From positions 9,476,635 through 9,540,634 of the forward strand of contig NC_087079.1 in NCBI RefSeq assembly GCF_026151205.1: a DNA stretch of 64,000 bases, read 5' to 3'. The notes beneath the pieces are model-generated. The model had not been told where the DNA came from and searched no databases. It saw only the letters and a list, made by a program, of their open reading frames with translations. Positions 1 to 64,000 of this stretch are shown one piece after another (within the stretch, counting starts at the first letter, position 1; the number at the start of each line of letters is the position of its first letter). Position numbers and translations under genes: made by a program. Source of the stretch: Bolinopsis microptera (lineage: Eukaryota > Ctenophora > Tentaculata > Lobata > Bolinopsidae).

Positions 1-2
1 CG

Positions 3-455
3 AGTGTGAAACAAGAGCTTAACAAAGATTGTTCAAGAGACGACAAAGACTTCTGGGGAGCGGACTTGAGAAACTTCAAAGCCGCCAGTTTTGATCAGTG
101 TGCTCGTTCCTGCAGGATGGCTCAAGATTTTCAGTCCTTTACACTTAGAAAATCTGACAACTACTGCTGGTTGAAGAGGAAGAGAGGAGGACAGAGCGGA
201 CCCTCACCAAATGCTGGATTTGAGGCCACAGACAATAGATGTGCCATGCACGGATTTGATTTCTGGGGTGCAGATTTGAGAAACTTCCGATCTAATGGAT
301 ATGTGGATTGTCACACGAGCTGCTTTGACGCTGCTGACTGCGTCTCCTTCACTCTAAGAAAGTCTGATAACCACTGCTGGCTGAAGACGAAGGCGGGAGG
401 ACAAAACGGTCCCGGAGCTAACAGTGGTTTAATCAGTGCAAACATGAGTTGTTAA
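3..455 (+). CDS. 3' end of a gene with two PAN/apple-like repeats (5' incomplete)
   Basis: The frame is open from the left edge (the first in-frame codons are AGT GTG AAA, not an ATG), so this is the terminal exon of a gene that starts outside the window. The roughly 150 visible residues hold two repeats of about 70 residues. Each contains F-W-G-A-D-L-R-N-F, then a Cys-rich core (C-x3-C, then C with S-F-T-L-R-K-S-D-N-x-C-W-L-K), then a Gly-rich GGQ-x-GP segment, and ends near a Cys. Spaced cysteines plus a CxSFTL-like core ending in CWLK resemble PAN/apple modules, which are extracellular carbohydrate- or protein-binding folds; that assignment is inference. The two copies are very similar, which suggests recent internal duplication. 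The stop is TAA at 453-455, followed by two polyadenylation hexamers. Upstream domains are unknown. Confidence 0.7.
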   Translation, partial: SVKQELNKDCSRDDKDFWGADLRNFKAASFDQCARSCRMAQDFQSFTLRKSDNYCWLKRKRGGQSGPSPNAGFEATDNRCAMHGFDFWGADLRNFRSNGYVDCHTSCFDAADCVSFTLRKSDNHCWLKTKAGGQNGPGANSGLISANMSC

Positions 456-525
456 AATAATTTATATTTTATCTTCTTTGGTTTGAATTCTTTATCGGAC
501 TTCTGTTATTGCATGGATACTTCGG

Positions 526-575
526 AATAAAATTACTAAGAGTTTTTGTGGCATTTTAAAAAGATCTGAAATAAA
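526..575 (+). promoter_or_regulatory. Polyadenylation signals after the PAN-like gene
   Basis: AATAAA occurs at 526-531 and again at 570-575, about 70 and 115 bases after the stop codon at 455. This is a suitable distance for the 3' UTR of the upstream gene. In AT-rich DNA such hexamers also occur by chance. Confidence 0.45.
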
Positions 576-2099
576 TAAATGAGAATGTTGAAAGAATAAT
601 GATTGCGCTAAATATTTCACGATTTTTACGTAACATTACTTAGCATTTCAATTGTCGTGCTTTATTTTATCCACTGAAAGGAAATAATATAAAATGGTTA
701 TTTTATTAAAAAATATTTTATCCAAATTAATACTTTTTGAACAATTGCAATATTATAACAACTATAACAGCCAAAACAACAATTGAGTCAAACAGTGAAA
801 TTCCAGTCAAGGAAACGGCAGAAAAGCTTCTCTTCAAAGATCATCCAAAATCTCTTTTTTTAATTTGATGATTTTCCGTTTATCAAAACTTTCTTTGGTA
901 ATCTAACTTTCAGCACCTCAATACTGTCTTGTGCCATCCACATTAAACTCAATAATTAGCCATTCAAGAAAAAGTCAAAACAGTTTCAAGTGTTAAACTA
1001 CTAATAAATGACTCTTGCATTTATTTTCACCAGTCATTACTTATTTTCGTAAATTTGTTAGATAATTTCGTTAAAAATCACATTCTCCCACATTGTTGGA
1101 CTAAAAATAAACCTGCTGAACGACTTCCAAAGAGCCTCAATGCCTGAATAAACAGTAAAGGGGATATAATAGTATGGGAGGTATAAGGGCAACGGTCATC
1201 CGTCATACTTGCCAGCACTGTGATCAAGCGGTACTGGTACTTCCTTGAACTTGAACGAATGAGGTATTCTTGTAATTTAGCATGTGATTGCCGTCAGGTA
1301 CTGGTAAAATCATTTTGCGGTCCTATTATTGATAACACTAACAGCCTTTATTTCCTCTTTAAAGTGCATTTTTACTTAAAGTTTAAGCTTATATTCAATC
1401 GACTGGTTTACAACAACAAAACAAAGTTATATTGCTGACCTTGTCCTTCCATGAAATACCCAGCACCATACCATTTGTATGGTAGCCTACCAAGGTTGTC
1501 AAACAAGTTACGAAGCAGGAGATTAAAAATGGCGGGACACTGCATCCGACATCCTGAGCTACTTGTCAGTGATTAATTCTTATGGGAACCTACGCACGGT
1601 TGAGCACAGCAAGGCCGACCAAGACAAAGCTACTTGTCTATGTTACTGAAGGAAGTTGGGACAAACTCTAAAGAGGAACTGCGAACCCTGATGCGGGACA
1701 GGGAATGGGATATATGGAGGGGTTTTCTGGAGTAGATCGGACTTAGCTCCGACATAGTAGTAGTAGTTTAGTAATTTTTTTGGTCTGTGGTTCTTGCTCC
1801 TGATTACTTGATTAGAATTTCAATTTCAGCACAATTGTTATATAAGTTGAATAATACTAAAAAACCGGTGAGACAATGGTTACACACTTACAGCAAAAAT
1901 TTGACAAATCTTTAAAAATCAAAATCCTGGCTATCAATACTTATACAGGATGGTGCAGATAAGCGATTTTTCATTTTTTTTACATTTAACCCACCAGCAC
2001 CACTGCAAATCAAAACCCTCGTTGAATAAAATGTCATTACGGTTCAAAACGCTAGGCTCACGTCAACTCATCAACTGCAACTCAAAAATATTGAAGAAG
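576..2099. other. Intergenic, no gene seen
   Basis: AT-rich DNA between two convergent genes. The only long frame (about 1220-1438) has no recognisable domain, splice context or codon pattern. I see no RNA gene or clear repeat here. Confidence 0.5.
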
Positions 2100-4929
2100 C
2101 TAAAAGTGAACTAAATTAGCTGAATCATCTTCGGTAAAATTATCAGTTGCCTTCTGGCCGAGCCATTCCGCGATAAGGGCTACTTCCTGGTTCCTTGCAA
2201 GTATTACTGACATAGGATCGTCTTTATTGGAACCTCTCAGGTCAAGATGATGTGCTCCTTCGGCTATAATTATCGCTTTCACTGTCGGGTTCACGTCCTC
2301 TAGCACTCCTCCTGTTGGAATTTGATTTTTGGTATACTCAGGATGTTATACCATGTACGATTCCTTCAATCTTGAAGGCTAAAATAGCCTTTGGTCGAGA
2401 ATATCAATATTCAAAGTAAAGAACGCTATAAAGAGAATAGATAGAATTGAACAAAGAGTGCAATAATATTTTCCAACTCACCAGCGTGCCAAGGATCGAG
2501 TAGACCGTTAGAAAATATGATGTTGCTGGCAGCGGAGAAGTCAGCAGACCAGTAGTTAAGACTAGCATCAACTGGGTCAGGGGATACCTTGTAGTTAGCT
2601 TCACAGTACCTGGACGGACCGCGGCAATTAATTTTTGGTTTACCCTGTTCACTTTTTTCAGAAATCTCTACAATGACCTTCAGTGTTCCAAAGCACTAAG
2701 TGCGCGTTATTTAAAGTCGATAGGCAGCCAGTCTGAGCCAATTCAATCATTACTATTTTCCCCGGTAAATCTCATCAACTGACTTGCTAGCTATGTCAAG
2801 ATTCCACTCAAGTGGGGGAAACATGTCAGTTACATTGGTGCTTGGGGTGGCTAATTGGAACTCAGTACAGCACTGGAAATCCCACGCTTTCGCTTCGGGT
2901 CCCGTACCACAACCTGTGGGGATTTGAAATTATTTCATAATATAGGTATACACCTGAGTGTGAACGTGGGCGTGAACGTGGGCATGAAAGTGGCCAGGGC
3001 TTGGGAGTTGGGCTTGGGAGTAATTGGTAACCTCATCACCTGTTATGTCGGCACATTCGATGAAGTCTTCGTATATGTTAAAACATGATTTAGTGCCATC
3101 AGTTCCGTTATACAACAACCCAGCACCAACTGCTAAAGCCCTCATTTCGTTTCCACTCGTTTCCATTTCTTCGAGCATCATTTTACAAGAATGCTTCACC
3201 TAGTGATATTATGGCACTGTTTGAGTATTTCGAATTCATGAGATTGAGAGTGAGTTATTGCTATTTTTCGCGGAAATTCTGGAAACACTTCCCAGTCCCT
3301 TTCTAGAGAACAGCGGTTAAGAACAAGTTGACAATATATGGAGATACACTTACTGGCCATGCAGGTAACTCTCCCATAAACGAAGCGGGGTAGGGATAAT
3401 CAACCATCGCCATCATCAGCATAGCATTCCTCGCCCAGCCAACTAGATGGTTGAATTGGCTCACGTCAAACGTCTTACATAGCCTGTTGTGTTAAGAGTG
3501 AATATAAAGTTTCTACGTTTTAAACGTTTATTAAACATTCATAAAAAAATTTTAGTTCAATGGATCATTGAAACAATGTCAATACCAGATTCACAACGTG
3601 ATTCAGCTGCGTCACTTTGACATTTTAGCTGAGAGCCACCAACTTGAAAGTATCAGTTACAGAGGCCTGATAGCCTGGTGTCTTTACAATATTGTAGAGC
3701 TGAGAGAATCCCTTTCGAACGATATCCGGACACCTTTCATCAGCGGCCTTGAAGTCTTCTGTAACTATCTCGAAGAAAGCCTAAACAGAGAGAAAGTTCA
3801 ATGTACAAAAGGAGAAGGAAGCTTTTGTTGGTGAATTATCGTAAACGATCAAATAAAACATCCGTTTACTTACAATTATTGACAATGGAATGTGGTATTA
3901 TTGTTGAGAAATATTAGAAAGATAATTATTCAAAAAACGTTCGGGCTCCTTTGGATCAACTTTCTTACAACTGAGTACCTGTTTTGGTTTGGCGGTTCTA
4001 GCCATCATAGGCAGGGGAGCGGAAGCAGCTAAGGCCACATCCACTAACTGAGGGTACCTCAACCTCATCCAGGCAGTCAGCATTCCTCCGTAACTGCCAC
4101 CAAACGAAACTACCTGCATAACAGTAGTGGATTATTATTTAGGTTGAAGATTTAAAAATACAAAACGGTTAAAAGTATTTCGTAGTGTTATAAGTCCAGA
4201 TTATCATCATTACATTTACGAACCTTGCTCATAGTTTTAACCCAATATAGGTGGGAAAATGAGATTCTAATTGTGAATGCAAATATAATTCTCATCATAC
4301 CTGAGTTATGTTTTTTGATTTCTTGTAATGGTTGATAACTTCCGCAAAATCAGCTGTAGCTTGAGTTGAAGACAGATATCGCAGACCATCATTGCTGAAC
4401 GATTCAGACCCAAACGGTAAAGATTCTCCGTAGTACCTGATAGGAAATTAAGCATTTCTAATTTTGTAGAGTTTAAAGTTTCGTTTCAAGAATGAAGAAT
4501 ATGAAGAGTCATTAGCCATCTTCTGACAGTTACATAGTATCATTAGTATCTTAGACACATAACTTCTATAAGATAAGCTCCTATGAACAATAAGCTTCAG
4601 AACAAAGCTTGGACTAACCTATGCTCAACGAAGAGGATAAGAGCCCCGAAAGCGGGTGCTATCTCAAACATGAACCCTGTATTGTAATAGAAACTTTCAA
4701 GTGGTCCCTCGTTTCCAGTGTAAACAAAAAGTGGCCCAACTGTGCCGTTAGGACCACAGTCCCAGTGCTTGTTGTACTCAAACAGACGCTGAGAAAAGGT
4801 TTGAGAAGCTTCAGGGCTGTAACTGTAGTGGTCTACTTTCTGAGAGTATTGGAAGATTCCTGTGGGTTTGGGAACGTCATCAGAGAGGGTCAGGGAGATT
4901 AAGACTGAGAGAAGAAGTAGAATGATCAT
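2100..4929 (-). CDS. DPP7: Dipeptidyl peptidase 2-like S28 serine peptidase, nine exons, complete
   Basis: Coding exons on the minus strand, in order: 4929-4619, 4436-4301, 4113-3979, 3780-3644, 3483-3354, 3199-3040, 2913-2763, 2609-2482, 2311-2100. They sum to 1500 bases: 499 residues plus a TAG stop, close to the usual S28 length. The start is the ATG at 4929-4927, which opens a hydrophobic signal peptide ([16 protein letters not shown]). Catalytic residues visible are Ser156 in GGSYGG, Asp425 in NGLLDPW and His450 in EGAHHLDLR. Family S28 enzymes are lysosomal or secreted and cleave after proline. The C-terminal half ([22 protein letters not shown] before MAMVDYPYP) resembles DPP7 more than Pro-X carboxypeptidase, so removal of N-terminal X-Pro dipeptides is the likely activity. 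Introns are GT-AG except the seventh, whose frame-preserving donor reads GG at 2762-2761. No neighbour suggests a pathway. Confidence 0.92.
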
Positions 4930-4953
4930 TGGATCACTTTTAGCCAGACTCAA

Positions 4954-5425
4954 GCTTCAGAGACTGTTTTATAGCTATGAAATTTTATTGTTATAGTTAC
5001 GTAGTTACAAGTTAGCATGCTTACTGTTACTGTTTCAGCTCAATTAAGTATTAGTCAGTTGAAACTACAATGAAAGTAACAATAATAAAAGTAAAATTTT
5101 ATCAGTTATCTTCTGAGCAATCGAAAAAATTATCGCACAGAGTAGGAGTTTTCTAAAAAAATGTTCTGCAGCACCAGATACTAGAAGAAGCACTAGTATT
5201 ACTGATAACAAATAAAAAAGAATATGAGTGTTGAGTAAATATGAAGAGTAACTTAACACCGGGCCGGTGCAAATTATACAGGTCATCAGATAGATAAAAC
5301 GAGTCATGTGAGCCGCCACATCCCATTCTGATTCACTTAACTTATTCCAAATTCACCTGCACTAACTGATGTATCAGAATGATATGGGTTATTCCAGTTG
5401 CTACTGAGAGCTGCATGTACTATAA
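4954..5425. other. 5' flank of the DPP7-like gene, nothing else recognised
   Basis: AT-rich upstream region of the minus-strand peptidase gene. It should contain its promoter, but no TATA box or initiator stands out at a convincing distance. The frame at 5065-5319 on the minus strand is hydrophobic and low in complexity and has no family resemblance. Confidence 0.35.
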
Positions 5426-5429
5426 CTAA

Positions 5430-5530
5430 CTGTTTGTAGGTTTACAACCTACCAGGACGCGCGCCGAGTTGGACTCGTTGACGGTCCAATATATGGAACA
5501 GATATTTTACGAGTATCACCCGTTAACTAA
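5430..5530 (+). repeat. Dispersed repeat family X, copy 1
   Basis: Begins with the palindrome-like GTAGGTTTACAACCTACC, then GCGCGCCGAGTT, GGACTCG and GACGGTC, and ends near ACGAGTATCACCCGTTAA. The same ordered blocks recur at about 22110-22240 in the same orientation, and at about 14870-14970 and 33310-33410 in the reverse orientation. This shared block order defines a family but I cannot classify it. Confidence 0.6.
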
Positions 5531-5999
5531 CTGTAAGCACTAAGAACCTGAAACATCGTTATAATGTATAACGAACTCAATTATAAATTCAGAGGCAACT
5601 TCATTGTTTCACTTCAAGAATATGGAGAGTTGTCAAAATTTAACAGGTGATACTTGTAAAATATTTGTTCCATTAAATATTAGTGATTAGATAATAGATT
5701 TAGATTAGGAGTTCAACTCAGCGCGCGTCATGGTACTGGTAGGTTTGGGAGCGTTCACATATGACGTCAGCGACTGAGGGCGGAGGAGGGTTTTATAATG
5801 CTGACGGATGCTGACAGGGGAGGAAGTCTAACTCTAAGCCTTGCTCATGCTGACGTCAGCAAAAATACGTGAAATTTTGCAACAAATTTTTGTTCCAAAT
5901 CAATTTTATTAATAATAAAACTTTGGTAATTTCTTTGTATTAATATTAATAGGTTAATACTAAATATTTAAAGACAAATAATAATTATAACTCGTGCAA

Positions 6000-6334
6000 G
6001 TCCGAAATGGGCCGTGTGCTGCTTCTAGGAAGTACATATGACAGTGCATATCAGCACACTGTTGGCTTTCTTAGAGACCTGATGAGAACCAAGCGGAAAT
6101 CATGATTGCCTGGTAAGCAAGTTCACACTCATTCCGAATGGCGGTAGACTTTACAGCTACACTGCAGCTTACACTGTAGTGGGAATCGCGTCACTGATAT
6201 CCTCCGAGCATAATTACCAGGATAAATCCTGTACCAATCACAGCTTGGTGACCTGGCCTGCCTGCCTCAGACGGGGTTTGAACCCCGGTCTTCCGCTTGG
6301 GAGGCGAGTGAATTACCACTACACCACCCGGCCG
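6000..6334 (-). repeat. tRNA-derived SINE with a tRNA-Gly(CCC)-like head
   Basis: On the minus strand, about 6334-6264 reads like a tRNA. Box A is TGGTGTAGTGGTAATTC. An anticodon arm has loop CTCCCAA (anticodon CCC, glycine) closed by TCGC/GCGG. Box B is GGTTCAAACC inside a GGGG/CCCC T-stem. The acceptor stem pairs only at its first three bases, so this is not a working tRNA but the polymerase III promoter head of a SINE. The non-tRNA body probably continues down to about 6000; its 3' end is not certain. Confidence 0.65.
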
Positions 6335-6544
6335 ACAAATTAAGACAAATATTAATATTTAATAGCATCATTTCGTAGATCATCAGAGAATGCATTTACA
6401 TCACTGCTTATAATATAATAACATGAGTTACACACCTCGTCAAATTCGGTATGTAACTCGTTTTATCCAACTCGTCAAACTCGTTGGATACAACTATTTT
6501 CACAACTCAAACATCAAAGTTGTGAAAATAATGTTATAAGCAGT

Positions 6545-6742
6545 GTTGTAACTGCTTATTATCACCTCTTCGACCTGTTGAACATGTACTTACCATAAAA
6601 TTTTGATTCACGATGTCAATCCTTCGCAGCTCGGTGAGGCACAGTGGTGCATCACGCCGATCTACCGAGAAGAATTATTTGATGCGCGGCGCGACCCAGT
6701 AGTGCATCGCGCTACAACATAAAAATGTAAACAAACAATTAT
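6545..6742. repeat. Repeat sequence flanking the 15 kb element, including a related empty site
   Basis: Holds ATCACCTCTTCGACCTG at about 6561, an uninterrupted version of the sequence split by the large element that starts at 6749. It also holds a block (about 6610-6665) that recurs inverted at 32966-33030, and a CG-rich block (about 6676-6715) that recurs inverted at 23585-23630. These belong to the same dispersed repeat complex as family X. Confidence 0.55.
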
Positions 6743-6845
6743 CACCTCTATGGTGGCCGAGGAGGGTCATTTTTAAAAATAAAATAAAAACCATACTCAC
6801 GTGGCCGAGGAGGGTCATTCGGCCGAGGAGGGTCATTTTTTAAAA

Positions 6846-7145
6846 ATGGCCCTGCTCGGCCATGGCCGAGCAGGGCCAAACAATATGACGAAGAAATGGC
6901 CCTCCTCGGCCATGGCCGAGCAGGGCCAAACAATATGACAAAAATGGCCCTCCTCGGCCATGGCCGAGCAGGGCCAAACAAGAAATGGCCCTCCTCGGCC
7001 ATGGCCGAGCAGGGCCAAACAATATGAAAAAAGTGGCCCTCCTCGGCCATGGCCGAGCGGGGCCAAACAAGAAATGGCCCTCCTCGGCCATGGCCGGGCA
7101 GGGCCAAACAAGAAATGGCCCTCCTCGGCCATGGCCGAGGAGGGT
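6846..7145. repeat. Left subterminal array of GGCC-rich palindromes
   Basis: About seven units of roughly 40-55 bases. Each unit is built on a near-perfect palindrome centred on TCGGCCATGGCCGA and flanked by CCCTCCTC or CCCTGCTC arms. Linkers alternate between AAACAAGAAAT and AAACAATATGA-type sequences. The long open frames here on both strands simply read through the repeat and are not genes. Confidence 0.9.
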
Positions 7146-8620
7146 CATTTTTAAAATTAAATAAAAACCATACTCACGTGGCCGAGGAGGGTCATTCGGC
7201 CGAGGAGGGTCATTTTTTTTAAATGACCAAAACATCGCGCGCGCAATGCGCGTCTTTTACTTCTTAACAATGTCACGCACAGCGGCTTACGTAAACAACA
7301 AGACAGCGTGGACATTTGCTAGAACACCTCCTCGGACTAAGTTTGCATAATCAATATTTCGGTTCGAATTATAGAACGGACATGTCATTGTCATCATCTT
7401 TATACTTGAAATCTTTTTTACAAAATGAAACACAGATGTAAAATAATGAATTTATAAGAGCATTATCCGAGAACCCTTAAACACTGCAATGAAACTCCGC
7501 TGAAAAATCTGTTAAGTAGGTGAGAATTTACCTACCATCGGAAAGTTCCAAAATCTATAGCTAAATCCAAAACGTTTACAATCATACACTCCTTGCACCT
7601 TGAGATACGGAGATTGAACAGCGAGACGGAAAATAAACGATGAGATAGATATTGAACACTAGGAGTTGGACGGACATTAAATACAGAGAGAACTATTTAA
7701 CACGAGATAGAGATTGAAAACTGAAAGACAGATATTAAACACTGCACAGTGAGACGGACAGTCAATACGCAAGGATACGGAGGGAAACACTGGGTCGGTC
7801 ATCAAACATAGAGGGAGACGGAGAATCGAGAGAGTAAACACTGAGTGACATAAACACTGATGTGCATGATTGTTGAACTACTCAAACTCTTTCCCCATTC
7901 AAAACATCAAATAACAAATGCTGTCAGTAGCAGATTGAAAAATAACATTGCATTACTTTAAGATTAAAATTATAACCATTCTGAGCTGCGAAAGTAGCAT
8001 TTGATGATTTGAAAGTGAATTTCAATCCTCCAACAAACTTTAGTAAAATACACGACGTCATATGTTTCAAAAGATTGTTATATTTTAAGCTACCCTTGCT
8101 TATTTAATTAACCTCGTGCTATTTGCTAAAGAGAGAATAGCATTAGCAGATCTAGTTCACGTCTTCATATTTTCATGTAATTCGATGAAGCCACAAATCT
8201 CACAGAGCTACAGAATTCAGTGATCGTCTACAACACCAATAAAACCTGAAAAAAATGGAAGTTATGATATACATTTTAGAAACTCCATTGCAACATATTG
8301 CAATAGATCATCTAATCCGGGGTATAGTATGATGTGAAATTTGAAAAGTATTTAATATAAAAGCAAATTGTTTATCTCGTTAGGAAAATTTATCAAATAA
8401 CCATGCGAATTGTGATAGCGTGCTACGACACCGTGATTAATGAATATAGTGTTCATCGTTTACTCTCAAATCTGGATCCTAATTCTACCAGCTTCACGGA
8501 ACTTAGAAAAGAACTTTCCTCTGCCACTACACGAAGGCCAACGCAGTAAACTTGAATGCTAAAGATATCTTTCTTCAAGAAGCACTCTAAAATTTGGATC
8601 AGAATGATAAACAATGAACC

Positions 8621-8842
8621 TTATGCCAAATTATTAGACGGAGATCGTCTACTGATATTTCTCCGGAGTTTGCAGTTCCACGACCGGAGACCATCTACGG
8701 TAATTTTGTTGATACTGTATGAATTAATCTCCGAGAAATTCCCGGAGAGCTTCATCTCCGTCTAATACAGTAGACGGAGCCGGAGAATCATCTCCGGAGA
8801 TGATCTACGGGAAATGGACCTCCGTCTAATAATTTGGCATAA
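8621..8842. mobile_element. 222-bp inverted-repeat element (MITE-like)
   Basis: The first 22 bases, starting TTATGCCAAATTATTAGACG, are the exact reverse complement of the last 22. The interior repeats CTCCGGAG and TCTACGG motifs, which can fold further. A decayed inverted counterpart sits near 19800-19870, as expected if it lay in an arm of the surrounding palindrome. No coding capacity; the frame at 8556-8765 crosses it by chance. Confidence 0.75.
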
Positions 8843-10049
8843 TATCCGGCCATGGAACTGGGGGGTAAACTGTTTTGGAAATATCTGTAAATTTTAAAAA
8901 TGTTTTTTATAAATGATGGCAACGTCTCGACTAAGACGTTGCCACCTCGACAGTCTGTCTATTGTGTAATCAAATTTTACCTAAGTTAAGTCAGATTCAC
9001 CACACCATCTGTACCTCAAATAGTCCACTGGCAAAATCATTTTCTACAGAACCCATATACTGTTGAATGGACTCTTTTAATTACAGGTAAGACAGATTGT
9101 GTCTGAATTATTATCTTTTATTCAGAGACCGTGTAGAGTTAGACTATATAATATATATTAAGTAACTGCACTTATACAAATTTCTGGAATCATTGCAGTT
9201 GTGTGATAAGTCATGTTTTAACTCTTAAGTAGTGTTCATGGTGATCATATTTTTGGATCCCAAAACTTGGGAAGCACTCAACACACCAGGCTGAAGCAAA
9301 ACTTTCCCCATTTCACCGTACGAGGTAAGATGATCTAAAAGTATGTACTCAGCTTACAACTTTACTCGTGGGACGAGACGTCCTGACTTGAGCCCCGAAA
9401 ATTATTGAAATTATATACAGTTAGTAATAAGTATGCATACATAAATATAATACCAAACAATGTACAATGTGGTTTGGCCATTGCTATATATTTAAAATAA
9501 AATAAATCTGCCATATAATTATAAAAAATTTAAAAAATAAACCTGAAGAAAGGAGATGGAGAGTACTGAGTAGTTTCAAAAACATACATAGAATTAATTA
9601 AATGTTAGACAGAATAAATGCAAGCTTGTATCATTTTATTTTATTTCTCTAGCTCCCAAGGACCCGTATTTTAGCCGTTCAATCTACTTTAGTCATCATA
9701 ACTGCCATTTAATTTAAATTTCTTCCTATTGATCGATAATTGTTCATGACTTTTACAACTTTACTCACTCCCGCATATTGTCATTCATCAGATCACTGTA
9801 TAATAATGTGAACGTCTTTAACTAGAATTTCTCCTCAGAAAATCAGAACTTGAGGTGCTGAAAAGATAAAGAAAACAAGGAAATCAAAGTCCGGGGCCAA
9901 ACACAATGAACAGTACAGCATTGTAGAGTAAAAAATAAACTCTTTTAAAATTGTGCCCTACAGATCAGTACAATTAGTTGCACTTGAACAGGTGGTTATA
10001 CAGTCCACTACCTCTTCAATCCTCCATATCAAGAGTATAAACAGGTGGC
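8843..10049. other. Left arm of the large palindrome, no gene seen
   Basis: AT-rich sequence whose degraded reverse complement lies at about 18.8-19.8 kb. I see no coding region, RNA gene or further repeat. Confidence 0.5.
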
Positions 10050-13000
10050 ACTCAGTGATAAAGGAAAAACCCCCACTAACATTTTCTCAACACAAAACAG
10101 GTACAAGAAAAAAATAAGGCCCACATAGGGTAAATGGTTTTTCGGGGCACGCCACTGCATTTTCCCGACGGTGCAAAAAATCCTTTTCGAAACAAAGATT
10201 AACAAATGGGGAAGCGAAAACAAAATTTATGTGAAGCTTGTGGGAAAACTAAAATGGGATTTTTGGTAACCCCTTAAAAAGGAAAAAATAATATTAATGA
10301 AAAATTATCTTTTTGTGAACAGAACAAGGTTTGAGACGTTTATTTGGATAAGCACGGGACATCCAGGTTAAAAATTTAATCATACATAACCCACAAGGCT
10401 ATTCAGAAGTGCAATACGGGTGGGCCTGCTGGGAGCCCCTTCCCCGCCAAGAAAAAACCTGAAGGGGGTTTCTTGGAAGGTAGTAAAGCTTCGAGACTCA
10501 GAGGGTTGGGAATCTATTTTCGTTTTTGTATATTGGGGAGTCTGGGGGGGGGGCTAGCAGGAGCCCAAAAAACTTGTGGGCAGGGCGAAAGGCTCCTTTC
10601 AGTCTTTTGGTGGCCAGAAACGTTGCCCAAAACAAAGAAAGAGCATCCAAAAAATTTTTAAAAAAATTCCCAATAGGAGCAAATAGCACCAGCCAGCTTT
10701 TTACAACTTTATAAAATATTGAAAAGTCGCCTAGAATTTCAAAAAGCTCAACATCCCAACCTACGCAGGGCCCTAAAGGGATTTGAACCGTGTGATTAAA
10801 AATAACCCCCATCAAAAAAAATGAGTAACCAGAAAAAGTTTGCAAACATTAAAAAATTGCCTTTAAAACTTTAAACTCCCAACAACTTTTACAGAATAAA
10901 TGTTAAAAAAAAGGGATAAAAAGTTATTCAAAAAAAACCCTTTATTAAGGAATGATTGTTTTAAAATTTTAATATAAATCCCGATTAAAACCCTATTACC
11001 TCAACTAGCTCAAAAATTAAATGATTTTCTTATGAAAAAATAAAAACTTTCAGTTACGTTAAATTTTCGGTTATTCCAAATCAAGGCCGTTAATTCATTG
11101 CTTAATCCAGGTAATTTTGGGTTTTTATTTAAAGGGCGTAGTGTTAAAGTGTAAAATGTGGATGTTAGTGTTTTGGCTACACAACAAATACAAGCGTCTT
11201 TAAATTTTGGGGTAATACATATGATCCAATTTTAAAAATCTTAATCATTTATCATAACTTGGTTCGTCTGTCAAAATAAAAATACTAGCAATAAATCAGG
11301 TTTGGAGGAAAGCTTAAAAGGTATACGTTTAAAAATAAATTAAACAACCAGGTTCAAAAAGCATCAGTAGTTGCAGACTGCAGAGGTTAGGGGTAGTTTA
11401 AAATCGTCACATTGGAACTAAACAGGGTTTTTTTGATTTTCTTTTTTTCACCCAATTAGATGTTGCACTGCTTCAAACATTCCAAAAACTTAAAAAAAAT
11501 AAAGCAGTTTAAACGAAAAAAAACCCAAAAATATTTTTATTAAAATGGCCACTTAAAATAAATAAATTGGGCTCAATTCAAATTGTACACATTTAAAAAA
11601 TGGATATTGAAGACCCAAAAATATAAATTTATAAATAACATTTACAATATTTTTCCCCTTATCCTTGAAAAAATAAACGGGAATTTAAACATAAATTTCG
11701 GATCAATTCGAAAGGTTTGAATATCCGAAAAGATATAATAATAATAATACTGGGTACTGGTGTCACAAAAAAAATTCTTAACGCCCTACTGACTTTAACT
11801 ATTTTTTTTATTGAAGGAAAAATTTAAACGTATATTAATTTATATCAAAAATTAATAAAGTGATGCAATTGGAGAGCACAAACGTTAATCTGACATAGAT
11901 ATCGTTATCCTTCGTACTCTTCTCCTCAGGTTTCGGGTTAAGGAGACAGGGGTTTTTTAAAGGGGGGTCCTGCCTTCTTGGCTTTCCAGTACCCTCAAAT
12001 TCTAGCACACTCCTCTTATTTTATATCCATGCTCAGGCGTGTCCGGTTTACAACCCCCTCTGTAGTCCTCCTTGGGTCTTGGGGTATAAACAGAAATTTT
12101 CCCCTTTAAAAAAACCTTTGGGCCCTAAAGCTCAGGTCCTTTCCCTCCGTAGTGGTAAATACGGGAAAACAAAAATCCCCTTTCTTAAATTTATTGTAGC
12201 CATGTTCTGCATAGGTTCTATTTTCATTCTCTGCAGAGTGAAAGGCTGGGGATGGTCTTTCTTTTTGTAGGGATTTAGGATTGAAAATACGTGTCAAAAA
12301 AAATCCTCTAAATGTCCCCATACTCCTTTTCTGATATATCGGCCTAGCCTTTTCAGTTTGTTCCCCTTTGTTGGAAGTTGGCGATTTTGGTTTTAAAACA
12401 GGGGCAAAAATCCTCAGTCACATCCTTGGTCCCCACCTATATTCGAACAGGTCTTCATGTTGTTATGACGGTAGTTCTTACTTTTGGGATATGATTGTGA
12501 CATTCTTGGCTCCATAATCAAGATTTTTGGGGGTGTTAGGGTTCCCAAACCCCCAAGATAAACGCACCCAAAGTTTTGCTCGCTATAGCAACCCTAGTGT
12601 TGATGGGAGACATGTTAGCCAACTCCTCCCCATTTCTTGTACCAGTGCGTGACCCCAGTATTTCATCCCTTACTTGAATTTCTCACAAGTCCTTCTTCAA
12701 GCAAATTCTTTAACAACTTGAGGCGTTAACTCTCCCCTTTATTTTAATTTTATCCAATTTATCGGGGAGTTCGGGTCTTTGATGAGGTCAACCATCCTCT
12801 TTTTTCTTGATGACTCTGGTTTTCCCTTTTCCGCGACTTATGGCTCACCTCCCAACCCCCCCTATTTTACGGTAGCGCAGAATTTCCTGTGCAGGTCATA
12901 CATTCCTACCAAAAATTGCCGGAAAACTTTTCCTTTTGTACACTTCTCAATGGGTGGAGGTATTAATATGTTCGGGGAGGTGCCATACAAAGGTCCCCGA

Positions 13001-16000
13001 TAAGGGGGTTTGTTAAAATGGGGGCTGCCTGGGTCATCAAGAGAAATTTCAAACTCTTCTACGTCCTCTCCCCTATCACTTTCCCCAATATTTTCCCATT
13101 TTGACTCTTTCCAGTATCTCCAAAAAAAACATGGCTGCTGGTATTACCTTTTTGGGGCCCCCTTTAGGATAAGAATAGTCTTCATTTTTTGGGGGAAGCC
13201 AACTTAGGACCTTTCAAACTGAGTAAACCCAAAACAGCCCGGGTTTCTTCAGAAACTCTGCTGCAATCCCACACCCTCGCTTGCACAATTGAACTATCGG
13301 TTTTTTCGGGCCAGTATTTCGGGTTAACCCACGTTTTGATTAATTACCGTTTTATCAAAGTTTGGTGTGGGTTTAACTTCTCGCAGGGCTCCAGATGTCA
13401 AAGGACTTCCGGTTACCAGGAAAATTCTTTTGCTTGGTCAATCTTTAAATCTTTTAAGACTCTTTTTAAAATTTTTCCCTATTAAAAGTTCCTTATTCTT
13501 TCTCAGGGTATCAATATCAATGACAATACGGAAAACAAAATGTAATCAAATTAATCGTCAAAAAAGAAAACCCTAAAAATGAAAAAGGGGGTTTAAAAAT
13601 GCAAAATAACACTAATAAATTCTAAAGTATTCTTGTGAAAATTTGGGAAGTATTGCTTTAGGCCGTTTTTCATACTATAACACGGTGACTTTTCGAAAAA
13701 AAGCGCGGCGACCTAAAATTTGGTTCCTTAAGAATTAATTTTTTTGCCAAATTTATATTTGATGCTTTTAAAATTAGTCGAAATTAGTAGACGTACGAAA
13801 AAAATTTCGAAAATTTTTTTTAATTTTTAAATTTTTGTTTACAACTACCAGAGGCGGCACATTAAGAAACGCTTTCCGCTAAAAACAAAAAACGTTGTCG
13901 ATACAAAGTGAAAATGAAAATTTTGCGGGGCGCGTCCAAATTTCCAAGCAAAGAAAGTGCGCAACGTGATCAATTTTTTCCCAAAAGCCTTTTTTTGCTT
14001 GGGCCGAATTTGCAGTTATGCCATGCAACAGGGTTTATGTAAAGGGGAAAATAATATTTTATGTACGATAATGCTGTCATTAAAGTTTTTTCGCGTTCTT
14101 GTCAACACTTAATTTTAGCAAGTTTTTTAAGAGTATCCCCCGTTTTACTGGGCGGGGGCCGCGCTCACCCTGTAATCCCCCAAAATCCATCAACTTAAAA
14201 GCTGGGGTCCTCAGGAAAAAAACCCCCCGAAAACCCTTTAAAACCCCTTTCGGAACCCGATGTTGCTTTAATTTGAACCTGTATGACCCCCCGCGCACGA
14301 AGTCCCGGGGGCTCCCCTTTTCGTCGAAACATACATTATATGAAGCGACGTGGGGTCACCACGTATACAACTTTAGGGGTGTCATGTTGGAAAAAAACCC
14401 TCGGTAAAAATTTGCCGCTGGCAGTTACTAAATTGTTTTTATAACGCTGTACTGCCAAAATTGACCGATGTAAATTCTCGCCTGGGCGAGGCACAAAAAG
14501 CTTTTTTGCGATTAGCATAGGGAAATAATTGGTGCGCACGCGCACAGTAAAAATCGCGCCAAGGCCCTGGAGCTGCCGTAAATTTCCTGGCCTGACTTGG
14601 GCCCTTAATTGAAAATTAAATGCTTTTTTAAAACAGTTATACTGGTAAAAAAAAACATTTGACCGTAACGGGTTCAACTCGGCGATCATTTATTTTGGTT
14701 TTTAAAATTTTGTGCGCGTGCACTTTTTGGGGGCCCCGCGCGCATCCATATTTTTTCTCCAACCAGTATGCAGATCGGGGAGATGCGAAGGGTTGACATC
14801 GTGAATAAGTTATTAATTATGATATAAATTTAAAAAATAAATTTTTTATATATTTAAAAATTAACGGGTGAACCGTAAACAGTAAATATATGTTCCCTTA
14901 CAATATTTTGGACCGTCGACGAGTCCAAAATAGCTGGGCCCCGTCCTGGGAGGTTGTAAACCCACAATTTTAACCTTTTAAACCTATATAAAAATTTTTC
15001 AAATTTTTTCTGTCGTTTTAATCGCTAATTTAGCATCAAATTTAAATTTTTGGCAAAATAATTAATTCTTAATGGAACCAAATTTTAGGTGCCCGCGCAA
15101 AATTTTTGAAAATGACACCGGTTTTTGTATGAAAATCGAGCGCTAAAGCAATCTGCCCCAATTTTTTTACAAGAATACTTTGTAATTTATTATGTTTCTT
15201 TGCATTTTAAACTCCTTTTTTTCACTTTATTGGTTACTTTTCGACGATTAATTGATTAAAAATCATGTTTTCTCATTGTCTTGATATTGGTCACATTGAT
15301 GAAAAAAATAAGGAACGTTAAAAAGGGAAAAAAATTTTTGAAATCTTAAAAGATTCCCAAAAATTGGCCAATGCAAATGATATGTGCTGGTAACGGGAAA
15401 TCCTTTGTAATCTTAGGGGCCCCTGAGAGAAGTTACCACACCAAACTTTGATAATCAATGAAAACAGAATCGTGGATTATACCCCATAACTACTGGCCGT
15501 AAAAACCGGTACTAGCTTCAAATTTATGCAAGCTGGTGTGGGATGATTGCCGCAGGTTCTCTAAAAACTCGGGGTGTTTAGATTTACCAGTTTGAACGGG
15601 CCCCAAGTTAGGCTACTTCCCCCAAAAAAAGAAGGACTTTTTTATCTAAAGGGCCCAAAAGGGACTACCCCCCTGTTTTTATTTAGTACTGGATAAGATC
15701 ACATGCGATGGGGACATCATCTGGGAAAAAGTGAAAGGGGGAAGGGGGGCGTAGAAAAAATTGTCAGAAAATTTCCCTTTATGCCTCAGGGAGCCCTACA
15801 TTGTTACCAAAAACCCCTGTCATCGGTGGGCCCTTTTTGATGCCACCCCTCCAAAAAATTTAATACCTTTTATCCCTTGGAGAAATGACAAGAAAAAGTT
15901 CTTCGCATTTTTGGTAGGAAAGGACTGCCCACAGGAAATGTCTGCGCTACCTTAATGAGGGGGGGTTTTAGGTTTTAGCCAGTAGAATCGCGGGAAAAGG

Positions 16001-19000
16001 AAACCAATCACTCAAAAAAAAGGAGGGGTTACCCCCATCTATGACCGGGAAAATCCCTGTGAAGTTGGATAAATTAAGATAAGGGGGAAATTTAAAAGCC
16101 CCAAGTTATTAAAAAAATTACGTTAAGAAGGGGCTTCTGGGAAAATAATTCAAGTGAAGTGGATGGAATCTAGGGATCCGCAACGGGGACAAGAAACAGG
16201 GTCAGGGGCTTGGGTAAACATTTTTCCCCATTCAACCTGGGTTTGCTTATACGAGCAATTCAGAGATGCTGTTTTCTTGGTGTGGTTGGGACATCCCCCA
16301 CCCCCCGAATCTTGATTATGGGGCAAAAATTTCAAATCAAATTTTCCTCAAATTTAAAAAACCGCTAACAACATGAGAGACTCTGTTGCTGAAAACCTTT
16401 GCGGTGACCAAATTTAGCTGAGGTTTTGCCCCCGTTAAAAACCTATGAATCACCAACTTCCCCAAAAAAAGGGGAACAAGCGATATAAAAGGGGGCTCGA
16501 TAATCGCAAAGGATTGGGCACATTGGAAAGGGCTTTTTTTGAATGGTATTTCAACCTAAAAGCCACAATCAAAAAAGACCTGCCACACTTCACTCTAAAA
16601 TGAGAAATAGAACCGTATGCAGAAAAGGTGTAAATAATTTAAGAAAGGGTATTTTTTGTCCCCCCCTGTTTTACCCCTACGGGGAATGGCACCTGACTTG
16701 AGGCCAATTTTTAAAGGGATTGCTGTGTTAACCACCAAAAAAAAGGGGGGATCACCAGGAGTGTAAAAATAGGCACCCTGGGATGGATTTTAAAAACTAA
16801 AAAGGGGGTGTGCTAGTAGCATTAAGGGGGTTTTAAAGCCAAAAAAAAAAGGGATGGGCCCCCCCAATATCCAATGTTCCTTCAACCTGTACCTGGGGAA
16901 AGCTACGAAGGTAGACGTTCTATTGCTCAGGATTACGTTTGTCTCTGCCAATTTTCACCTTGATTTAATTTTTTGTATAAAATATATTTTTTCTGTTTTC
17001 ATTTTTTTATCTTCAATTAAAAAAAAGCTTAATGTCTGGTCTTTTGAATTTTTTTGTGAACCAGGAAAAACCCAAAAATATTTTTTATTAATCTTTCTGG
17101 AAATTTAAAACCTTTTGAATTTTTCTCGAAATTTTTTTTAAATTCCCCTTTTAGTTTTTAGGGATAAGGGGGTAATATTTAAAAAAGCTATTGTTAAAAG
17201 TCTCTTTTTGGGTCTTCAAGTACCATTTGGGTTTTTGGGACAATTTTTAAATTGCAGCGAAGATTTATTGATTTTAATTGGCCTTCTTTAAAAAAATATT
17301 TGCGTTCTATTCTTTTAAAAGCTTTATTTTTAACTGTTTTAAAAATTTAACTGCAAAGATCAATGCGGGGGGAAAACAAGTCAACCAAACCGATGCTTTG
17401 TTCCCTGTGACTGATTAATCTACCTCCCCAACCTCGCAGTCGCAACAAAGCTGCTTACTTTTTAAACCCGGTTGTTATAAAAAGTTTTTTTTACATCCTT
17501 CAAACTTCCCCAAAAACGATTTTTTGCGTATTTTATTTCTGAGAAATGAACCAATTATGATTAAAATTTTTTTATTAAGTTTAAACATAATCTTTAAACC
17601 AAAATTAAGATCGCTTTTATTTGTTTCGTGGGGAAAAAAAAAATCACATCCCATTTGAATAAAAAATCCCCTTTTTCCTAAACACTAAATTTACTGGGGC
17701 CCCTAAACAAAGATCTCGGCCGTGATTTTTGAATAACCCCAAATTTAAAAATTCTAAATGTATCTATTATTCACTAAAAAAAAACATTAATTATGACTAG
17801 TACCTGGTGTAATAGTGCTTATGTAATCTGATTTTATTAAATTAATAACAAGCATTCCCCTTTAAAAAATTGTCTTTTTATAATTTTTTCCTTTTTTTTA
17901 ACATTTTTGAAAAATTTTTTTGTTCTAAAGTTTAAAGGAATTTTTGAAAGTTTTGCGATACTTACTCGGTTTCTCTTTTTGTGATGGATTATTTTTAATA
18001 AAAAGCGGGGTCATAATCACTTGAGGCCATGTGTATTGTTGGGGCTTTCAGCTTTTAATTCCCAGGGGGGCTTTTTGCAATGGATTTTAGAATTTTCAAA
18101 AAAGCTTAGCTGGGCATTGTCTCCCATTTCATGGGAATTTTATTAAATTGTAGTGGGGCGTCTCTCTCTCTCTTGTTTTTGGGCAACGGTTTGGGCCCCA
18201 TAGACTTTAAAGGGGGGTTTCCCGGGCCCCCAATGGGACTCCTGCTACCCCTCCCCGGCTCCCTAGAAATTTAAAAACATAAATTAAAAATATCAACAAC
18301 AACCTCTATCTCGAAGCGTTTTTTTTCCCTTTCGGCAAAACCCCCTTCAGATTTCTTCTTTGGCGGGGGGCAGGGGCCCCAGCAGGTCCCACCGAATATG
18401 GTTTTACTACTGAGTATCCTTTTGGGGCTAGTTTATTATTTTTGAACCTTTTTATGTCCTAGTCTTTCCAAATGATCGCTCAAACCTTTTGACTTTCCAG
18501 AATTTTTAAAGTTCGAGTTTTTATTATGAGTTCCTCAATTTTAAATTTTTCCAAAAAATCCTCATTCTATTGTCTCATGGGTCATTCCATGGAAGTTTGT
18601 GATGTTTCTGCTTCCCCGGGGGTGTTCACGTCTTGGTTTTTAAACGGAGTTGTTTTTCCGTTGGAAGTATCTAGTGGGGGGTCCCATTACCCTTTTGCCC
18701 TTGATGTGATACCCGTGATGTTTATTTTCTTTACCTGTTTTGTTAAAAAATTTTTGGGGGTTTTTCCTTTATCACTGAGTGCCCCCTGTTTTTACTTTTG
18801 ATAGGGAAATTTAAAGGGAGTGGGCTGTATACCACCTGTTCAGGGAACCCAATTTTACTGTTGTAGGGCACAATTTTAAAAGAGTTATTTTTTACTCTAA
18901 ATCTGTATTTTTATTTGTTTCCCCGCTTGATTTCCCTTTTTTTTTCTTTTTTTTTTCACACCTCAAGTTCTGATTTTTGAAGGGGGAAAATTTTAGTTAA

Positions 19001-21290
19001 AGACTTACATTATTATACTGATCTGTGAAAGACAATAGCGGGGGGTGATAAAGCTTAAAAATCATGAAAAATTATGATCAAAAGGAGAAAGTTAAATAAA
19101 GACGTTTTGCTAAAAGTAATTTAAAATAAAAAAGGGGCTTGGGGGCTAAAAATTTAAAATAAAATAACAAGCTTGCATTTTTTGTCTAAATTTAATTTAA
19201 TTTTATGTTTTTTTTGAAATAATATCTCCCCTCCTTTTTTAGGTTTATTTTTAAATTTTTTATAATTTTTGGGGAATTTATTTTTTTAAAAATATACAAT
19301 GGCCCCAAAACCCCAAAGACATTTTTGTTTAAATTTTTTTGCATATTATTCTCTTTTAAAAAAATTTTTAATTTAAATTGTCCATAAAAAAAAATTTTAA
19401 CATTTACTTTTACATTTACCCTACAAATAAATTTTCTTACCTTTTTTATTTCCCCCAATTTTTCCAAAAAAACACCATAACACTCTAAAAAAACATAACA
19501 CCCAAATCAATACCCCCAAAAAAATTTAAACAACAAAATAATTAATACAACTTCCTGAATAAAATAAAAATTTTTAAACCCCAACTTTCTTCCTAAAAAA
19601 ATCCCTTCAAAAAATGGGTTCTTAAAAATAATTTGCATCTTTGAGGGACAATTTGAATCTACTTTAAATTGGGAAAATTTTATTCACAATAGCAACTTAG
19701 GGGGGCAACGTTTAGTCAGACGTTCCCTCTTTATTTAAAAAAAAATTTTCAAAATTTTACAGAATTTCCAAAACATTTACCCCCCATTCCCCGGCCGGTA
19801 TTATGCCAAAAATTATTAACGGACCATTTCCCCCTAAAAATCTCCGGGGGATACTCTGCTCGTTCGATTAACGGGGATGAAGCTTTCCGGGGAATTTCGG
19901 GAATAAATTCCATATCAAAAAAATACCGAGAGGTCTCCTCGTGGGGCTCAAATCCGGAAAATTCATGACGATCTCCCTAAAAATTTCATAAGGGGTTTAT
20001 TTTTATCATTTGATCCAAATTTTAGGGGCTTCTTGAAGAAAAATATCTTTTTAAACAATTTATGCGTTGGGCCTTGGGTATGGCAAGGGAAAATTTTTTC
20101 TAAGTTCCTGAAGGGGAAATTAAACCAATTGAGATAAACGGAACCTATATTATTAATCCGGTGGGCGGCACGCTATCCAATTTGCTGGTTATTGAAAATT
20201 TTTTCCCAAAGAGTAAAAATTTTCTTTTTTAAATTTAAATCTTTTTAAATTTCACTCAATTACCCCCCATTAGATATCTTTGCAATTTGGCAAGGGGGTT
20301 TCAAAATTATAAATTAATTCATTTTTTTTAGGTTTTTTTTTTTGTAGACGATCACGAATTCGTCTCTGTGGATTTGTGGGTTCATCGAATTACTCTCACG
20401 CGACTTGATGAAATAGAAACGTAATAGATCGCTAATGCTTCTCCTTTAGCAATACACGGGGTTAATTTAAAAAGCAAGGGTAGCTTAAAAAATTAAAAAA
20501 ATCTTTTGAAAATATGAGTTGTTTTATTTTACTAAAGTTTGTTGGGGGATTAAATTCATTTCAATCATCAAAGTACTTCGCAGCCAGAAAGGTTATAATT
20601 TTTAAACTTAAATTGCAATGTTTTTTTAATTGCTACTGAAGCATTTGTTATTTGATGTTTTGAAAGGGGGAAAAAAGTTTATATTCAAAAAATCTTAATC
20701 AGTTTTATTCATCGTTTTACTCTCTCGATTTTCCGTTCCCCCCAAATTTGATGACCGACCCCCGGTTTTTCCCCCCTACCTTGCTATTGGTCCTCTCCTG
20801 TGCAGGGTTTAAAACTTTTTCATTTTTTAAACTCTATTCGTTTAAATAGTTCCTTGTATTTAATGTCCGCCAACTCTGTTTCAATTTTAATTCATCGTTT
20901 TTTTCCGTCTCGCTGTTCAATCTCCCATCTAAGGTGCAAATGTATGATTTAAACGTTTTGGTTAGTATAAATTTTGGGAAATTTCGATGGATAAATTTCA
21001 CCTATTAACAATTTTTTACGGGGTTTTTTTCATTTTAAGGGGGTTTTCCATATGTTTAAAATTTTATTTTTTTACATCTGTGTTATTTTGTAAAAAAAAT
21101 TTTAAGTATAAATAACAAAACATTTTTATAATTCAAACCAAATAGGGTTAGAAACTTTTCCAAGGGGCTACAATTCCAGGTTTTTTGTTGTTTACAACGC
21201 TGTCTGACTTTTTTAAAAGTAAAGACGCCATTGCGCCGCATGTTTTGGCATTAAAAAAAGACCCCCCCCGAATGACCCTCCCGCCCCCTG
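10050..21290. other. Low-quality sequence: inner arms and spacer of the palindrome
   Basis: From about 10050 to 21290 runs of four to ten identical bases (A, T, G and C) become far more frequent than on either side. Where the region overlaps its clean inverted counterpart (7.3-8.2 kb against 20.4-21.2 kb), the differences are largely homopolymer expansions, small indels and clustered miscalls, not an ordinary substitution pattern. This looks like uncorrected long-read consensus. All open frames in it (for example 14336-14689 minus and 13189-13485 plus) are unreliable and none shows a family motif. Confidence 0.6.
14860..14975 (-). repeat. Dispersed repeat family X, copy in the palindrome spacer
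   Basis: In reverse complement it shows TTTACAACCTCCCAGGACG, then GGACTCGTCGACGGTC and CACCCGTTAA in the same order as the copies at 5430 and 22110. A nearby block at about 14280-14370 matches 22825-22900. The spacer of the palindrome therefore contains the same repeat complex that flanks it outside. Confidence 0.5.
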
Positions 21291-21315
21291 GTATGGGTTT
21301 TTATTTAATTTTAAA

Positions 21316-21668
21316 AATGACCCTCCTCGGCCATGCCGAGGGAGGGCCATTTCTTGTTTGGCCCTGCCCGGCCATGGCCGAGGAGGGCCATTTTTGTCAT
21401 ATTGTTTTGGCCCTGCTCGGCCATGGCCGAGGAGGGCCATTTCTTGTTTGACCCCGCTCGGCCATGGCCGAGGAGGGCCATTTTTTTCATATTGTTTGGC
21501 CCTGCTCGGCCATGGCCGAGGAGGGCCATTTCTTGTTTGGCCCCGCTCGGCCATGGCCGAGGAGGGCCACTTTTTTCATATTGTTTGGCCCTGCTCGGCC
21601 ATGGCCGAGGAGGGCCATTTCTTCGTCATATTGTTTGGCCCTGCTCGGCCATGGCCGAGCAGGGCCAT
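21316..21668. repeat. Right subterminal array of GGCC-rich palindromes
   Basis: The inverted counterpart of the array at 6846-7145: about seven units centred on TCGGCCATGGCCGA with the same two linker types. Sequence quality recovers here. The outer 100 bases (about 21665-21765) mirror 6749-6845 almost base for base. Confidence 0.9.
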
Positions 21669-22099
21669 TTTTAAAAAATGACCCTCCTCGGCCGAATGAC
21701 CCTCCTCGGCCACGTGAGTATGGTTTTTATTTTATTTTTAAAAATGACCCTCCTCGGCCACCATACACCTCTTCAACCTGCTGAACATGTACTTACTTAT
21801 ATTATTTTTAAAGTAAACAAACAATTATCAACATCACCTCCCCGCCAGTATCCACATCTATTAATATTAATATTATATTAATATTTGATATTATAGTACT
21901 TCATGCAGTTCGAACTGAAGTTGGTTGACCAACTGTTTAAATCAGTTTCAGTTCTCACACTAATTTTCCCTACACAGTACACCCCGTCTTACTTGGGGAC
22001 CTCAGACTATTATGTTCATAAACATAAACCGAATACAGAATAGAGATTCGGCGGAATGACAGGCTGAAAGCTGAGCGCGGCCCAGTAAACGCCGTCAGC

Positions 22100-22240
22100 A
22101 TTTCTATATTTGTAGGTTTATAACCTACCAGCAAGACCAAAGACGCGCGCCGAGTTGCAAGTTCAATTAAGTTGGACTCGTCGACGGTCTATAAATATTT
22201 GAAACAAATATTTTACGACTACGAGTATCACGCGTTAATT
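22100..22240 (+). repeat. Dispersed repeat family X, copy 3
   Basis: Contains GTAGGTTTATAACCTACC, GCGCGCCGAGTT, GGACTCGTCGACGGTC and a degenerate ACGAGTATCACGCGTTAA in the same order as the copy at 5430-5530, with a longer insertion before GGACTCG. Confidence 0.6.
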
Positions 22241-22299
22241 CATTAATTTTATTTGGGGACGCCAGTACAGTGTAGTGGCCAGGCTTCACCTAACCATGT

Positions 22300-22390
22300 G
22301 CTTTCGCGCCACTGCGGGCGCGTGAGGCGGGCGCGCGCTACTGCAAGCGCAAGGGCTCTGCACTCTGGATAGAGCAATGGCCAGGCTATA
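22300..22390 (+). repeat. CG-rich dispersed repeat family Y
   Basis: The block GGGCGCGCGCTACTGCAAGC followed by AGGGCTCTG and TAGAGCAA stands out against AT-rich DNA. Related blocks lie at about 23040-23155 (reverse orientation), 49785-49815 and 57675-57735, and a weaker one at 41835-41880. This is probably a short interspersed element; no polymerase III boxes are clear. Confidence 0.5.
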
Positions 22391-22477
22391 ATGCAAATGT
22401 TTATAAACAATAGATATTCGTGGAGGAATAACAGGCTGCGAGCGCCGCCCATGAATTCGAGTGTTTAGCTGGACTCT

Positions 22478-22575
22478 GGTTATGGTTAAGGTTGTGGTAA
22501 GGGTTATGGATTACTTTGGGGTTATGGATTACTTCGGGGTTATGGCTAGGGTTAGGGTTGGGATTAGGGTTTATG
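22478..22575 (+). repeat. Degenerate telomere-like TTAGGG repeats
   Basis: Variants of GGTTA/GGGTTA repeat across about 100 bases: GGTTATGGTTAAGG, two copies of GGGTTATGGATTACTT with small changes, then GCTAGGGTTAGGGTT and GGATTAGGGTTT. This resembles the animal telomeric hexamer in degraded, interstitial form. Confidence 0.6.
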
Positions 22576-23039
22576 TAAAACCGTTTCGTACGGCTGCAAA
22601 ACCATAAAAACTAAAGTCACGTGAAATTTTTGGGCGAGCGAATTAGTGAGAGACAACAAGTAAGTGAAATCTGACTGTTATTACATATTAACCACTGTAC
22701 CAATTATTAAACAGATATTAGCTGCAAATACCGGGCAATGATCACTTTTCCCATGTTAATAATATTTAGTACTTTATTTTCTCCAAGAAATTATTTCATA
22801 TTTGTCATAGTACGTTGTATGACCCGCCGCGCACGAGTGCGCGGCTCCCCATGTATCGTAGAAACTCAAAGTGAAACGACCGTGGGGGTAACGACGTGAT
22901 ACAAGAAATTATTTATTCAGACATCCTTTTGACAATTTCAAATAGCTGACTGTTGATTTGGTTGACCATTCTTGGCCCAACAAGCGCTACTTAGCTTCGT
23001 AGCACTTGCCATCGGGCAAAATTTCGAGAAGAAAGCGGC

Positions 23040-23160
23040 GCGCGCACATGACACAGAACGGTCAAAATATTGCTCTATCCAAATCCCTTGCTTTTGCGGT
23101 AGCGCGCGCCCGCCTTGACTTGTGAAACAAGCGCGCCCGCAGCGGCGCGAAAGCACATAG
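23040..23160 (-). repeat. CG-rich dispersed repeat family Y, inverted copy
   Basis: In reverse complement it reads GGGCGCGCGCTACCGCAA, followed by an AAGGGAT and TAGAGCAA block, matching 22300-22390 with an internal divergence. The minus-strand frame at 22938-23156 runs through it and is not a gene. Confidence 0.5.
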
Positions 23161-23649
23161 TTAGGTGCAAGTCGAAATCTAATCGCGCCCCATCATTTTA
23201 CATTTTATACTATGAACGCGAACGATAAGCTTCAGAACAAATCTTAAGTCATTAAAATGCTTGTGCATTGTGTTGTGGATTGAGAAGAAAGCTTTGCATT
23301 TGATAACCAGAAAATAATCAAAATAGAAAGCTAAAGAGACATTTGCATTTTAAAATTTAAAAAACAAAAGCTCTTTTGCCGTTGCCTTAATCAAAATTTT
23401 ACACTTTTGACTAAAACGTTTACCATTATATTTATATAACCATGCCATAAGTAAAGCTGTTTCTGTAAGTAACCAGTATAGTAACGTAAGTATGAAATAC
23501 GTTCCATGATCATCACGATCGAAATATGAAATATACTGGAACTTCGAAGCTAAATAATATCCTATTAGCTTAATTGTTTGTAGCGCGATGCACTACTGGG
23601 TCGCGCGCGCATCAAATAATGCTTCTCGCAATAACAGTAGTGTGCAAAC

Positions 23650-26160
23650 CAACATTCGAACCACCAGCAGCTGGTGGTCAATTTCCTACGAACGAGACTT
23701 AATTTTGGTTCAGACTGGAGTCGAGCGCTACGTTATAGCTGTATATATAGCTCGTTTCACGACGAAATCTTCATTTATTGAGTTTGTCTGTCGATTATGT
23801 TGGAGTTTGTATTTCTAATTTTGTACTCGAATACTGTTAATTTATTTTTATTAAATAGTTGATTTTCGTAACAGCACACTAGTACGTGATTCCTTTTGTT
23901 ATTCTTACATAATTAGGAAGATTTTAAACTTCAATACTATAAATAATCAAATATTTACGAACACCGATCATCGGTATGTACCCATTATGCATTATTGGTA
24001 TCGAAGTCTTATGTTGAGCTGGATATCGAAAAATTTCAAAATGTAAGGCTGTAATTTTGTACTTGTTTAGGTGTAGAACTAGGATTAACAACTTGATTGC
24101 TAGGAGCTAGGAAGAGATTTTAGTAATGATGACCCTTTAAACTTAAACTATATCTCTAGTGCACTTCGATCGGTTTTCTTTTCAATTTTGATAAAACCTA
24201 GTCGTGATCTTTGTTTCAGAACTTCACTAATTTATTAAGTTTTGTAGTTTATATAGACGGAACATGAGCAGATACCATTTGATTAATTATAATATATCCG
24301 ATTTGAAATATTATTCTGTCGGAGTTTGAGTTCAACATGGACACATTTATTAACATCCCGCATGAATTTGTGTCGTCTTTACAATTTTTTGCGCTGAATT
24401 TGTATGCTTATTAATACTGCCGCATGATATCAGTAGCTGCTATAAAACTAGAGTGTATAGCATGTGTATTATACGATGTTTCCCACGTAAAAATCGCAGG
24501 TTGTTTTGGTGCGGCTGGGCACTCTACTGGTGATTGACACCAGAGACTGAGAAAAACTTTGACATAATTTTCAAGTTTGATATGACCTAATAACTACCAC
24601 ATTTACAGGAAGTATGGTAATACATTCTTGTCAGCTGTCTGGGCAAATCTTCTCTCGCAGAATTGGATTAAAATTTAATGTATTTTACTTCTCACTTCCA
24701 ACGATGTCGCAATTATTAGGTAAAATTTGAAGTTATTTTGAGATTCAATTAATAAATTTTAGATTGCAGCTTGATATCACTTAGTATGTACATTGTACTC
24801 GGTTGCAAGGGTAGAACTTATGAGAATACTATCATAGTATTATTGCACTATACTATTATGGGTTCATCAAAGTTCGTATCATGATTTGTCACAATTAAAC
24901 CATCGAGTCACTTGAGGAAACCCGTTAAAGCTCGCAATTGGCGACGAGATAAAGTTTGTGGTACCTCTAGATGTTAAGTTAACTCTTAGGCTCCAATCTT
25001 CCTTACTATACCTACCACTCCTTCTTCCTTGATAAGAAGTAGATCCATCTGGAACAGTGAGCTGCTTCTTCCCTTCTATCCCGTACTAGCCTACTCAGCT
25101 CTCTCCAAACCGTGAACAACTACTCCCGGTGCTAGAACTTTAACCGCATAATTATAACAGCACAATTCTTTCGCTTGAATCTCAGTCTGCTGTAAGACTG
25201 CTGTACCGGTAGAGTTTTTACTTGTATGATTCAGCAATCTGCTCTTTAGATGGTACCGTTACCTCCCGCCATAAGACTGTGCCGTCTTGGTGACCTTGAG
25301 AATATCATAAGGTCCAATATATAAAAGCACTATCCAATATCGAGACCCACTCAGGATCCCAAACCACGACTCCTTTCGGTCGTCTGTACTTGCTTTTTTC
25401 CTCCCAGCATGGACTAAGTCAATGATACTGTCTTACATCGCTGGCCTTGTTCTTATAAGTGTTCACTCGGCGCTCACAAGATAACATGTTCAGAGATCTG
25501 TTGCAGAACCTTGTCGTGCCGTCATTTATATACTCCTTGACTAAGAGCTACTTTACACCTACAGCAAAAATGTGCTAAATGATACCCATCCTCTCCTCAC
25601 ATTACTGTACTTGCACTTACCATCCTCATCTTCGCCATAGAGGTGGTTAAGAGGGTGACGTACACAGCATCTAGCACGAATCCAATAAGTGAGTCTACAG
25701 TGCGTGTCGAAATACATTGCATGTACCCTTATATATTAATTGAGACAGAATTTTAATAAATCAACAAATTCTTAAAATTTAAAAAGGTAGAATTTAATTC
25801 TATGGCATTTATTGAAACCTGCTTTTTTAAAGTTGAGAATTGGTTTCAATTTCTAGAATATCACGATAATGTTGACTCAAAACTGTTTCAGGCAGCTATC
25901 AAGTCTCAAGATATGACATAATTTGATAGAATGTTAGTACCAACGCTATCAGTGCATTGAAGTCGAGTTCTCGATACAGGTATTATAATTAGGTTCTATC
26001 GACCTTTTTTGTAGTCTTAACTCATTTTTATTTGTTATTATACGACCAATTAAAACCTAGCAAACCAGACTTCTTTATGTGCTAAATGTTACTTTAACCT
26101 TAATAATAGCAGCATTGTGGCAGATATCCAGTTACATTTTTTCCAGCCGTATATTATAAA
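23650..26160. other. Intergenic, no gene seen
   Basis: AT-rich sequence with dense stops in all frames. I see no coding exon with flanking splice sites, no tRNA-like structure and no clear repeat over these 2.5 kb. Confidence 0.45.
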
Positions 26161-26162
26161 TA

Positions 26163-26200
26163 TACAGGGTGGGCCAAAAGTCAGTGTGCAAACGTTGGCA
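26163..26200 (+). repeat. Possible transposon end (mariner-like terminus)
   Basis: TATACAGGGTGGGCCAAAAG resembles the CAGGGTGnnCCAAAAGT-type termini seen on some mariner-like and other DNA elements. I found no inverted partner nearby, so this is at most a solo remnant. Confidence 0.3.
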
Positions 26201-26445
26201 TTAATAGCTCAGTCACTGAGTGCCCAATTGAAATAATTGGTTCTGGTATGACTTACTACCACCACTGGTTCGAGAAATTTGTCAAATCGAAACATATTTG
26301 TGTTCATTGTTTTCAAAAGAAGGTTCATTTTCGCATTTATTTGATAGTTTGGATAATCGGATCGAGCCAAATTTTATTGAATTGTGTTTAGCCATTTAAA
26401 TTACGTTTGCTCTAAAAAATGAGAGTATATATATATTACTCATGC

Positions 26446-26502
26446 AACTAAGATAAATTGAGTATAAATACTCAATTTATCTTAGTTTAAGTTGCAAGTT
26501 AT
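26446..26502. repeat. Long perfect hairpin at the start of the duplicated unit
   Basis: The stem ACTAAGATAAATTGAGTAT is followed after two bases by its exact reverse complement, and the pairing extends through GCAAC/GTTGC with a small bulge. The second copy lies at about 27690-27746. It looks like a small foldback element. Confidence 0.7.
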
Positions 26503-27469
26503 ATAACTCATTTTCTAAAGGTCTCGTAAACTTTAATCAATTACAGAGAGTGTGGCCTCTTTTTCACTGAAAAGACGCCATCAGATTTCATTGCATTCTG
26601 GGACCAATTTTGGTGTGATTTAAAGTATCCTACAAATTGGTGTTTACTGTTTCGACTTTTGTAAAATCACTGTAACAATATAATCTGTATTCTTATAGTT
26701 TCAACCATAATAGTGAAATAGAGGGGCTGGCCAATAGCCACACCCTCTGTAATTTATTTAAGTCTACGAAACTTTCAGAAATTTGTGTGTAATTCGGAGA
26801 TAAATTAAACAAGTTGTTATCGGCCACCATGTGTAAACGGAATGTTCTAGCAGACTGTATAATACTATAACATACATTTTCTTACACACACATAATCTAA
26901 TCTCTGGAATGTTGCTATGATATCAATGGCAATGTTTTGATACTGTGTATTATCATGATTATGCCTTACAGGCCGATCTTCCGATGGAGTTTCGGTTGCC
27001 ATGGCAACACATCAATATTATAAAGAATTTGTAAACGCAGTCACAACTCTGTCGTGTACACTGTACGGTGCGAGCGGTTATTTTATGATAGGTAACATCT
27101 ACTTTTTCAGCATTTGCGGGATGACCAGTTCACACGTATATTTTCGCAGACACAACTTCGCATAAAATTATATCCAATTATTCTATAACCAATTATCTAC
27201 ACGGACTTCTGTCTAAATATGAATGAAATCGAGAAAACCAAATATTATATGTTTCATCCTGAAGTTCTGAGTTCTCAGGCAGTAAAATCATGATCCTGAT
27301 AGATATCGAAGTCTCCTTAAATGATTGTCTCTGCTGCTTAATATATCTGGATTGTCGTTGGGAGGCGATGCAGATTTGTTTACTTTTAAGGGGGAGGTTC
27401 TGCTCAGCAGGAGAAAGAGGTGATGCACATTTTGTATTTGTCTGACATGTAGGACTTGAGCCACGTTTC

Positions 27470-27665
27470 CGTAAGTGCAATAAACGGTAACGAGTGGTTT
27501 TTGGATTTCTCCTGAATAAGAGCTGAGATTTTTGGCACTTCCCATATACTCGCACTTGATGCACAGGATTCATGGACTGGACATTTAAGACGAGGCATGA
27601 GGAATAACGGGCACGTGCAGTGTATCCTCTGAGGCGGTAGGAACTGCTGGTAGTGGTATAGTGGG
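27470..27665 (-). pseudogene. Non-LTR retrotransposon endonuclease fragment, copy 1
   Basis: One minus-strand frame (27688-27404) contains SLPFIALTETWLKSYMSD, matching the start of the AP-endonuclease domain of CR1/Jockey-like ORF2 proteins, where the ETWL motif is characteristic. The frame then breaks and no reverse transcriptase follows. It is a decayed remnant truncated at the duplication boundary. Confidence 0.65.
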
Positions 27666-28669
27666 TAGTATATATATATATTACTCATGCAACTAAGATA
27701 AATTGAGTATAAATACTCAATTTATCTTAGTTTAAGTTGCAAGTTATATAACTCATTTTCTAAAGGTCTCGTAAACTTTAATCAATTACAGAGAGTGTGG
27801 CCTCTTTTTCACTGAAAAGACGCCATCAGATTTCATTGCATTCTGGGACCAATTTTGGTGTGATTTAAAGTATCCTACAAATTGGTGTTTACTGTTTCGA
27901 CTTTTGTAAAATCACTGTAACAATATAATCTGTATTCTTATAGTTTCAACCATAATAGTGAAATAGAGGGGCTGGCCAATAGCCACACCCTCTGTAATTG
28001 ATTTAAGTCTACGAAACTTTCAGAAATTTGTGTGTAATTCGGAGATAAATTAAACAAGTTGTTATCGGCCACCATGTGTAAACGGAATGTTCTAGCAGAC
28101 TGTATAATACTATAACATACATTTTCTTACACACACATAATCTAATCTCTGGAATGTTGCTATGATATCAATGGCAATGTTTTGATACTGTGTATTATCA
28201 TGATTATGCCTTACAGGCCGATCTTCCGATGGAGTTTCGGTTGCCATGGCAACACATCAATATGATAAAGAATTTGTAAACGCAGTCACAACTCTGTCGT
28301 GTACACTGTACGGTGCGAGCGGTTATTTTATGATAGGTAACATCTACTTTTTCAGCATTTGCGGGATGACCAGTTCACACGTATATTTTCGCAGACACAA
28401 CTTCGCATAAAATTATATCCAATTATTCTATAACCAATTATCTACACGGACTTCTGTCTAAATATGAATGAAATCGAGAAAACCAAATATTATATGTTTC
28501 ATCCTGAAGTGCTGAGTTCTCAGGCAGTATAATCATGATCCTGATAGATATCGAAGTCTCCTTAAATGATTGTCTCTGCTGCTTAATATATCTGGATTGT
28601 CGTTGGGAGGCGATGCAGATTTGTTTACTTTTAAGGGGGAGGTTCTGCTCAGCAGGAGAAAGAGGTGAT

Positions 28670-29040
28670 GCACATTTTGTATTTGTCTGACATGTAGGAC
28701 TTGAGCCACGTTTCCGTAAGTGCAATAAACGGTAACGAGTGGTTTTTGGATTTCTCCTGAATAAGAGCTGAGATTTTTGGCACTTCCCATATACTCGCAC
28801 TTGATGCACTAGGATTCATGGACTGGACATTTAAGACGAGGCATGAGGAATAACGGGCACGTGCAGTGTATCCTCTGAGGCGGTAGGAACTGCTGGTAGT
28901 GGTATAGTGGGAGCGTTGTTCCTGGCTGAAGAGGTGGATGTGGTCTGGGGTAGTGGTAGGGCATTTGAGTTTGAGGGAGGCTGGACCGGTGGTCGACTAT
29001 TTCTGATAGGAGTCCGATCCTGGTTTGCATCGTTTCCAAC
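28670..29040 (-). pseudogene. Non-LTR retrotransposon endonuclease fragment, copy 2
   Basis: The same endonuclease start (IALTETWL) as in copy 1, but here the 5' flank extends to about 29040 with a proline-rich stretch that may be the ORF2 leader. A one-base difference at about 28809 puts the leader and the endonuclease in different frames. No catalytic region beyond the first motif survives. Confidence 0.6.
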
Positions 29041-29384
29041 AGTCTCCGTAACTATAACAATCCTGTGATCTGGTATTGGTTACTTAAACTTATTTAATTG
29101 AACATGGTGTTTGACGTTGGAGCTTATCACTTTACAGTTTACATCACCTTACCTGAATAATTGAATAGGATGAATACTGAATAGCATTTATTAATGCTTT
29201 CTTTACCCGGAGAACTCTGTTTTACTTGTCCCTCGGTAACACAAGACCGTGAGCCGTGACACTTAGTCACAATAATTAAGTCATAAGTCAGAAAGAAGTC
29301 CATAATTCGTACACCCATGATTATGTTAAATATAGATTGACTCCAGTCTCCATTGTTCAATGACTTCGTCAAAATGTTTTAGGA

Positions 29385-29555
29385 AAATGTTCACAGATTT
29401 GTTAATTTTGGACTCAAATTAACGTTGAGAAAAACTGAATTTATTTTGGAAAAATCCCGGCTAAAACCAAAATCCCGGCCGGTACTGGTACAAAATCGCC
29501 AAATACCAGCCGGTATTCCGGCTGCGCCGGTTATATCCCGGTCGAGTTCTGTCTG
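29385..29555 (-). mobile_element. Fragment of the same hAT family as 48530-49339
   Basis: In reverse complement, AGCCGGGATTTTTCCAAAAT and the following approximately 80 bases match 48590-48690, and CCGGTC/CCGGGAT blocks match the terminal region. No target duplication is seen. It looks like a truncated, diverged copy. Confidence 0.6.
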
Positions 29556-32101
29556 AGACCTAATTTTCTCTATTTCTCGTGCAATTTTAGATCAGACACA
29601 GTCATCTAAATTATTTAATAAGAAGGTTTAAATTATAAGCAATTAAAAACAGTTGGGACTATCATTGTTTGTGAGTACATATTATACGAATATAAGGTGG
29701 TTAATATAATTATAACACATTTAATATAAAACATTTAAGACACATTTTTTTATTCCTGCATTGTACTCATTAATTTAACTAGTAATATTATATAAAAACC
29801 ACATTTCTATTTGTACAGGGAGCTGCTGGTAAACTACCGTCGCTATACATCGACTATGACTACAATCCTACCTTTAAAAACAAACTACATACATATCTCA
29901 CATTTGCGAGGACTACTTCATCACATGCAAAAAATCGACATTGGTAAATAAAGGTAGGTTCTTTTCACTGACTTCGTTAAATGAGTTACATATTTTCACA
30001 CAAATTACGTGCGTGATCATTAAAGGGTTGCTTGTGTGCAGTTACTTCTGGGCCAACGCCACCCTGTTGGGAGTTTTCACATAATATAAGTAAATTTGCC
30101 GATAATACAATTTTACTCATTCGGGACATGTTACCTATATTATCATTATACTAGGCTATTATATTGACTAGGTATTGAGGTTTAATGATGATATGGAATT
30201 TGAATTCTATATAAATTTACACTATGTGGTTGGGGCATTTTGCATAGTAAATATGGTTACTACTCATATATATCATATTATTTGATTGGTATTCGATTTC
30301 TGATTATTTCTCTAGGAATATGATTATTATATCTCAATTTGGCTTTAGGTAGGGTGCCCCGCTAAAAGAACTGGATTCTTCCAGGAAGCATCCCGTGCAC
30401 AGAGCTTGGTCTACATATATATTAAATTATTAACCATTCATTCTGTATGTGCACGAAAATTTATTTCAATCAATCAAAAAACTAGTATTTCTTCAGGTCT
30501 GTCTTCTATAACCACGATGAAAAGAAAAGCTGGGCGAAAACATTTGAGACTGCAGATTGCAGAACTGGAACACTCTATTTGAAGACAGTGGCTGCTGAGT
30601 GCTGAGCTGCATCAAATCTATCAGCATCATGTAACTTCGATCAGGAACAGACTCCAACTTTCATATGACATCTTTGATAGGATAGATGTGTCTGTGTCTA
30701 ATAGGAATAGTTATGTAAGTTATATGAAAGATAATCCATTGGTAGCTAAGAGGAAGAAGGTTAATATCAAAGGTATTTAGTTAAATTTTTTAAAAAGTTT
30801 GTAATTATATGGTTTCAAACGTAAAGTGTTCATTTTCTATGAATTTCTTTTTGAGATGCCCAGAGAGGCATTATTTATAATGTTATGTTATGTTGTGTTA
30901 TGTCCATTTCATTTCCGACAACTAGCACCTGTTTTCCCTAGACTTACCAAGTATTAAGTAACTCCATTAGTATTAGGTTAAATTAAAGGCCCTACATCGA
31001 ACAAGTCTAACAATTAAAACTTAAATGCAAGAGTGCACAATTTATCACTAAATATCTTCCTCTTCTAATTCTAATCAACACACGGTTTCGTCTTTGTTTC
31101 ACCCAATCGTGCTGATAATCAGTAATCATGCACTCTGCACTCTAACTTCGAGATGTTTCAAAAGGGCTCCCGACGAGTTGAATTAGATCAATATTTTCTT
31201 TTGATACATAGATACTGATTGGAAGGTTCATCATACTATTCTTGTCACATGGTAACGATTAACGATTAGCTGATCAGCTTCCAGCATCGACAGGCCGAAA
31301 TCCATAAATATAATCAGTTGTAATTTAATATTTATCATCGTCCGGATCATCATAATATTTTAATTTAAAGTTACAATTGAACGGTGTTAAGAAAGATAAT
31401 TTAAGAGAAATGTTTTGAAAGTGCCTGATTTCGAGTATAAGATCTGTACTGATACATTAAATTTCAGATTGTTATTATAGTTTATTTGTATTTTTTATAT
31501 TATCTTATCCGCACAAGTTCGGAAGCCATCTGAACGCTATTGCCAGATACAGGCATATATTTATTTTGGGGTATCATGCTCTCAGAAATTTCAACTCAGT
31601 CCGATATTATAGTTATACTAACCTGCATTGCATAGGGTTAATTGTCTCGCAGTCTAGTGCATAAACCTTTTATTTTGTATAAACCCTTTATTTTGATTGG
31701 GAAAACTTTAGTTTAATGTGGTTACCGTCTCTAAAGTTGGCATGATAGTTAATAAACTCTTATCTATTATGTCACTGAAGATGACGCCTTGCAACATGTT
31801 TGACGATAGCCTGTAGATTGATAGTTTGATCTAAGTATTTACAACAATTCATCTAGTTTGATTGATTCAAAGGGAAACAAATTCCTCTCTTATCTATTAT
31901 GACTATATTTAAATTCAATCCTGTAAAGTGATACTCCTTTTTTAGTAATTTAAACATGTGTTTTCTCCTTCTGATTTTTAAACTATTACCGGTCACGCTG
32001 AATAATAATGACATCAGTGAATTTAAAGCTATCGTTAACATCACTCAGAAAATGCGCGTCTTTAGCGCGTGTCTTGTTGTTATGCATCAATCCTTCGGTA
32101 G
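29556..32101. other. Intergenic, one weak exon candidate
   Basis: Mostly AT-rich sequence without recognisable genes. A stretch at 29819-29945 follows a fair acceptor (TTTGTACAG) and stays open for about 40 codons, but I recognise no family and see no partner exons. Nothing else is supported. Confidence 0.35.
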
Positions 32102-32962
32102 TAGTAGAGGCTCTTACGGGCAAAAAGACGTGTTTTCTGCTACGAGTTTAGAGACCTAACCGCTAATTGGACACAATAGTATGATGTCTAAGGATCGATA
32201 ATATGTTAAGAAGTATAAATTTGGCCTTATTAGTCACGTGCTATACCAATGCGCGTTTTAAACTTTGACAGTCTATTACTCTAAGGCAAATAGAGTAATT
32301 ATATTCATATTTTGTCAGCAATAAGATCACATTATTTTCTATTTAGTGTGAAAATATGAGCTAGAACGGACATAATCTCGCTGAGTTATAGCTGTTTGAA
32401 ATTTATGATGAACGCGCGGGTGCCAATTGATAACAACTAAATGCTTTTGCGCGTAGTGCGCGTCGAAAATTTGGCAAAAACGCTTGCGGAGTGAAAATAT
32501 TCAAACTTCGATAAAGTATATGAAGTGGGTACTTCTCGGAAAGGAAAAATTTAGGCAAACACGATGTGACTATTTTTGGGTTGATTTAATACAACTGCAA
32601 AAAATTATTCAAACTTCAAGCAAAAAAGTCAAAATTTTTACCACTTTTTTGGATTTTTACCTCAGAACAAATAGAGGGATTTGTTTTATTTTTATACAAT
32701 CTTGTGCGGCTGTCTTTTAGCTATTTTTATGCAAGTTTTGCCGACATGCCAACAAAATTAACTTGCTCAAAATATCAAAAAACATGGTTTTTTGGCCTAT
32801 TTTTGGCCCAAAAATCGGTTTTTTGCGATTTTACCCCAGAACAATCAGTCCAATCATCTTGAAACCACTTTCAATCGATTCTACGGTCAAAAATACGTCT
32901 AGTAAGGTGTATCTGGGGTCCCTAACGTATCGAGCAGACAATGCCCGTAAGAGCCTCTACTA
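32102..32962. mobile_element. 861-bp inverted-repeat element (non-autonomous)
   Basis: TAGTAGAGGCTCTTACGGGC at 32102-32121 is the exact reverse complement of 32943-32962. TAG flanks both ends (32099-32101 and 32963-32965), compatible with a 3-bp (or TA) target duplication. The interior is AT-rich and non-coding; the frames at 32484-32720 and 32763-33011 have no recognisable domain. It sits against a repeat block shared with about 6610-6665. Confidence 0.7.
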
Positions 32963-32965
32963 TAG

Positions 32966-33415
32966 ATCGGCGAGATGCACCACTGTGCCTCACCGAGCTG
33001 CGAAGGATTGACATCGTGAATCAACTTAATTGTTAATGGGCGGCGCTCAGCATGTCATTCCGCCGAATTTTTATTAGCTTGACGGATGTTACTCGTCTAA
33101 ATCTTTCGAAATAGCGCGCACCGCTTTCGTCTCAAAAAGAAAACAACATTAGCGCGACGCCACGCGCAATTCACTAATGTGTAATGGGCAACGCCGCGCA
33201 TATCATCCAATAATATAATGCTTATCGCAACCACTTTGATATATTGGCGAGATGCACCACTGGGACAGTGGTCACGCTGAGCTGCAAACAATTTACTCGG
33301 CCGCTCTGAGCTTAACGGGTGATACTCGTAAAAGATTTACTCCAAATGTTAGGACCGTCGACGAGTCTAACTCGGCGATCGTTCTGGTAGGTTGTAAACC
33401 TACAACGCTCAGCCT
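32966..33415. repeat. Dispersed repeat complex (family X, inverted copy)
   Basis: 32966-33030 matches 6610-6665 in reverse complement. 33310-33410 carries ACGGGTGATACTCGTAAAAG, GACCGTCGACGAGTC and GGTAGGTTGTAAACCTAC in the order expected for an inverted family X copy. The intervening CG-rich stretch is related to the flanks of the 15 kb element. Confidence 0.6.
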
Positions 33416-33741
33416 GCCATTTTGCCTAATCTCTATCCATTTATATTTATGGACATGATATATATAATAGCCTAAATAGTCCCTAAAAAAAGCAAATTCA
33501 AATCAAATCAAAATATAATGACACAAGCATCATCACACATCATCAAAAATATATCTACTAAAGTTTAAAAATTATCTTAAATCTATCGGCCTAAACAACC
33601 AAGTTAAAAATGAATCTAATTTACATACTTTCCACTACTATATAAGTTGATAAAGCGTTTTTTAGCAACATGAGGATTACACATAAGATATTCATTGTGC
33701 TTCTCTTTGTTAGTAGCATAATTTAATTCCTCAATCTTTCC

Positions 33742-34647
33742 TTATACTTCGTCCGAAACATACCAAAAATGACTGTTATTTACAGATCCGTTTAAAATAG
33801 TCTCTTTTTTGAAAGCCTCTAATCTCATTTTAAAACTTAACACAGTCCCACAATTCTTGACATCTGAGGGGAGTTTGTTCCAATATGGTCTCACCCTCTC
33901 CGGAAGAAAAGAACTGTGGACTTTCTTCATTTTACTGCTACTTTTACTGCATCTACTGTTTGATTTATTTCAATCAATGATACCACATTAAGACCAGATC
34001 TGCTCATACTGAACAAACCAGCTCCGTAGTTGGCCAAACCACTTATCATTTTAAAGATTCAATGAGGTCCCCACGTATTCGCCGCTCTGCCAGCGTTGTT
34101 AAATTGAGGATTTCCAGTCGACGACTGTATGGAAGAGTACCCACCTCGTCAATCAGACGGGTAAACCGCCTCTGGACGCTCTCCAGCTCCAAGATGATCC
34201 CCCAACTTCCATGAGCCGCAACTGGACTCCACAATTGAACACAATACTCTAAATGGGGTCTTATCAAAGCTTTGTAAATGGATATCATCACAGATTTTTC
34301 CCTGATAATCAGATTTCTAACAATACAACATATCATTCTGTTGGCTTTAGATATTGAAGCCTTAATCTGTTCATTCCAAAGCAGAGAGTTATGGGTTACA
34401 ACTCCCAAGTCTTTTTCCTGTACAGATTCTGCCAATGTAACTCCATTAAGAGAATAACTTGATCTTGGGTTATCTGTTATCGTTAACATCTAAATGCATT
34501 ACTGAACACTTAGTAGGATTAAACTTTAAAAGCCATTTACTCTCCCACATCTCTAGTTCATTCAGATCATTAACTATAGTTTCATGCTCGGAGGCATTAG
34601 CTATAAGCTTAAGATCATCAGCAAATATTTTAACTTTACTTTTAATG
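33742..34647 (-). pseudogene. CR1-like non-LTR reverse transcriptase, C-terminal half, broken
   Basis: Reading from 34647 downwards, the first frame holds FADDLKLIA, the reverse transcriptase catalytic motif C (F-A-D-D). After a break near 34470 the frame 34489-34046 carries ALIRPHLEYCVQLW and RRFTRLIDEVGTLPYSRR, typical of the thumb and C-terminal region. A third segment (33930-33742) has RVRPYWNKLPSDVKN, the usual C-terminal block. At least two frameshifts or stops make it inactive. It begins exactly where the 6.1 kb inverted-repeat element starts, so the 5' half was probably interrupted or lost there. Confidence 0.85.
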
Positions 34648-34876
34648 TAGGGCCTGTCGTGATATCATGGATCGCTTAGGTTCCACCAGGATCTGGTAGT
34701 CCTCATAATTCTGCGGCCTCTATGTATCGTCATCTCGTACAACTCTTTAAGAATCTTAGGGATTTGAAAAAAAAATGTGAAAATTTGCAGCCTTCCAGGC
34801 ATTGATTGGGTTAACGAGGTGTCGTACGTCACCTCAAGATCGGGTGACAGGGGGCTGACCAGGCCAGAACCCAATT

Positions 34877-35775
34877 CGAAATCTGATTAAATTGAAATAT
34901 GTACAAAAACTCAGCAATATAAATAACCATAACATTGTTAAAACTCGCAAAAACAAAAGACCGATCTAGTACATTTACATACGCGCCATGAACACGGATA
35001 GTTTCAACTGGTTCACAAAAGACTTGGAGGTAGTCCTGGTGGAAAAAATGGTGAAATATTCCAATTTCTAGATCAGATTCACAATTTTTCACCATGATTA
35101 CCCCACAAAAGAATTTCGCTCCTATTCTGATGAAACAGGCTCAACTTGTTCCGTAAGGAAAAGTAAATAACAAATTAAAACGGCACATCAAAATTAAAAC
35201 GGGCTCTAGAACCAAAAAAGGATAAATATCAGAACTAATAGCCTAAGCTTACTAGAAATAAAACATCATCCATACCATAAATTTGAAGGACTAAAGCAAC
35301 GGCTAAATACTAATCATCTATCAGAAAAATATTCACCCTTATCTGTGTAATCACCAAACAGATCACACAAACAAAACTTCTGTTTTAAAAAACTACCCCA
35401 AAATGTTCAATCCTACGCGATTGTTGATCAAGAATCAAAACATTCTTAGCATAATTGCAGTTTTTATTATAAGTGCAGGACGTATTATTGGAATTTGAAG
35501 TGAAACTGCTGACCACCCCCACCGAAGGGAAAACCGTTGAAGTGTTGTTGGTGAAAGTTTCTGCCTTGTTCAGTTTCAGGATCCAGTGGGTCCTCGCCGT
35601 TGTCGAATTGTTGTCGCTTTTCGTCATCAGTTAATACTTCTTTAGCAGCTGCAATGTCAATAAACTTCTTCTCTGCTTCAGCCTTATCAGCCTCTTCAGT
35701 GTATTTATCAGGATGGAACTCTTTTGCTTTCTTCCTGTAAGCTTTGTTAATCTGCGATTTATCAGCGTTCCTTGG
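34877..35775 (-). other. 899-base insertion in the left arm, flanked by AATT
   Basis: The right arm reads ACCCAATCAATTGGGTTCTG without interruption. In the left arm the same sequence is split at AATT, which is present on both sides (34873-34876 and 35776-35779). The insert carries the 3' coding end of a DNAJC3-like gene followed by about 600 bases of AT-rich sequence. There is no poly(A) tail at its far end. Confidence 0.75.
35485..35775 (-). pseudogene. DNAJC3: DNAJC3-like J-domain fragment (3' coding end)
   Basis: From 35775 downwards the frame reads PRNADKSQINKAYRKKAKEF, then HPD, then KKFIDIAAAKEVL, GEDPLDPE and a Gly/Phe-rich tail ending QFHFKFQ before TAA at 35487-35485. HPD is the J-domain tripeptide that stimulates Hsp70 ATPase. 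The FIDIAAAKEVL and GEDPLDPE blocks are typical of DNAJC3 (p58IPK), an endoplasmic reticulum co-chaperone. Helix I of the J domain and all TPR repeats are absent: the homology starts at the border of the insertion. The frame itself is intact. It could be a captured gene fragment, a 5'-truncated retrocopy, or less likely the true last exon of a host gene invaded by the element. Confidence 0.8.
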
Positions 35776-36839
35776 AATTGATTGGGTCTGAGGTCACGTG
35801 ATTATGAGCCTGAGGTCACGTGACTATGACGTCACCAGACCTTGTTCTCCGTTTCCCGCTCATTGGACCAGGTGAGCTTGCATGCTTGTGAATGTGGGTG
35901 TAAGTACAGCTGTACTGTAGTTTATACCTAATTAACCCCTATAGAAACCGAAAATTTATTTTCTGGCAGAAAGCTAGAAATTTACCAAAATATCGAAATT
36001 GTTATAAATTTATTTTGATGACCATTCCTGACCTAAAATTGCACGAGAAATCGATTAAACTTGGTTTCAGGACTCAACAATGCTTTTTTATGCCTTACAA
36101 TCCATGTTTTATCGATACAATCAACATTATGATCCCGTTGATTAATTAGTAACAGGTACCTAACAAATACGCAGAAACAACCATCACACCTAGATTGCAT
36201 TCCTAACGGGTCGATTTCGAGTGACCAATAATCGTCGTGATGATACGTCATGTGTTCCTGATCACTGTTGAAACAGTTATCTCACTTTGTAACTGCATAT
36301 GTATCGAGGATAGCTTTACAAATAAGAGTATCAGTAAATAAAATTGCCACAAGTGTTTCTTTCACTCACTTCCGATAAGACACATTGGAAATTCTTACTT
36401 CCATAAGATTATATAATTACTCACGTTCAAATTGCATGACCAATGACTAAAGATGTTAAATTAACTTCGATATTAGGTAAACAATTATCCATAAAAACAT
36501 TTTCTGTGTCTTCCTAACTAGAATTGTAATCGTTTTGTAGACGGAAACATTCGGGAATTGAAAATGTTAACATGATCTTACACCAGAACAGAACCTTTAC
36601 ATTGAAGAGTTTTACTTTTTTCTCTTCCAAGTAGTTCATTATACCACTTGCTATTGAACGTTCAAAAATTACGAATTAGCCATATTATATCAATCAAATG
36701 AATCCGGCTGCAAAGAGCAAAGTTGCCATTTCTATTTTGTTTGTACTCAAATCTGTTACTTAATCAAACAGATTTGTCTTACCCTGAACTGTTAGATCTT
36801 GCACCGACAACAGGGCACTCCTCCTTCGCTTATTTGTTG

Positions 36840-37130
36840 CCAAGTTTGATGCTTACTCCTCCTCCTCAGTCCTCCTCCTCCTCAGTCTTCCTCTTCCTCC
36901 TCCTCCTCATCCTCCTCCTTCTCCATCTCCTCCTTCTCCTTTTCCTCCTTCTCATCCTCCTCCTCCTCCTCAGTCCTCCTCCTCCTCAGTCCTCCTCCCC
37001 AGTCATTCTCCTCTGCCTCCTCCTCCTCCTCCTCCTCAGTCATCCTCTTTAGTCATCCTCCTCAGTCCTTGTATGTACGATACCTTCTCAGTCCTCCTCA
37101 TCTTCTTCCTCAGTCCTCCTCCTTTTTAAA
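36840..37130 (+). repeat. TCC-rich microsatellite / minisatellite
   Basis: About 290 bases of TCC repeats interrupted by CAGTCC and TTC variants. The proline-, leucine- or serine-rich frames in this stretch are products of the repeat. Confidence 0.9.
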
Positions 37131-37251
37131 TGTTATTAAAAGTCTGTAGACTATTCTTTGTACCTAATTGAGGATTGAAAGTTTGGGAAAAGACCATGGT
37201 CATTAACCGTGCTACCCATTTCTGCAGATAGCCTGTTACAAATCAAAAGTT

Positions 37252-37330
37252 GGGGGGGGGGGGGGGGGGTGTAACCCAAGAAAAGGTAATACTGGGATTG
37301 GGTTTTTTTTGGGTTTTTTTTTGGGTTTTT
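37252..37330 (+). repeat. G tract and T/G-rich repeat
   Basis: A run of about 17 G is followed by TGTAACCC, then GGTAATACTGGGATTGGG and T-rich runs. A related arrangement at about 39540-39592 has the same GGTAATACTGGGATTGGG core followed by GGGTTACA and a C tract of about 17. Confidence 0.8.
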
Positions 37331-37639
37331 TAAACAAAATTTAAACAAAATTCTAGCCATTTCATTAATTGTATTGAATGTGAATTATTTCCCACTGAGT
37401 CTTACCTACGTGTTGTTCTCATGTCTTAACTTAATAGATAGTTTACATATAACATAGTATATAAGTGTGTTTATATTGATAGTATGTTATCACGATAGCA
37501 AACAGGATGTCTCGTTCATCGAGATATAATCCATATGAATGCACAAAGTGGAAATGTGGCAAATGTGTTCTCCTGTCATGGAAGGAGGCTATGACGAAGG
37601 TCAAGGGCAAGTCAAAGCACATGACTTAAATTACTTGAC

Positions 37640-38275
37640 TTAAGGCGGCTTCAGAGTCCGAGTCTCGATGATGTGTCTCCAAAGCTTTCTGTCCGCCATA
37701 AGCTCCTTAATCTCCCCAGTGTTCTTGAGTCCAGTGTCACTCATTAGGTTATCGACGAAGGTGAGCGGTGGTCTACCCCTCCCTAGGTTCCCAAAGAAGA
37801 AGTTGGTGTGCTGCCAGGTCATCATGTCGCTGGATGTGCCCAGCCAACCTCATTCTTCTGGCCTGTATCTTCGAAATAACTCTTGGGAGTGATCCAAAGA
37901 CCTCCTTGTTGGTGCGATGTCCTCTCCAGTCCACGTTTAGGGCCATCCGAAGCATTCTACTGTAACATCTGTCTATTCTTTTCTTCAAAGATTCTGTTAT
38001 TGTCCACGATTTCGTTCCATACAGGAAGATTGATTCAACCGTAGCTTGAACAGACGGATCTTTAAATCTCGGCGCAAATTGGACCTCCATGATATAGCCT
38101 ACATTTTGTGGTAGGCAGCCCATGCCTTGGCCTTGCGTAACCTAAAGTCGTGCTCCGTTGTACTAAAATCCTCAACTTCTTCTAAGGCATGTCCGTCCTT
38201 AGAAATTATTGTGTGTGGCTCCTCTCCTACTAAATTAACTGTAAGATGCTTGGTTTTAGACAAAAGAGATTTCCT
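37640..38275 (-). pseudogene. Non-LTR reverse transcriptase C-terminal fragment
   Basis: From about 38275 downwards in shifting frames: KTKHLTVNL and SKDGHALEEVEDF, then RKAKAWAAYHKM, then FLYGTKSWTITESLKKRID and CYSRMLRMALNVDWRGHRTN, then AGHIQRHDDLAAHQLLLWEP and GRGRPPLTFVDNL. This succession is typical of the end of one large metazoan non-LTR clade, where LYGSETWTLT-like and RGRP motifs follow the polymerase domain. At least two frame changes and one in-frame stop show decay. The catalytic FADD region is not visible. Confidence 0.8.
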
Positions 38276-38547
38276 GCCTCCTCATCAGATGAGGCTTCTG
38301 TAGGACTGTAGCATGTGATGACAGTGAGCCTGGGCTTTCCATTAAGGGGGCCGGGGGGGGTCTTCACCAAAATTCTCTCGAAATTGACTTTATAGTTGTT
38401 TCTGATAGAGGGGAGTGATGTCTATCAGCTGTTTTTGATATTATGGAAAAATATTGTTCCTAGCCGAAATTATTGCCGGTCAAAGGTCAGCGCTTATGTG
38501 TAATTGTATTGCGCGAGCGATTTTCAATCGCGCGCCCTGAAAATCGA

Positions 38548-38867
38548 GTCTAAAAATCTATCTTCTCCTACATTTTTTGAGCAATCACCCTGAAACTTTC
38601 AGGATATGTTCTAAGGACCATTTAGAAGAAATTATTGGGCTAGAATTTTGAGATGGGCCTTAGAAATGTTTTTATTCAATTTTTAAAATCATGGACCTGA
38701 AAAAATCGTCAAAAAAACGAGGTCCAAGATTTTCAAAATCGAATAAAAAATGTTCTAAGGCCTATCTCAAAATTCTGGCCTGACAATCTCTTTTAAATGG
38801 TCCTTAGAACATATCCTGAAAGTTTCAGGGTGATTGCTCAAAAATGTAGGAGAAGATAGATTTAGAC
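38548..38867. mobile_element. 320-bp foldback element
   Basis: About 150 bases starting GTCTAAAAATCTATCTTCTC pair with the following inverted copy ending GATAGATTTAGAC, with a spacer of roughly 15 bases. Both arms keep CTGAAACTTTCAGG and ATGTTCTAAGG. The RNA would form one long hairpin. No coding capacity and no obvious target duplication. Confidence 0.8.
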
Positions 38868-39389
38868 GGAGCAGAGAGTGACGAAGCGGAAACAGATGAT
38901 GAAGAAGAGGAAGTGGAGGATACTGACTCATCAGAGGAATGGGCGAAAATAGTAACTGTGTATGGTGATGCTCTGCATCATGATACGGCTGTTGAGGTTT
39001 GCCTCAATGGAGGGTGAGATCGAATGCCATCCCAGTCAAGATTTGAGCAACTCCAGGGCCATAAACAAGCGAAGATATCACTTAATATCACATGTGATCA
39101 TGCAGCTGATGGTAACTGCAAGATTCTTTCAGTTGGAAATAGAGCATGGTTTCTCGTTAAGCGGATGATCAGGAAAAAGGAAACAGAGATCGTGAAAGTG
39201 AGAAGAAAGGCTTTATTCCTCTTGTACCGGTTGCGGTCAGGGTTGGGGTCATCAGTGAGTTGCGTCCCTACTAACTCAATTTGCCATGGCCATCGAAGTG
39301 AGCATTACATATGGCTGATATCATATCTGGATGGCCAACTTCTTCTGAGCACATCAGTGAATAAAATACTGCTTTTGGGTGATATTTAA
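38868..39389 (+). other. Acidic open stretch of unknown identity, broken by a stop
   Basis: Just after the foldback element a frame reads ESDEAETDDEEEEVEDTDSS followed by EEWAK, then hits a TGA near 39018. A second frame (39024-39389) holds about 120 residues with ADGNCKILSVGN, faintly reminiscent of the ADGNC motif of OTU-type cysteine protease domains, but no catalytic His region is convincing. It may be the decayed C-terminus of a transposon protein. I do not assign a function. Confidence 0.3.
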
Positions 39390-40740
39390 GCGATTATATC
39401 TATTGTGATGTTGTAGTGATGAACCACAACAGTGATGTTGTACTGATAATTGTTTTGCTAGGTGCTTACATGATTTTATTTCCTTCCAATGAAAAATTTG
39501 TAAAAAAACCAAAAAAACCCAACTCCTACCCTGAAAAAGGTAATACTGGGATTGGGTTTTTTTGGGTTACACCCCCCCCCCCCCCCCCCCCCCAAAGTTA
39601 CAAGTTTTGTCCTTTTTTGTCCGTTCGGTACCCTATTATCTGAAAACGGACAAAATCGAACGGACAAAAACGGACAAAAACAACATGAGCCCCCCCCCCC
39701 CTCCTCCCTTGTACATTATAACAATGTGGGTGTGTACAGTGTAGTGTATTTTGTACTTTACAGACAGTCGATTGTCTACATTAAACTACCTTACACCCCG
39801 ACATACTTCACATCATTATTCCTATTTAATATTGATAACCGCTGCATACCAAGTATTTCATGTTCATTTCATGTATTCGTAACATTATCACGAATTTTGA
39901 CATAAATATAATATTGTAACTACATTGAACAGTTATCTTTGCCTAACTGTTTCAACAGGGGTCGAATTCACAAAAATAACGTAAACCATTGATTTAAAGC
40001 TACCGCCGCTCCTGTCTCTTGATTGCTGATGATGATCAGGAACACATGACGTATCATCACGACGATTATTGGTCACTCGAAATCGACCCATTAGGAATGC
40101 AATGTAGGTGTGATGGTTGTTTCTGCGTATTTGTTAGGTACCTGTTACTAATTAATCAACGGGATCATAATGTTGATTGTATCGATAAAACATGGATTTT
40201 AAGGCATAAAGAAGCATCGTTGAGTCCTGAAACCAAGTTTAATCGATTTCTCGTGCAATTTTAGGTCAGGAATGGTCATCAAAATAAATTTATAACAATG
40301 TCGATATTTTGGTAAATTTCTAGCTTTCTGCCAGAAAATAAATTTTCGGTTTCTATAGGGGTTAATTAGGTATAAACTACAGTACAGCTGTACTTACACC
40401 CACATTCACAAGCATGCAAGCTCACCTGGTCCAATGAGCGGGAAACGGAGAACAAGGTCTGGTGACGTCATAGTCACGTGACCTCAGGCTCATAATCACG
40501 TGACCTCAGACCCAATCAATTGGGTTCTGGCCTGGTCAGCCCCCTGTCACCCGATCTTGAGGTGACGTACGACACCTCGTTAACCCAATCAATGTCTGGA
40601 AGGCTGCAAATTTTCACATGCCAAATCCCTAAGATTCTTAAAGAGTTGTACGAGATGACGATACATAGAGGCCGCAGAATTATGAGGACTACCAGATCCT
40701 GGTGGAACCTAAGCGATCCATGATATCACGACAGGCCCTA

Positions 40741-42570
40741 CTTTCCCAGTGACATAAATTTAAAAAGGGACTAGGAATCCAGTCTGGAAAGAAAAAACGG
40801 CTACCATATATTTTTAGGTAGTGCGCCATCGACAGTGAGCCGCGCTTGCCGACTGTAGGATGGTTTTTTAGCGCTAATTTCGGCCAGCACAATTTTCTTC
40901 AAACAAATAAATATTAAGTATCCTTCCCCACCTCTGATTGCAACAAAAATTGGTAAGCTTACTCATAGACTTACAAGGAAAGTGTCCGAAAAGTTTAAAG
41001 CATATCCAACCATCAGACATTATGTTACAGCTAAAAGCAGCGTATTTTGCCCCATTTTGATCACTACATCAAGTCCGATATCCACCAAATTTTTCGGACA
41101 GTTGTGAAAGCCATATTGGAAGGTCGTCGCCAATTTTCAGAATGATATCATTCAAGGAACTGAAGATATATTCAAATAATACGACAAAAATCAACGAATT
41201 TGGTCAAATTTGGTCAAATTACGCGACTTTTACAGCTAATTTTGCTCCAAAAGCCGCGCACCATCAAATATGGCACCCAGGCGAAACTCACTGATCTTTC
41301 CAAAAAGGTATGACAAATTTGGTATTGTGAAAATTCTCACAGTCTCTAGAAAACAATGGTACAAAAATTTTTTAAATCCGGGCAAGTTTATTTTTATGGT
41401 GCACCCCTTAATATTTTTAAAACGACTACCATAAATTTTTCGGCCGCTCCGCGGCCGGATAACGATTTCATTTTACTTTGCTAGTTATATTACAGAGGTT
41501 TAGTTATTCATTAGTATAGTTATTAATTCATTAGTATAGTTATTCATAATTGCCAAAAGATTGTGAAAGAATTCCTTTCCGGGGCTCGAACTCGCGATCT
41601 GCTAGTGTAGTACTGACGGATTATCCAACTAAGCTACGATTCCATGTACGCTATTGTAATATTTACATATAGATATTCGCACGTTCCTGCAACTACCATA
41701 CTACCATACTACCAAACAGTCCATACTACCATACTGGTAGTAGGAAAATCTTGGATCCTGACAGGGATATCTTGGATTATTTGGTAACGCGCAAGTTAAG
41801 CGCAAGAACTAGGAATCTGCTTCACATAGCCATGTGCCTACGCGTACTGCGTGACGCGCTTGTTTCACAAGTAGGATAGGCACATACAGATCAGCACACA
41901 TAAGATGGTACGTGTGCGCGCGCGCAGTGCTGACAATAGCGTCGTATTTAACCCCGGGTGCACGTACATCGTGTGCGATGATTGGTCTCTATTTGAGGGT
42001 TTATGTCTATTCCAAGAAGTTTTTAGACGATGAAATCAGAAATACAGGAATTGTGGTACAATAAGAAATTAGAAATTTTAAAAATCCTACGATTGAAATA
42101 CAATTTGAATTACAACAGGATTACATAAAAATATAAGTATTCTTTGTATATTATAAAGAAACTAAAAAGCCCGTGGTCACACAAAGGAAACTAATAGTAT
42201 TCTTTTTAGTCAGTTTTTATCGCATCAAAAAATATCTGTCACGACCGAGTATACAGCCCATTAAAATATAGCTTGCAATGAACACAACGTATAATTACCA
42301 CAACGTATAATTACCACAAAACCGATAAAAATGTCGTTTTAAAAATTTTCACGTGGACGGTCGTACAATGTACAAAGATAATTCTAGAATTATAGTAGAG
42401 ATAGTTTTACAATTTGAATTGCATGTAAATAATTTTCAAATGATTCTTTCATAAATGCTAAAAACAATTTCGTACATAAACAAATAATATGTACTAAATA
42501 ACTAAAGACAATTTCATAGAAATGATTACGGAAGATTACAGATTGAAAGTATAAATGATAACGAGATTAC
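40741..42570. other. Non-coding, AT-rich with a tRNA-like remnant
   Basis: No gene recognised. The stretch 41760-42000 is locally CG-rich (CGTGTGCGCGCGCGC) and related to repeat family Y. The minus-strand frame at 40689-40892 has no family resemblance. Confidence 0.4.
41571..41643 (-). repeat. tRNA-like sequence, degenerate
   Basis: On the minus strand, box A reads TAGCTTAGTTGGATAATCC and box B GAGTTCGAGCC at the spacing of a tRNA gene. The acceptor ends do not pair (GGAATCG against AAGGAATT) and the anticodon stem is imperfect, so a working tRNA is unlikely. It could be a tRNA pseudogene or a SINE head. Confidence 0.5.
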
Positions 42571-42574
42571 ATCA

Positions 42575-42830
42575 CACTTCGTGATCCGCAAGAAACGGAT
42601 TCATTTGCATAACATATAACATATAACATATAACAATCCGGTGACCGACAACCAATCCATCCGGTCGCAACAATCACTTCGCGATCAGTAAGAAACAGGT
42701 TAGATCTTGCAGTCCCAACATTGACTTCGTGATCAGTAAGAAACAGGTTAGATCTTTCAGTCCCAACATTGACTTCGTAATCAGTAAGAAACGGGTTCAT
42801 TCCTGCAGGCCCAACTCCGACCGGATGCTG
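42575..42830. repeat. Minisatellite, 48-bp unit
   Basis: GACTTCGTGATCAGTAAGAA recurs with period 48 at about 42675, 42723 and 42771, with a diverged copy at 42575. Four ATAACAT units lie between the first and later copies. On the minus strand the unit is a multiple of three, so a repeated 16-residue peptide (NLFLTDHEVNVGTARS-like) stays open for 77 codons, but I see no evidence that it is expressed. Confidence 0.75.
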
Positions 42831-43277
42831 AAAAAGTACATGTTGTCATTGACATATTTACTCATCTGTAAATGTAATCTACGTACTAATCTGTTACGTA
42901 AAACAGCAAATGATATATTTCATCCCCTATCACTTGATCGTGCTAATATTTAATATGTAAGATACATTTTGTTCTTTACTACTGCCCGATCGGATGAACT
43001 GGGAAGTTAGGGGAGAATAGTGGAACTAATAATATTTTCACAATAAATGTATTTAATTTTAATTGCGGTTGTGAGTATAGTTAAACATTGACACTGAAAT
43101 GATGCGAGAGATACTCTTTTGTGCTAATAAGGACATAAAGTGCTCGGTTGATCAGGAGCGAGCTTAGTGTGCAGTGTGAGCTGAAGACGATTTACACAAG
43201 TATTTTGAAAGCTCCTGCTAATAAAATCCTTTTCATATCACTTGTATGTTTTAAATATCCCCCTCCAGGTTAGTGTG
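42831..43277. other. Non-coding; part of a small dispersed repeat
   Basis: No gene. The segment about 43175-43275 (GAAGACGATTTACACAAGTA, then TTTTGAAAGCTCCTGC) is the reverse complement of blocks at 56715-56765 and 57235-57285; a further part matches 58460-58520. Confidence 0.5.
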
Positions 43278-43333
43278 AGTGTGTGCAGTGCAGGAGCGAC
43301 ACGGGCGATTGTGTCGCTCCTACGCTACACTCT
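43278..43333. other. Perfect-core hairpin, GGAGCGACAC stem
   Basis: AGGAGCGACAC and GTGTCGCTCCT form an uninterrupted 11-bp stem around the loop GGGCGATT. The stem extends through GAGTGT/ACACTC with small internal loops to about 22 pairs. This is either a small foldback repeat or an RNA hairpin. Nothing in the sequence shows transcription. Confidence 0.5.
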
Positions 43334-44097
43334 TAATCTCGGTTTACCGTGCAACTGCAAGGCATAATGCAGAAGATTTTCTATTTCAAAGTTAGCTACT
43401 ATACTATTAAAGAAAGCTTGTAGGATCAGAGGTTATAAGTTGGCAACATACAGCTAAACTGAATATAGGTAGCAAGTTTTGTGAGATGTGCTTCAGTGAG
43501 CGGAAATTAAAGTCACGACGACGTCGCAGATTGTGAGTCAGCGAAGCTACATTTACCGACTTCTAATCCCGGACCTTACTAAAATGTATTCCAATGAAAT
43601 CGCAAATTTGGAAAGAATTAGCTACGGTAACACGACATCTGTCCGACAGCGACTCTTGTCCGACTCAAGTTATCAGAAAAAAAGACATATGTCCGGAATT
43701 GTGATATAATTTCAATACGACACATTTCCAATTAGAGACATGATCTGAACTGTTACTAGCTACTTTGTATACGTAACATTTCCAATTTGATATATGATCT
43801 GAGCTGAACTCTACCATAGTTTATTTTCATTTGATGTCGATATATTGGACGAATGTTATATATAAATCAGTTCAGGACATGGTCCTTCGAGCCTTGCTTG
43901 CGTCGAGGGGTAAACTGAAGATTGGTTGCGTTTTTGGATTGCGATAACTGATTCCCATACCGCTCTCTTATATGCACTGTAGGCTGTGATGTGATCGACA
44001 GCCTGTTACAGCTTGTTAGTGTACGGCTAGCACGATCCTGTCCTCAAATAGTCAATCACGTATCGATGGATCGGATCTCAATGGATCAAATCAGGAT

Positions 44098-45700
44098 TAG
44101 GACAGTGGGAGCCACTGGGAGACCTTGGGTCAGAACTGATCCGGCCCCCAAGAGGGGTCAGATCACATCACTAATTAGTGACGTATAATTAGTGATGTGA
44201 TTCATGGATTGAATATAATTGACACATATGACATAAATGGGCTAGATCTGGGGTAGAGTTCACATGTCAATTCTGTAAATCATAGCTGTACATTAAGAAG
44301 TAAACATGATCTGACTGCTCGACTCGTAGACAACATAAGGGACGGGAGCTCTTGCTTATGGGGGGGTTCTCGTATCAAGGGATGTGCCAAAGGCATGTAA
44401 GGGGAGTGAGCCGATAAAGTGTTCTTAGGTATACATACTGGAAGATAGAAGGTAGTGGTATCGCATTCTATCAACAGTCATGCCTACCTTCTCCAAGTTC
44501 CTAAATGGTTTCAGAGGATCAAGGATGTCAACAAGTGCTTGATTCTGACGGATATATCTACACCAGGAAGAAATCTGATGACAGCGTCCTCTCCTCTGCT
44601 TGGCGTTGCCAGAAGAACAAAACTCTTAAATGTCCCTGCCACTGTTACCTCGCTCTCACAGACAACACTCTTTCCATTGGACGTAAACCACACAACCACG
44701 ATTCAGATTCGGCTACCCCACAGAGACTCGAACTCCTTACAACGCTCAAGAGGAAGGCTGCAGAACAACCCCTGTCGGCGACTCAGAACCTGATATCAGA
44801 AGTCCTTGCTGATGCTTCAACAGAAGTAAACCAGACGCTACCTAATATGGAATCCCTAGGAAAAGTCGTCCAACTAGCCAGAGCTTCTGCCTCCGGATCT
44901 GCCCAACATACCGAGTCGAAGACTTCTCTTGAATTCGTTCTTCCTCCCAGCTGCACATCTACAAGAAGAGACGAACAATTTATCCTCTTTGATGGGAAGA
45001 CTGACCGAGATGGAAGAAGATATTTCCCCAAAGTTACACCATACATATCCAGAGGATATGTGGGTGTTCTGGAATCATTTCGCCAGTATTATTCAGGATC
45101 CGGAGCTCCCTCGGAGAGGTTTCAAAGAGGTTTCAAAACCCGAGTGAATCGCCCAAAGCCCTCTGTTCAAGAATATTTTCGTGCTATTAAGGAACAACAG
45201 GTTGTTACAGATTATCATCTGGATCGGCTTGCTGTTGGAAAGACTCCTTCCAAAAAGAAGAGGATTTCCAGCAGTATTCTGTACGACCTTTGTTCTTTCT
45301 ACACGGCATACCCAACAAAGATTGAGTCATTGTTCGCTGTTGCGAAATACTTTGGTAATTATATTGAGTAATTTGTTGTATTCTGAAGTATTATATCATT
45401 AATCGATTTAACATTTTAATAACATTTTATAACCAACCAATACATTGTCTCAATTTAAAACATGTTCACTTCTTAATTTATAGCTTCTATGTACAGAGTT
45501 GTCATATGAACTCTACCCCAGATCTAGCCCATTTCCAGCTCAATTATATTCAATCCATGGATCAAATCACTAATTATACGAGACAAGCTTCAAGCTTGCA
45601 TGTTACTTACTTGATGACGTATATGGTAGTCATATCACTTCTGACCCAAGGTCTGGCAGCCGTGGGAGCAACGTCACGAGATTACCCGTGAGCTTGTGAA
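44098..45700. mobile_element. Mutator-like element, internally deleted
   Basis: Blocks at 44098-44280 recur inverted at 45490-45680: GGATTGAATATAATTGA, GGGCTAGATCTGGGGTAGAG, GTATAATTAGTGAT and AGACCTTGGGTCAGAA appear on both sides in mirror order, with indels. The motif GACATCTGTCCGAC at about 43641 and its inverted copy near 45740 suggest that the repeats extend further out. Long inverted repeats enclosing a FLYWCH-finger ORF are characteristic of animal Mutator-like elements. I could not fix the ends or a 9-bp target duplication. Confidence 0.6.
44505..45371 (+). CDS. FLYWCH zinc-finger protein of a deleted Mutator-like element
   Basis: An intact 288-codon frame; the ATG directly follows an in-frame TAA. 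Residues about 8-65 look like a FLYWCH zinc finger: W33, C35, the Cys cluster CPCHC at 43-47 and the His pair HNH at 63-65. FLYWCH fingers bind DNA and are common at the N-terminus of animal Mutator-like transposases. The C-terminal part (about 183-245: ESFRQYY, ERFQRGF, SVQEYFRAIKEQQ, DYHLDRLAVG) resembles the last segment of such transposases. The DDE catalytic core expected between them is missing. The product would bind DNA but could not transpose. Whether it is expressed is unknown; it may be a fortuitously open deletion product or a domesticated repressor. Confidence 0.6.
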   Translation: MVSEDQGCQQVLDSDGYIYTRKKSDDSVLSSAWRCQKNKTLKCPCHCYLALTDNTLSIGRKPHNHDSDSATPQRLELLTTLKRKAAEQPLSATQNLISEVLADASTEVNQTLPNMESLGKVVQLARASASGSAQHTESKTSLEFVLPPSCTSTRRDEQFILFDGKTDRDGRRYFPKVTPYISRGYVGVLESFRQYYSGSGAPSERFQRGFKTRVNRPKPSVQEYFRAIKEQQVVTDYHLDRLAVGKTPSKKKRISSSILYDLCSFYTAYPTKIESLFAVAKYFGNYIE

Positions 45701-45910
45701 ATACGAATGTGATCCGAAATTACAATTGTGATCCGAAAGTCGGACAGATGTCGCCAAAAATTACTTCTGTCCGAAACCGCTAATTCGGCTGTCGGATAGA
45801 TCATTAGCTACTAAATTCATGGCATGAAATAAAGCATTAATCCTGTAATACAGTTACTATACTGAACAAAAATACGGATCATATTCGTATTTCACAAGCT
45901 CACGGGTAAT
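45681..45910. mobile_element. 230-bp inverted-repeat element
   Basis: The first 36 bases, starting ATTACCCGTGAGCTTGTGAA, match the reverse complement of the last 36 with one mismatch. The interior has no coding capacity. A G tract of about 17 follows at 45912. Target duplication is not evident. Confidence 0.75.
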
Positions 45911-46331
45911 GTGGGGGGGGGGGGGGGGCTGCTGGAGACGAAGAAGTTAAAATACGGAACAAAATCCGAGATGTTACGTGCAAAGGTTGAGGTTAACTTA
46001 TAGCTGTAATTACTGGTAATAGTAATACTGGAATCACAAATAGCTCTTACTTTTTGACATTCCGTTTCCTTAGTAGTTTAAATAATCCTAATCTGGTTTG
46101 GTACAATGGTCCCTTATCATAATGAGATTAACCATTTCAAAAAGTTGCTCAATACGTTGTGCGAGTTGAATAAATTAATTTTCCAATGAATCACTTTAAT
46201 TTTCCAGTTTTACCAGTAAGTACGACATGTAAGTTGACAAGTAAATACTCCGACTTTAGCTCGAGAAGTCGAGACATCCCAGGAACGTTTCTCGCATTCA
46301 GAAGCTCAAACCAGCCCACCCCCACATGTTC

Positions 46332-46984
46332 GGCAGTATCTAGATAGCCCGACCCCTGTCCGCGGACAACTGTCCACGGACAACTGTCCACGGACAACTG
46401 TCCACGAACACCTGTCTACCAGATCATGTTATAACTGCATAATAACAGTATCCCCTGAATCAAGCAACAGGTGTTTGTGAATAGTTGATTGGTTACCAGA
46501 TCATATGACCGCAAATGTTATGAAATTGAATGGTATGTATGGTATCTTGGATGCAATTAGTTACGACTAGCATAATCAAACTATTGATTACGATTCAAAT
46601 GTGGTCCCTCGGATATAATGAGTTACGAATAATATTGATTGTAGCGTAGTATATTCCTGACATGGTACTCTTCTGTCTAATGGACGAAATTAATGGACCC
46701 ACGGCCTCCTTAGAGAATGCTCGAGACTTCCTATTCCAGAAAAACCTCCTAAAGAGCTCCATGTCCTGTCCTGGGTGTAACGCATCTATGTCCCTGGTTC
46801 CCTGCTCGTAAGGTTGCTTAATCGTTTCATAAGCCTTGACACCACCGCTGATTGAAATTCGCGTGCGATGATGTGAACCCTGCTTGATTCAGGGGATACT
46901 GTTATTATGCAGTAATATGATCTGGTAGACAGTTGTTCGTGGACAGTTGTCCGCGGACAGGGGTCGGGCTATCTAGATACTGCC
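46332..46984. mobile_element. 653-bp element with 8-bp target duplication ACATGTTC
   Basis: The ends are inverted: GGCAGTATCTAGATAGCCCG at 46332 and its reverse complement ending at 46984, continuing inward through CCTGTCCGCGGACA blocks and TACCAGATCAT. ACATGTTC flanks it exactly on both sides (46324-46331 and 46985-46992). The left arm repeats GGACAACTGTCCAC about three times. An 8-bp duplication fits hAT, but the terminus is not a canonical CAG end, so I leave the superfamily open. A related copy between about 47.95 and 49.6 kb is interrupted by a hAT element. Confidence 0.8.
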
Positions 46985-47031
46985 ACATGTTCATACTTAA
47001 TTAATTTCAATGTTCGCAAAAGTTGTGTCTT

Positions 47032-47550
47032 GCTATTTTCCGATTAGTTGCAGCCAAATAGTACAGCAGGTCACAATTTAACTTTGATTCTTTCTTACAG
47101 CAGGCAACCTAATAACGATCTGAGAATATTCCGGTAAAAACATCTTCCGCCCCGAGGTAATAAGTACATAAATTTCGACTCGCGAGAGCGTACAAATAGG
47201 TTTTGACCTAAGAACTCAACAACCTGAAGTCTGTAGACTTTAAAACTATGCTCTACCCCACTCAATGTGATGATTCTGATCATTTTCATACCCAAGTTGA
47301 TATACTTCCTCCAATCAAAAGTGGAGATATGTGGGGTTAGAAATCACGAAAGCGTCAAAAAGGGCGTGGTCAATTGAGCAAAACTGCCCCATATTCAGAA
47401 AGTCTACCGAAGCCAAATTTGTTCCTCGGGGCGGAAGACGTGTCTACCGGAATATTCTCAGAACCTTGTCTAGTTGCCTGCTGTAAGAAAGAATTAAAGT
47501 TAAATTGTGACCTGCTGTGACTATTTGACTGCAACTAATCGGAAAATAGC
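47032..47550. repeat. Large inverted repeat, arms about 130-150 bp
   Basis: GCTATTTTCCGATTAGTTGC at 47032 returns inverted at 47531-47550. The arms share CAATTTAACTTTGATTCTTT, CTTACAGCAGGCAAC, GAATATTCCGGTA and TTCCGCCCCGAGG with a few changes; the spacer is about 240 bases. No termini with a target duplication were identified. Confidence 0.7.
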
Positions 47551-47815
47551 TAGTAGTGGCCGATTAGTAGCCACTTTGTGGCTACTAGCCGATTAGCAGC
47601 CGGTTAGTAGCCGTCTAGTGACCACTTTTCAAGTGCCGGCTAGTAGCCTGCTAGAAGCCGGTTTGGGACCTCGAGAAAGTAGGTCTGCTTTAGAGACAAG
47701 CTAATAGCCGGCTAGTGACCGCCTAGTAGCCACTTTTTGGTCACTAGCCGGCTAGTAGCCGGTTAGTAGTCGGCTAGTGACCACTTATTAAGTGCCGGTT
47801 AGTAGCTGGTTTCAT
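47551..47815. repeat. Degenerate short repeat of TAGTAGCCGG-type units
   Basis: About 260 bases made of variations on GGCTAGTAGCCGGTTAGTAG and TAGTGACCACTTTTTAAGTG, with no constant period. It is a decayed minisatellite with no open coding pattern. Confidence 0.75.
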
Positions 47816-48529
47816 GTAAAATATCTTTTAAGTGCCCGTACAGTGGCCATATAGACTATAGAGGCCGTATAGAGGCCGTATTAATAGTGGCCGCATAGTA
47901 TAGGGGCCAAACCTAATCGCCCATTTTCCCCATATGGGAGCATATCAATCATGAAATGTTATGAAATTCAATGGTAATATGTATTATATGGTATCTTGCA
48001 ATTAGTTATTGCTAGAATAATTTGCCATTAATTGTAGCATAGTAAATTGCTGGATCAAACTATTGATAACGATTCAAATGTGGTCTCTCGGATATAATTA
48101 GTTACGAATAGCACTGATTGTAGCGTAGCATATAATAATTATTATTATAAAACAGGATCTTACCGTCAATAATGATTCATAAAAATACTTTAATGCGGTA
48201 AACTGTACCCTTGAAACAAATTTTCTCAACATCTGTTGCATGCAGCTATATCTTTGATTTCGTTTAATTCATGCAAGTTATCTATGTGCTAATTTCTACT
48301 ACTTAAATCACTTCTTAAAACAGATAAAAAGTTCATTCTAGGTCTCCCCAATCTTCTAATAAATAAATTATCTGATTCAATAGCAAAAGAGGGGGTATTC
48401 TACATATTATATTGCTCAATGAAATAAATAATTAAGATTTAAATATGGTATAGAAGTCGTTCGTTTTTGGTGGAGTATTATCAGTTGCCATCAACAACAA
48501 CAACAACAACTATTCCAATTACTGACATG

Positions 48530-49339
48530 CAGATCCCGGCCGGGATTTGGCGATTTTGTCCCGGTCCCGGTCGGGATTTTGTTTTTAGCCGGGATTTTAG
48601 ACGGGATTTTTCCAAAATAAAGTCTGTTTTAGAGCGTATATTTGAGCCCAAAGTTCACGAACCTGTGAACATTTTCCGAAAAGTTTTACTACAACAGTGC
48701 TCTACAGTGCTTCTTAATAGTTAGATCATTTCACTTTCTCGTCGCCAAAAGTTTATTGAAAATTCAACTTTCAAGTCTTATGTGAAATGTTTATGTTACA
48801 TGATATGATCAAAATTCTATGAATTTTGATCGATGGTAGTTGGCAAATTTCAAGTCAAACAAAATTTACTAATGTTCAAAATTAATTATATGTTCAACTG
48901 TTCACTTCATGAGTAACAAATTACAAAATGTTAGAAGAAAGCTGAAGTCCGAACAAACTTAGAAATACTCAAGAGTCAGGGGCCTCGCCCTCATCAGCTT
49001 CTTCATCTGATGAAATATATCAAATAATAATTTGTGACACGCTAGGTCGATCCACCAATGAGAGCGCTCGCGCTCTCTATCTCAGAGATAAAGAGAGAGA
49101 TAGAGAAAGATAGAGAGATAGAGATTAGAGAGAGATAGAGTAGTTACTACTACTTACTGTCAATTTTAACTTGACATACCTCAGTTTGTTCTGGAAGATT
49201 TTATTTAACATATAACATTGTTTCATTTAAACTGAGATTGAGAAATATTGGAAAAATCCCGGTCCCGGTCCCGGTCGGGATGAACGTCATCCCGGCCCGG
49301 TCCCGTCCGGGACTGAATTTCGATCCCGGTCGACCACTG
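48530..49339. mobile_element. Non-autonomous hAT element with exact 8-bp target duplication
   Basis: The left end is CAGATCCCGGCCGGGAT and the right end, read inward, CAGTGGTCGACCGGGATC. Both start with CAG and carry CCGGGAT-rich subterminal repeats. CTGACATG flanks both sides (48522-48529 and 49340-49347). An unoccupied related site, CCTGACATGGTACTCTT, lies at about 46658, where the downstream sequence matches the right flank. CAG termini, 8-bp duplication and 810-bp length identify a hAT MITE-like copy. It holds no transposase. Confidence 0.88.
49075..49142. repeat. GA-rich microsatellite inside the hAT element
   Basis: Repeated AGAGAGATAGAGA units over about 60 bases, followed by a short TACTACTACTT stretch. 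Confidence 0.8.
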
Positions 49340-49912
49340 CTGACATGGTACTCTCCCGTCTAGACGAAATTAATGGACCCACGGCCCCCCTAGAGATAAG
49401 AGAATGGTCCAGTCCAGGAGGAGTACAGTGCTTGCGATAATGTGAACCCTACTTGATTCTGTGTCAAGCTGTCGAGGGGTTCACATCATCCTAAGCAAGT
49501 TATTAGGCAGTCATATGATCTGGTAACCATCATATCATAAGTTTTTCACGAACACCTGTTCGTGAACAGGGTCGTCCGTCGTGCTATCTGGATTCGGCTC
49601 AAATTATCTTTGCGCACAACACTTACGTTGCAAATTAGATAGAGTTTCAGAAATGTTAACAGGATATACTTTTTATTCAAAAAGTGCAATTTAAGTGGTC
49701 TTTTATGGTCAGACAATGCTAGTTCTGAAGCACATTTGCAAATTTTGGCCCATCTAACAATGGGTTTACGCCAAATGGCTGTCGCGCGCTACTGCACAAG
49801 CGCGAAAGTGTCTGCAGAACAGATCAGGACTTTCGACAAATCTGTTCCAAATAAAAAGTTCGAAAATCGAGTGTTTTAGTGAATAACTTAGAATATATTT
49901 TTGATTTTCACA

Positions 49913-50260
49913 AGATCTGAATGACAGATTTTCTTCAAACTTTCCAGATAGTTAGATGGCTATATGACAGATAATGTGTGAGAGTTTGGGAGAATTTCTA
50001 TGTGCCAAAATGGAGATATGACTTCAAACACAAGAAAATATCTCCAAATTGGCGGTTTCTAGCGGAACACAGGTATATATTTAGAGATCTGAATGATAGA
50101 TTTTCTCTAAACTTTCCAGACAGTTGTATGGCTATCAGACGAATAATCTGTGCGATTTTGGGCGAGTTTCTATGTGCCAAACTTGAGATATGACTTCAAA
50201 CACAAGAAAATATTTCAAAATGGCGGTTTCTAGCGGAACGCAGGCATATATTTCGAGATA
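49913..50260 (+). repeat. Tandem duplication, 172-bp unit, two copies
   Basis: AGATCTGAATGACAGATTTT at 49913 recurs at 50085 with two changes. Both units contain ACTTCAAACACAAGAAAATA and GGCGGTTTCTAGCGGAAC. The second copy leads into the retrotransposon ORF1-like stretch. Confidence 0.8.
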
Positions 50261-51200
50261 TATGCTGGAGAATAATGCACCTCTAAGTCAGCATAAAAAG
50301 CACATGAAGAAGTTGAGTTACAATCAGTTATTCTCAGATTTACATCGACACGCCGAGCTAATCAGCTTGTCTTTGTACTATGGAGTTCAACTCTGTGGAA
50401 AATTTGAACAAACTTGAAAAAGAGTTATCGCTGCCGATGTCTTAATGCTTTTCATACAAAATTGATGTCTCGGACCAAAGTACTAACAATAAAGTATGGA
50501 ACTTTGTAACTCTCGAAAACTCAAACCGTTAACAAAGCTGAATCATTCGAGATTGATGGGTATAACGAAAGACCCCTTGGCTACTGCTGTTGAAAATCTT
50601 TCTAAATTGATGACAGGCAATATTGAACTATGTAAATCTGCGGCCAGTACGAGACAGACTGGTATCAGCGCAGCCTAATTATCAGAAGGATCAGTTCAAA
50701 CAGCAACAGAAAGAGCTCGACTCTGTCCAGCAAACTGTACAAACTGAGATGAAAAAACTTGGTGTGACATCGTCAAGGAGAACTGTGAAAGGGCTGTGAA
50801 ACAACTACCGGTGCTCCGTCGATTAAGACAGTATAAAGACAGCTGTTAAAAACGTCCGCAGAAAGAATTTCATTGTATACGGTGTACCAGACAATTAGGG
50901 CAGTGATCCACATATAGTGGCAGAAGAAGTGATCACCGAGATTTGGGAATCATCGGTAGTGTGATCCTGAATTGGTGACAGAAAATTTGATCAGGATTAA
51001 AAAACATGCAGATACGGTAGTGGTAAACCGAGACCGATAAAAGTGACATTGGCTTGCATGGGATCAGTCAAAATGGTTGCTGCTCGATCAAGAAACCTGA
51101 AGAAATCTAAATGTGCAGCGTACCATATACGTGGTTCATCACACCTGACAGAAATAGGGAGGAGAAAGCAGCTCATCAGAAACTTATTGTAAAAATGAAG
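50211..51200 (+). pseudogene. Non-LTR retrotransposon ORF1-like remnant
   Basis: Conceptual translation across frames gives a coiled-coil-like glutamine/lysine-rich segment (QFKQQQKELDSVQQTVQTEM) near 50690, then VRRKNFIVYGVPDN, then GKPRPIKVTLACMGSVKMVA and ARSRNLKKSKCAAY near 51010-51110, and a basic RKQLIRNL. The order coiled coil, NFIVYGVPD, RPIKV and RKQLIxNL is that of L1/CR1-type ORF1 nucleic-acid chaperones. Several stops and frame changes disable it. It could be the 5' part of the element whose reverse transcriptase end is at 51723-52269. Confidence 0.65.
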
Positions 51201-51722
51201 GAAAGTAATAAGTATCATTATATTACAACCGTGTTTGTAACTCAGGTATGTGATGACTTGTAGAGCACACATCACTGAATAGCAATCGTGATGCAGGTCT
51301 CACCCAGGCCAGGTTTAGCTATGTATATAGGGCTCTTTTTTTGAGGAAAAACTACCAGTTGTGTTGTGTGCGAAGCGTAAGGTACATCGTTTCATTTTTG
51401 GATATCATATTGGTATATCCTAAGCAAAAGAAATTCATATTTATCTAATTCTATGTAATTACTCTACATGTAATACTTTGAAATTATATTATAGTAAACA
51501 TTAACCATGAATGTACCAAAAGCTGGTCCCCAAACAAACAAACAAAAGTTGACGTAAGCGGTAGGACCATTTCAATATTCCTTCCGAAGAGCTAATAAAA
51601 TGACAAGCAATTATACGATGACGTGACGTGTTAAAAGTATTGATTGTACAATCGCAACATTGGCTCATTATGATAGGAGGCTAGGCGGGACCGGCTTTTC
51701 TTAATAAGTATAACATTTCCAT

Positions 51723-52269
51723 ATAGACAAGTCCGTGAAAAAAGCAAAGTCTGTTATAGGCTGGATCAAACGAAGCTTGATCTGCCGTAACAAATTTGTT
51801 ATGCTGAATGTTTACCGAACTCTAGTTCGACCTCACATCGAATACGCTGTGCAAGTGTGGAATCTACCAGCAGAGCACGGAAACTGGAGAACTATTAAAG
51901 TATTAAGACTATTAAGAATATGTTCAAGAGAGAACTTACACGAATAATCGACGGGATTGGTATTCTACCATACGATGAGAGACTGAGAATCCTCCAGTTA
52001 ACAACACAACTGGAGTGCCGTATGAGGAGTGATCTTATTGAAACCTTTAAAATAACGACGGGCAAAGTGGACTATGGACAAGATCTTTTCAGGATATCAC
52101 GTAGCGGTACCAAGATTCTAATTAAGATAAAAGAGGAAATCAGGTCCTCAGTAACCGTGTTAACAATTACTGGAACAAAGTACCAAGTTCGGTTAAAGAA
52201 GCCAGTTCAGTAGACGCATTCAAAGCTCGACTGATAGCGAGTGCAGCATCGTCAAAGGCTCACTTCTAG
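51723..52269 (+). pseudogene. CR1-like reverse transcriptase C-terminal fragment
   Basis: Two frames carry the end of a CR1-like ORF2: VYRTLVRPHIEYAVQVWNLP in the first (to about 51900), then RELTRIIDGIGILPYDERLR and LECRMRSDLIETFKI in the second. A further shift at about 52140 gives NNYWNKVPSSVKEASSVDAF and ends SSKAHF with TAG at 52267-52269. Polymerase motifs are missing; the fragment is 5'-truncated and frameshifted at least twice. Confidence 0.85.
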
Positions 52270-53130
52270 GATCTTAACGAAACCTTGATGTCAAAAATAA
52301 ATACATGTGAGCATGATTCATATGCATATTTCATGTCTAATAAGCCATTGATTGCTAAATACCGAGGAATCAATGTTTTTTGGTTGTTAAATTCAGAACT
52401 ACATGTTCTAAAAATAATTAATCATAACACTAAAAATAATTAATCATAACATTTTCCGGATAGGAACATTTTTCTTTTTGAAAATATTGTGTGAACTGCA
52501 ATAGCGAAGAGTGCAGTTCATGGGTTTCAAGTTTTGTCTAAATGGCTATGTATAATGTGGCCATAGCCCATAATCCTATCATTATAATTATTATTAGTAT
52601 TTCAGCCCAATACAAGGTTACATTTAATTCAGAAATTTTGTTATTAAGCATTACACAATATGTCGGTGGATGTCGGTGACTACGATAATCTTATCTATAA
52701 CGAAGGCTTAAACAGAAATGCCCCAAGTTCCAGTTCACTACAACAACCATGGGAGGGCTAAATTACCACATTGGTAAAAGTCACTTATTGCGGGATAAAC
52801 TAAAGGGAGACAAGAAGTTAGTAAAAGTGATATTCTCACTACTGAGAAGTTATTAAAATAAAACGTACCGTGCTCTCTGTCTACCATAGTACTGTGTAGT
52901 GTGTGTACTACCTCCGTTGAACTTTTGCTTTATTAACTGGCACCAACTCACTGACAGAAGAAATGATATTAACTGCGATATAGTGAGTTTATTGTTTATT
53001 GACCAATAAAATTATTGACCAATAAAATAAATCTAATAAGTTCAGCGTATTAATTGTGCATCAATTAAACCAACAACATACTATTCTATTTGTCGAGGTT
53101 ATAATATTATATTGAACATCAGTCAATTTG
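52270..53130. other. Non-coding, no gene seen
   Basis: AT-rich sequence with a short direct repeat (ACTAAAAATAATTAATCATA region, about 52407-52450) and no coding or RNA signal. Confidence 0.45.
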
Positions 53131-53340
53131 AATAAACACAGCTCTACTTACAACAGGTTGTTTGGACAATTGCAATTATAGCGACAACAATAAGCCGCCG
53201 ATCAGGGAAACAGGCCCTCCTCACGAACTCTCTGCTGTGCTGGCGCAACAAGCGATACTGGTGGGGTGGTCAGAAGATGTGATGGCCCGTCAAGTCTTGG
53301 CGAAACTCAGCAGAGGTCACATATAGGATAGAAAACAATG

Positions 53341-53950
53341 TTACCCAAGAACTTCTTGGTCCAACCTATTGAACTTATATAGAAGAGTAGAAATAGGTAA
53401 GTTCACGGTTATCACGCAATCTGCGGTTTCCCGTTTCCGAGAAATGTCTTGAAGCTTGCCAAAGTCTTTTGATATTGTCACTATTGTCAATTTAGGGGAG
53501 AAAATTCCAAGTCTTCCATCTTTCACTGCAAATGAGTAGTCGTAGGCATGGAGCGTGAAGAAGCTGATTTTTTTGGTGAGAGAAGATAGTATTACTTTAA
53601 CTCTCAGTCTGGCATTCTCTCTGAACTGTACATCGATCATCTATAGGTAATTTGGACATATCCCTGGAGAACTTTCCACAGATGTATGATGGAGTCTAGC
53701 CTTCTCAGCATCTTAGCAGCCAGCAGGGATATAAGTTTCAGTTCCTTCGGTCTATTCCAATAGTCGGTGTTTTTGAGCCCTAGAATCTGTCTACAATTAA
53801 CTGGCGTTGTATGCTCTCGACTGACTGGATATTATAGATCTTTTTTGGATTCCAGAGCAGCAGTACTCCACTCGCTGGATCTTAATACCATGGATTTGTA
53901 GAGCTGGAGCATTATAGGTTTTGTCCTGTCTTTGAATAGTCCAAGAACCC
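53341..53950 (-). pseudogene. Non-LTR reverse transcriptase C-terminal fragment, minus strand
   Basis: From 53950 downwards one frame reads PWVLGLFKDRTKPIMLQLYK and, after a stop, RQILGLKNTDYWNRPKELKL and SIIHLWKVLQGYV, the thumb-like region of non-LTR polymerases. The next frame (53640-53341) has IDVQFRENARLRVKV, YDYSFAVKDGRLGIFSPKL and a terminal FNRLDQEVLG, the usual C-terminal block. Stops and a frame change show that it is inactive. It differs from the copy at 51723-52269 and represents another subfamily. Confidence 0.75.
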
Positions 53951-55960
53951 AAGGTGTATAGTGTGTGATGCCAGTCATAAATGGCAGCTCCTAGAAAAGT
54001 TACACTGGTTAATACTCAGGTTTGTGAGAGAACAAGATAAAATTAGATGACCAATTTCTGTCAGTGTAAATATTGTCAAACATGAGCGGGCTTTACAATC
54101 ATTTGAGGGGAAAGAGCCCTGAAGATCAGCTATCTAAAAGTAACTTGGCTCTAAAGTCTAAATTATATTGCAGCGATATAAAAAGTCGCTGTATCATAGA
54201 AAATCTTGCTTTTTCAGAACTACTAGAAAGTTTGGGACTATAATTGGGAGCAAAGTAAAGTCTAAATGTACAATTGTAGCTGCTGTAGTGATGTGTTGCA
54301 TCAAATCAAATATTAAAGATCAAAACGTACACACAACGAGAGCGTGTATATAACGACGGTATACATGCCATGATTATGAAACGATCTGTTTGATCATAAC
54401 ACGTGTGCGCGCGCAATTCTGGAATAATCCATTAAGAGATGAACTGTAGATCAGTGTAACTTTACACTGTAATGTGTATTATATAGCGTGTACATCAATA
54501 ATCAATGTATGCTATTTCTGACGACCTATGGTCCTTTGTATAATAAGGGGTCATCCACATGTTTAGTAATCACTCGCTCAGGAGAAGGGGGTGGTGGGGG
54601 GGGGAGAGATGTTGGGGGGGGGGGGGGGGAGATGTTGGAGGGTTTTAAACGCAATTAATATGTAAACATGTATACTGTATAGCAGGGTACCAGATAAAGA
54701 GATAAAGCTAAACTAGTAGGCAGGGCATATCTAATACTGTGGTACTGTTGGTAAGGGACAAGGTTACAAGATATTTGAAAGACAAGCTGGAGCCCCAGAG
54801 ACGAAATCTCCTGGAGGTCTGTCGGAAAAATCACACTCTGTACATCTGAACCAGCTTGTCTGAATCTATCTGTGTCCACCTCCTTTCTCAGTCGCGAGTG
54901 AAAGGGGGCCGGCTTTCAAGGTGACGAAAAACGTTGACTGAGCATCCTGCCGGAAAACTTAGAAATCAACTTGATGATCAACTACGACTGAAGAGCCAGA
55001 AACTACGAAATATTATATCAGTTCAAGTTCCCTCCTGATTGTTTATTGTTTATATTACATTACCCCGAACAATATGAACAAAGACGACTCGTACGACGAG
55101 AGTATGGTTACGGAGTCAAATGAAGAGCCAGTTAGATTTATACTGACGGATCAGGTGATGAGGACATTGCGTAGGGTAGCATACTAGCATGTGTTAATTT
55201 ACAGATTCTGACACAACAACTTTTGTATCCTTTTATAGCTGTACTGATTACAAGCCGTCTCACCATAATTAAAAACTGCAGCTAAAACCTGGTATCCGCT
55301 ACTTTATAGGTATTACAATACCTATTTTATAATTACAATAGTATGTACAAGCACAAACACAGCATAAGCTTACCCAACAAACCAGCTTAACCAACTCTGA
55401 CACTATAACAACCCCATGGTATCCTTTATTGATTACAAGCACAAGCACATCTCACCTAACAAACTGGCACTTATAACTCTGACAGTGTTTCATTGATTAA
55501 TTAATAACGAATTAATTGGGGACGAATAATTGGAAGATTTTTGACCGACATCGGGATTAAGCCGGGATCCCGGTCGAACCTTAACCGCAATCATAACAGT
55601 AGCCTCAGACCGGACCGAAACAGTTTTTGTCCCTAATTCTTTAGGGAAGCATTTTTACTACGTCATCGACCGGGTGATTTGGAATCAGCGTCCAAAAATA
55701 CACCGGTTCAGGTTACTTTCATACCCTGATTAGGACCTTTTTAGTTCACACAATATTTTATTGAGACGAGCGATTTAGTAGGAGCGGATTATTTGAATTG
55801 TTTTGATATGGTGTGATGAAAACCCCGTTAATTTATTAAAATGGTTTTAAAATCGATGGTCATTCTTGTTTCTCAATTCTATGCGAAAGATTAAAAACTT
55901 GATAATCTAGTTGAGAACTTTATATTGGCTGTAACTAATACTATAAGTGCCTCAACTTTG
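53951..55960. other. Non-coding, includes a G-rich tract
   Basis: About 54588-54640 is G-rich (GGGGG runs with GAGATGTTGG twice). At 55535-55580 a CCGGGATCCCGGTCGA block resembles the hAT family termini but no complete element is seen. No gene is recognised in these 2 kb. Confidence 0.45.
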
Positions 55961-55964
55961 ACCC

Positions 55965-56436
55965 GGGGATATACTTTAATATACTTTAATATACTTTAAT
56001 ATACTTTAATGTACTTTAATATACCTATATTATCTCCATTAAAATTTTGAACCATATTAAAGTATATTAAAATGTAGGTTTTTTTCCAATTTTGACCCGG
56101 GATATACTTTAATATACTTTAACATGTTTAATATACCTATATTATAAAAATACATGTGAAAAATGTTGTTTTATTTCATGTATAGATTAGATTTACCTTT
56201 CATGTAAAGTTAGTCTTGTTCAAAGATATTGATACTTGACCAATTTATGAGCCAAAATATATGAAGTATGAGTTCAGGGGACTAGCAATTGGCTTATCTT
56301 CTAATCTACTTATTGTAGGTATATTAAAGTATATTAAAATGTAGGATTTTTTCCGATTTTGACCCGGGATGTACTTAAATATACTTTAATATGGTTGGTT
56401 GCCCCCCCCCCGGCCCCCGGCCCCCCCCCCCCCCCC
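55965..56436. repeat. ATATACTTTA repeats and C tract
   Basis: ATACTTTAAT is tandemly repeated about five times at 55972-56020. The phrase GACCCGGGATATACTTTAAT recurs at about 56093 and, slightly changed, at 56360, with inverted versions (TATTAAAGTATATTAAAATG) between. A C/G tract rich in C ends the region at 56401-56436. Confidence 0.8.
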
Positions 56437-56460
56437 ATATATAATGAATTTTAAAACCTA

Positions 56461-57473
56461 TACCTGTTGTGAACTCGGAGATCATAATAACAGTATTCAC
56501 TATTCATGGGGTTCCAGGTTGCTTGACCAAAGAGACTAAATTAGTTCCCCACAAAACTCTATTTCGAAATTATAGACAATGACAACCTTTAACATTTTTT
56601 AAGTCCAATTGCAAATGACAAAAGTGTAGCAAAGTCTGCTGATTACTGACAATTTAACAGAAACCTTTAAACCTAGAGGGGATATTAAAAACATATAAGT
56701 GATACGCAAGGATTTAATTAGCAGGAGCTTTCAAAATATTTATGTAAATAGTCTTCAGCTGACCTTCAGATGACCTTCAAACACCTTTAAAGTTGTCTCC
56801 CTTTGAATCATCCGCCGAATGATCTGATCAGCTGCCGAATAAAAGCAACGAACAAAGAAACATCCGCCGAATAATCTGATCAGCTGCCGAATGATGGCAA
56901 CGAACAAAGAAACAGGAAACAGTTGTAAAATGAAATGACTGAACTATACTATAAGTGCCTCAATATATTATGAATAAAATCCATACCTGTTGTGAACTCG
57001 GAGATGATAATAACAGTATTCACTATTCATGGGGTTCCGGGTTGCTTGACCAAAGAGACTAAATTAGTTCCCTACAAAACTCTATTTCGAAATTATAGAC
57101 AATGACAAGCTTTAACATATTTTAAGTCCAATTGCAAATGACAAAAGTGTAGCAAAGTCTGCTGATTACTGACAATTTAACAGAAACCTTTAAACCTAGA
57201 GGGGATATTAAAAACATATAAGTGATACGCAAGGATTTAATTAGCAGGAGCTTTCAAAATATTTGTGTAAATCGTCTTCAGCTGACCTTCAGCTGACCTT
57301 CAAACACCTTTAAAGTTGTCTCCCTTTGAATCATCCGCCGAATGATCTGATCAGCTGCCGAATAAAAGCAACGAACAAAGAAACATCCGCCGAATGATCT
57401 GATCAGCTGCCGAATGATGGCAACGAACAAAGAAACAGGAAACAGTTGTAAAATGAAATGATTGAACAAAGAG
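56461..57473. repeat. Tandem direct duplication, period 522 bp
   Basis: TACCTGTTGTGAACTCGGAG at 56461 recurs at 56983, and both copies stay closely similar to their ends. Inside each, CATCCGCCGAATGATCTGAT and CAGCTGCCGAAT form a further 60-70-base duplication. The segment GTAATTAGCAGGAGC-type near 56710/57240 is inverted at 43175-43275. No coding evidence. Confidence 0.85.
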
Positions 57474-57589
57474 ATTAAATTAATTCCCTCCAAAAACTCT
57501 TATCCAACGAGAAAATATTGCACTGATTATATATGTGCAAATGCAATGCACGAGTCTAACAGTTGCAGTAACTAGACATGACTAACACG

Positions 57590-57740
57590 TCGCGCGCGGC
57601 ATCAGAAATATGGGAGGAAATCTGGCACCACGATTTGTGGTGCCAGTTTGTGGCCATCTATAGAGCCCTCTTTTGCCGCCTACGGCGGTCGCGCGCTACT
57701 GCAAGCGAGAGGGCTCTGGTTAGAGCAAGGAATCTGCTGG
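57590..57740. repeat. CG-rich family Y copy with perfect hairpin
   Basis: CTGGCACCAC and GTGGTGCCAG pair perfectly around GATTT at 57622-57646. Immediately downstream, GTCGCGCGCTACTGCAAGC and GAGGGCTCTG match repeat family Y at 22300-22390. Confidence 0.6.
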
Positions 57741-57929
57741 GAATCTGGCATTTGCGCTCGAATCGAACATCTTCTCGGATAAATATAGAATTAAAGTACA
57801 GTGCGCGGCGTTACAGTGTGTAACAACCGAGACCGACTATTTAAAGTTGATTTAATAATTTTGTTGACAAAAATTAGTCGGCGTGGCTATGGAAATTAAT
57901 ATGGCTAGGAATTAAATTCTTAGATTCCT

Positions 57930-58465
57930 CACTTTATGTCACTGGGCCTACTTTTAATGTTATCTGGTAAATCATTAATAAATAACACATATAGTAATGG
58001 TCCAAGGACTGATCCCTGGGGAACTCCTGACCATACAATCTTCCACTCTGAAGTTTCACCTTCTACACACACTCTCATAGTTTTATTTGAGATAAAATCT
58101 GTAATTACATCTAAAACTTTACCAGTTATCCCTAGACTCTTTAGCTTGTTAATCAAGCTAGGGAACAGAATCGAAAGCTTTACTAAAATCAAAATAAAAT
58201 AAGTCCACAGGAGCACCTTCATCTATTAAATTAAGTATAGTGTCGAAAGTCTCCAAAAGATTTGACAAACAAGATTTTCCTTTAACAAACCCATGTTGGT
58301 CCTTTGAAATACGGTCTTCTAAAAATTCTAACACATGGGATCTAACAAACTGTTCATAAACTTTACAAAGAATACAAGTAAGAGAAACTGGTCTATAGTT
58401 AAGAGGGTCAGACTTAGAGCCCTTTTTAAAAAGTGCAACTACAGATGCCGACTTCCATACCTCCT
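57930..58465 (-). pseudogene. CR1-like reverse transcriptase, polymerase N-terminal half
   Basis: Reading from about 58465 downwards: VWKSASVVALFKKGSKSDPL, NYRPVSLTCILCKVYE, DQHGFVKGKSC, DFSKAFDSVP (first catalytic Asp), a stop, then LINKLKSLGITGKVLDVITD and SGVPQGSVLGPLLYVLFIND before it ends near PSDIK at 57932. These are reverse transcriptase blocks 1-4. The FADD block and C-terminus are absent. The missing part corresponds to what is present at 33742-34647, but the two lie 23 kb apart and are separate remnants. Confidence 0.88.
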
Positions 58466-60204
58466 GCTAATAAACATCTTTTCGTATCACTTATATGTTT
58501 TAAATATCCCCTTCCAGGTAAGAATGATAATTTGCCCGGCGCGTCGAAGTCCTCACCACTGTTTTCACGGCCGCTCACCATTCTTTGCAGGTATCCAGAA
58601 GATCATGGGCGAAAACAGTGGTGAAACCTGTCGTTTTTGTAGTAATCTTTGATGATTCTCTTGAACACCAGCTTCTACTATGTCTCGAAGTTCAGGACAC
58701 CAGTTAGTAATTACCTTCAACTGAAACAAGAACTGAATGGAGCTGACTCCTATTCTTATCTAGAAGAAGTTCTCATATATCAACAAAAAGCAGCACACAA
58801 AAAGTATTGATTAGGAGGGTTGAATTTCTTTGGGGACAAAATGAATCTCTCCAGGATTTAGCCAACTAGGTAGATTAGAAACCAATAAAGTTAAACGGTC
58901 TCACAAGAAATCTTAGCTATCAACCTTGGATCACAACTTGGGTGTAATATGATAAAATAAAGACTCTGCAAACATCTCAGGGAAATGATACCACCTTAAA
59001 AATAAAGAGGGAGGATCCTGGACCCCGAAATCCACCACCCTTCTGTACTTTCAGAGGTACCAATGTGGCAGGAAACCAGGGCTCATACTGCCGCTGAGCT
59101 AAAGCAGTAGAAGGGATGGCAGCTTCTGACTTCTCTGGGATCTAACACATCCTAAAGCAGACCAACACTATGTCCCAACGCACTGTTGTCTGCCCCCGGT
59201 GCCTGCCCGGGTCAATAAAGCAGTCAAGCATCGTGTATGTTGTGTTGAGCATTCTCTACCAACAAATGTGGGAACTCCCACAATGAAAAATCGAAGCAGT
59301 TCTAAAGAGACATTAGACAAGTAACAGAATCGGAAATAGACTTGAATTTGTTTTTTATATATAATTTAATTTATAAATTACGGCACTGCGCCGAAAAACT
59401 CACAGTGCTGCACTTAAACTCAAAGTATTGTTAATGAAAATGAAATTTTGTGAGATAATTTAGCATACTGACCTCGTGAGATATTAAAATTATACCCGTT
59501 CAGACGTACACGTAGGTCAGTACTTAAGGGGGCATACACCAAACCTGTCCAACCCAAATGACCTCATAGGCAGTTCAGTGACCATCTAGCGCACCTATTC
59601 CACATCAAAAAAATTATTTTGAGAATACCCATTTTTGTAATCGAGCATTTCCTGGTTAGAGTGGAATTTTCGGAAAAACAGAGGCTATAAGTTAATCATT
59701 TCTTGCGGTATCGGCTTGAAATTTTGCTCGCTGTTTATTCAAATCTATTTCAAGGTGTGTGTAAAATCTTGATATCGTATCTAAAAAGGCTGGTGTGTTA
59801 TAAATTTTTAAAGTAAAAAAAAGTCAAGAAGCTGAAGTTGTCCTTTTCAGACTTATTTTAACCAAAAAGTCAGTCAGGGAAGATCGGATTCATTTGATGC
59901 TGGACATGACATTGTTCTCTAAATTCTGGCGCAGTTTTTGATGCCCTCAAAAATGTTTTTACTCATTTATCTTCAGATCTAGTCTATTGGACTTCAAATT
60001 TAAACAACAAATTTAGGCACATTTTTCGTTTTTCATATTTACTGATTTTTCTAAAATTTTGATAGGAATGTGCTAGTGACTTTTTGAAGGGCGCAAAATA
60101 ACCGCAACTAGCACATTTATATATTAGTTATGAACAACAAAACACCCTAAAATGTTTCCCTTTGAAGTTATGGGATAAAATGTCGCTGCACCAGATATCT
60201 AGAT
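58466..60204. other. Non-coding, no gene seen
   Basis: Dense stops in all frames. A block near 58466-58520 belongs to the small dispersed repeat also found at 43200-43275. Nothing else is recognised. Confidence 0.45.
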
Positions 60205-60686
60205 AGCCTCATCTTGGCCTCATTCTAGATAGTAAATTAAACTTCAAAAGCCATGTAGATTATATGATTAGGAAGGTCATGAAGAGAATTGGTGCCATGT
60301 ATAGAAGTAAAGCACTGCTACCCATTAAATATAGGAAAATGTTTGCCAATGCACTCATGTTGCCACAATTCGATTATTTAGACACGATCTATTGTAGAGC
60401 TGGCAAGACAAAACTTGCTGAACTTGACACTCTGTGCAAAAAGGTAGCCAAAATAGCTCTCAACGTTCCACAAACAGAGAGCAGCCTTAATGTTTATAGA
60501 GACATGAAATGGTTACCACTCCATCTTAGACGACAACTCCATCTGTCAAATTATATGTTTAGAATCATCCATGACAATTGTCCTACAAACTTTATGAACA
60601 AATTTAGTTACATATCAGGAGGAAATAGTGATTTTAGAGCCCAAAATTTGGACCCCCGAGTGGTGTCAAAAACGCGAATGAAATAG
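60205..60686 (+). pseudogene. Non-LTR reverse transcriptase C-terminal fragment, plus strand
   Basis: The frame is open from about 60205 (HLGLILDSKLNFKSHVDYM), through KKVAKIALNVPQTESSLNVY and WLPLHLRRQLHLSNYMFRII, to a TAG at 60684-60686. LGLILDSKLNFKSH is the block just after the FADD motif in CR1-related polymerases, and the following text matches their C-terminal region. The polymerase core is missing, so it is a 5'-truncated insertion. Roughly 160 codons remain undisturbed, which suggests it is younger than the other fragments. Confidence 0.8.
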
Positions 60687-61270
60687 GTAATAATTATTTT
60701 AGTCTCTTGAGTCTTGACACCATTTAGGGCAATATTATACGGGTTCCTGCTAGTAATTTATAAAGCGTATGTTATTGCCCACTTAAAGGGGCCTGTTGAT
60801 AATTAGTTAAATTATTAGCTATTTTAGATTTAATAATAATAAGTTGGCAAAAGGAGCCAGTTACCTGAGCTTTACTAGCACCCGATTTACCACCTCTGGA
60901 ACACAAACCCAGGCCTCAAACCACCTAAAAAACTGCGATCATTCAGTCGGAAAAATATACATCATCATTATTTGAATTGATATAATATACATCATCATTA
61001 TTTGATTTGATATATTCCTCGAATGAGTAATAATAGAAAGCCAGCCATACCAGAAAAAAATTGTTTTTATTAGGCACTCAGTGACTGAGAAATAAGCCCT
61101 AACATGAATAAGCCCCAAGCCCGCCCGCCCGCCCGCCCCCCCCCCCCCCCCCCTCTTTATAATTTATCTAGAGTATACCAACTACCAAGGAACAGTTAAT
61201 AATCAGTTTAGATTAAATTGCTAACTTTTAAAGATAAAGTAATTATGTGCCATTCATTTAATATTTTCAG
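60687..61270. other. Upstream region of the ANF-receptor-like gene
   Basis: Non-coding. It holds a 31-base direct repeat (AATATACATCATCATTATTT at about 60955 and 60988) and a CCCG/C tract at 61117-61153. A strong polypyrimidine and AG acceptor (TTTAATATTTTCAG) ends at 61270, directly before the next gene. Confidence 0.6.
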
Positions 61271-61272
61271 GC
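61257..61272 (+). promoter_or_regulatory. Splice acceptor two bases before the start codon
   Basis: AATATTTTCAG followed by GC and then ATG places an acceptor two bases before the initiation codon at 61273. It marks either the end of a 5' UTR intron or a spliced-leader trans-splice site. Confidence 0.55.
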
Positions 61273-63853
61273 ATGCAATTGGGTCTATGGACTTTGATTG
61301 CCCTCATAGCTGGAGCTGTGGGAAGAAACTTCATTTTCTATGTTGATGTCAGATGGGATCTAAGATCTCGTTTTAATCTCTTTGTGCAGGATGAATCAAT
61401 ACCTTTCAACCATGGTCTCCGATTAGTCCCAGCAATATATATTGCAAGAGACAAGATTAAGAAGGGTTTACGGTTATGGTCAAGTTCTCCCAGAGTGCAT
61501 GCCGGTTTAGTAAAAAACGATTTCTATCAGTCCAACGCAGAGTATGTTGCAAATTGCAAAGGAATTAATGGCTCTGAGTCTGGTTCCAACTGCTTTGTAA
61601 ATTCTAATTATGACATCGGATTTTGTTCTCCAAGTGGCCTTGAACCTAGCAACGACCCTGCTATAGTTGCTGGTCTTCACTGTAAAAACAATCCTCCAGA
61701 AGGGCACATTCTTTCGTTTAGAGATAATAGCGATACGAAATCGTTAAGCATCCCTTTACTTAAGAAAGGAGAGAATATACATTTCATTTTGCCCGATGGT
61801 ACCGGTTTAACGTCTGACCAGAAAGTTGACTTCCTCGAGAAATTTGGTGGTGTAAGTGGGAAATCCTCATCATTGGGAAAGCTGAACGATAGAATCCAAT
61901 ATATCGCTAATCTATTTGGAGACGATTTCGCTGGAATAATTGGATCAACTGAGAATGCTTACTATACGTCTATAATAGCAAAGAGCTTAAATGTCCTAAA
62001 TATAGTGCCAGCAGTTTCAGAGAAAGTAAACGAAGGTACTTAAAATCATTGATAGTTATAATTATGTAACTTATGCAATGTCGATTTGAATTTCTTTTAG
62101 ACTAATTAGATACAAAATTGATAAGCCCTCTTTAGAAAAACGTCACGATATATCCACTGAGTTGTGATCTCCAACCTTTTTAATATCTTTAATATTTTAC
62201 AATTGCTGACAGTTCTGATGTCCCTCAGGTATATGGCCACAAAGTAGCTCTGATAAACTCTCGCCTGGTTTTATGGATGCTACCCTCGTCCTTGGACATG
62301 AAGACTGGATGATCGTTGAACAGCTTGCTTACGTAATTTATTTTTATTGTTTTGGGTAATCGAAGGGATTTTGGTTTCATTTATTTTACTAATTCTTGTT
62401 TCTAAGATAACAATGATATAATGAAAGGGAATCTTTTAACTTGTACATCACAAGAATAATTCTTCAGATAATAATCAAGACTGGCTGGGACATTGGAGCC
62501 GTGGCCATAATTACTGAAACTGGATACAGTGAACGTTGGGCTATAGCTATTAAAAATAATCTTAATGTGGAACTGGTCAAACGAAATAAAGGTATCAACA
62601 ATTATAATTAGTTCAAGTAGTGTCATGAGTGACATGATCAAGGTCGACCAGGACCGGGACTAAGGAACTAAGGAGAGTGCTGATTTCAATCCTTGGATGA
62701 ACTGTTTCGAGCATGTTGAATTGAATCACGCTCAATCGTTATCAAATCAATTCAAAATTTGTAATTAATCGCATTTCAGATCCTGTGAATATCACGGTTA
62801 AGAAAAGCACTGCAGCAGATCTTTACGTATTGAAAGGATTTAGAAATTTGGTTACTTCAGTAGAAAACTTATCGAAAACATACAGAAGTGCACGTCGTAT
62901 GTAAATTGTACAACTATGATTTTTAATGCTTAATAAACTTGATTAATGATGATCAATGATCATTCATTGATAATCTAGAATTAATTATTAGATATGCTTG
63001 CCGTGTGGCCTGGAGGTCAGCATTGTCATTTAAAGTGCAGTCATTGCTTTGCTTTGTCCCGGAATAATTGCTCAACGGCCAAACAACCGGACGGAAATTT
63101 TTTGTGATTTAAAAAACTAAATTTATACTCCTCATCAAGCAATATTTTATGAATCTTTTCAGTTTACGTTGTCATCGGTAAACCTATGTTTATGCGTTAC
63201 ATGTTGAGAGAGTTGAGACAAAGCTTGAAATTTAAGACGAAAGGTACAAATAAAAATGGTGTCGTCCTCATCCCAGAAACAGGTGCACCGTGCCCGGATT
63301 TGATTTACCCCTCTAGAAAGGCCCGAAAAGTCTTTAAAGTTCAGCACTTCAGCAGATATGCCTTCTTTAAGGAGTACGATGAAATTACTGCGCGGTTGGT
63401 TCTTGAGGTACACACAATTATTGATATTTTCTTGAGATTCGTACCCTGAGTGGTTAGTGTAAAGGTGTAATGTTGATCAGAGGCTAATAATTTCGGCTGG
63501 GTCACGTCCATGTATTTGGTGTATTTGATGGATAAAGATTACATATTACATGTATAATCGCTTCGGCAAATACTGACTTATTAACAGATGCATTGAAAAG
63601 TTAATAAATTTCAGGGTTGCTTCGCGATATGCCACAATTCTCATAACCGAGGACCATGGAAATGGTCAAAGTCGACTAACATGTCCACCGACGGAAGTAA
63701 CGGAGTTGACAAACTACGATGGAAGTTGGATCCTCTTTCTTTGAACACCAGAACTGAATATGATCCAGAAATCGGTGAAGAAAGCTACAATGATAATAGA
63801 AAATATGCCACCAGAGAGGAAGAAATAGATATGGAAAGATGGAATACGTTTGA
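61273..63853 (+). CDS. Secreted or receptor protein with ANF-receptor-like domain (3' incomplete)
   Basis: Six exons join in one frame: 61273-62035, 62229-62332, 62468-62591, 62780-62896, 63163-63407 and 63615-63853; all borders are GT-AG, giving about 530 residues, and the gene continues past the window. Residues 1-17 are a signal peptide (MQLGLWTLIALIAGAVG). The segment YIANLFGDDFAGIIGSTENA followed by SLNVLNIVPAVS, and later TGWDIGAVAIITETGYSERW and LYVVIGKPMFMRYML, resemble in order the beta-strand/helix pattern of type I periplasmic-binding (ANF-receptor) ectodomains, as in receptor guanylate cyclases and natriuretic peptide receptors. The match is distant. No transmembrane segment, kinase-homology or cyclase domain is reached before the window ends; the last exon is acidic and polar. 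Alternatively it is a soluble or orphan member of the fold. Confidence 0.65.
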
Positions 63854-64000
63854 GTAAGAAAACGTAACCATGTTGTTCTGAATATCTCACGTACCTTATT
63901 TTACTTTCCAATTCCATGATATAATATATTAGCAAACCACGAGTCATAATAAGGTTCCGACAGCTGAAGACGATTAACATGTTTTTTTATGTTTTTGATG

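What the first reader, a model, noticed from the sequence alone, without database searches (positions are those of the whole stretch)
6743..21771. 15 kb near-palindromic element with exact 6-bp target duplication and a related empty site
The inverted ends, the CACCTC duplication on both sides and an uninterrupted relative of the target (about 6559-6595) together show an insertion event, not just a foldback. Arms of about 7 kb face each other over a 1 kb spacer, and no known transposase or polymerase is visible. A long-armed element of this size with GGCC-palindrome subterminal arrays matches no family I can name.
Basis: partly seen in the sequence, partly recalled or inferred. Interest (0 to 1): 0.75.

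Follow-up and report, generated by a model that had tools for sequence, protein, structure and literature searches.

The report
Long-armed transposon, interior badly sequenced
A 15 kb piece of DNA appears to have jumped into this probably animal genome and left a 6-letter footprint; its ends look like a known jumping-gene group (IS3EU), its two halves look like mirror copies, and most of its inside is error-filled sequence that would hide any genes.

Summary
The insertion is real as read: inverted ends (6749, 21765), exact CACCTC on both sides, and a relative of the empty site at 6558-6593. The arms (6749-13831; 14977-21765; spacer 1,145 bp) align at 71-79%, but mostly not through age. From about 10.05 to 21.3 kb the sequence shows long-read-type damage: gap events per mismatch 1.92 and 0.98, against 0.16 in 16 control repeat pairs; 158 of 167 right-arm mismatches copy a neighbouring base. 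Identical arms damaged twice simulate to 70.5% identity; 71.5% is observed. Finding no transposase is uninformative there: two domains damaged similarly vanished from Pfam.

Ends TATGG..CCATA plus a 6-bp duplication match the IS3EU/GingerRoot description. Best reading: an IS3EU-like transposon in foldback form with subterminal GGCC-palindrome arrays. A palindrome made in assembly from a folded read is not excluded; only about 450 bp of the right arm are independently clean. No genome is held, so other copies could not be sought.

The parts
6743..6748 (.). left copy of the 6-bp target duplication CACCTC
21766..21771 (.). right copy of the 6-bp target duplication CACCTC
6749..13831 (+). left arm (long terminal inverted repeat); clean to about 10.05 kb, damaged beyond
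14977..21765 (-). right arm; damaged except for about the last 450 bp
13832..14976 (.). 1,145-bp spacer; its halves are not self-complementary beyond chance (score 21; 50 shuffles: mean 19.8, largest 27); holds a dispersed repeat at 14861-14967; damaged
6749..7228 (+). left terminal module: TATGG end, GGCCGAGGAGGGTCATT motifs (6755, 6803, 6821, 7133, 7180, 7198) and an array with 7 GGCCATGGCC palindromes in ~41/48-bp units
21316..21765 (-). right terminal module, essentially clean (inner edge uncertain by some tens of bases); same array with one extra ~49-bp stretch and its own base differences from the left one
10050..21316 (.). block with raw long-read type errors (left edge: change point at 10,061 and arm-gap asymmetry ending near 10.0 kb; right edge from the arm alignment only, because the homopolymer statistic does not resolve it inside the array)
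6558..6593 (+). related uninterrupted copy of the target (34 of 36 identical)

Best explanation
A DDE-type DNA transposon of the IS3EU/GingerRoot kind, in foldback form, inserted here. A transposase (from this element or from an autonomous relative) would bind the repeated GGCC-palindrome motifs near both ends and the TATGG..CCATA tips, move the element, and join it to target strands staggered by 6 bp; host repair left CACCTC on both sides. Its terminal inverted repeats have grown to about 7 kb each, leaving a ~1.1 kb spacer, as in foldback elements. Shown: ends, duplication, empty-site relative, arrays at both ends, colinear inverted arms in the record. Inferred: the superfamily (from ends and duplication length only), transposase binding to the arrays, near-identity of the arms in the real DNA, and that the arms are not an assembly product. 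Split of belief: genuine insertion 0.93; IS3EU/GingerRoot-like 0.65; long arms real in the genome 0.6.
For: Terminal inverted repeats 98% over 360 bp; exact 6-bp duplication and empty-site relative. Ends TATGG..CCATA fit TA..TA plus 6-bp duplications (PMC10045372) and TAYGG..CCRTA (PMC12730594). The two clean ends differ by single bases and by one 49-bp stretch of the array, so they are two separate sequences, not one end read twice. The arms are colinear over 6.8-7.1 kb, and their 71.5% inner identity is close to that of identical arms damaged twice (70.5%, sd 0.7, simulated; 69.5% with 2% and 67.9% with 5% true divergence). Clean right-hand sequence stops about where the array ends, as expected if identical arms collapse in a short-read assembly (inference). 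Foldback precedents: Galileo, Tetris.
Against: No transposase found (0 of 18 six-frame pieces of 6749-21693 at E up to 1; 0 of 6 for the clean left part at E up to 10). Between 7257 and 10379 there is no stop-to-stop frame of 90 aa or more. One copy only; no genome to search. The target is itself a local repeat, so CACCTC occurring twice is a little less striking than in unique DNA. The right arm inside ~21.3 kb rests on damaged sequence alone. Known hairpin-induced nanopore errors affect the sequence after the inversion junction (PMC7229812), whereas here the spacer and inner left arm are damaged too, so the cause of the damage is not fully explained. The damage simulation is only roughly calibrated: one-sided damage simulates to 79.4% where 76.1% is observed.
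Confidence: 0.5

Rival explanations
1. Real transposon insertion, but the palindrome is false: a folded (template plus complement, or amplification-chimera) long read was used to bridge a gap between clean contigs ending near 10.05 kb and 21.3 kb. The real element then has terminal repeats of at least ~450 bp and an unknown interior.
For: The damaged block runs without a break through inner left arm, spacer and right arm, like a fill by one poor read. The inner arms behave much like one truth damaged twice, which a folded read would also give. Bridging at a repeated end array is where such an error is easy (inference).
Against: A simple folded read would continue into the left flank, not into a different right flank that carries the matching target half; a 1,145-bp spacer without self-complementarity does not fit a simple template-complement fusion; the fill must meet the right contig at the array (inference).
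Confidence: 0.3
2. A Maverick/Polinton-type element (large, 6-bp duplications, inverted ends) whose genes are hidden by the damage.
For: Length 15 kb and 6-bp duplication fall in the range published for intact vertebrate elements (12.7-24.6 kb; PMC8097293, passages).
Against: Published vertebrate end motifs are AG- or AGT-repeats, not TATGG; published inverted repeats are 46-1,447 bp, not 7 kb; a palindromic body would leave room for about half the gene set (inference).
Confidence: 0.06
3. A transposon of another superfamily with 6-bp duplications (for example hAT6, mentioned in PMC12730594, or a Mutator-like foldback with a short duplication).
For: Most foldback elements are said to be Mutator-like (PMC4079207, passages), and MuDR-type duplications are given as 4-10 bp (PMC10045372, passages); hAT families with 6-bp duplications exist.
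Against: Tetris foldbacks have 8-10 bp duplications; TATGG..CCATA together with 6 bp fits the IS3EU description.
Confidence: 0.12
4. An old foldback whose arms truly diverged by 20-29%.
For: Face-value alignment.
Against: Gap events per mismatch about 6 and 12 times the total of 16 control repeat pairs (single controls range from 0.00 to 0.56); in the arms 230 transitions to 400 transversions; right-arm errors copy neighbours (158 of 167, against 23 of 167 for the left arm and 61 and 54 of 144 in natural repeats); adjacent-identity excess 1.52 against 1.06 outside.
Confidence: 0.02

Closest known systems
IS3EU/GingerRoot superfamily of DNA transposons
   Same: TA..TA ends (TATGG..CCATA fits TAYGG..CCRTA) and 6-bp target duplications (PMC10045372 section 3.3; PMC12730594 passages)
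   Different: arms of ~7 kb in a palindromic body; transposase not seen (not judgeable in the damaged block)
Galileo long-armed copies (P superfamily), e.g. copy 112 of Drosophila willistoni
   Same: very long inverted repeats with tandem repeats in them, no transposase segment, flanked by target duplications (PMC4168063 passages)
   Different: 7-bp (three copies 8-bp) duplications; arms of 4.2-4.7 kb; another superfamily
Foldback elements such as Tetris
   Same: inverted repeats with internal tandem arrays around a middle without apparent coding capacity (PMC4079207 passages)
   Different: 8-10 bp duplications; arms up to 1.7 kb; array units ~220 bp instead of 41/48 bp
Maverick/Polinton
   Same: size and 6-bp duplication (PMC8097293 passages)
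   Different: end motif, inverted-repeat length, palindromic body

Membership tests
IS3EU/GingerRoot | TA..TA ends (TET-bearing IS3EU of rust fungi: TAYGG..CCRTA) | tested here: met
   element runs TATGG...CCATA; signature
IS3EU/GingerRoot | 6-bp target site duplication | tested here: met
   CACCTC/CACCTC, 6 the longest exact match at the junction; one copy only
IS3EU/GingerRoot | IS3-like DDE transposase | tested here: inconclusive
   0 Pfam matches in 18 six-frame pieces, but the small control suggests such damage erases known domains
IS3EU/GingerRoot | other copies in the same genome with the same ends | not testable with these tools
   no whole genome held
Foldback element (structural class) | long inverted repeats with internal tandem repeats around a small middle | tested here: inconclusive
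   arms 7.1 and 6.8 kb with arrays, but the inner right arm rests on damaged sequence alone
Maverick/Polinton | AG/AGT-type end motifs and inverted repeats of at most ~1.4 kb (as published for intact vertebrate elements) | tested here: not met
   ends TATGG; arms ~7 kb in the record
Maverick/Polinton | integrase, protein-primed polymerase B, capsid genes | tested here: inconclusive
   no matches, mostly in damaged sequence
Galileo (P superfamily) | 7-bp (rarely 8-bp) target duplication | tested here: not met
   6 bp; Galileo values

The most novel reading that the evidence does not exclude
A mobile element of the IS3EU kind whose whole 15 kb body has become two nearly identical 7 kb inverted arms, possibly with a gene set in each arm, kept identical by conversion or by a hairpin intermediate that is copied from one arm: larger than the long-armed elements read here.
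Probability: 0.15. Interest if true: 0.65.

Novelty: new variant of a known kind. Interest (0 to 1): 0.35.

Why it matters
If the arms are real, IS3EU-like elements can take the foldback form with arms longer than those of the foldbacks read here, and such a locus is a hard case for assembly. If they are not, the locus is a worked example of how a mirror-image 'giant element' and an apparent lack of genes can come from a raw gap fill. Either way, the neighbour-copying and gap-ratio checks used here help to tell sequence damage from evolutionary divergence with the assembly alone.

Tried and rejected
Old divergence of the arms was rejected. Pfam six-frame scans at E up to 1 gave no match in 18 of 18 pieces covering 6749-21693, nor in 6 of 6 for 6749-10050 at E up to 10. 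A phage blastn of 6749-13831 gave no match. An end-motif scan of IMG/VR found 6 contigs with one exact match each; with no repeated motif in any of them I did not follow them. Rfam at gathering scores: 0; tRNA: 0. The hairpin-in-nanopore mechanism (PMC7229812, parts 1 and 2 of 4 read) explains a shorter, base-skipping second arm but not the damaged spacer and inner left arm, so I do not adopt it as the full cause.

Literature: GingerRoot with transposon and terminal inverted, 4 papers; IS3EU with terminal inverted and genome, 12 papers; IS3EU or related terms, 536 papers with two of three terms, 8 listed; foldback terms, 10 papers; Maverick terms, 56 papers, 20 listed. I read passages, or in one case one section, of those cited and saw no palindromic IS3EU; this is not proof that none is in print. 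The satellite table of the oyster paper PMC8268682 names IS3EU for two satellites (passages); Styx (PMC10853768, passages) is a gene-bearing relative of IS3EU; neither bears directly on the arms.

Limits of the controls. One search compared 20 pairs picked by hand from the blastn list: 2 are the arms, 2 involve the damaged spacer copy 14861-14967 (0.86 and 1.00, shown apart), and 16 are controls (69-1,241 columns, 76.6-99.6% identical, single ratios 0.00-0.56; some share a copy or a family). The neighbour test used 12 repeat pairs and left out mismatches next to gaps; without that rule the arms give 171 and 27 of 181. The power control is one damaged replicate each of a PAN frame and of the first 256 bases of the FLYWCH frame, three forward frames each; the clean FLYWCH E-value is for the whole 288-aa frame, and the clean fragment was not scanned alone. 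The damage model takes the clean left arm as the truth for the right arm, and it under-damages: one-sided simulation 79.4% against 76.1% observed. In one search the joined 160-bp flanks score 64 against 6481-6680; one other tile (start 23500) scores higher, 86, which I attribute to the left-flank repeat 6666-6717/23578-23628 and not to the junction; I did not print that alignment.
Full report
Observation. The ends are as described. The left end begins TATGGTGGCCGAGG at 6749 and the right end is its mirror image at 21765; the outer 360 bp are 98% complementary without gaps. CACCTC stands at 6743-6748 and 21766-21771 and is the longest exact duplication at the junction. Joining the flanks gives a sequence that is 34 of 36 identical to 6558-6593. 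A 31-base pattern written from the two copies matches at 6563 and 21766 only, with up to 3 mismatches; 100 shuffles gave none. The target lies in a local repeat (GTAAACAAACAATTATCA at 6727 and 21813).

Anatomy. blastn aligns 6749-8999 with 21765-19654 at 79.5% and 9426-13831 with 19350-14977 at 71.1%. The spacer 13832-14976 is 1,145 bp and its halves are not complementary beyond chance (score 21; 50 shuffles: mean 19.8, largest 27). It holds a copy (14861-14967) of a repeat also found at 5434-5526 and 33312-33405, so at least that part is of a kind dispersed in the surrounding DNA. Both ends carry arrays of 41- and 48/49-bp units with the palindrome GGCCATGGCC (7 exact copies in each end segment, none outside the element) and repeats of GGCCGAGGAGGGTCATT; GGCCGAG/CTCGGCC occurs 36 times in the element and twice in the rest of the window. 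A second copy of the terminal module lies at 7132-7228.

The interior is damaged sequence. Between the arms, gap events per mismatch are 1.92 (outer) and 0.98 (inner). In 16 other repeat pairs of the window, 69-1,241 columns long and 76.6-99.6% identical, the total is 27 gap events to 164 mismatches, 0.16 (single pairs 0.00-0.56). Two comparisons with the repeat copy inside the spacer give 0.86 and 1.00. Adjacent identical bases are in 1.52-fold mean excess over composition in the 1-kb bins from 9,001 to 20,000, against 1.06 (sd 0.08, largest 1.22) in the bins outside 6,001-22,000; the bins from 10,001 to 22,000 are 1.41-1.67. The left edge is sharp: in the 13 bins from 6749 to 9998 there are 39 gap events with bases missing in the left arm and 312 with bases missing in the right, while beyond that both arms miss bases about equally; the change point of the neighbour statistic is at 10,061. 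On the right, clean sequence resumes at about 21.3 kb, judged from the arm alignment; the neighbour statistic does not resolve that edge, because the array itself is rich in doubled bases. In the zone where the left arm is clean (7150-9980), 22.6% of single bases but 4.6% of bases in runs of four or more are missing in the right arm. At 167 mismatches without adjacent gaps the right-arm base equals a neighbour in 158 cases and the left-arm base in 23; in 12 natural repeat pairs the figures for the two copies are 61 and 54 of 144. The right arm is thus a degraded reading, with lost and overwritten single bases.

How similar are the arms really? Applying the error rates seen in the outer zone twice to one sequence gives 70.5% identity (sd 0.7), 10.4% mismatches and 11.8% gap events; the inner arms show 71.5%, 11.3% and 10.6%. 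With 2%, 5% and 10% true divergence added, 69.5%, 67.9% and 65.3% are expected. The model is only rough: one-sided damage simulates to 79.4% where 76.1% is observed. So the arms could be essentially identical, and the data do not call for old divergence. This holds whether the second arm is in the genome or is a folded copy made during sequencing or assembly.

Is the mirror structure real? For: the last ~450 bp of the right arm are clean and differ from the left end by single bases and one 49-bp stretch, so both ends exist; the right flank is the other half of the target; the spacer does not suit a simple template-complement fusion (inference). Against: everything between 10.05 and 21.3 kb is one damaged block, which suits a gap filled with a poor read. 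The published effect of inverted duplicates on nanopore reads (PMC7229812, parts 1-2 of 4 read) begins at the inversion junction and shortens the sequence after it. The right arm is indeed shorter in the clean-left zone (2,470 against 2,831 bases), but the spacer and inner left arm are damaged too, so this is not the whole cause. I put 0.6 on real long arms.

Coding content. Six-frame pieces of 6749-21693 gave no Pfam match at E up to 1 (18 of 18 pieces), and the clean left part gave none at E up to 10 (6 of 6). Between 7257 and 10379 there is no stop-to-stop frame of 90 aa or more. As a small control, a PAN frame (E 1.8e-12 clean) and the first 256 bases of a FLYWCH frame (E 1.5e-8 for the whole clean frame), damaged once each with the same rates, gave no match in any of the six forward-frame translations. 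The missing transposase is therefore no evidence about the damaged interior; it is evidence only for the clean outer 3.3 kb.

Identity. IS3EU families have TA..TA ends and usually 6-bp duplications, GingerRoot 6-bp duplications and mostly the same ends (PMC10045372, section 3.3 read). TET-bearing IS3EU of rust fungi are described with 6-bp duplications, inverted repeats longer than 30 bp and ends TAYGG..CCRTA (PMC12730594, passages). This element fits both. Intact vertebrate Mavericks share size and 6-bp duplication but have other ends and inverted repeats of 46-1,447 bp (PMC8097293, passages). Galileo and Tetris show that foldback forms with long arms and internal tandem repeats occur in other transposons (PMC4168063, PMC4079207, passages); the internal repeats of Galileo of Drosophila buzzatii are said to carry extra transposase sites, which is the model I use for the GGCC arrays. 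Membership stays unproven without a transposase or other copies.

Limits. The window's genome is not held, so copy number, other duplications and read support could not be tested. That the host is an animal is my inference from its gene content (PAN and FLYWCH frames); the species is unknown. That the damage comes from long reads, nanopore in particular, is inferred from its pattern; no reads were seen.

Noticed in passing
34644-40744: A second element-like structure: inverted arms 34644-34876/40518-40744 (96%) and 35776-36264/40033-40521 (99%), with about 900 bp extra in the left arm; ends GTAGGGCC..GGCCCTAC without an obvious duplication by eye.
   Followed up: partly
26426-28911: Tandem direct duplication of about 1,245 bp, 99.6% identical.
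   Followed up: no
44505-45368: 288-aa open frame with a FLYWCH zinc finger (E 1.5e-8).
   Followed up: partly
3-452: Open frame with PAN domains running in from the left window edge (E 1.8e-12).
   Followed up: no
5434-5526, 14861-14967, 22170-22238, 33312-33405: A short dispersed repeat, one copy of which lies in the element's spacer.
   Followed up: partly
6603-6717: Left flank pieces recur inverted at 32963-33024 (98%) and 23578-23628 (96%): small dispersed repeats next to the insertion.
   Followed up: no
38554-38863: Imperfect hairpin-like repeat, arms 125 bp, 90% complementary, 21 bp apart.
   Followed up: no
61243-62040: 266-aa open frame with no Pfam match and no PDB match at E up to 0.01.
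   Followed up: partly
34049-34489 (-), 60207-60683 (+): Frames that resemble the C-terminal part of LINE reverse transcriptases by eye (recalled; no Pfam match).
   Followed up: no
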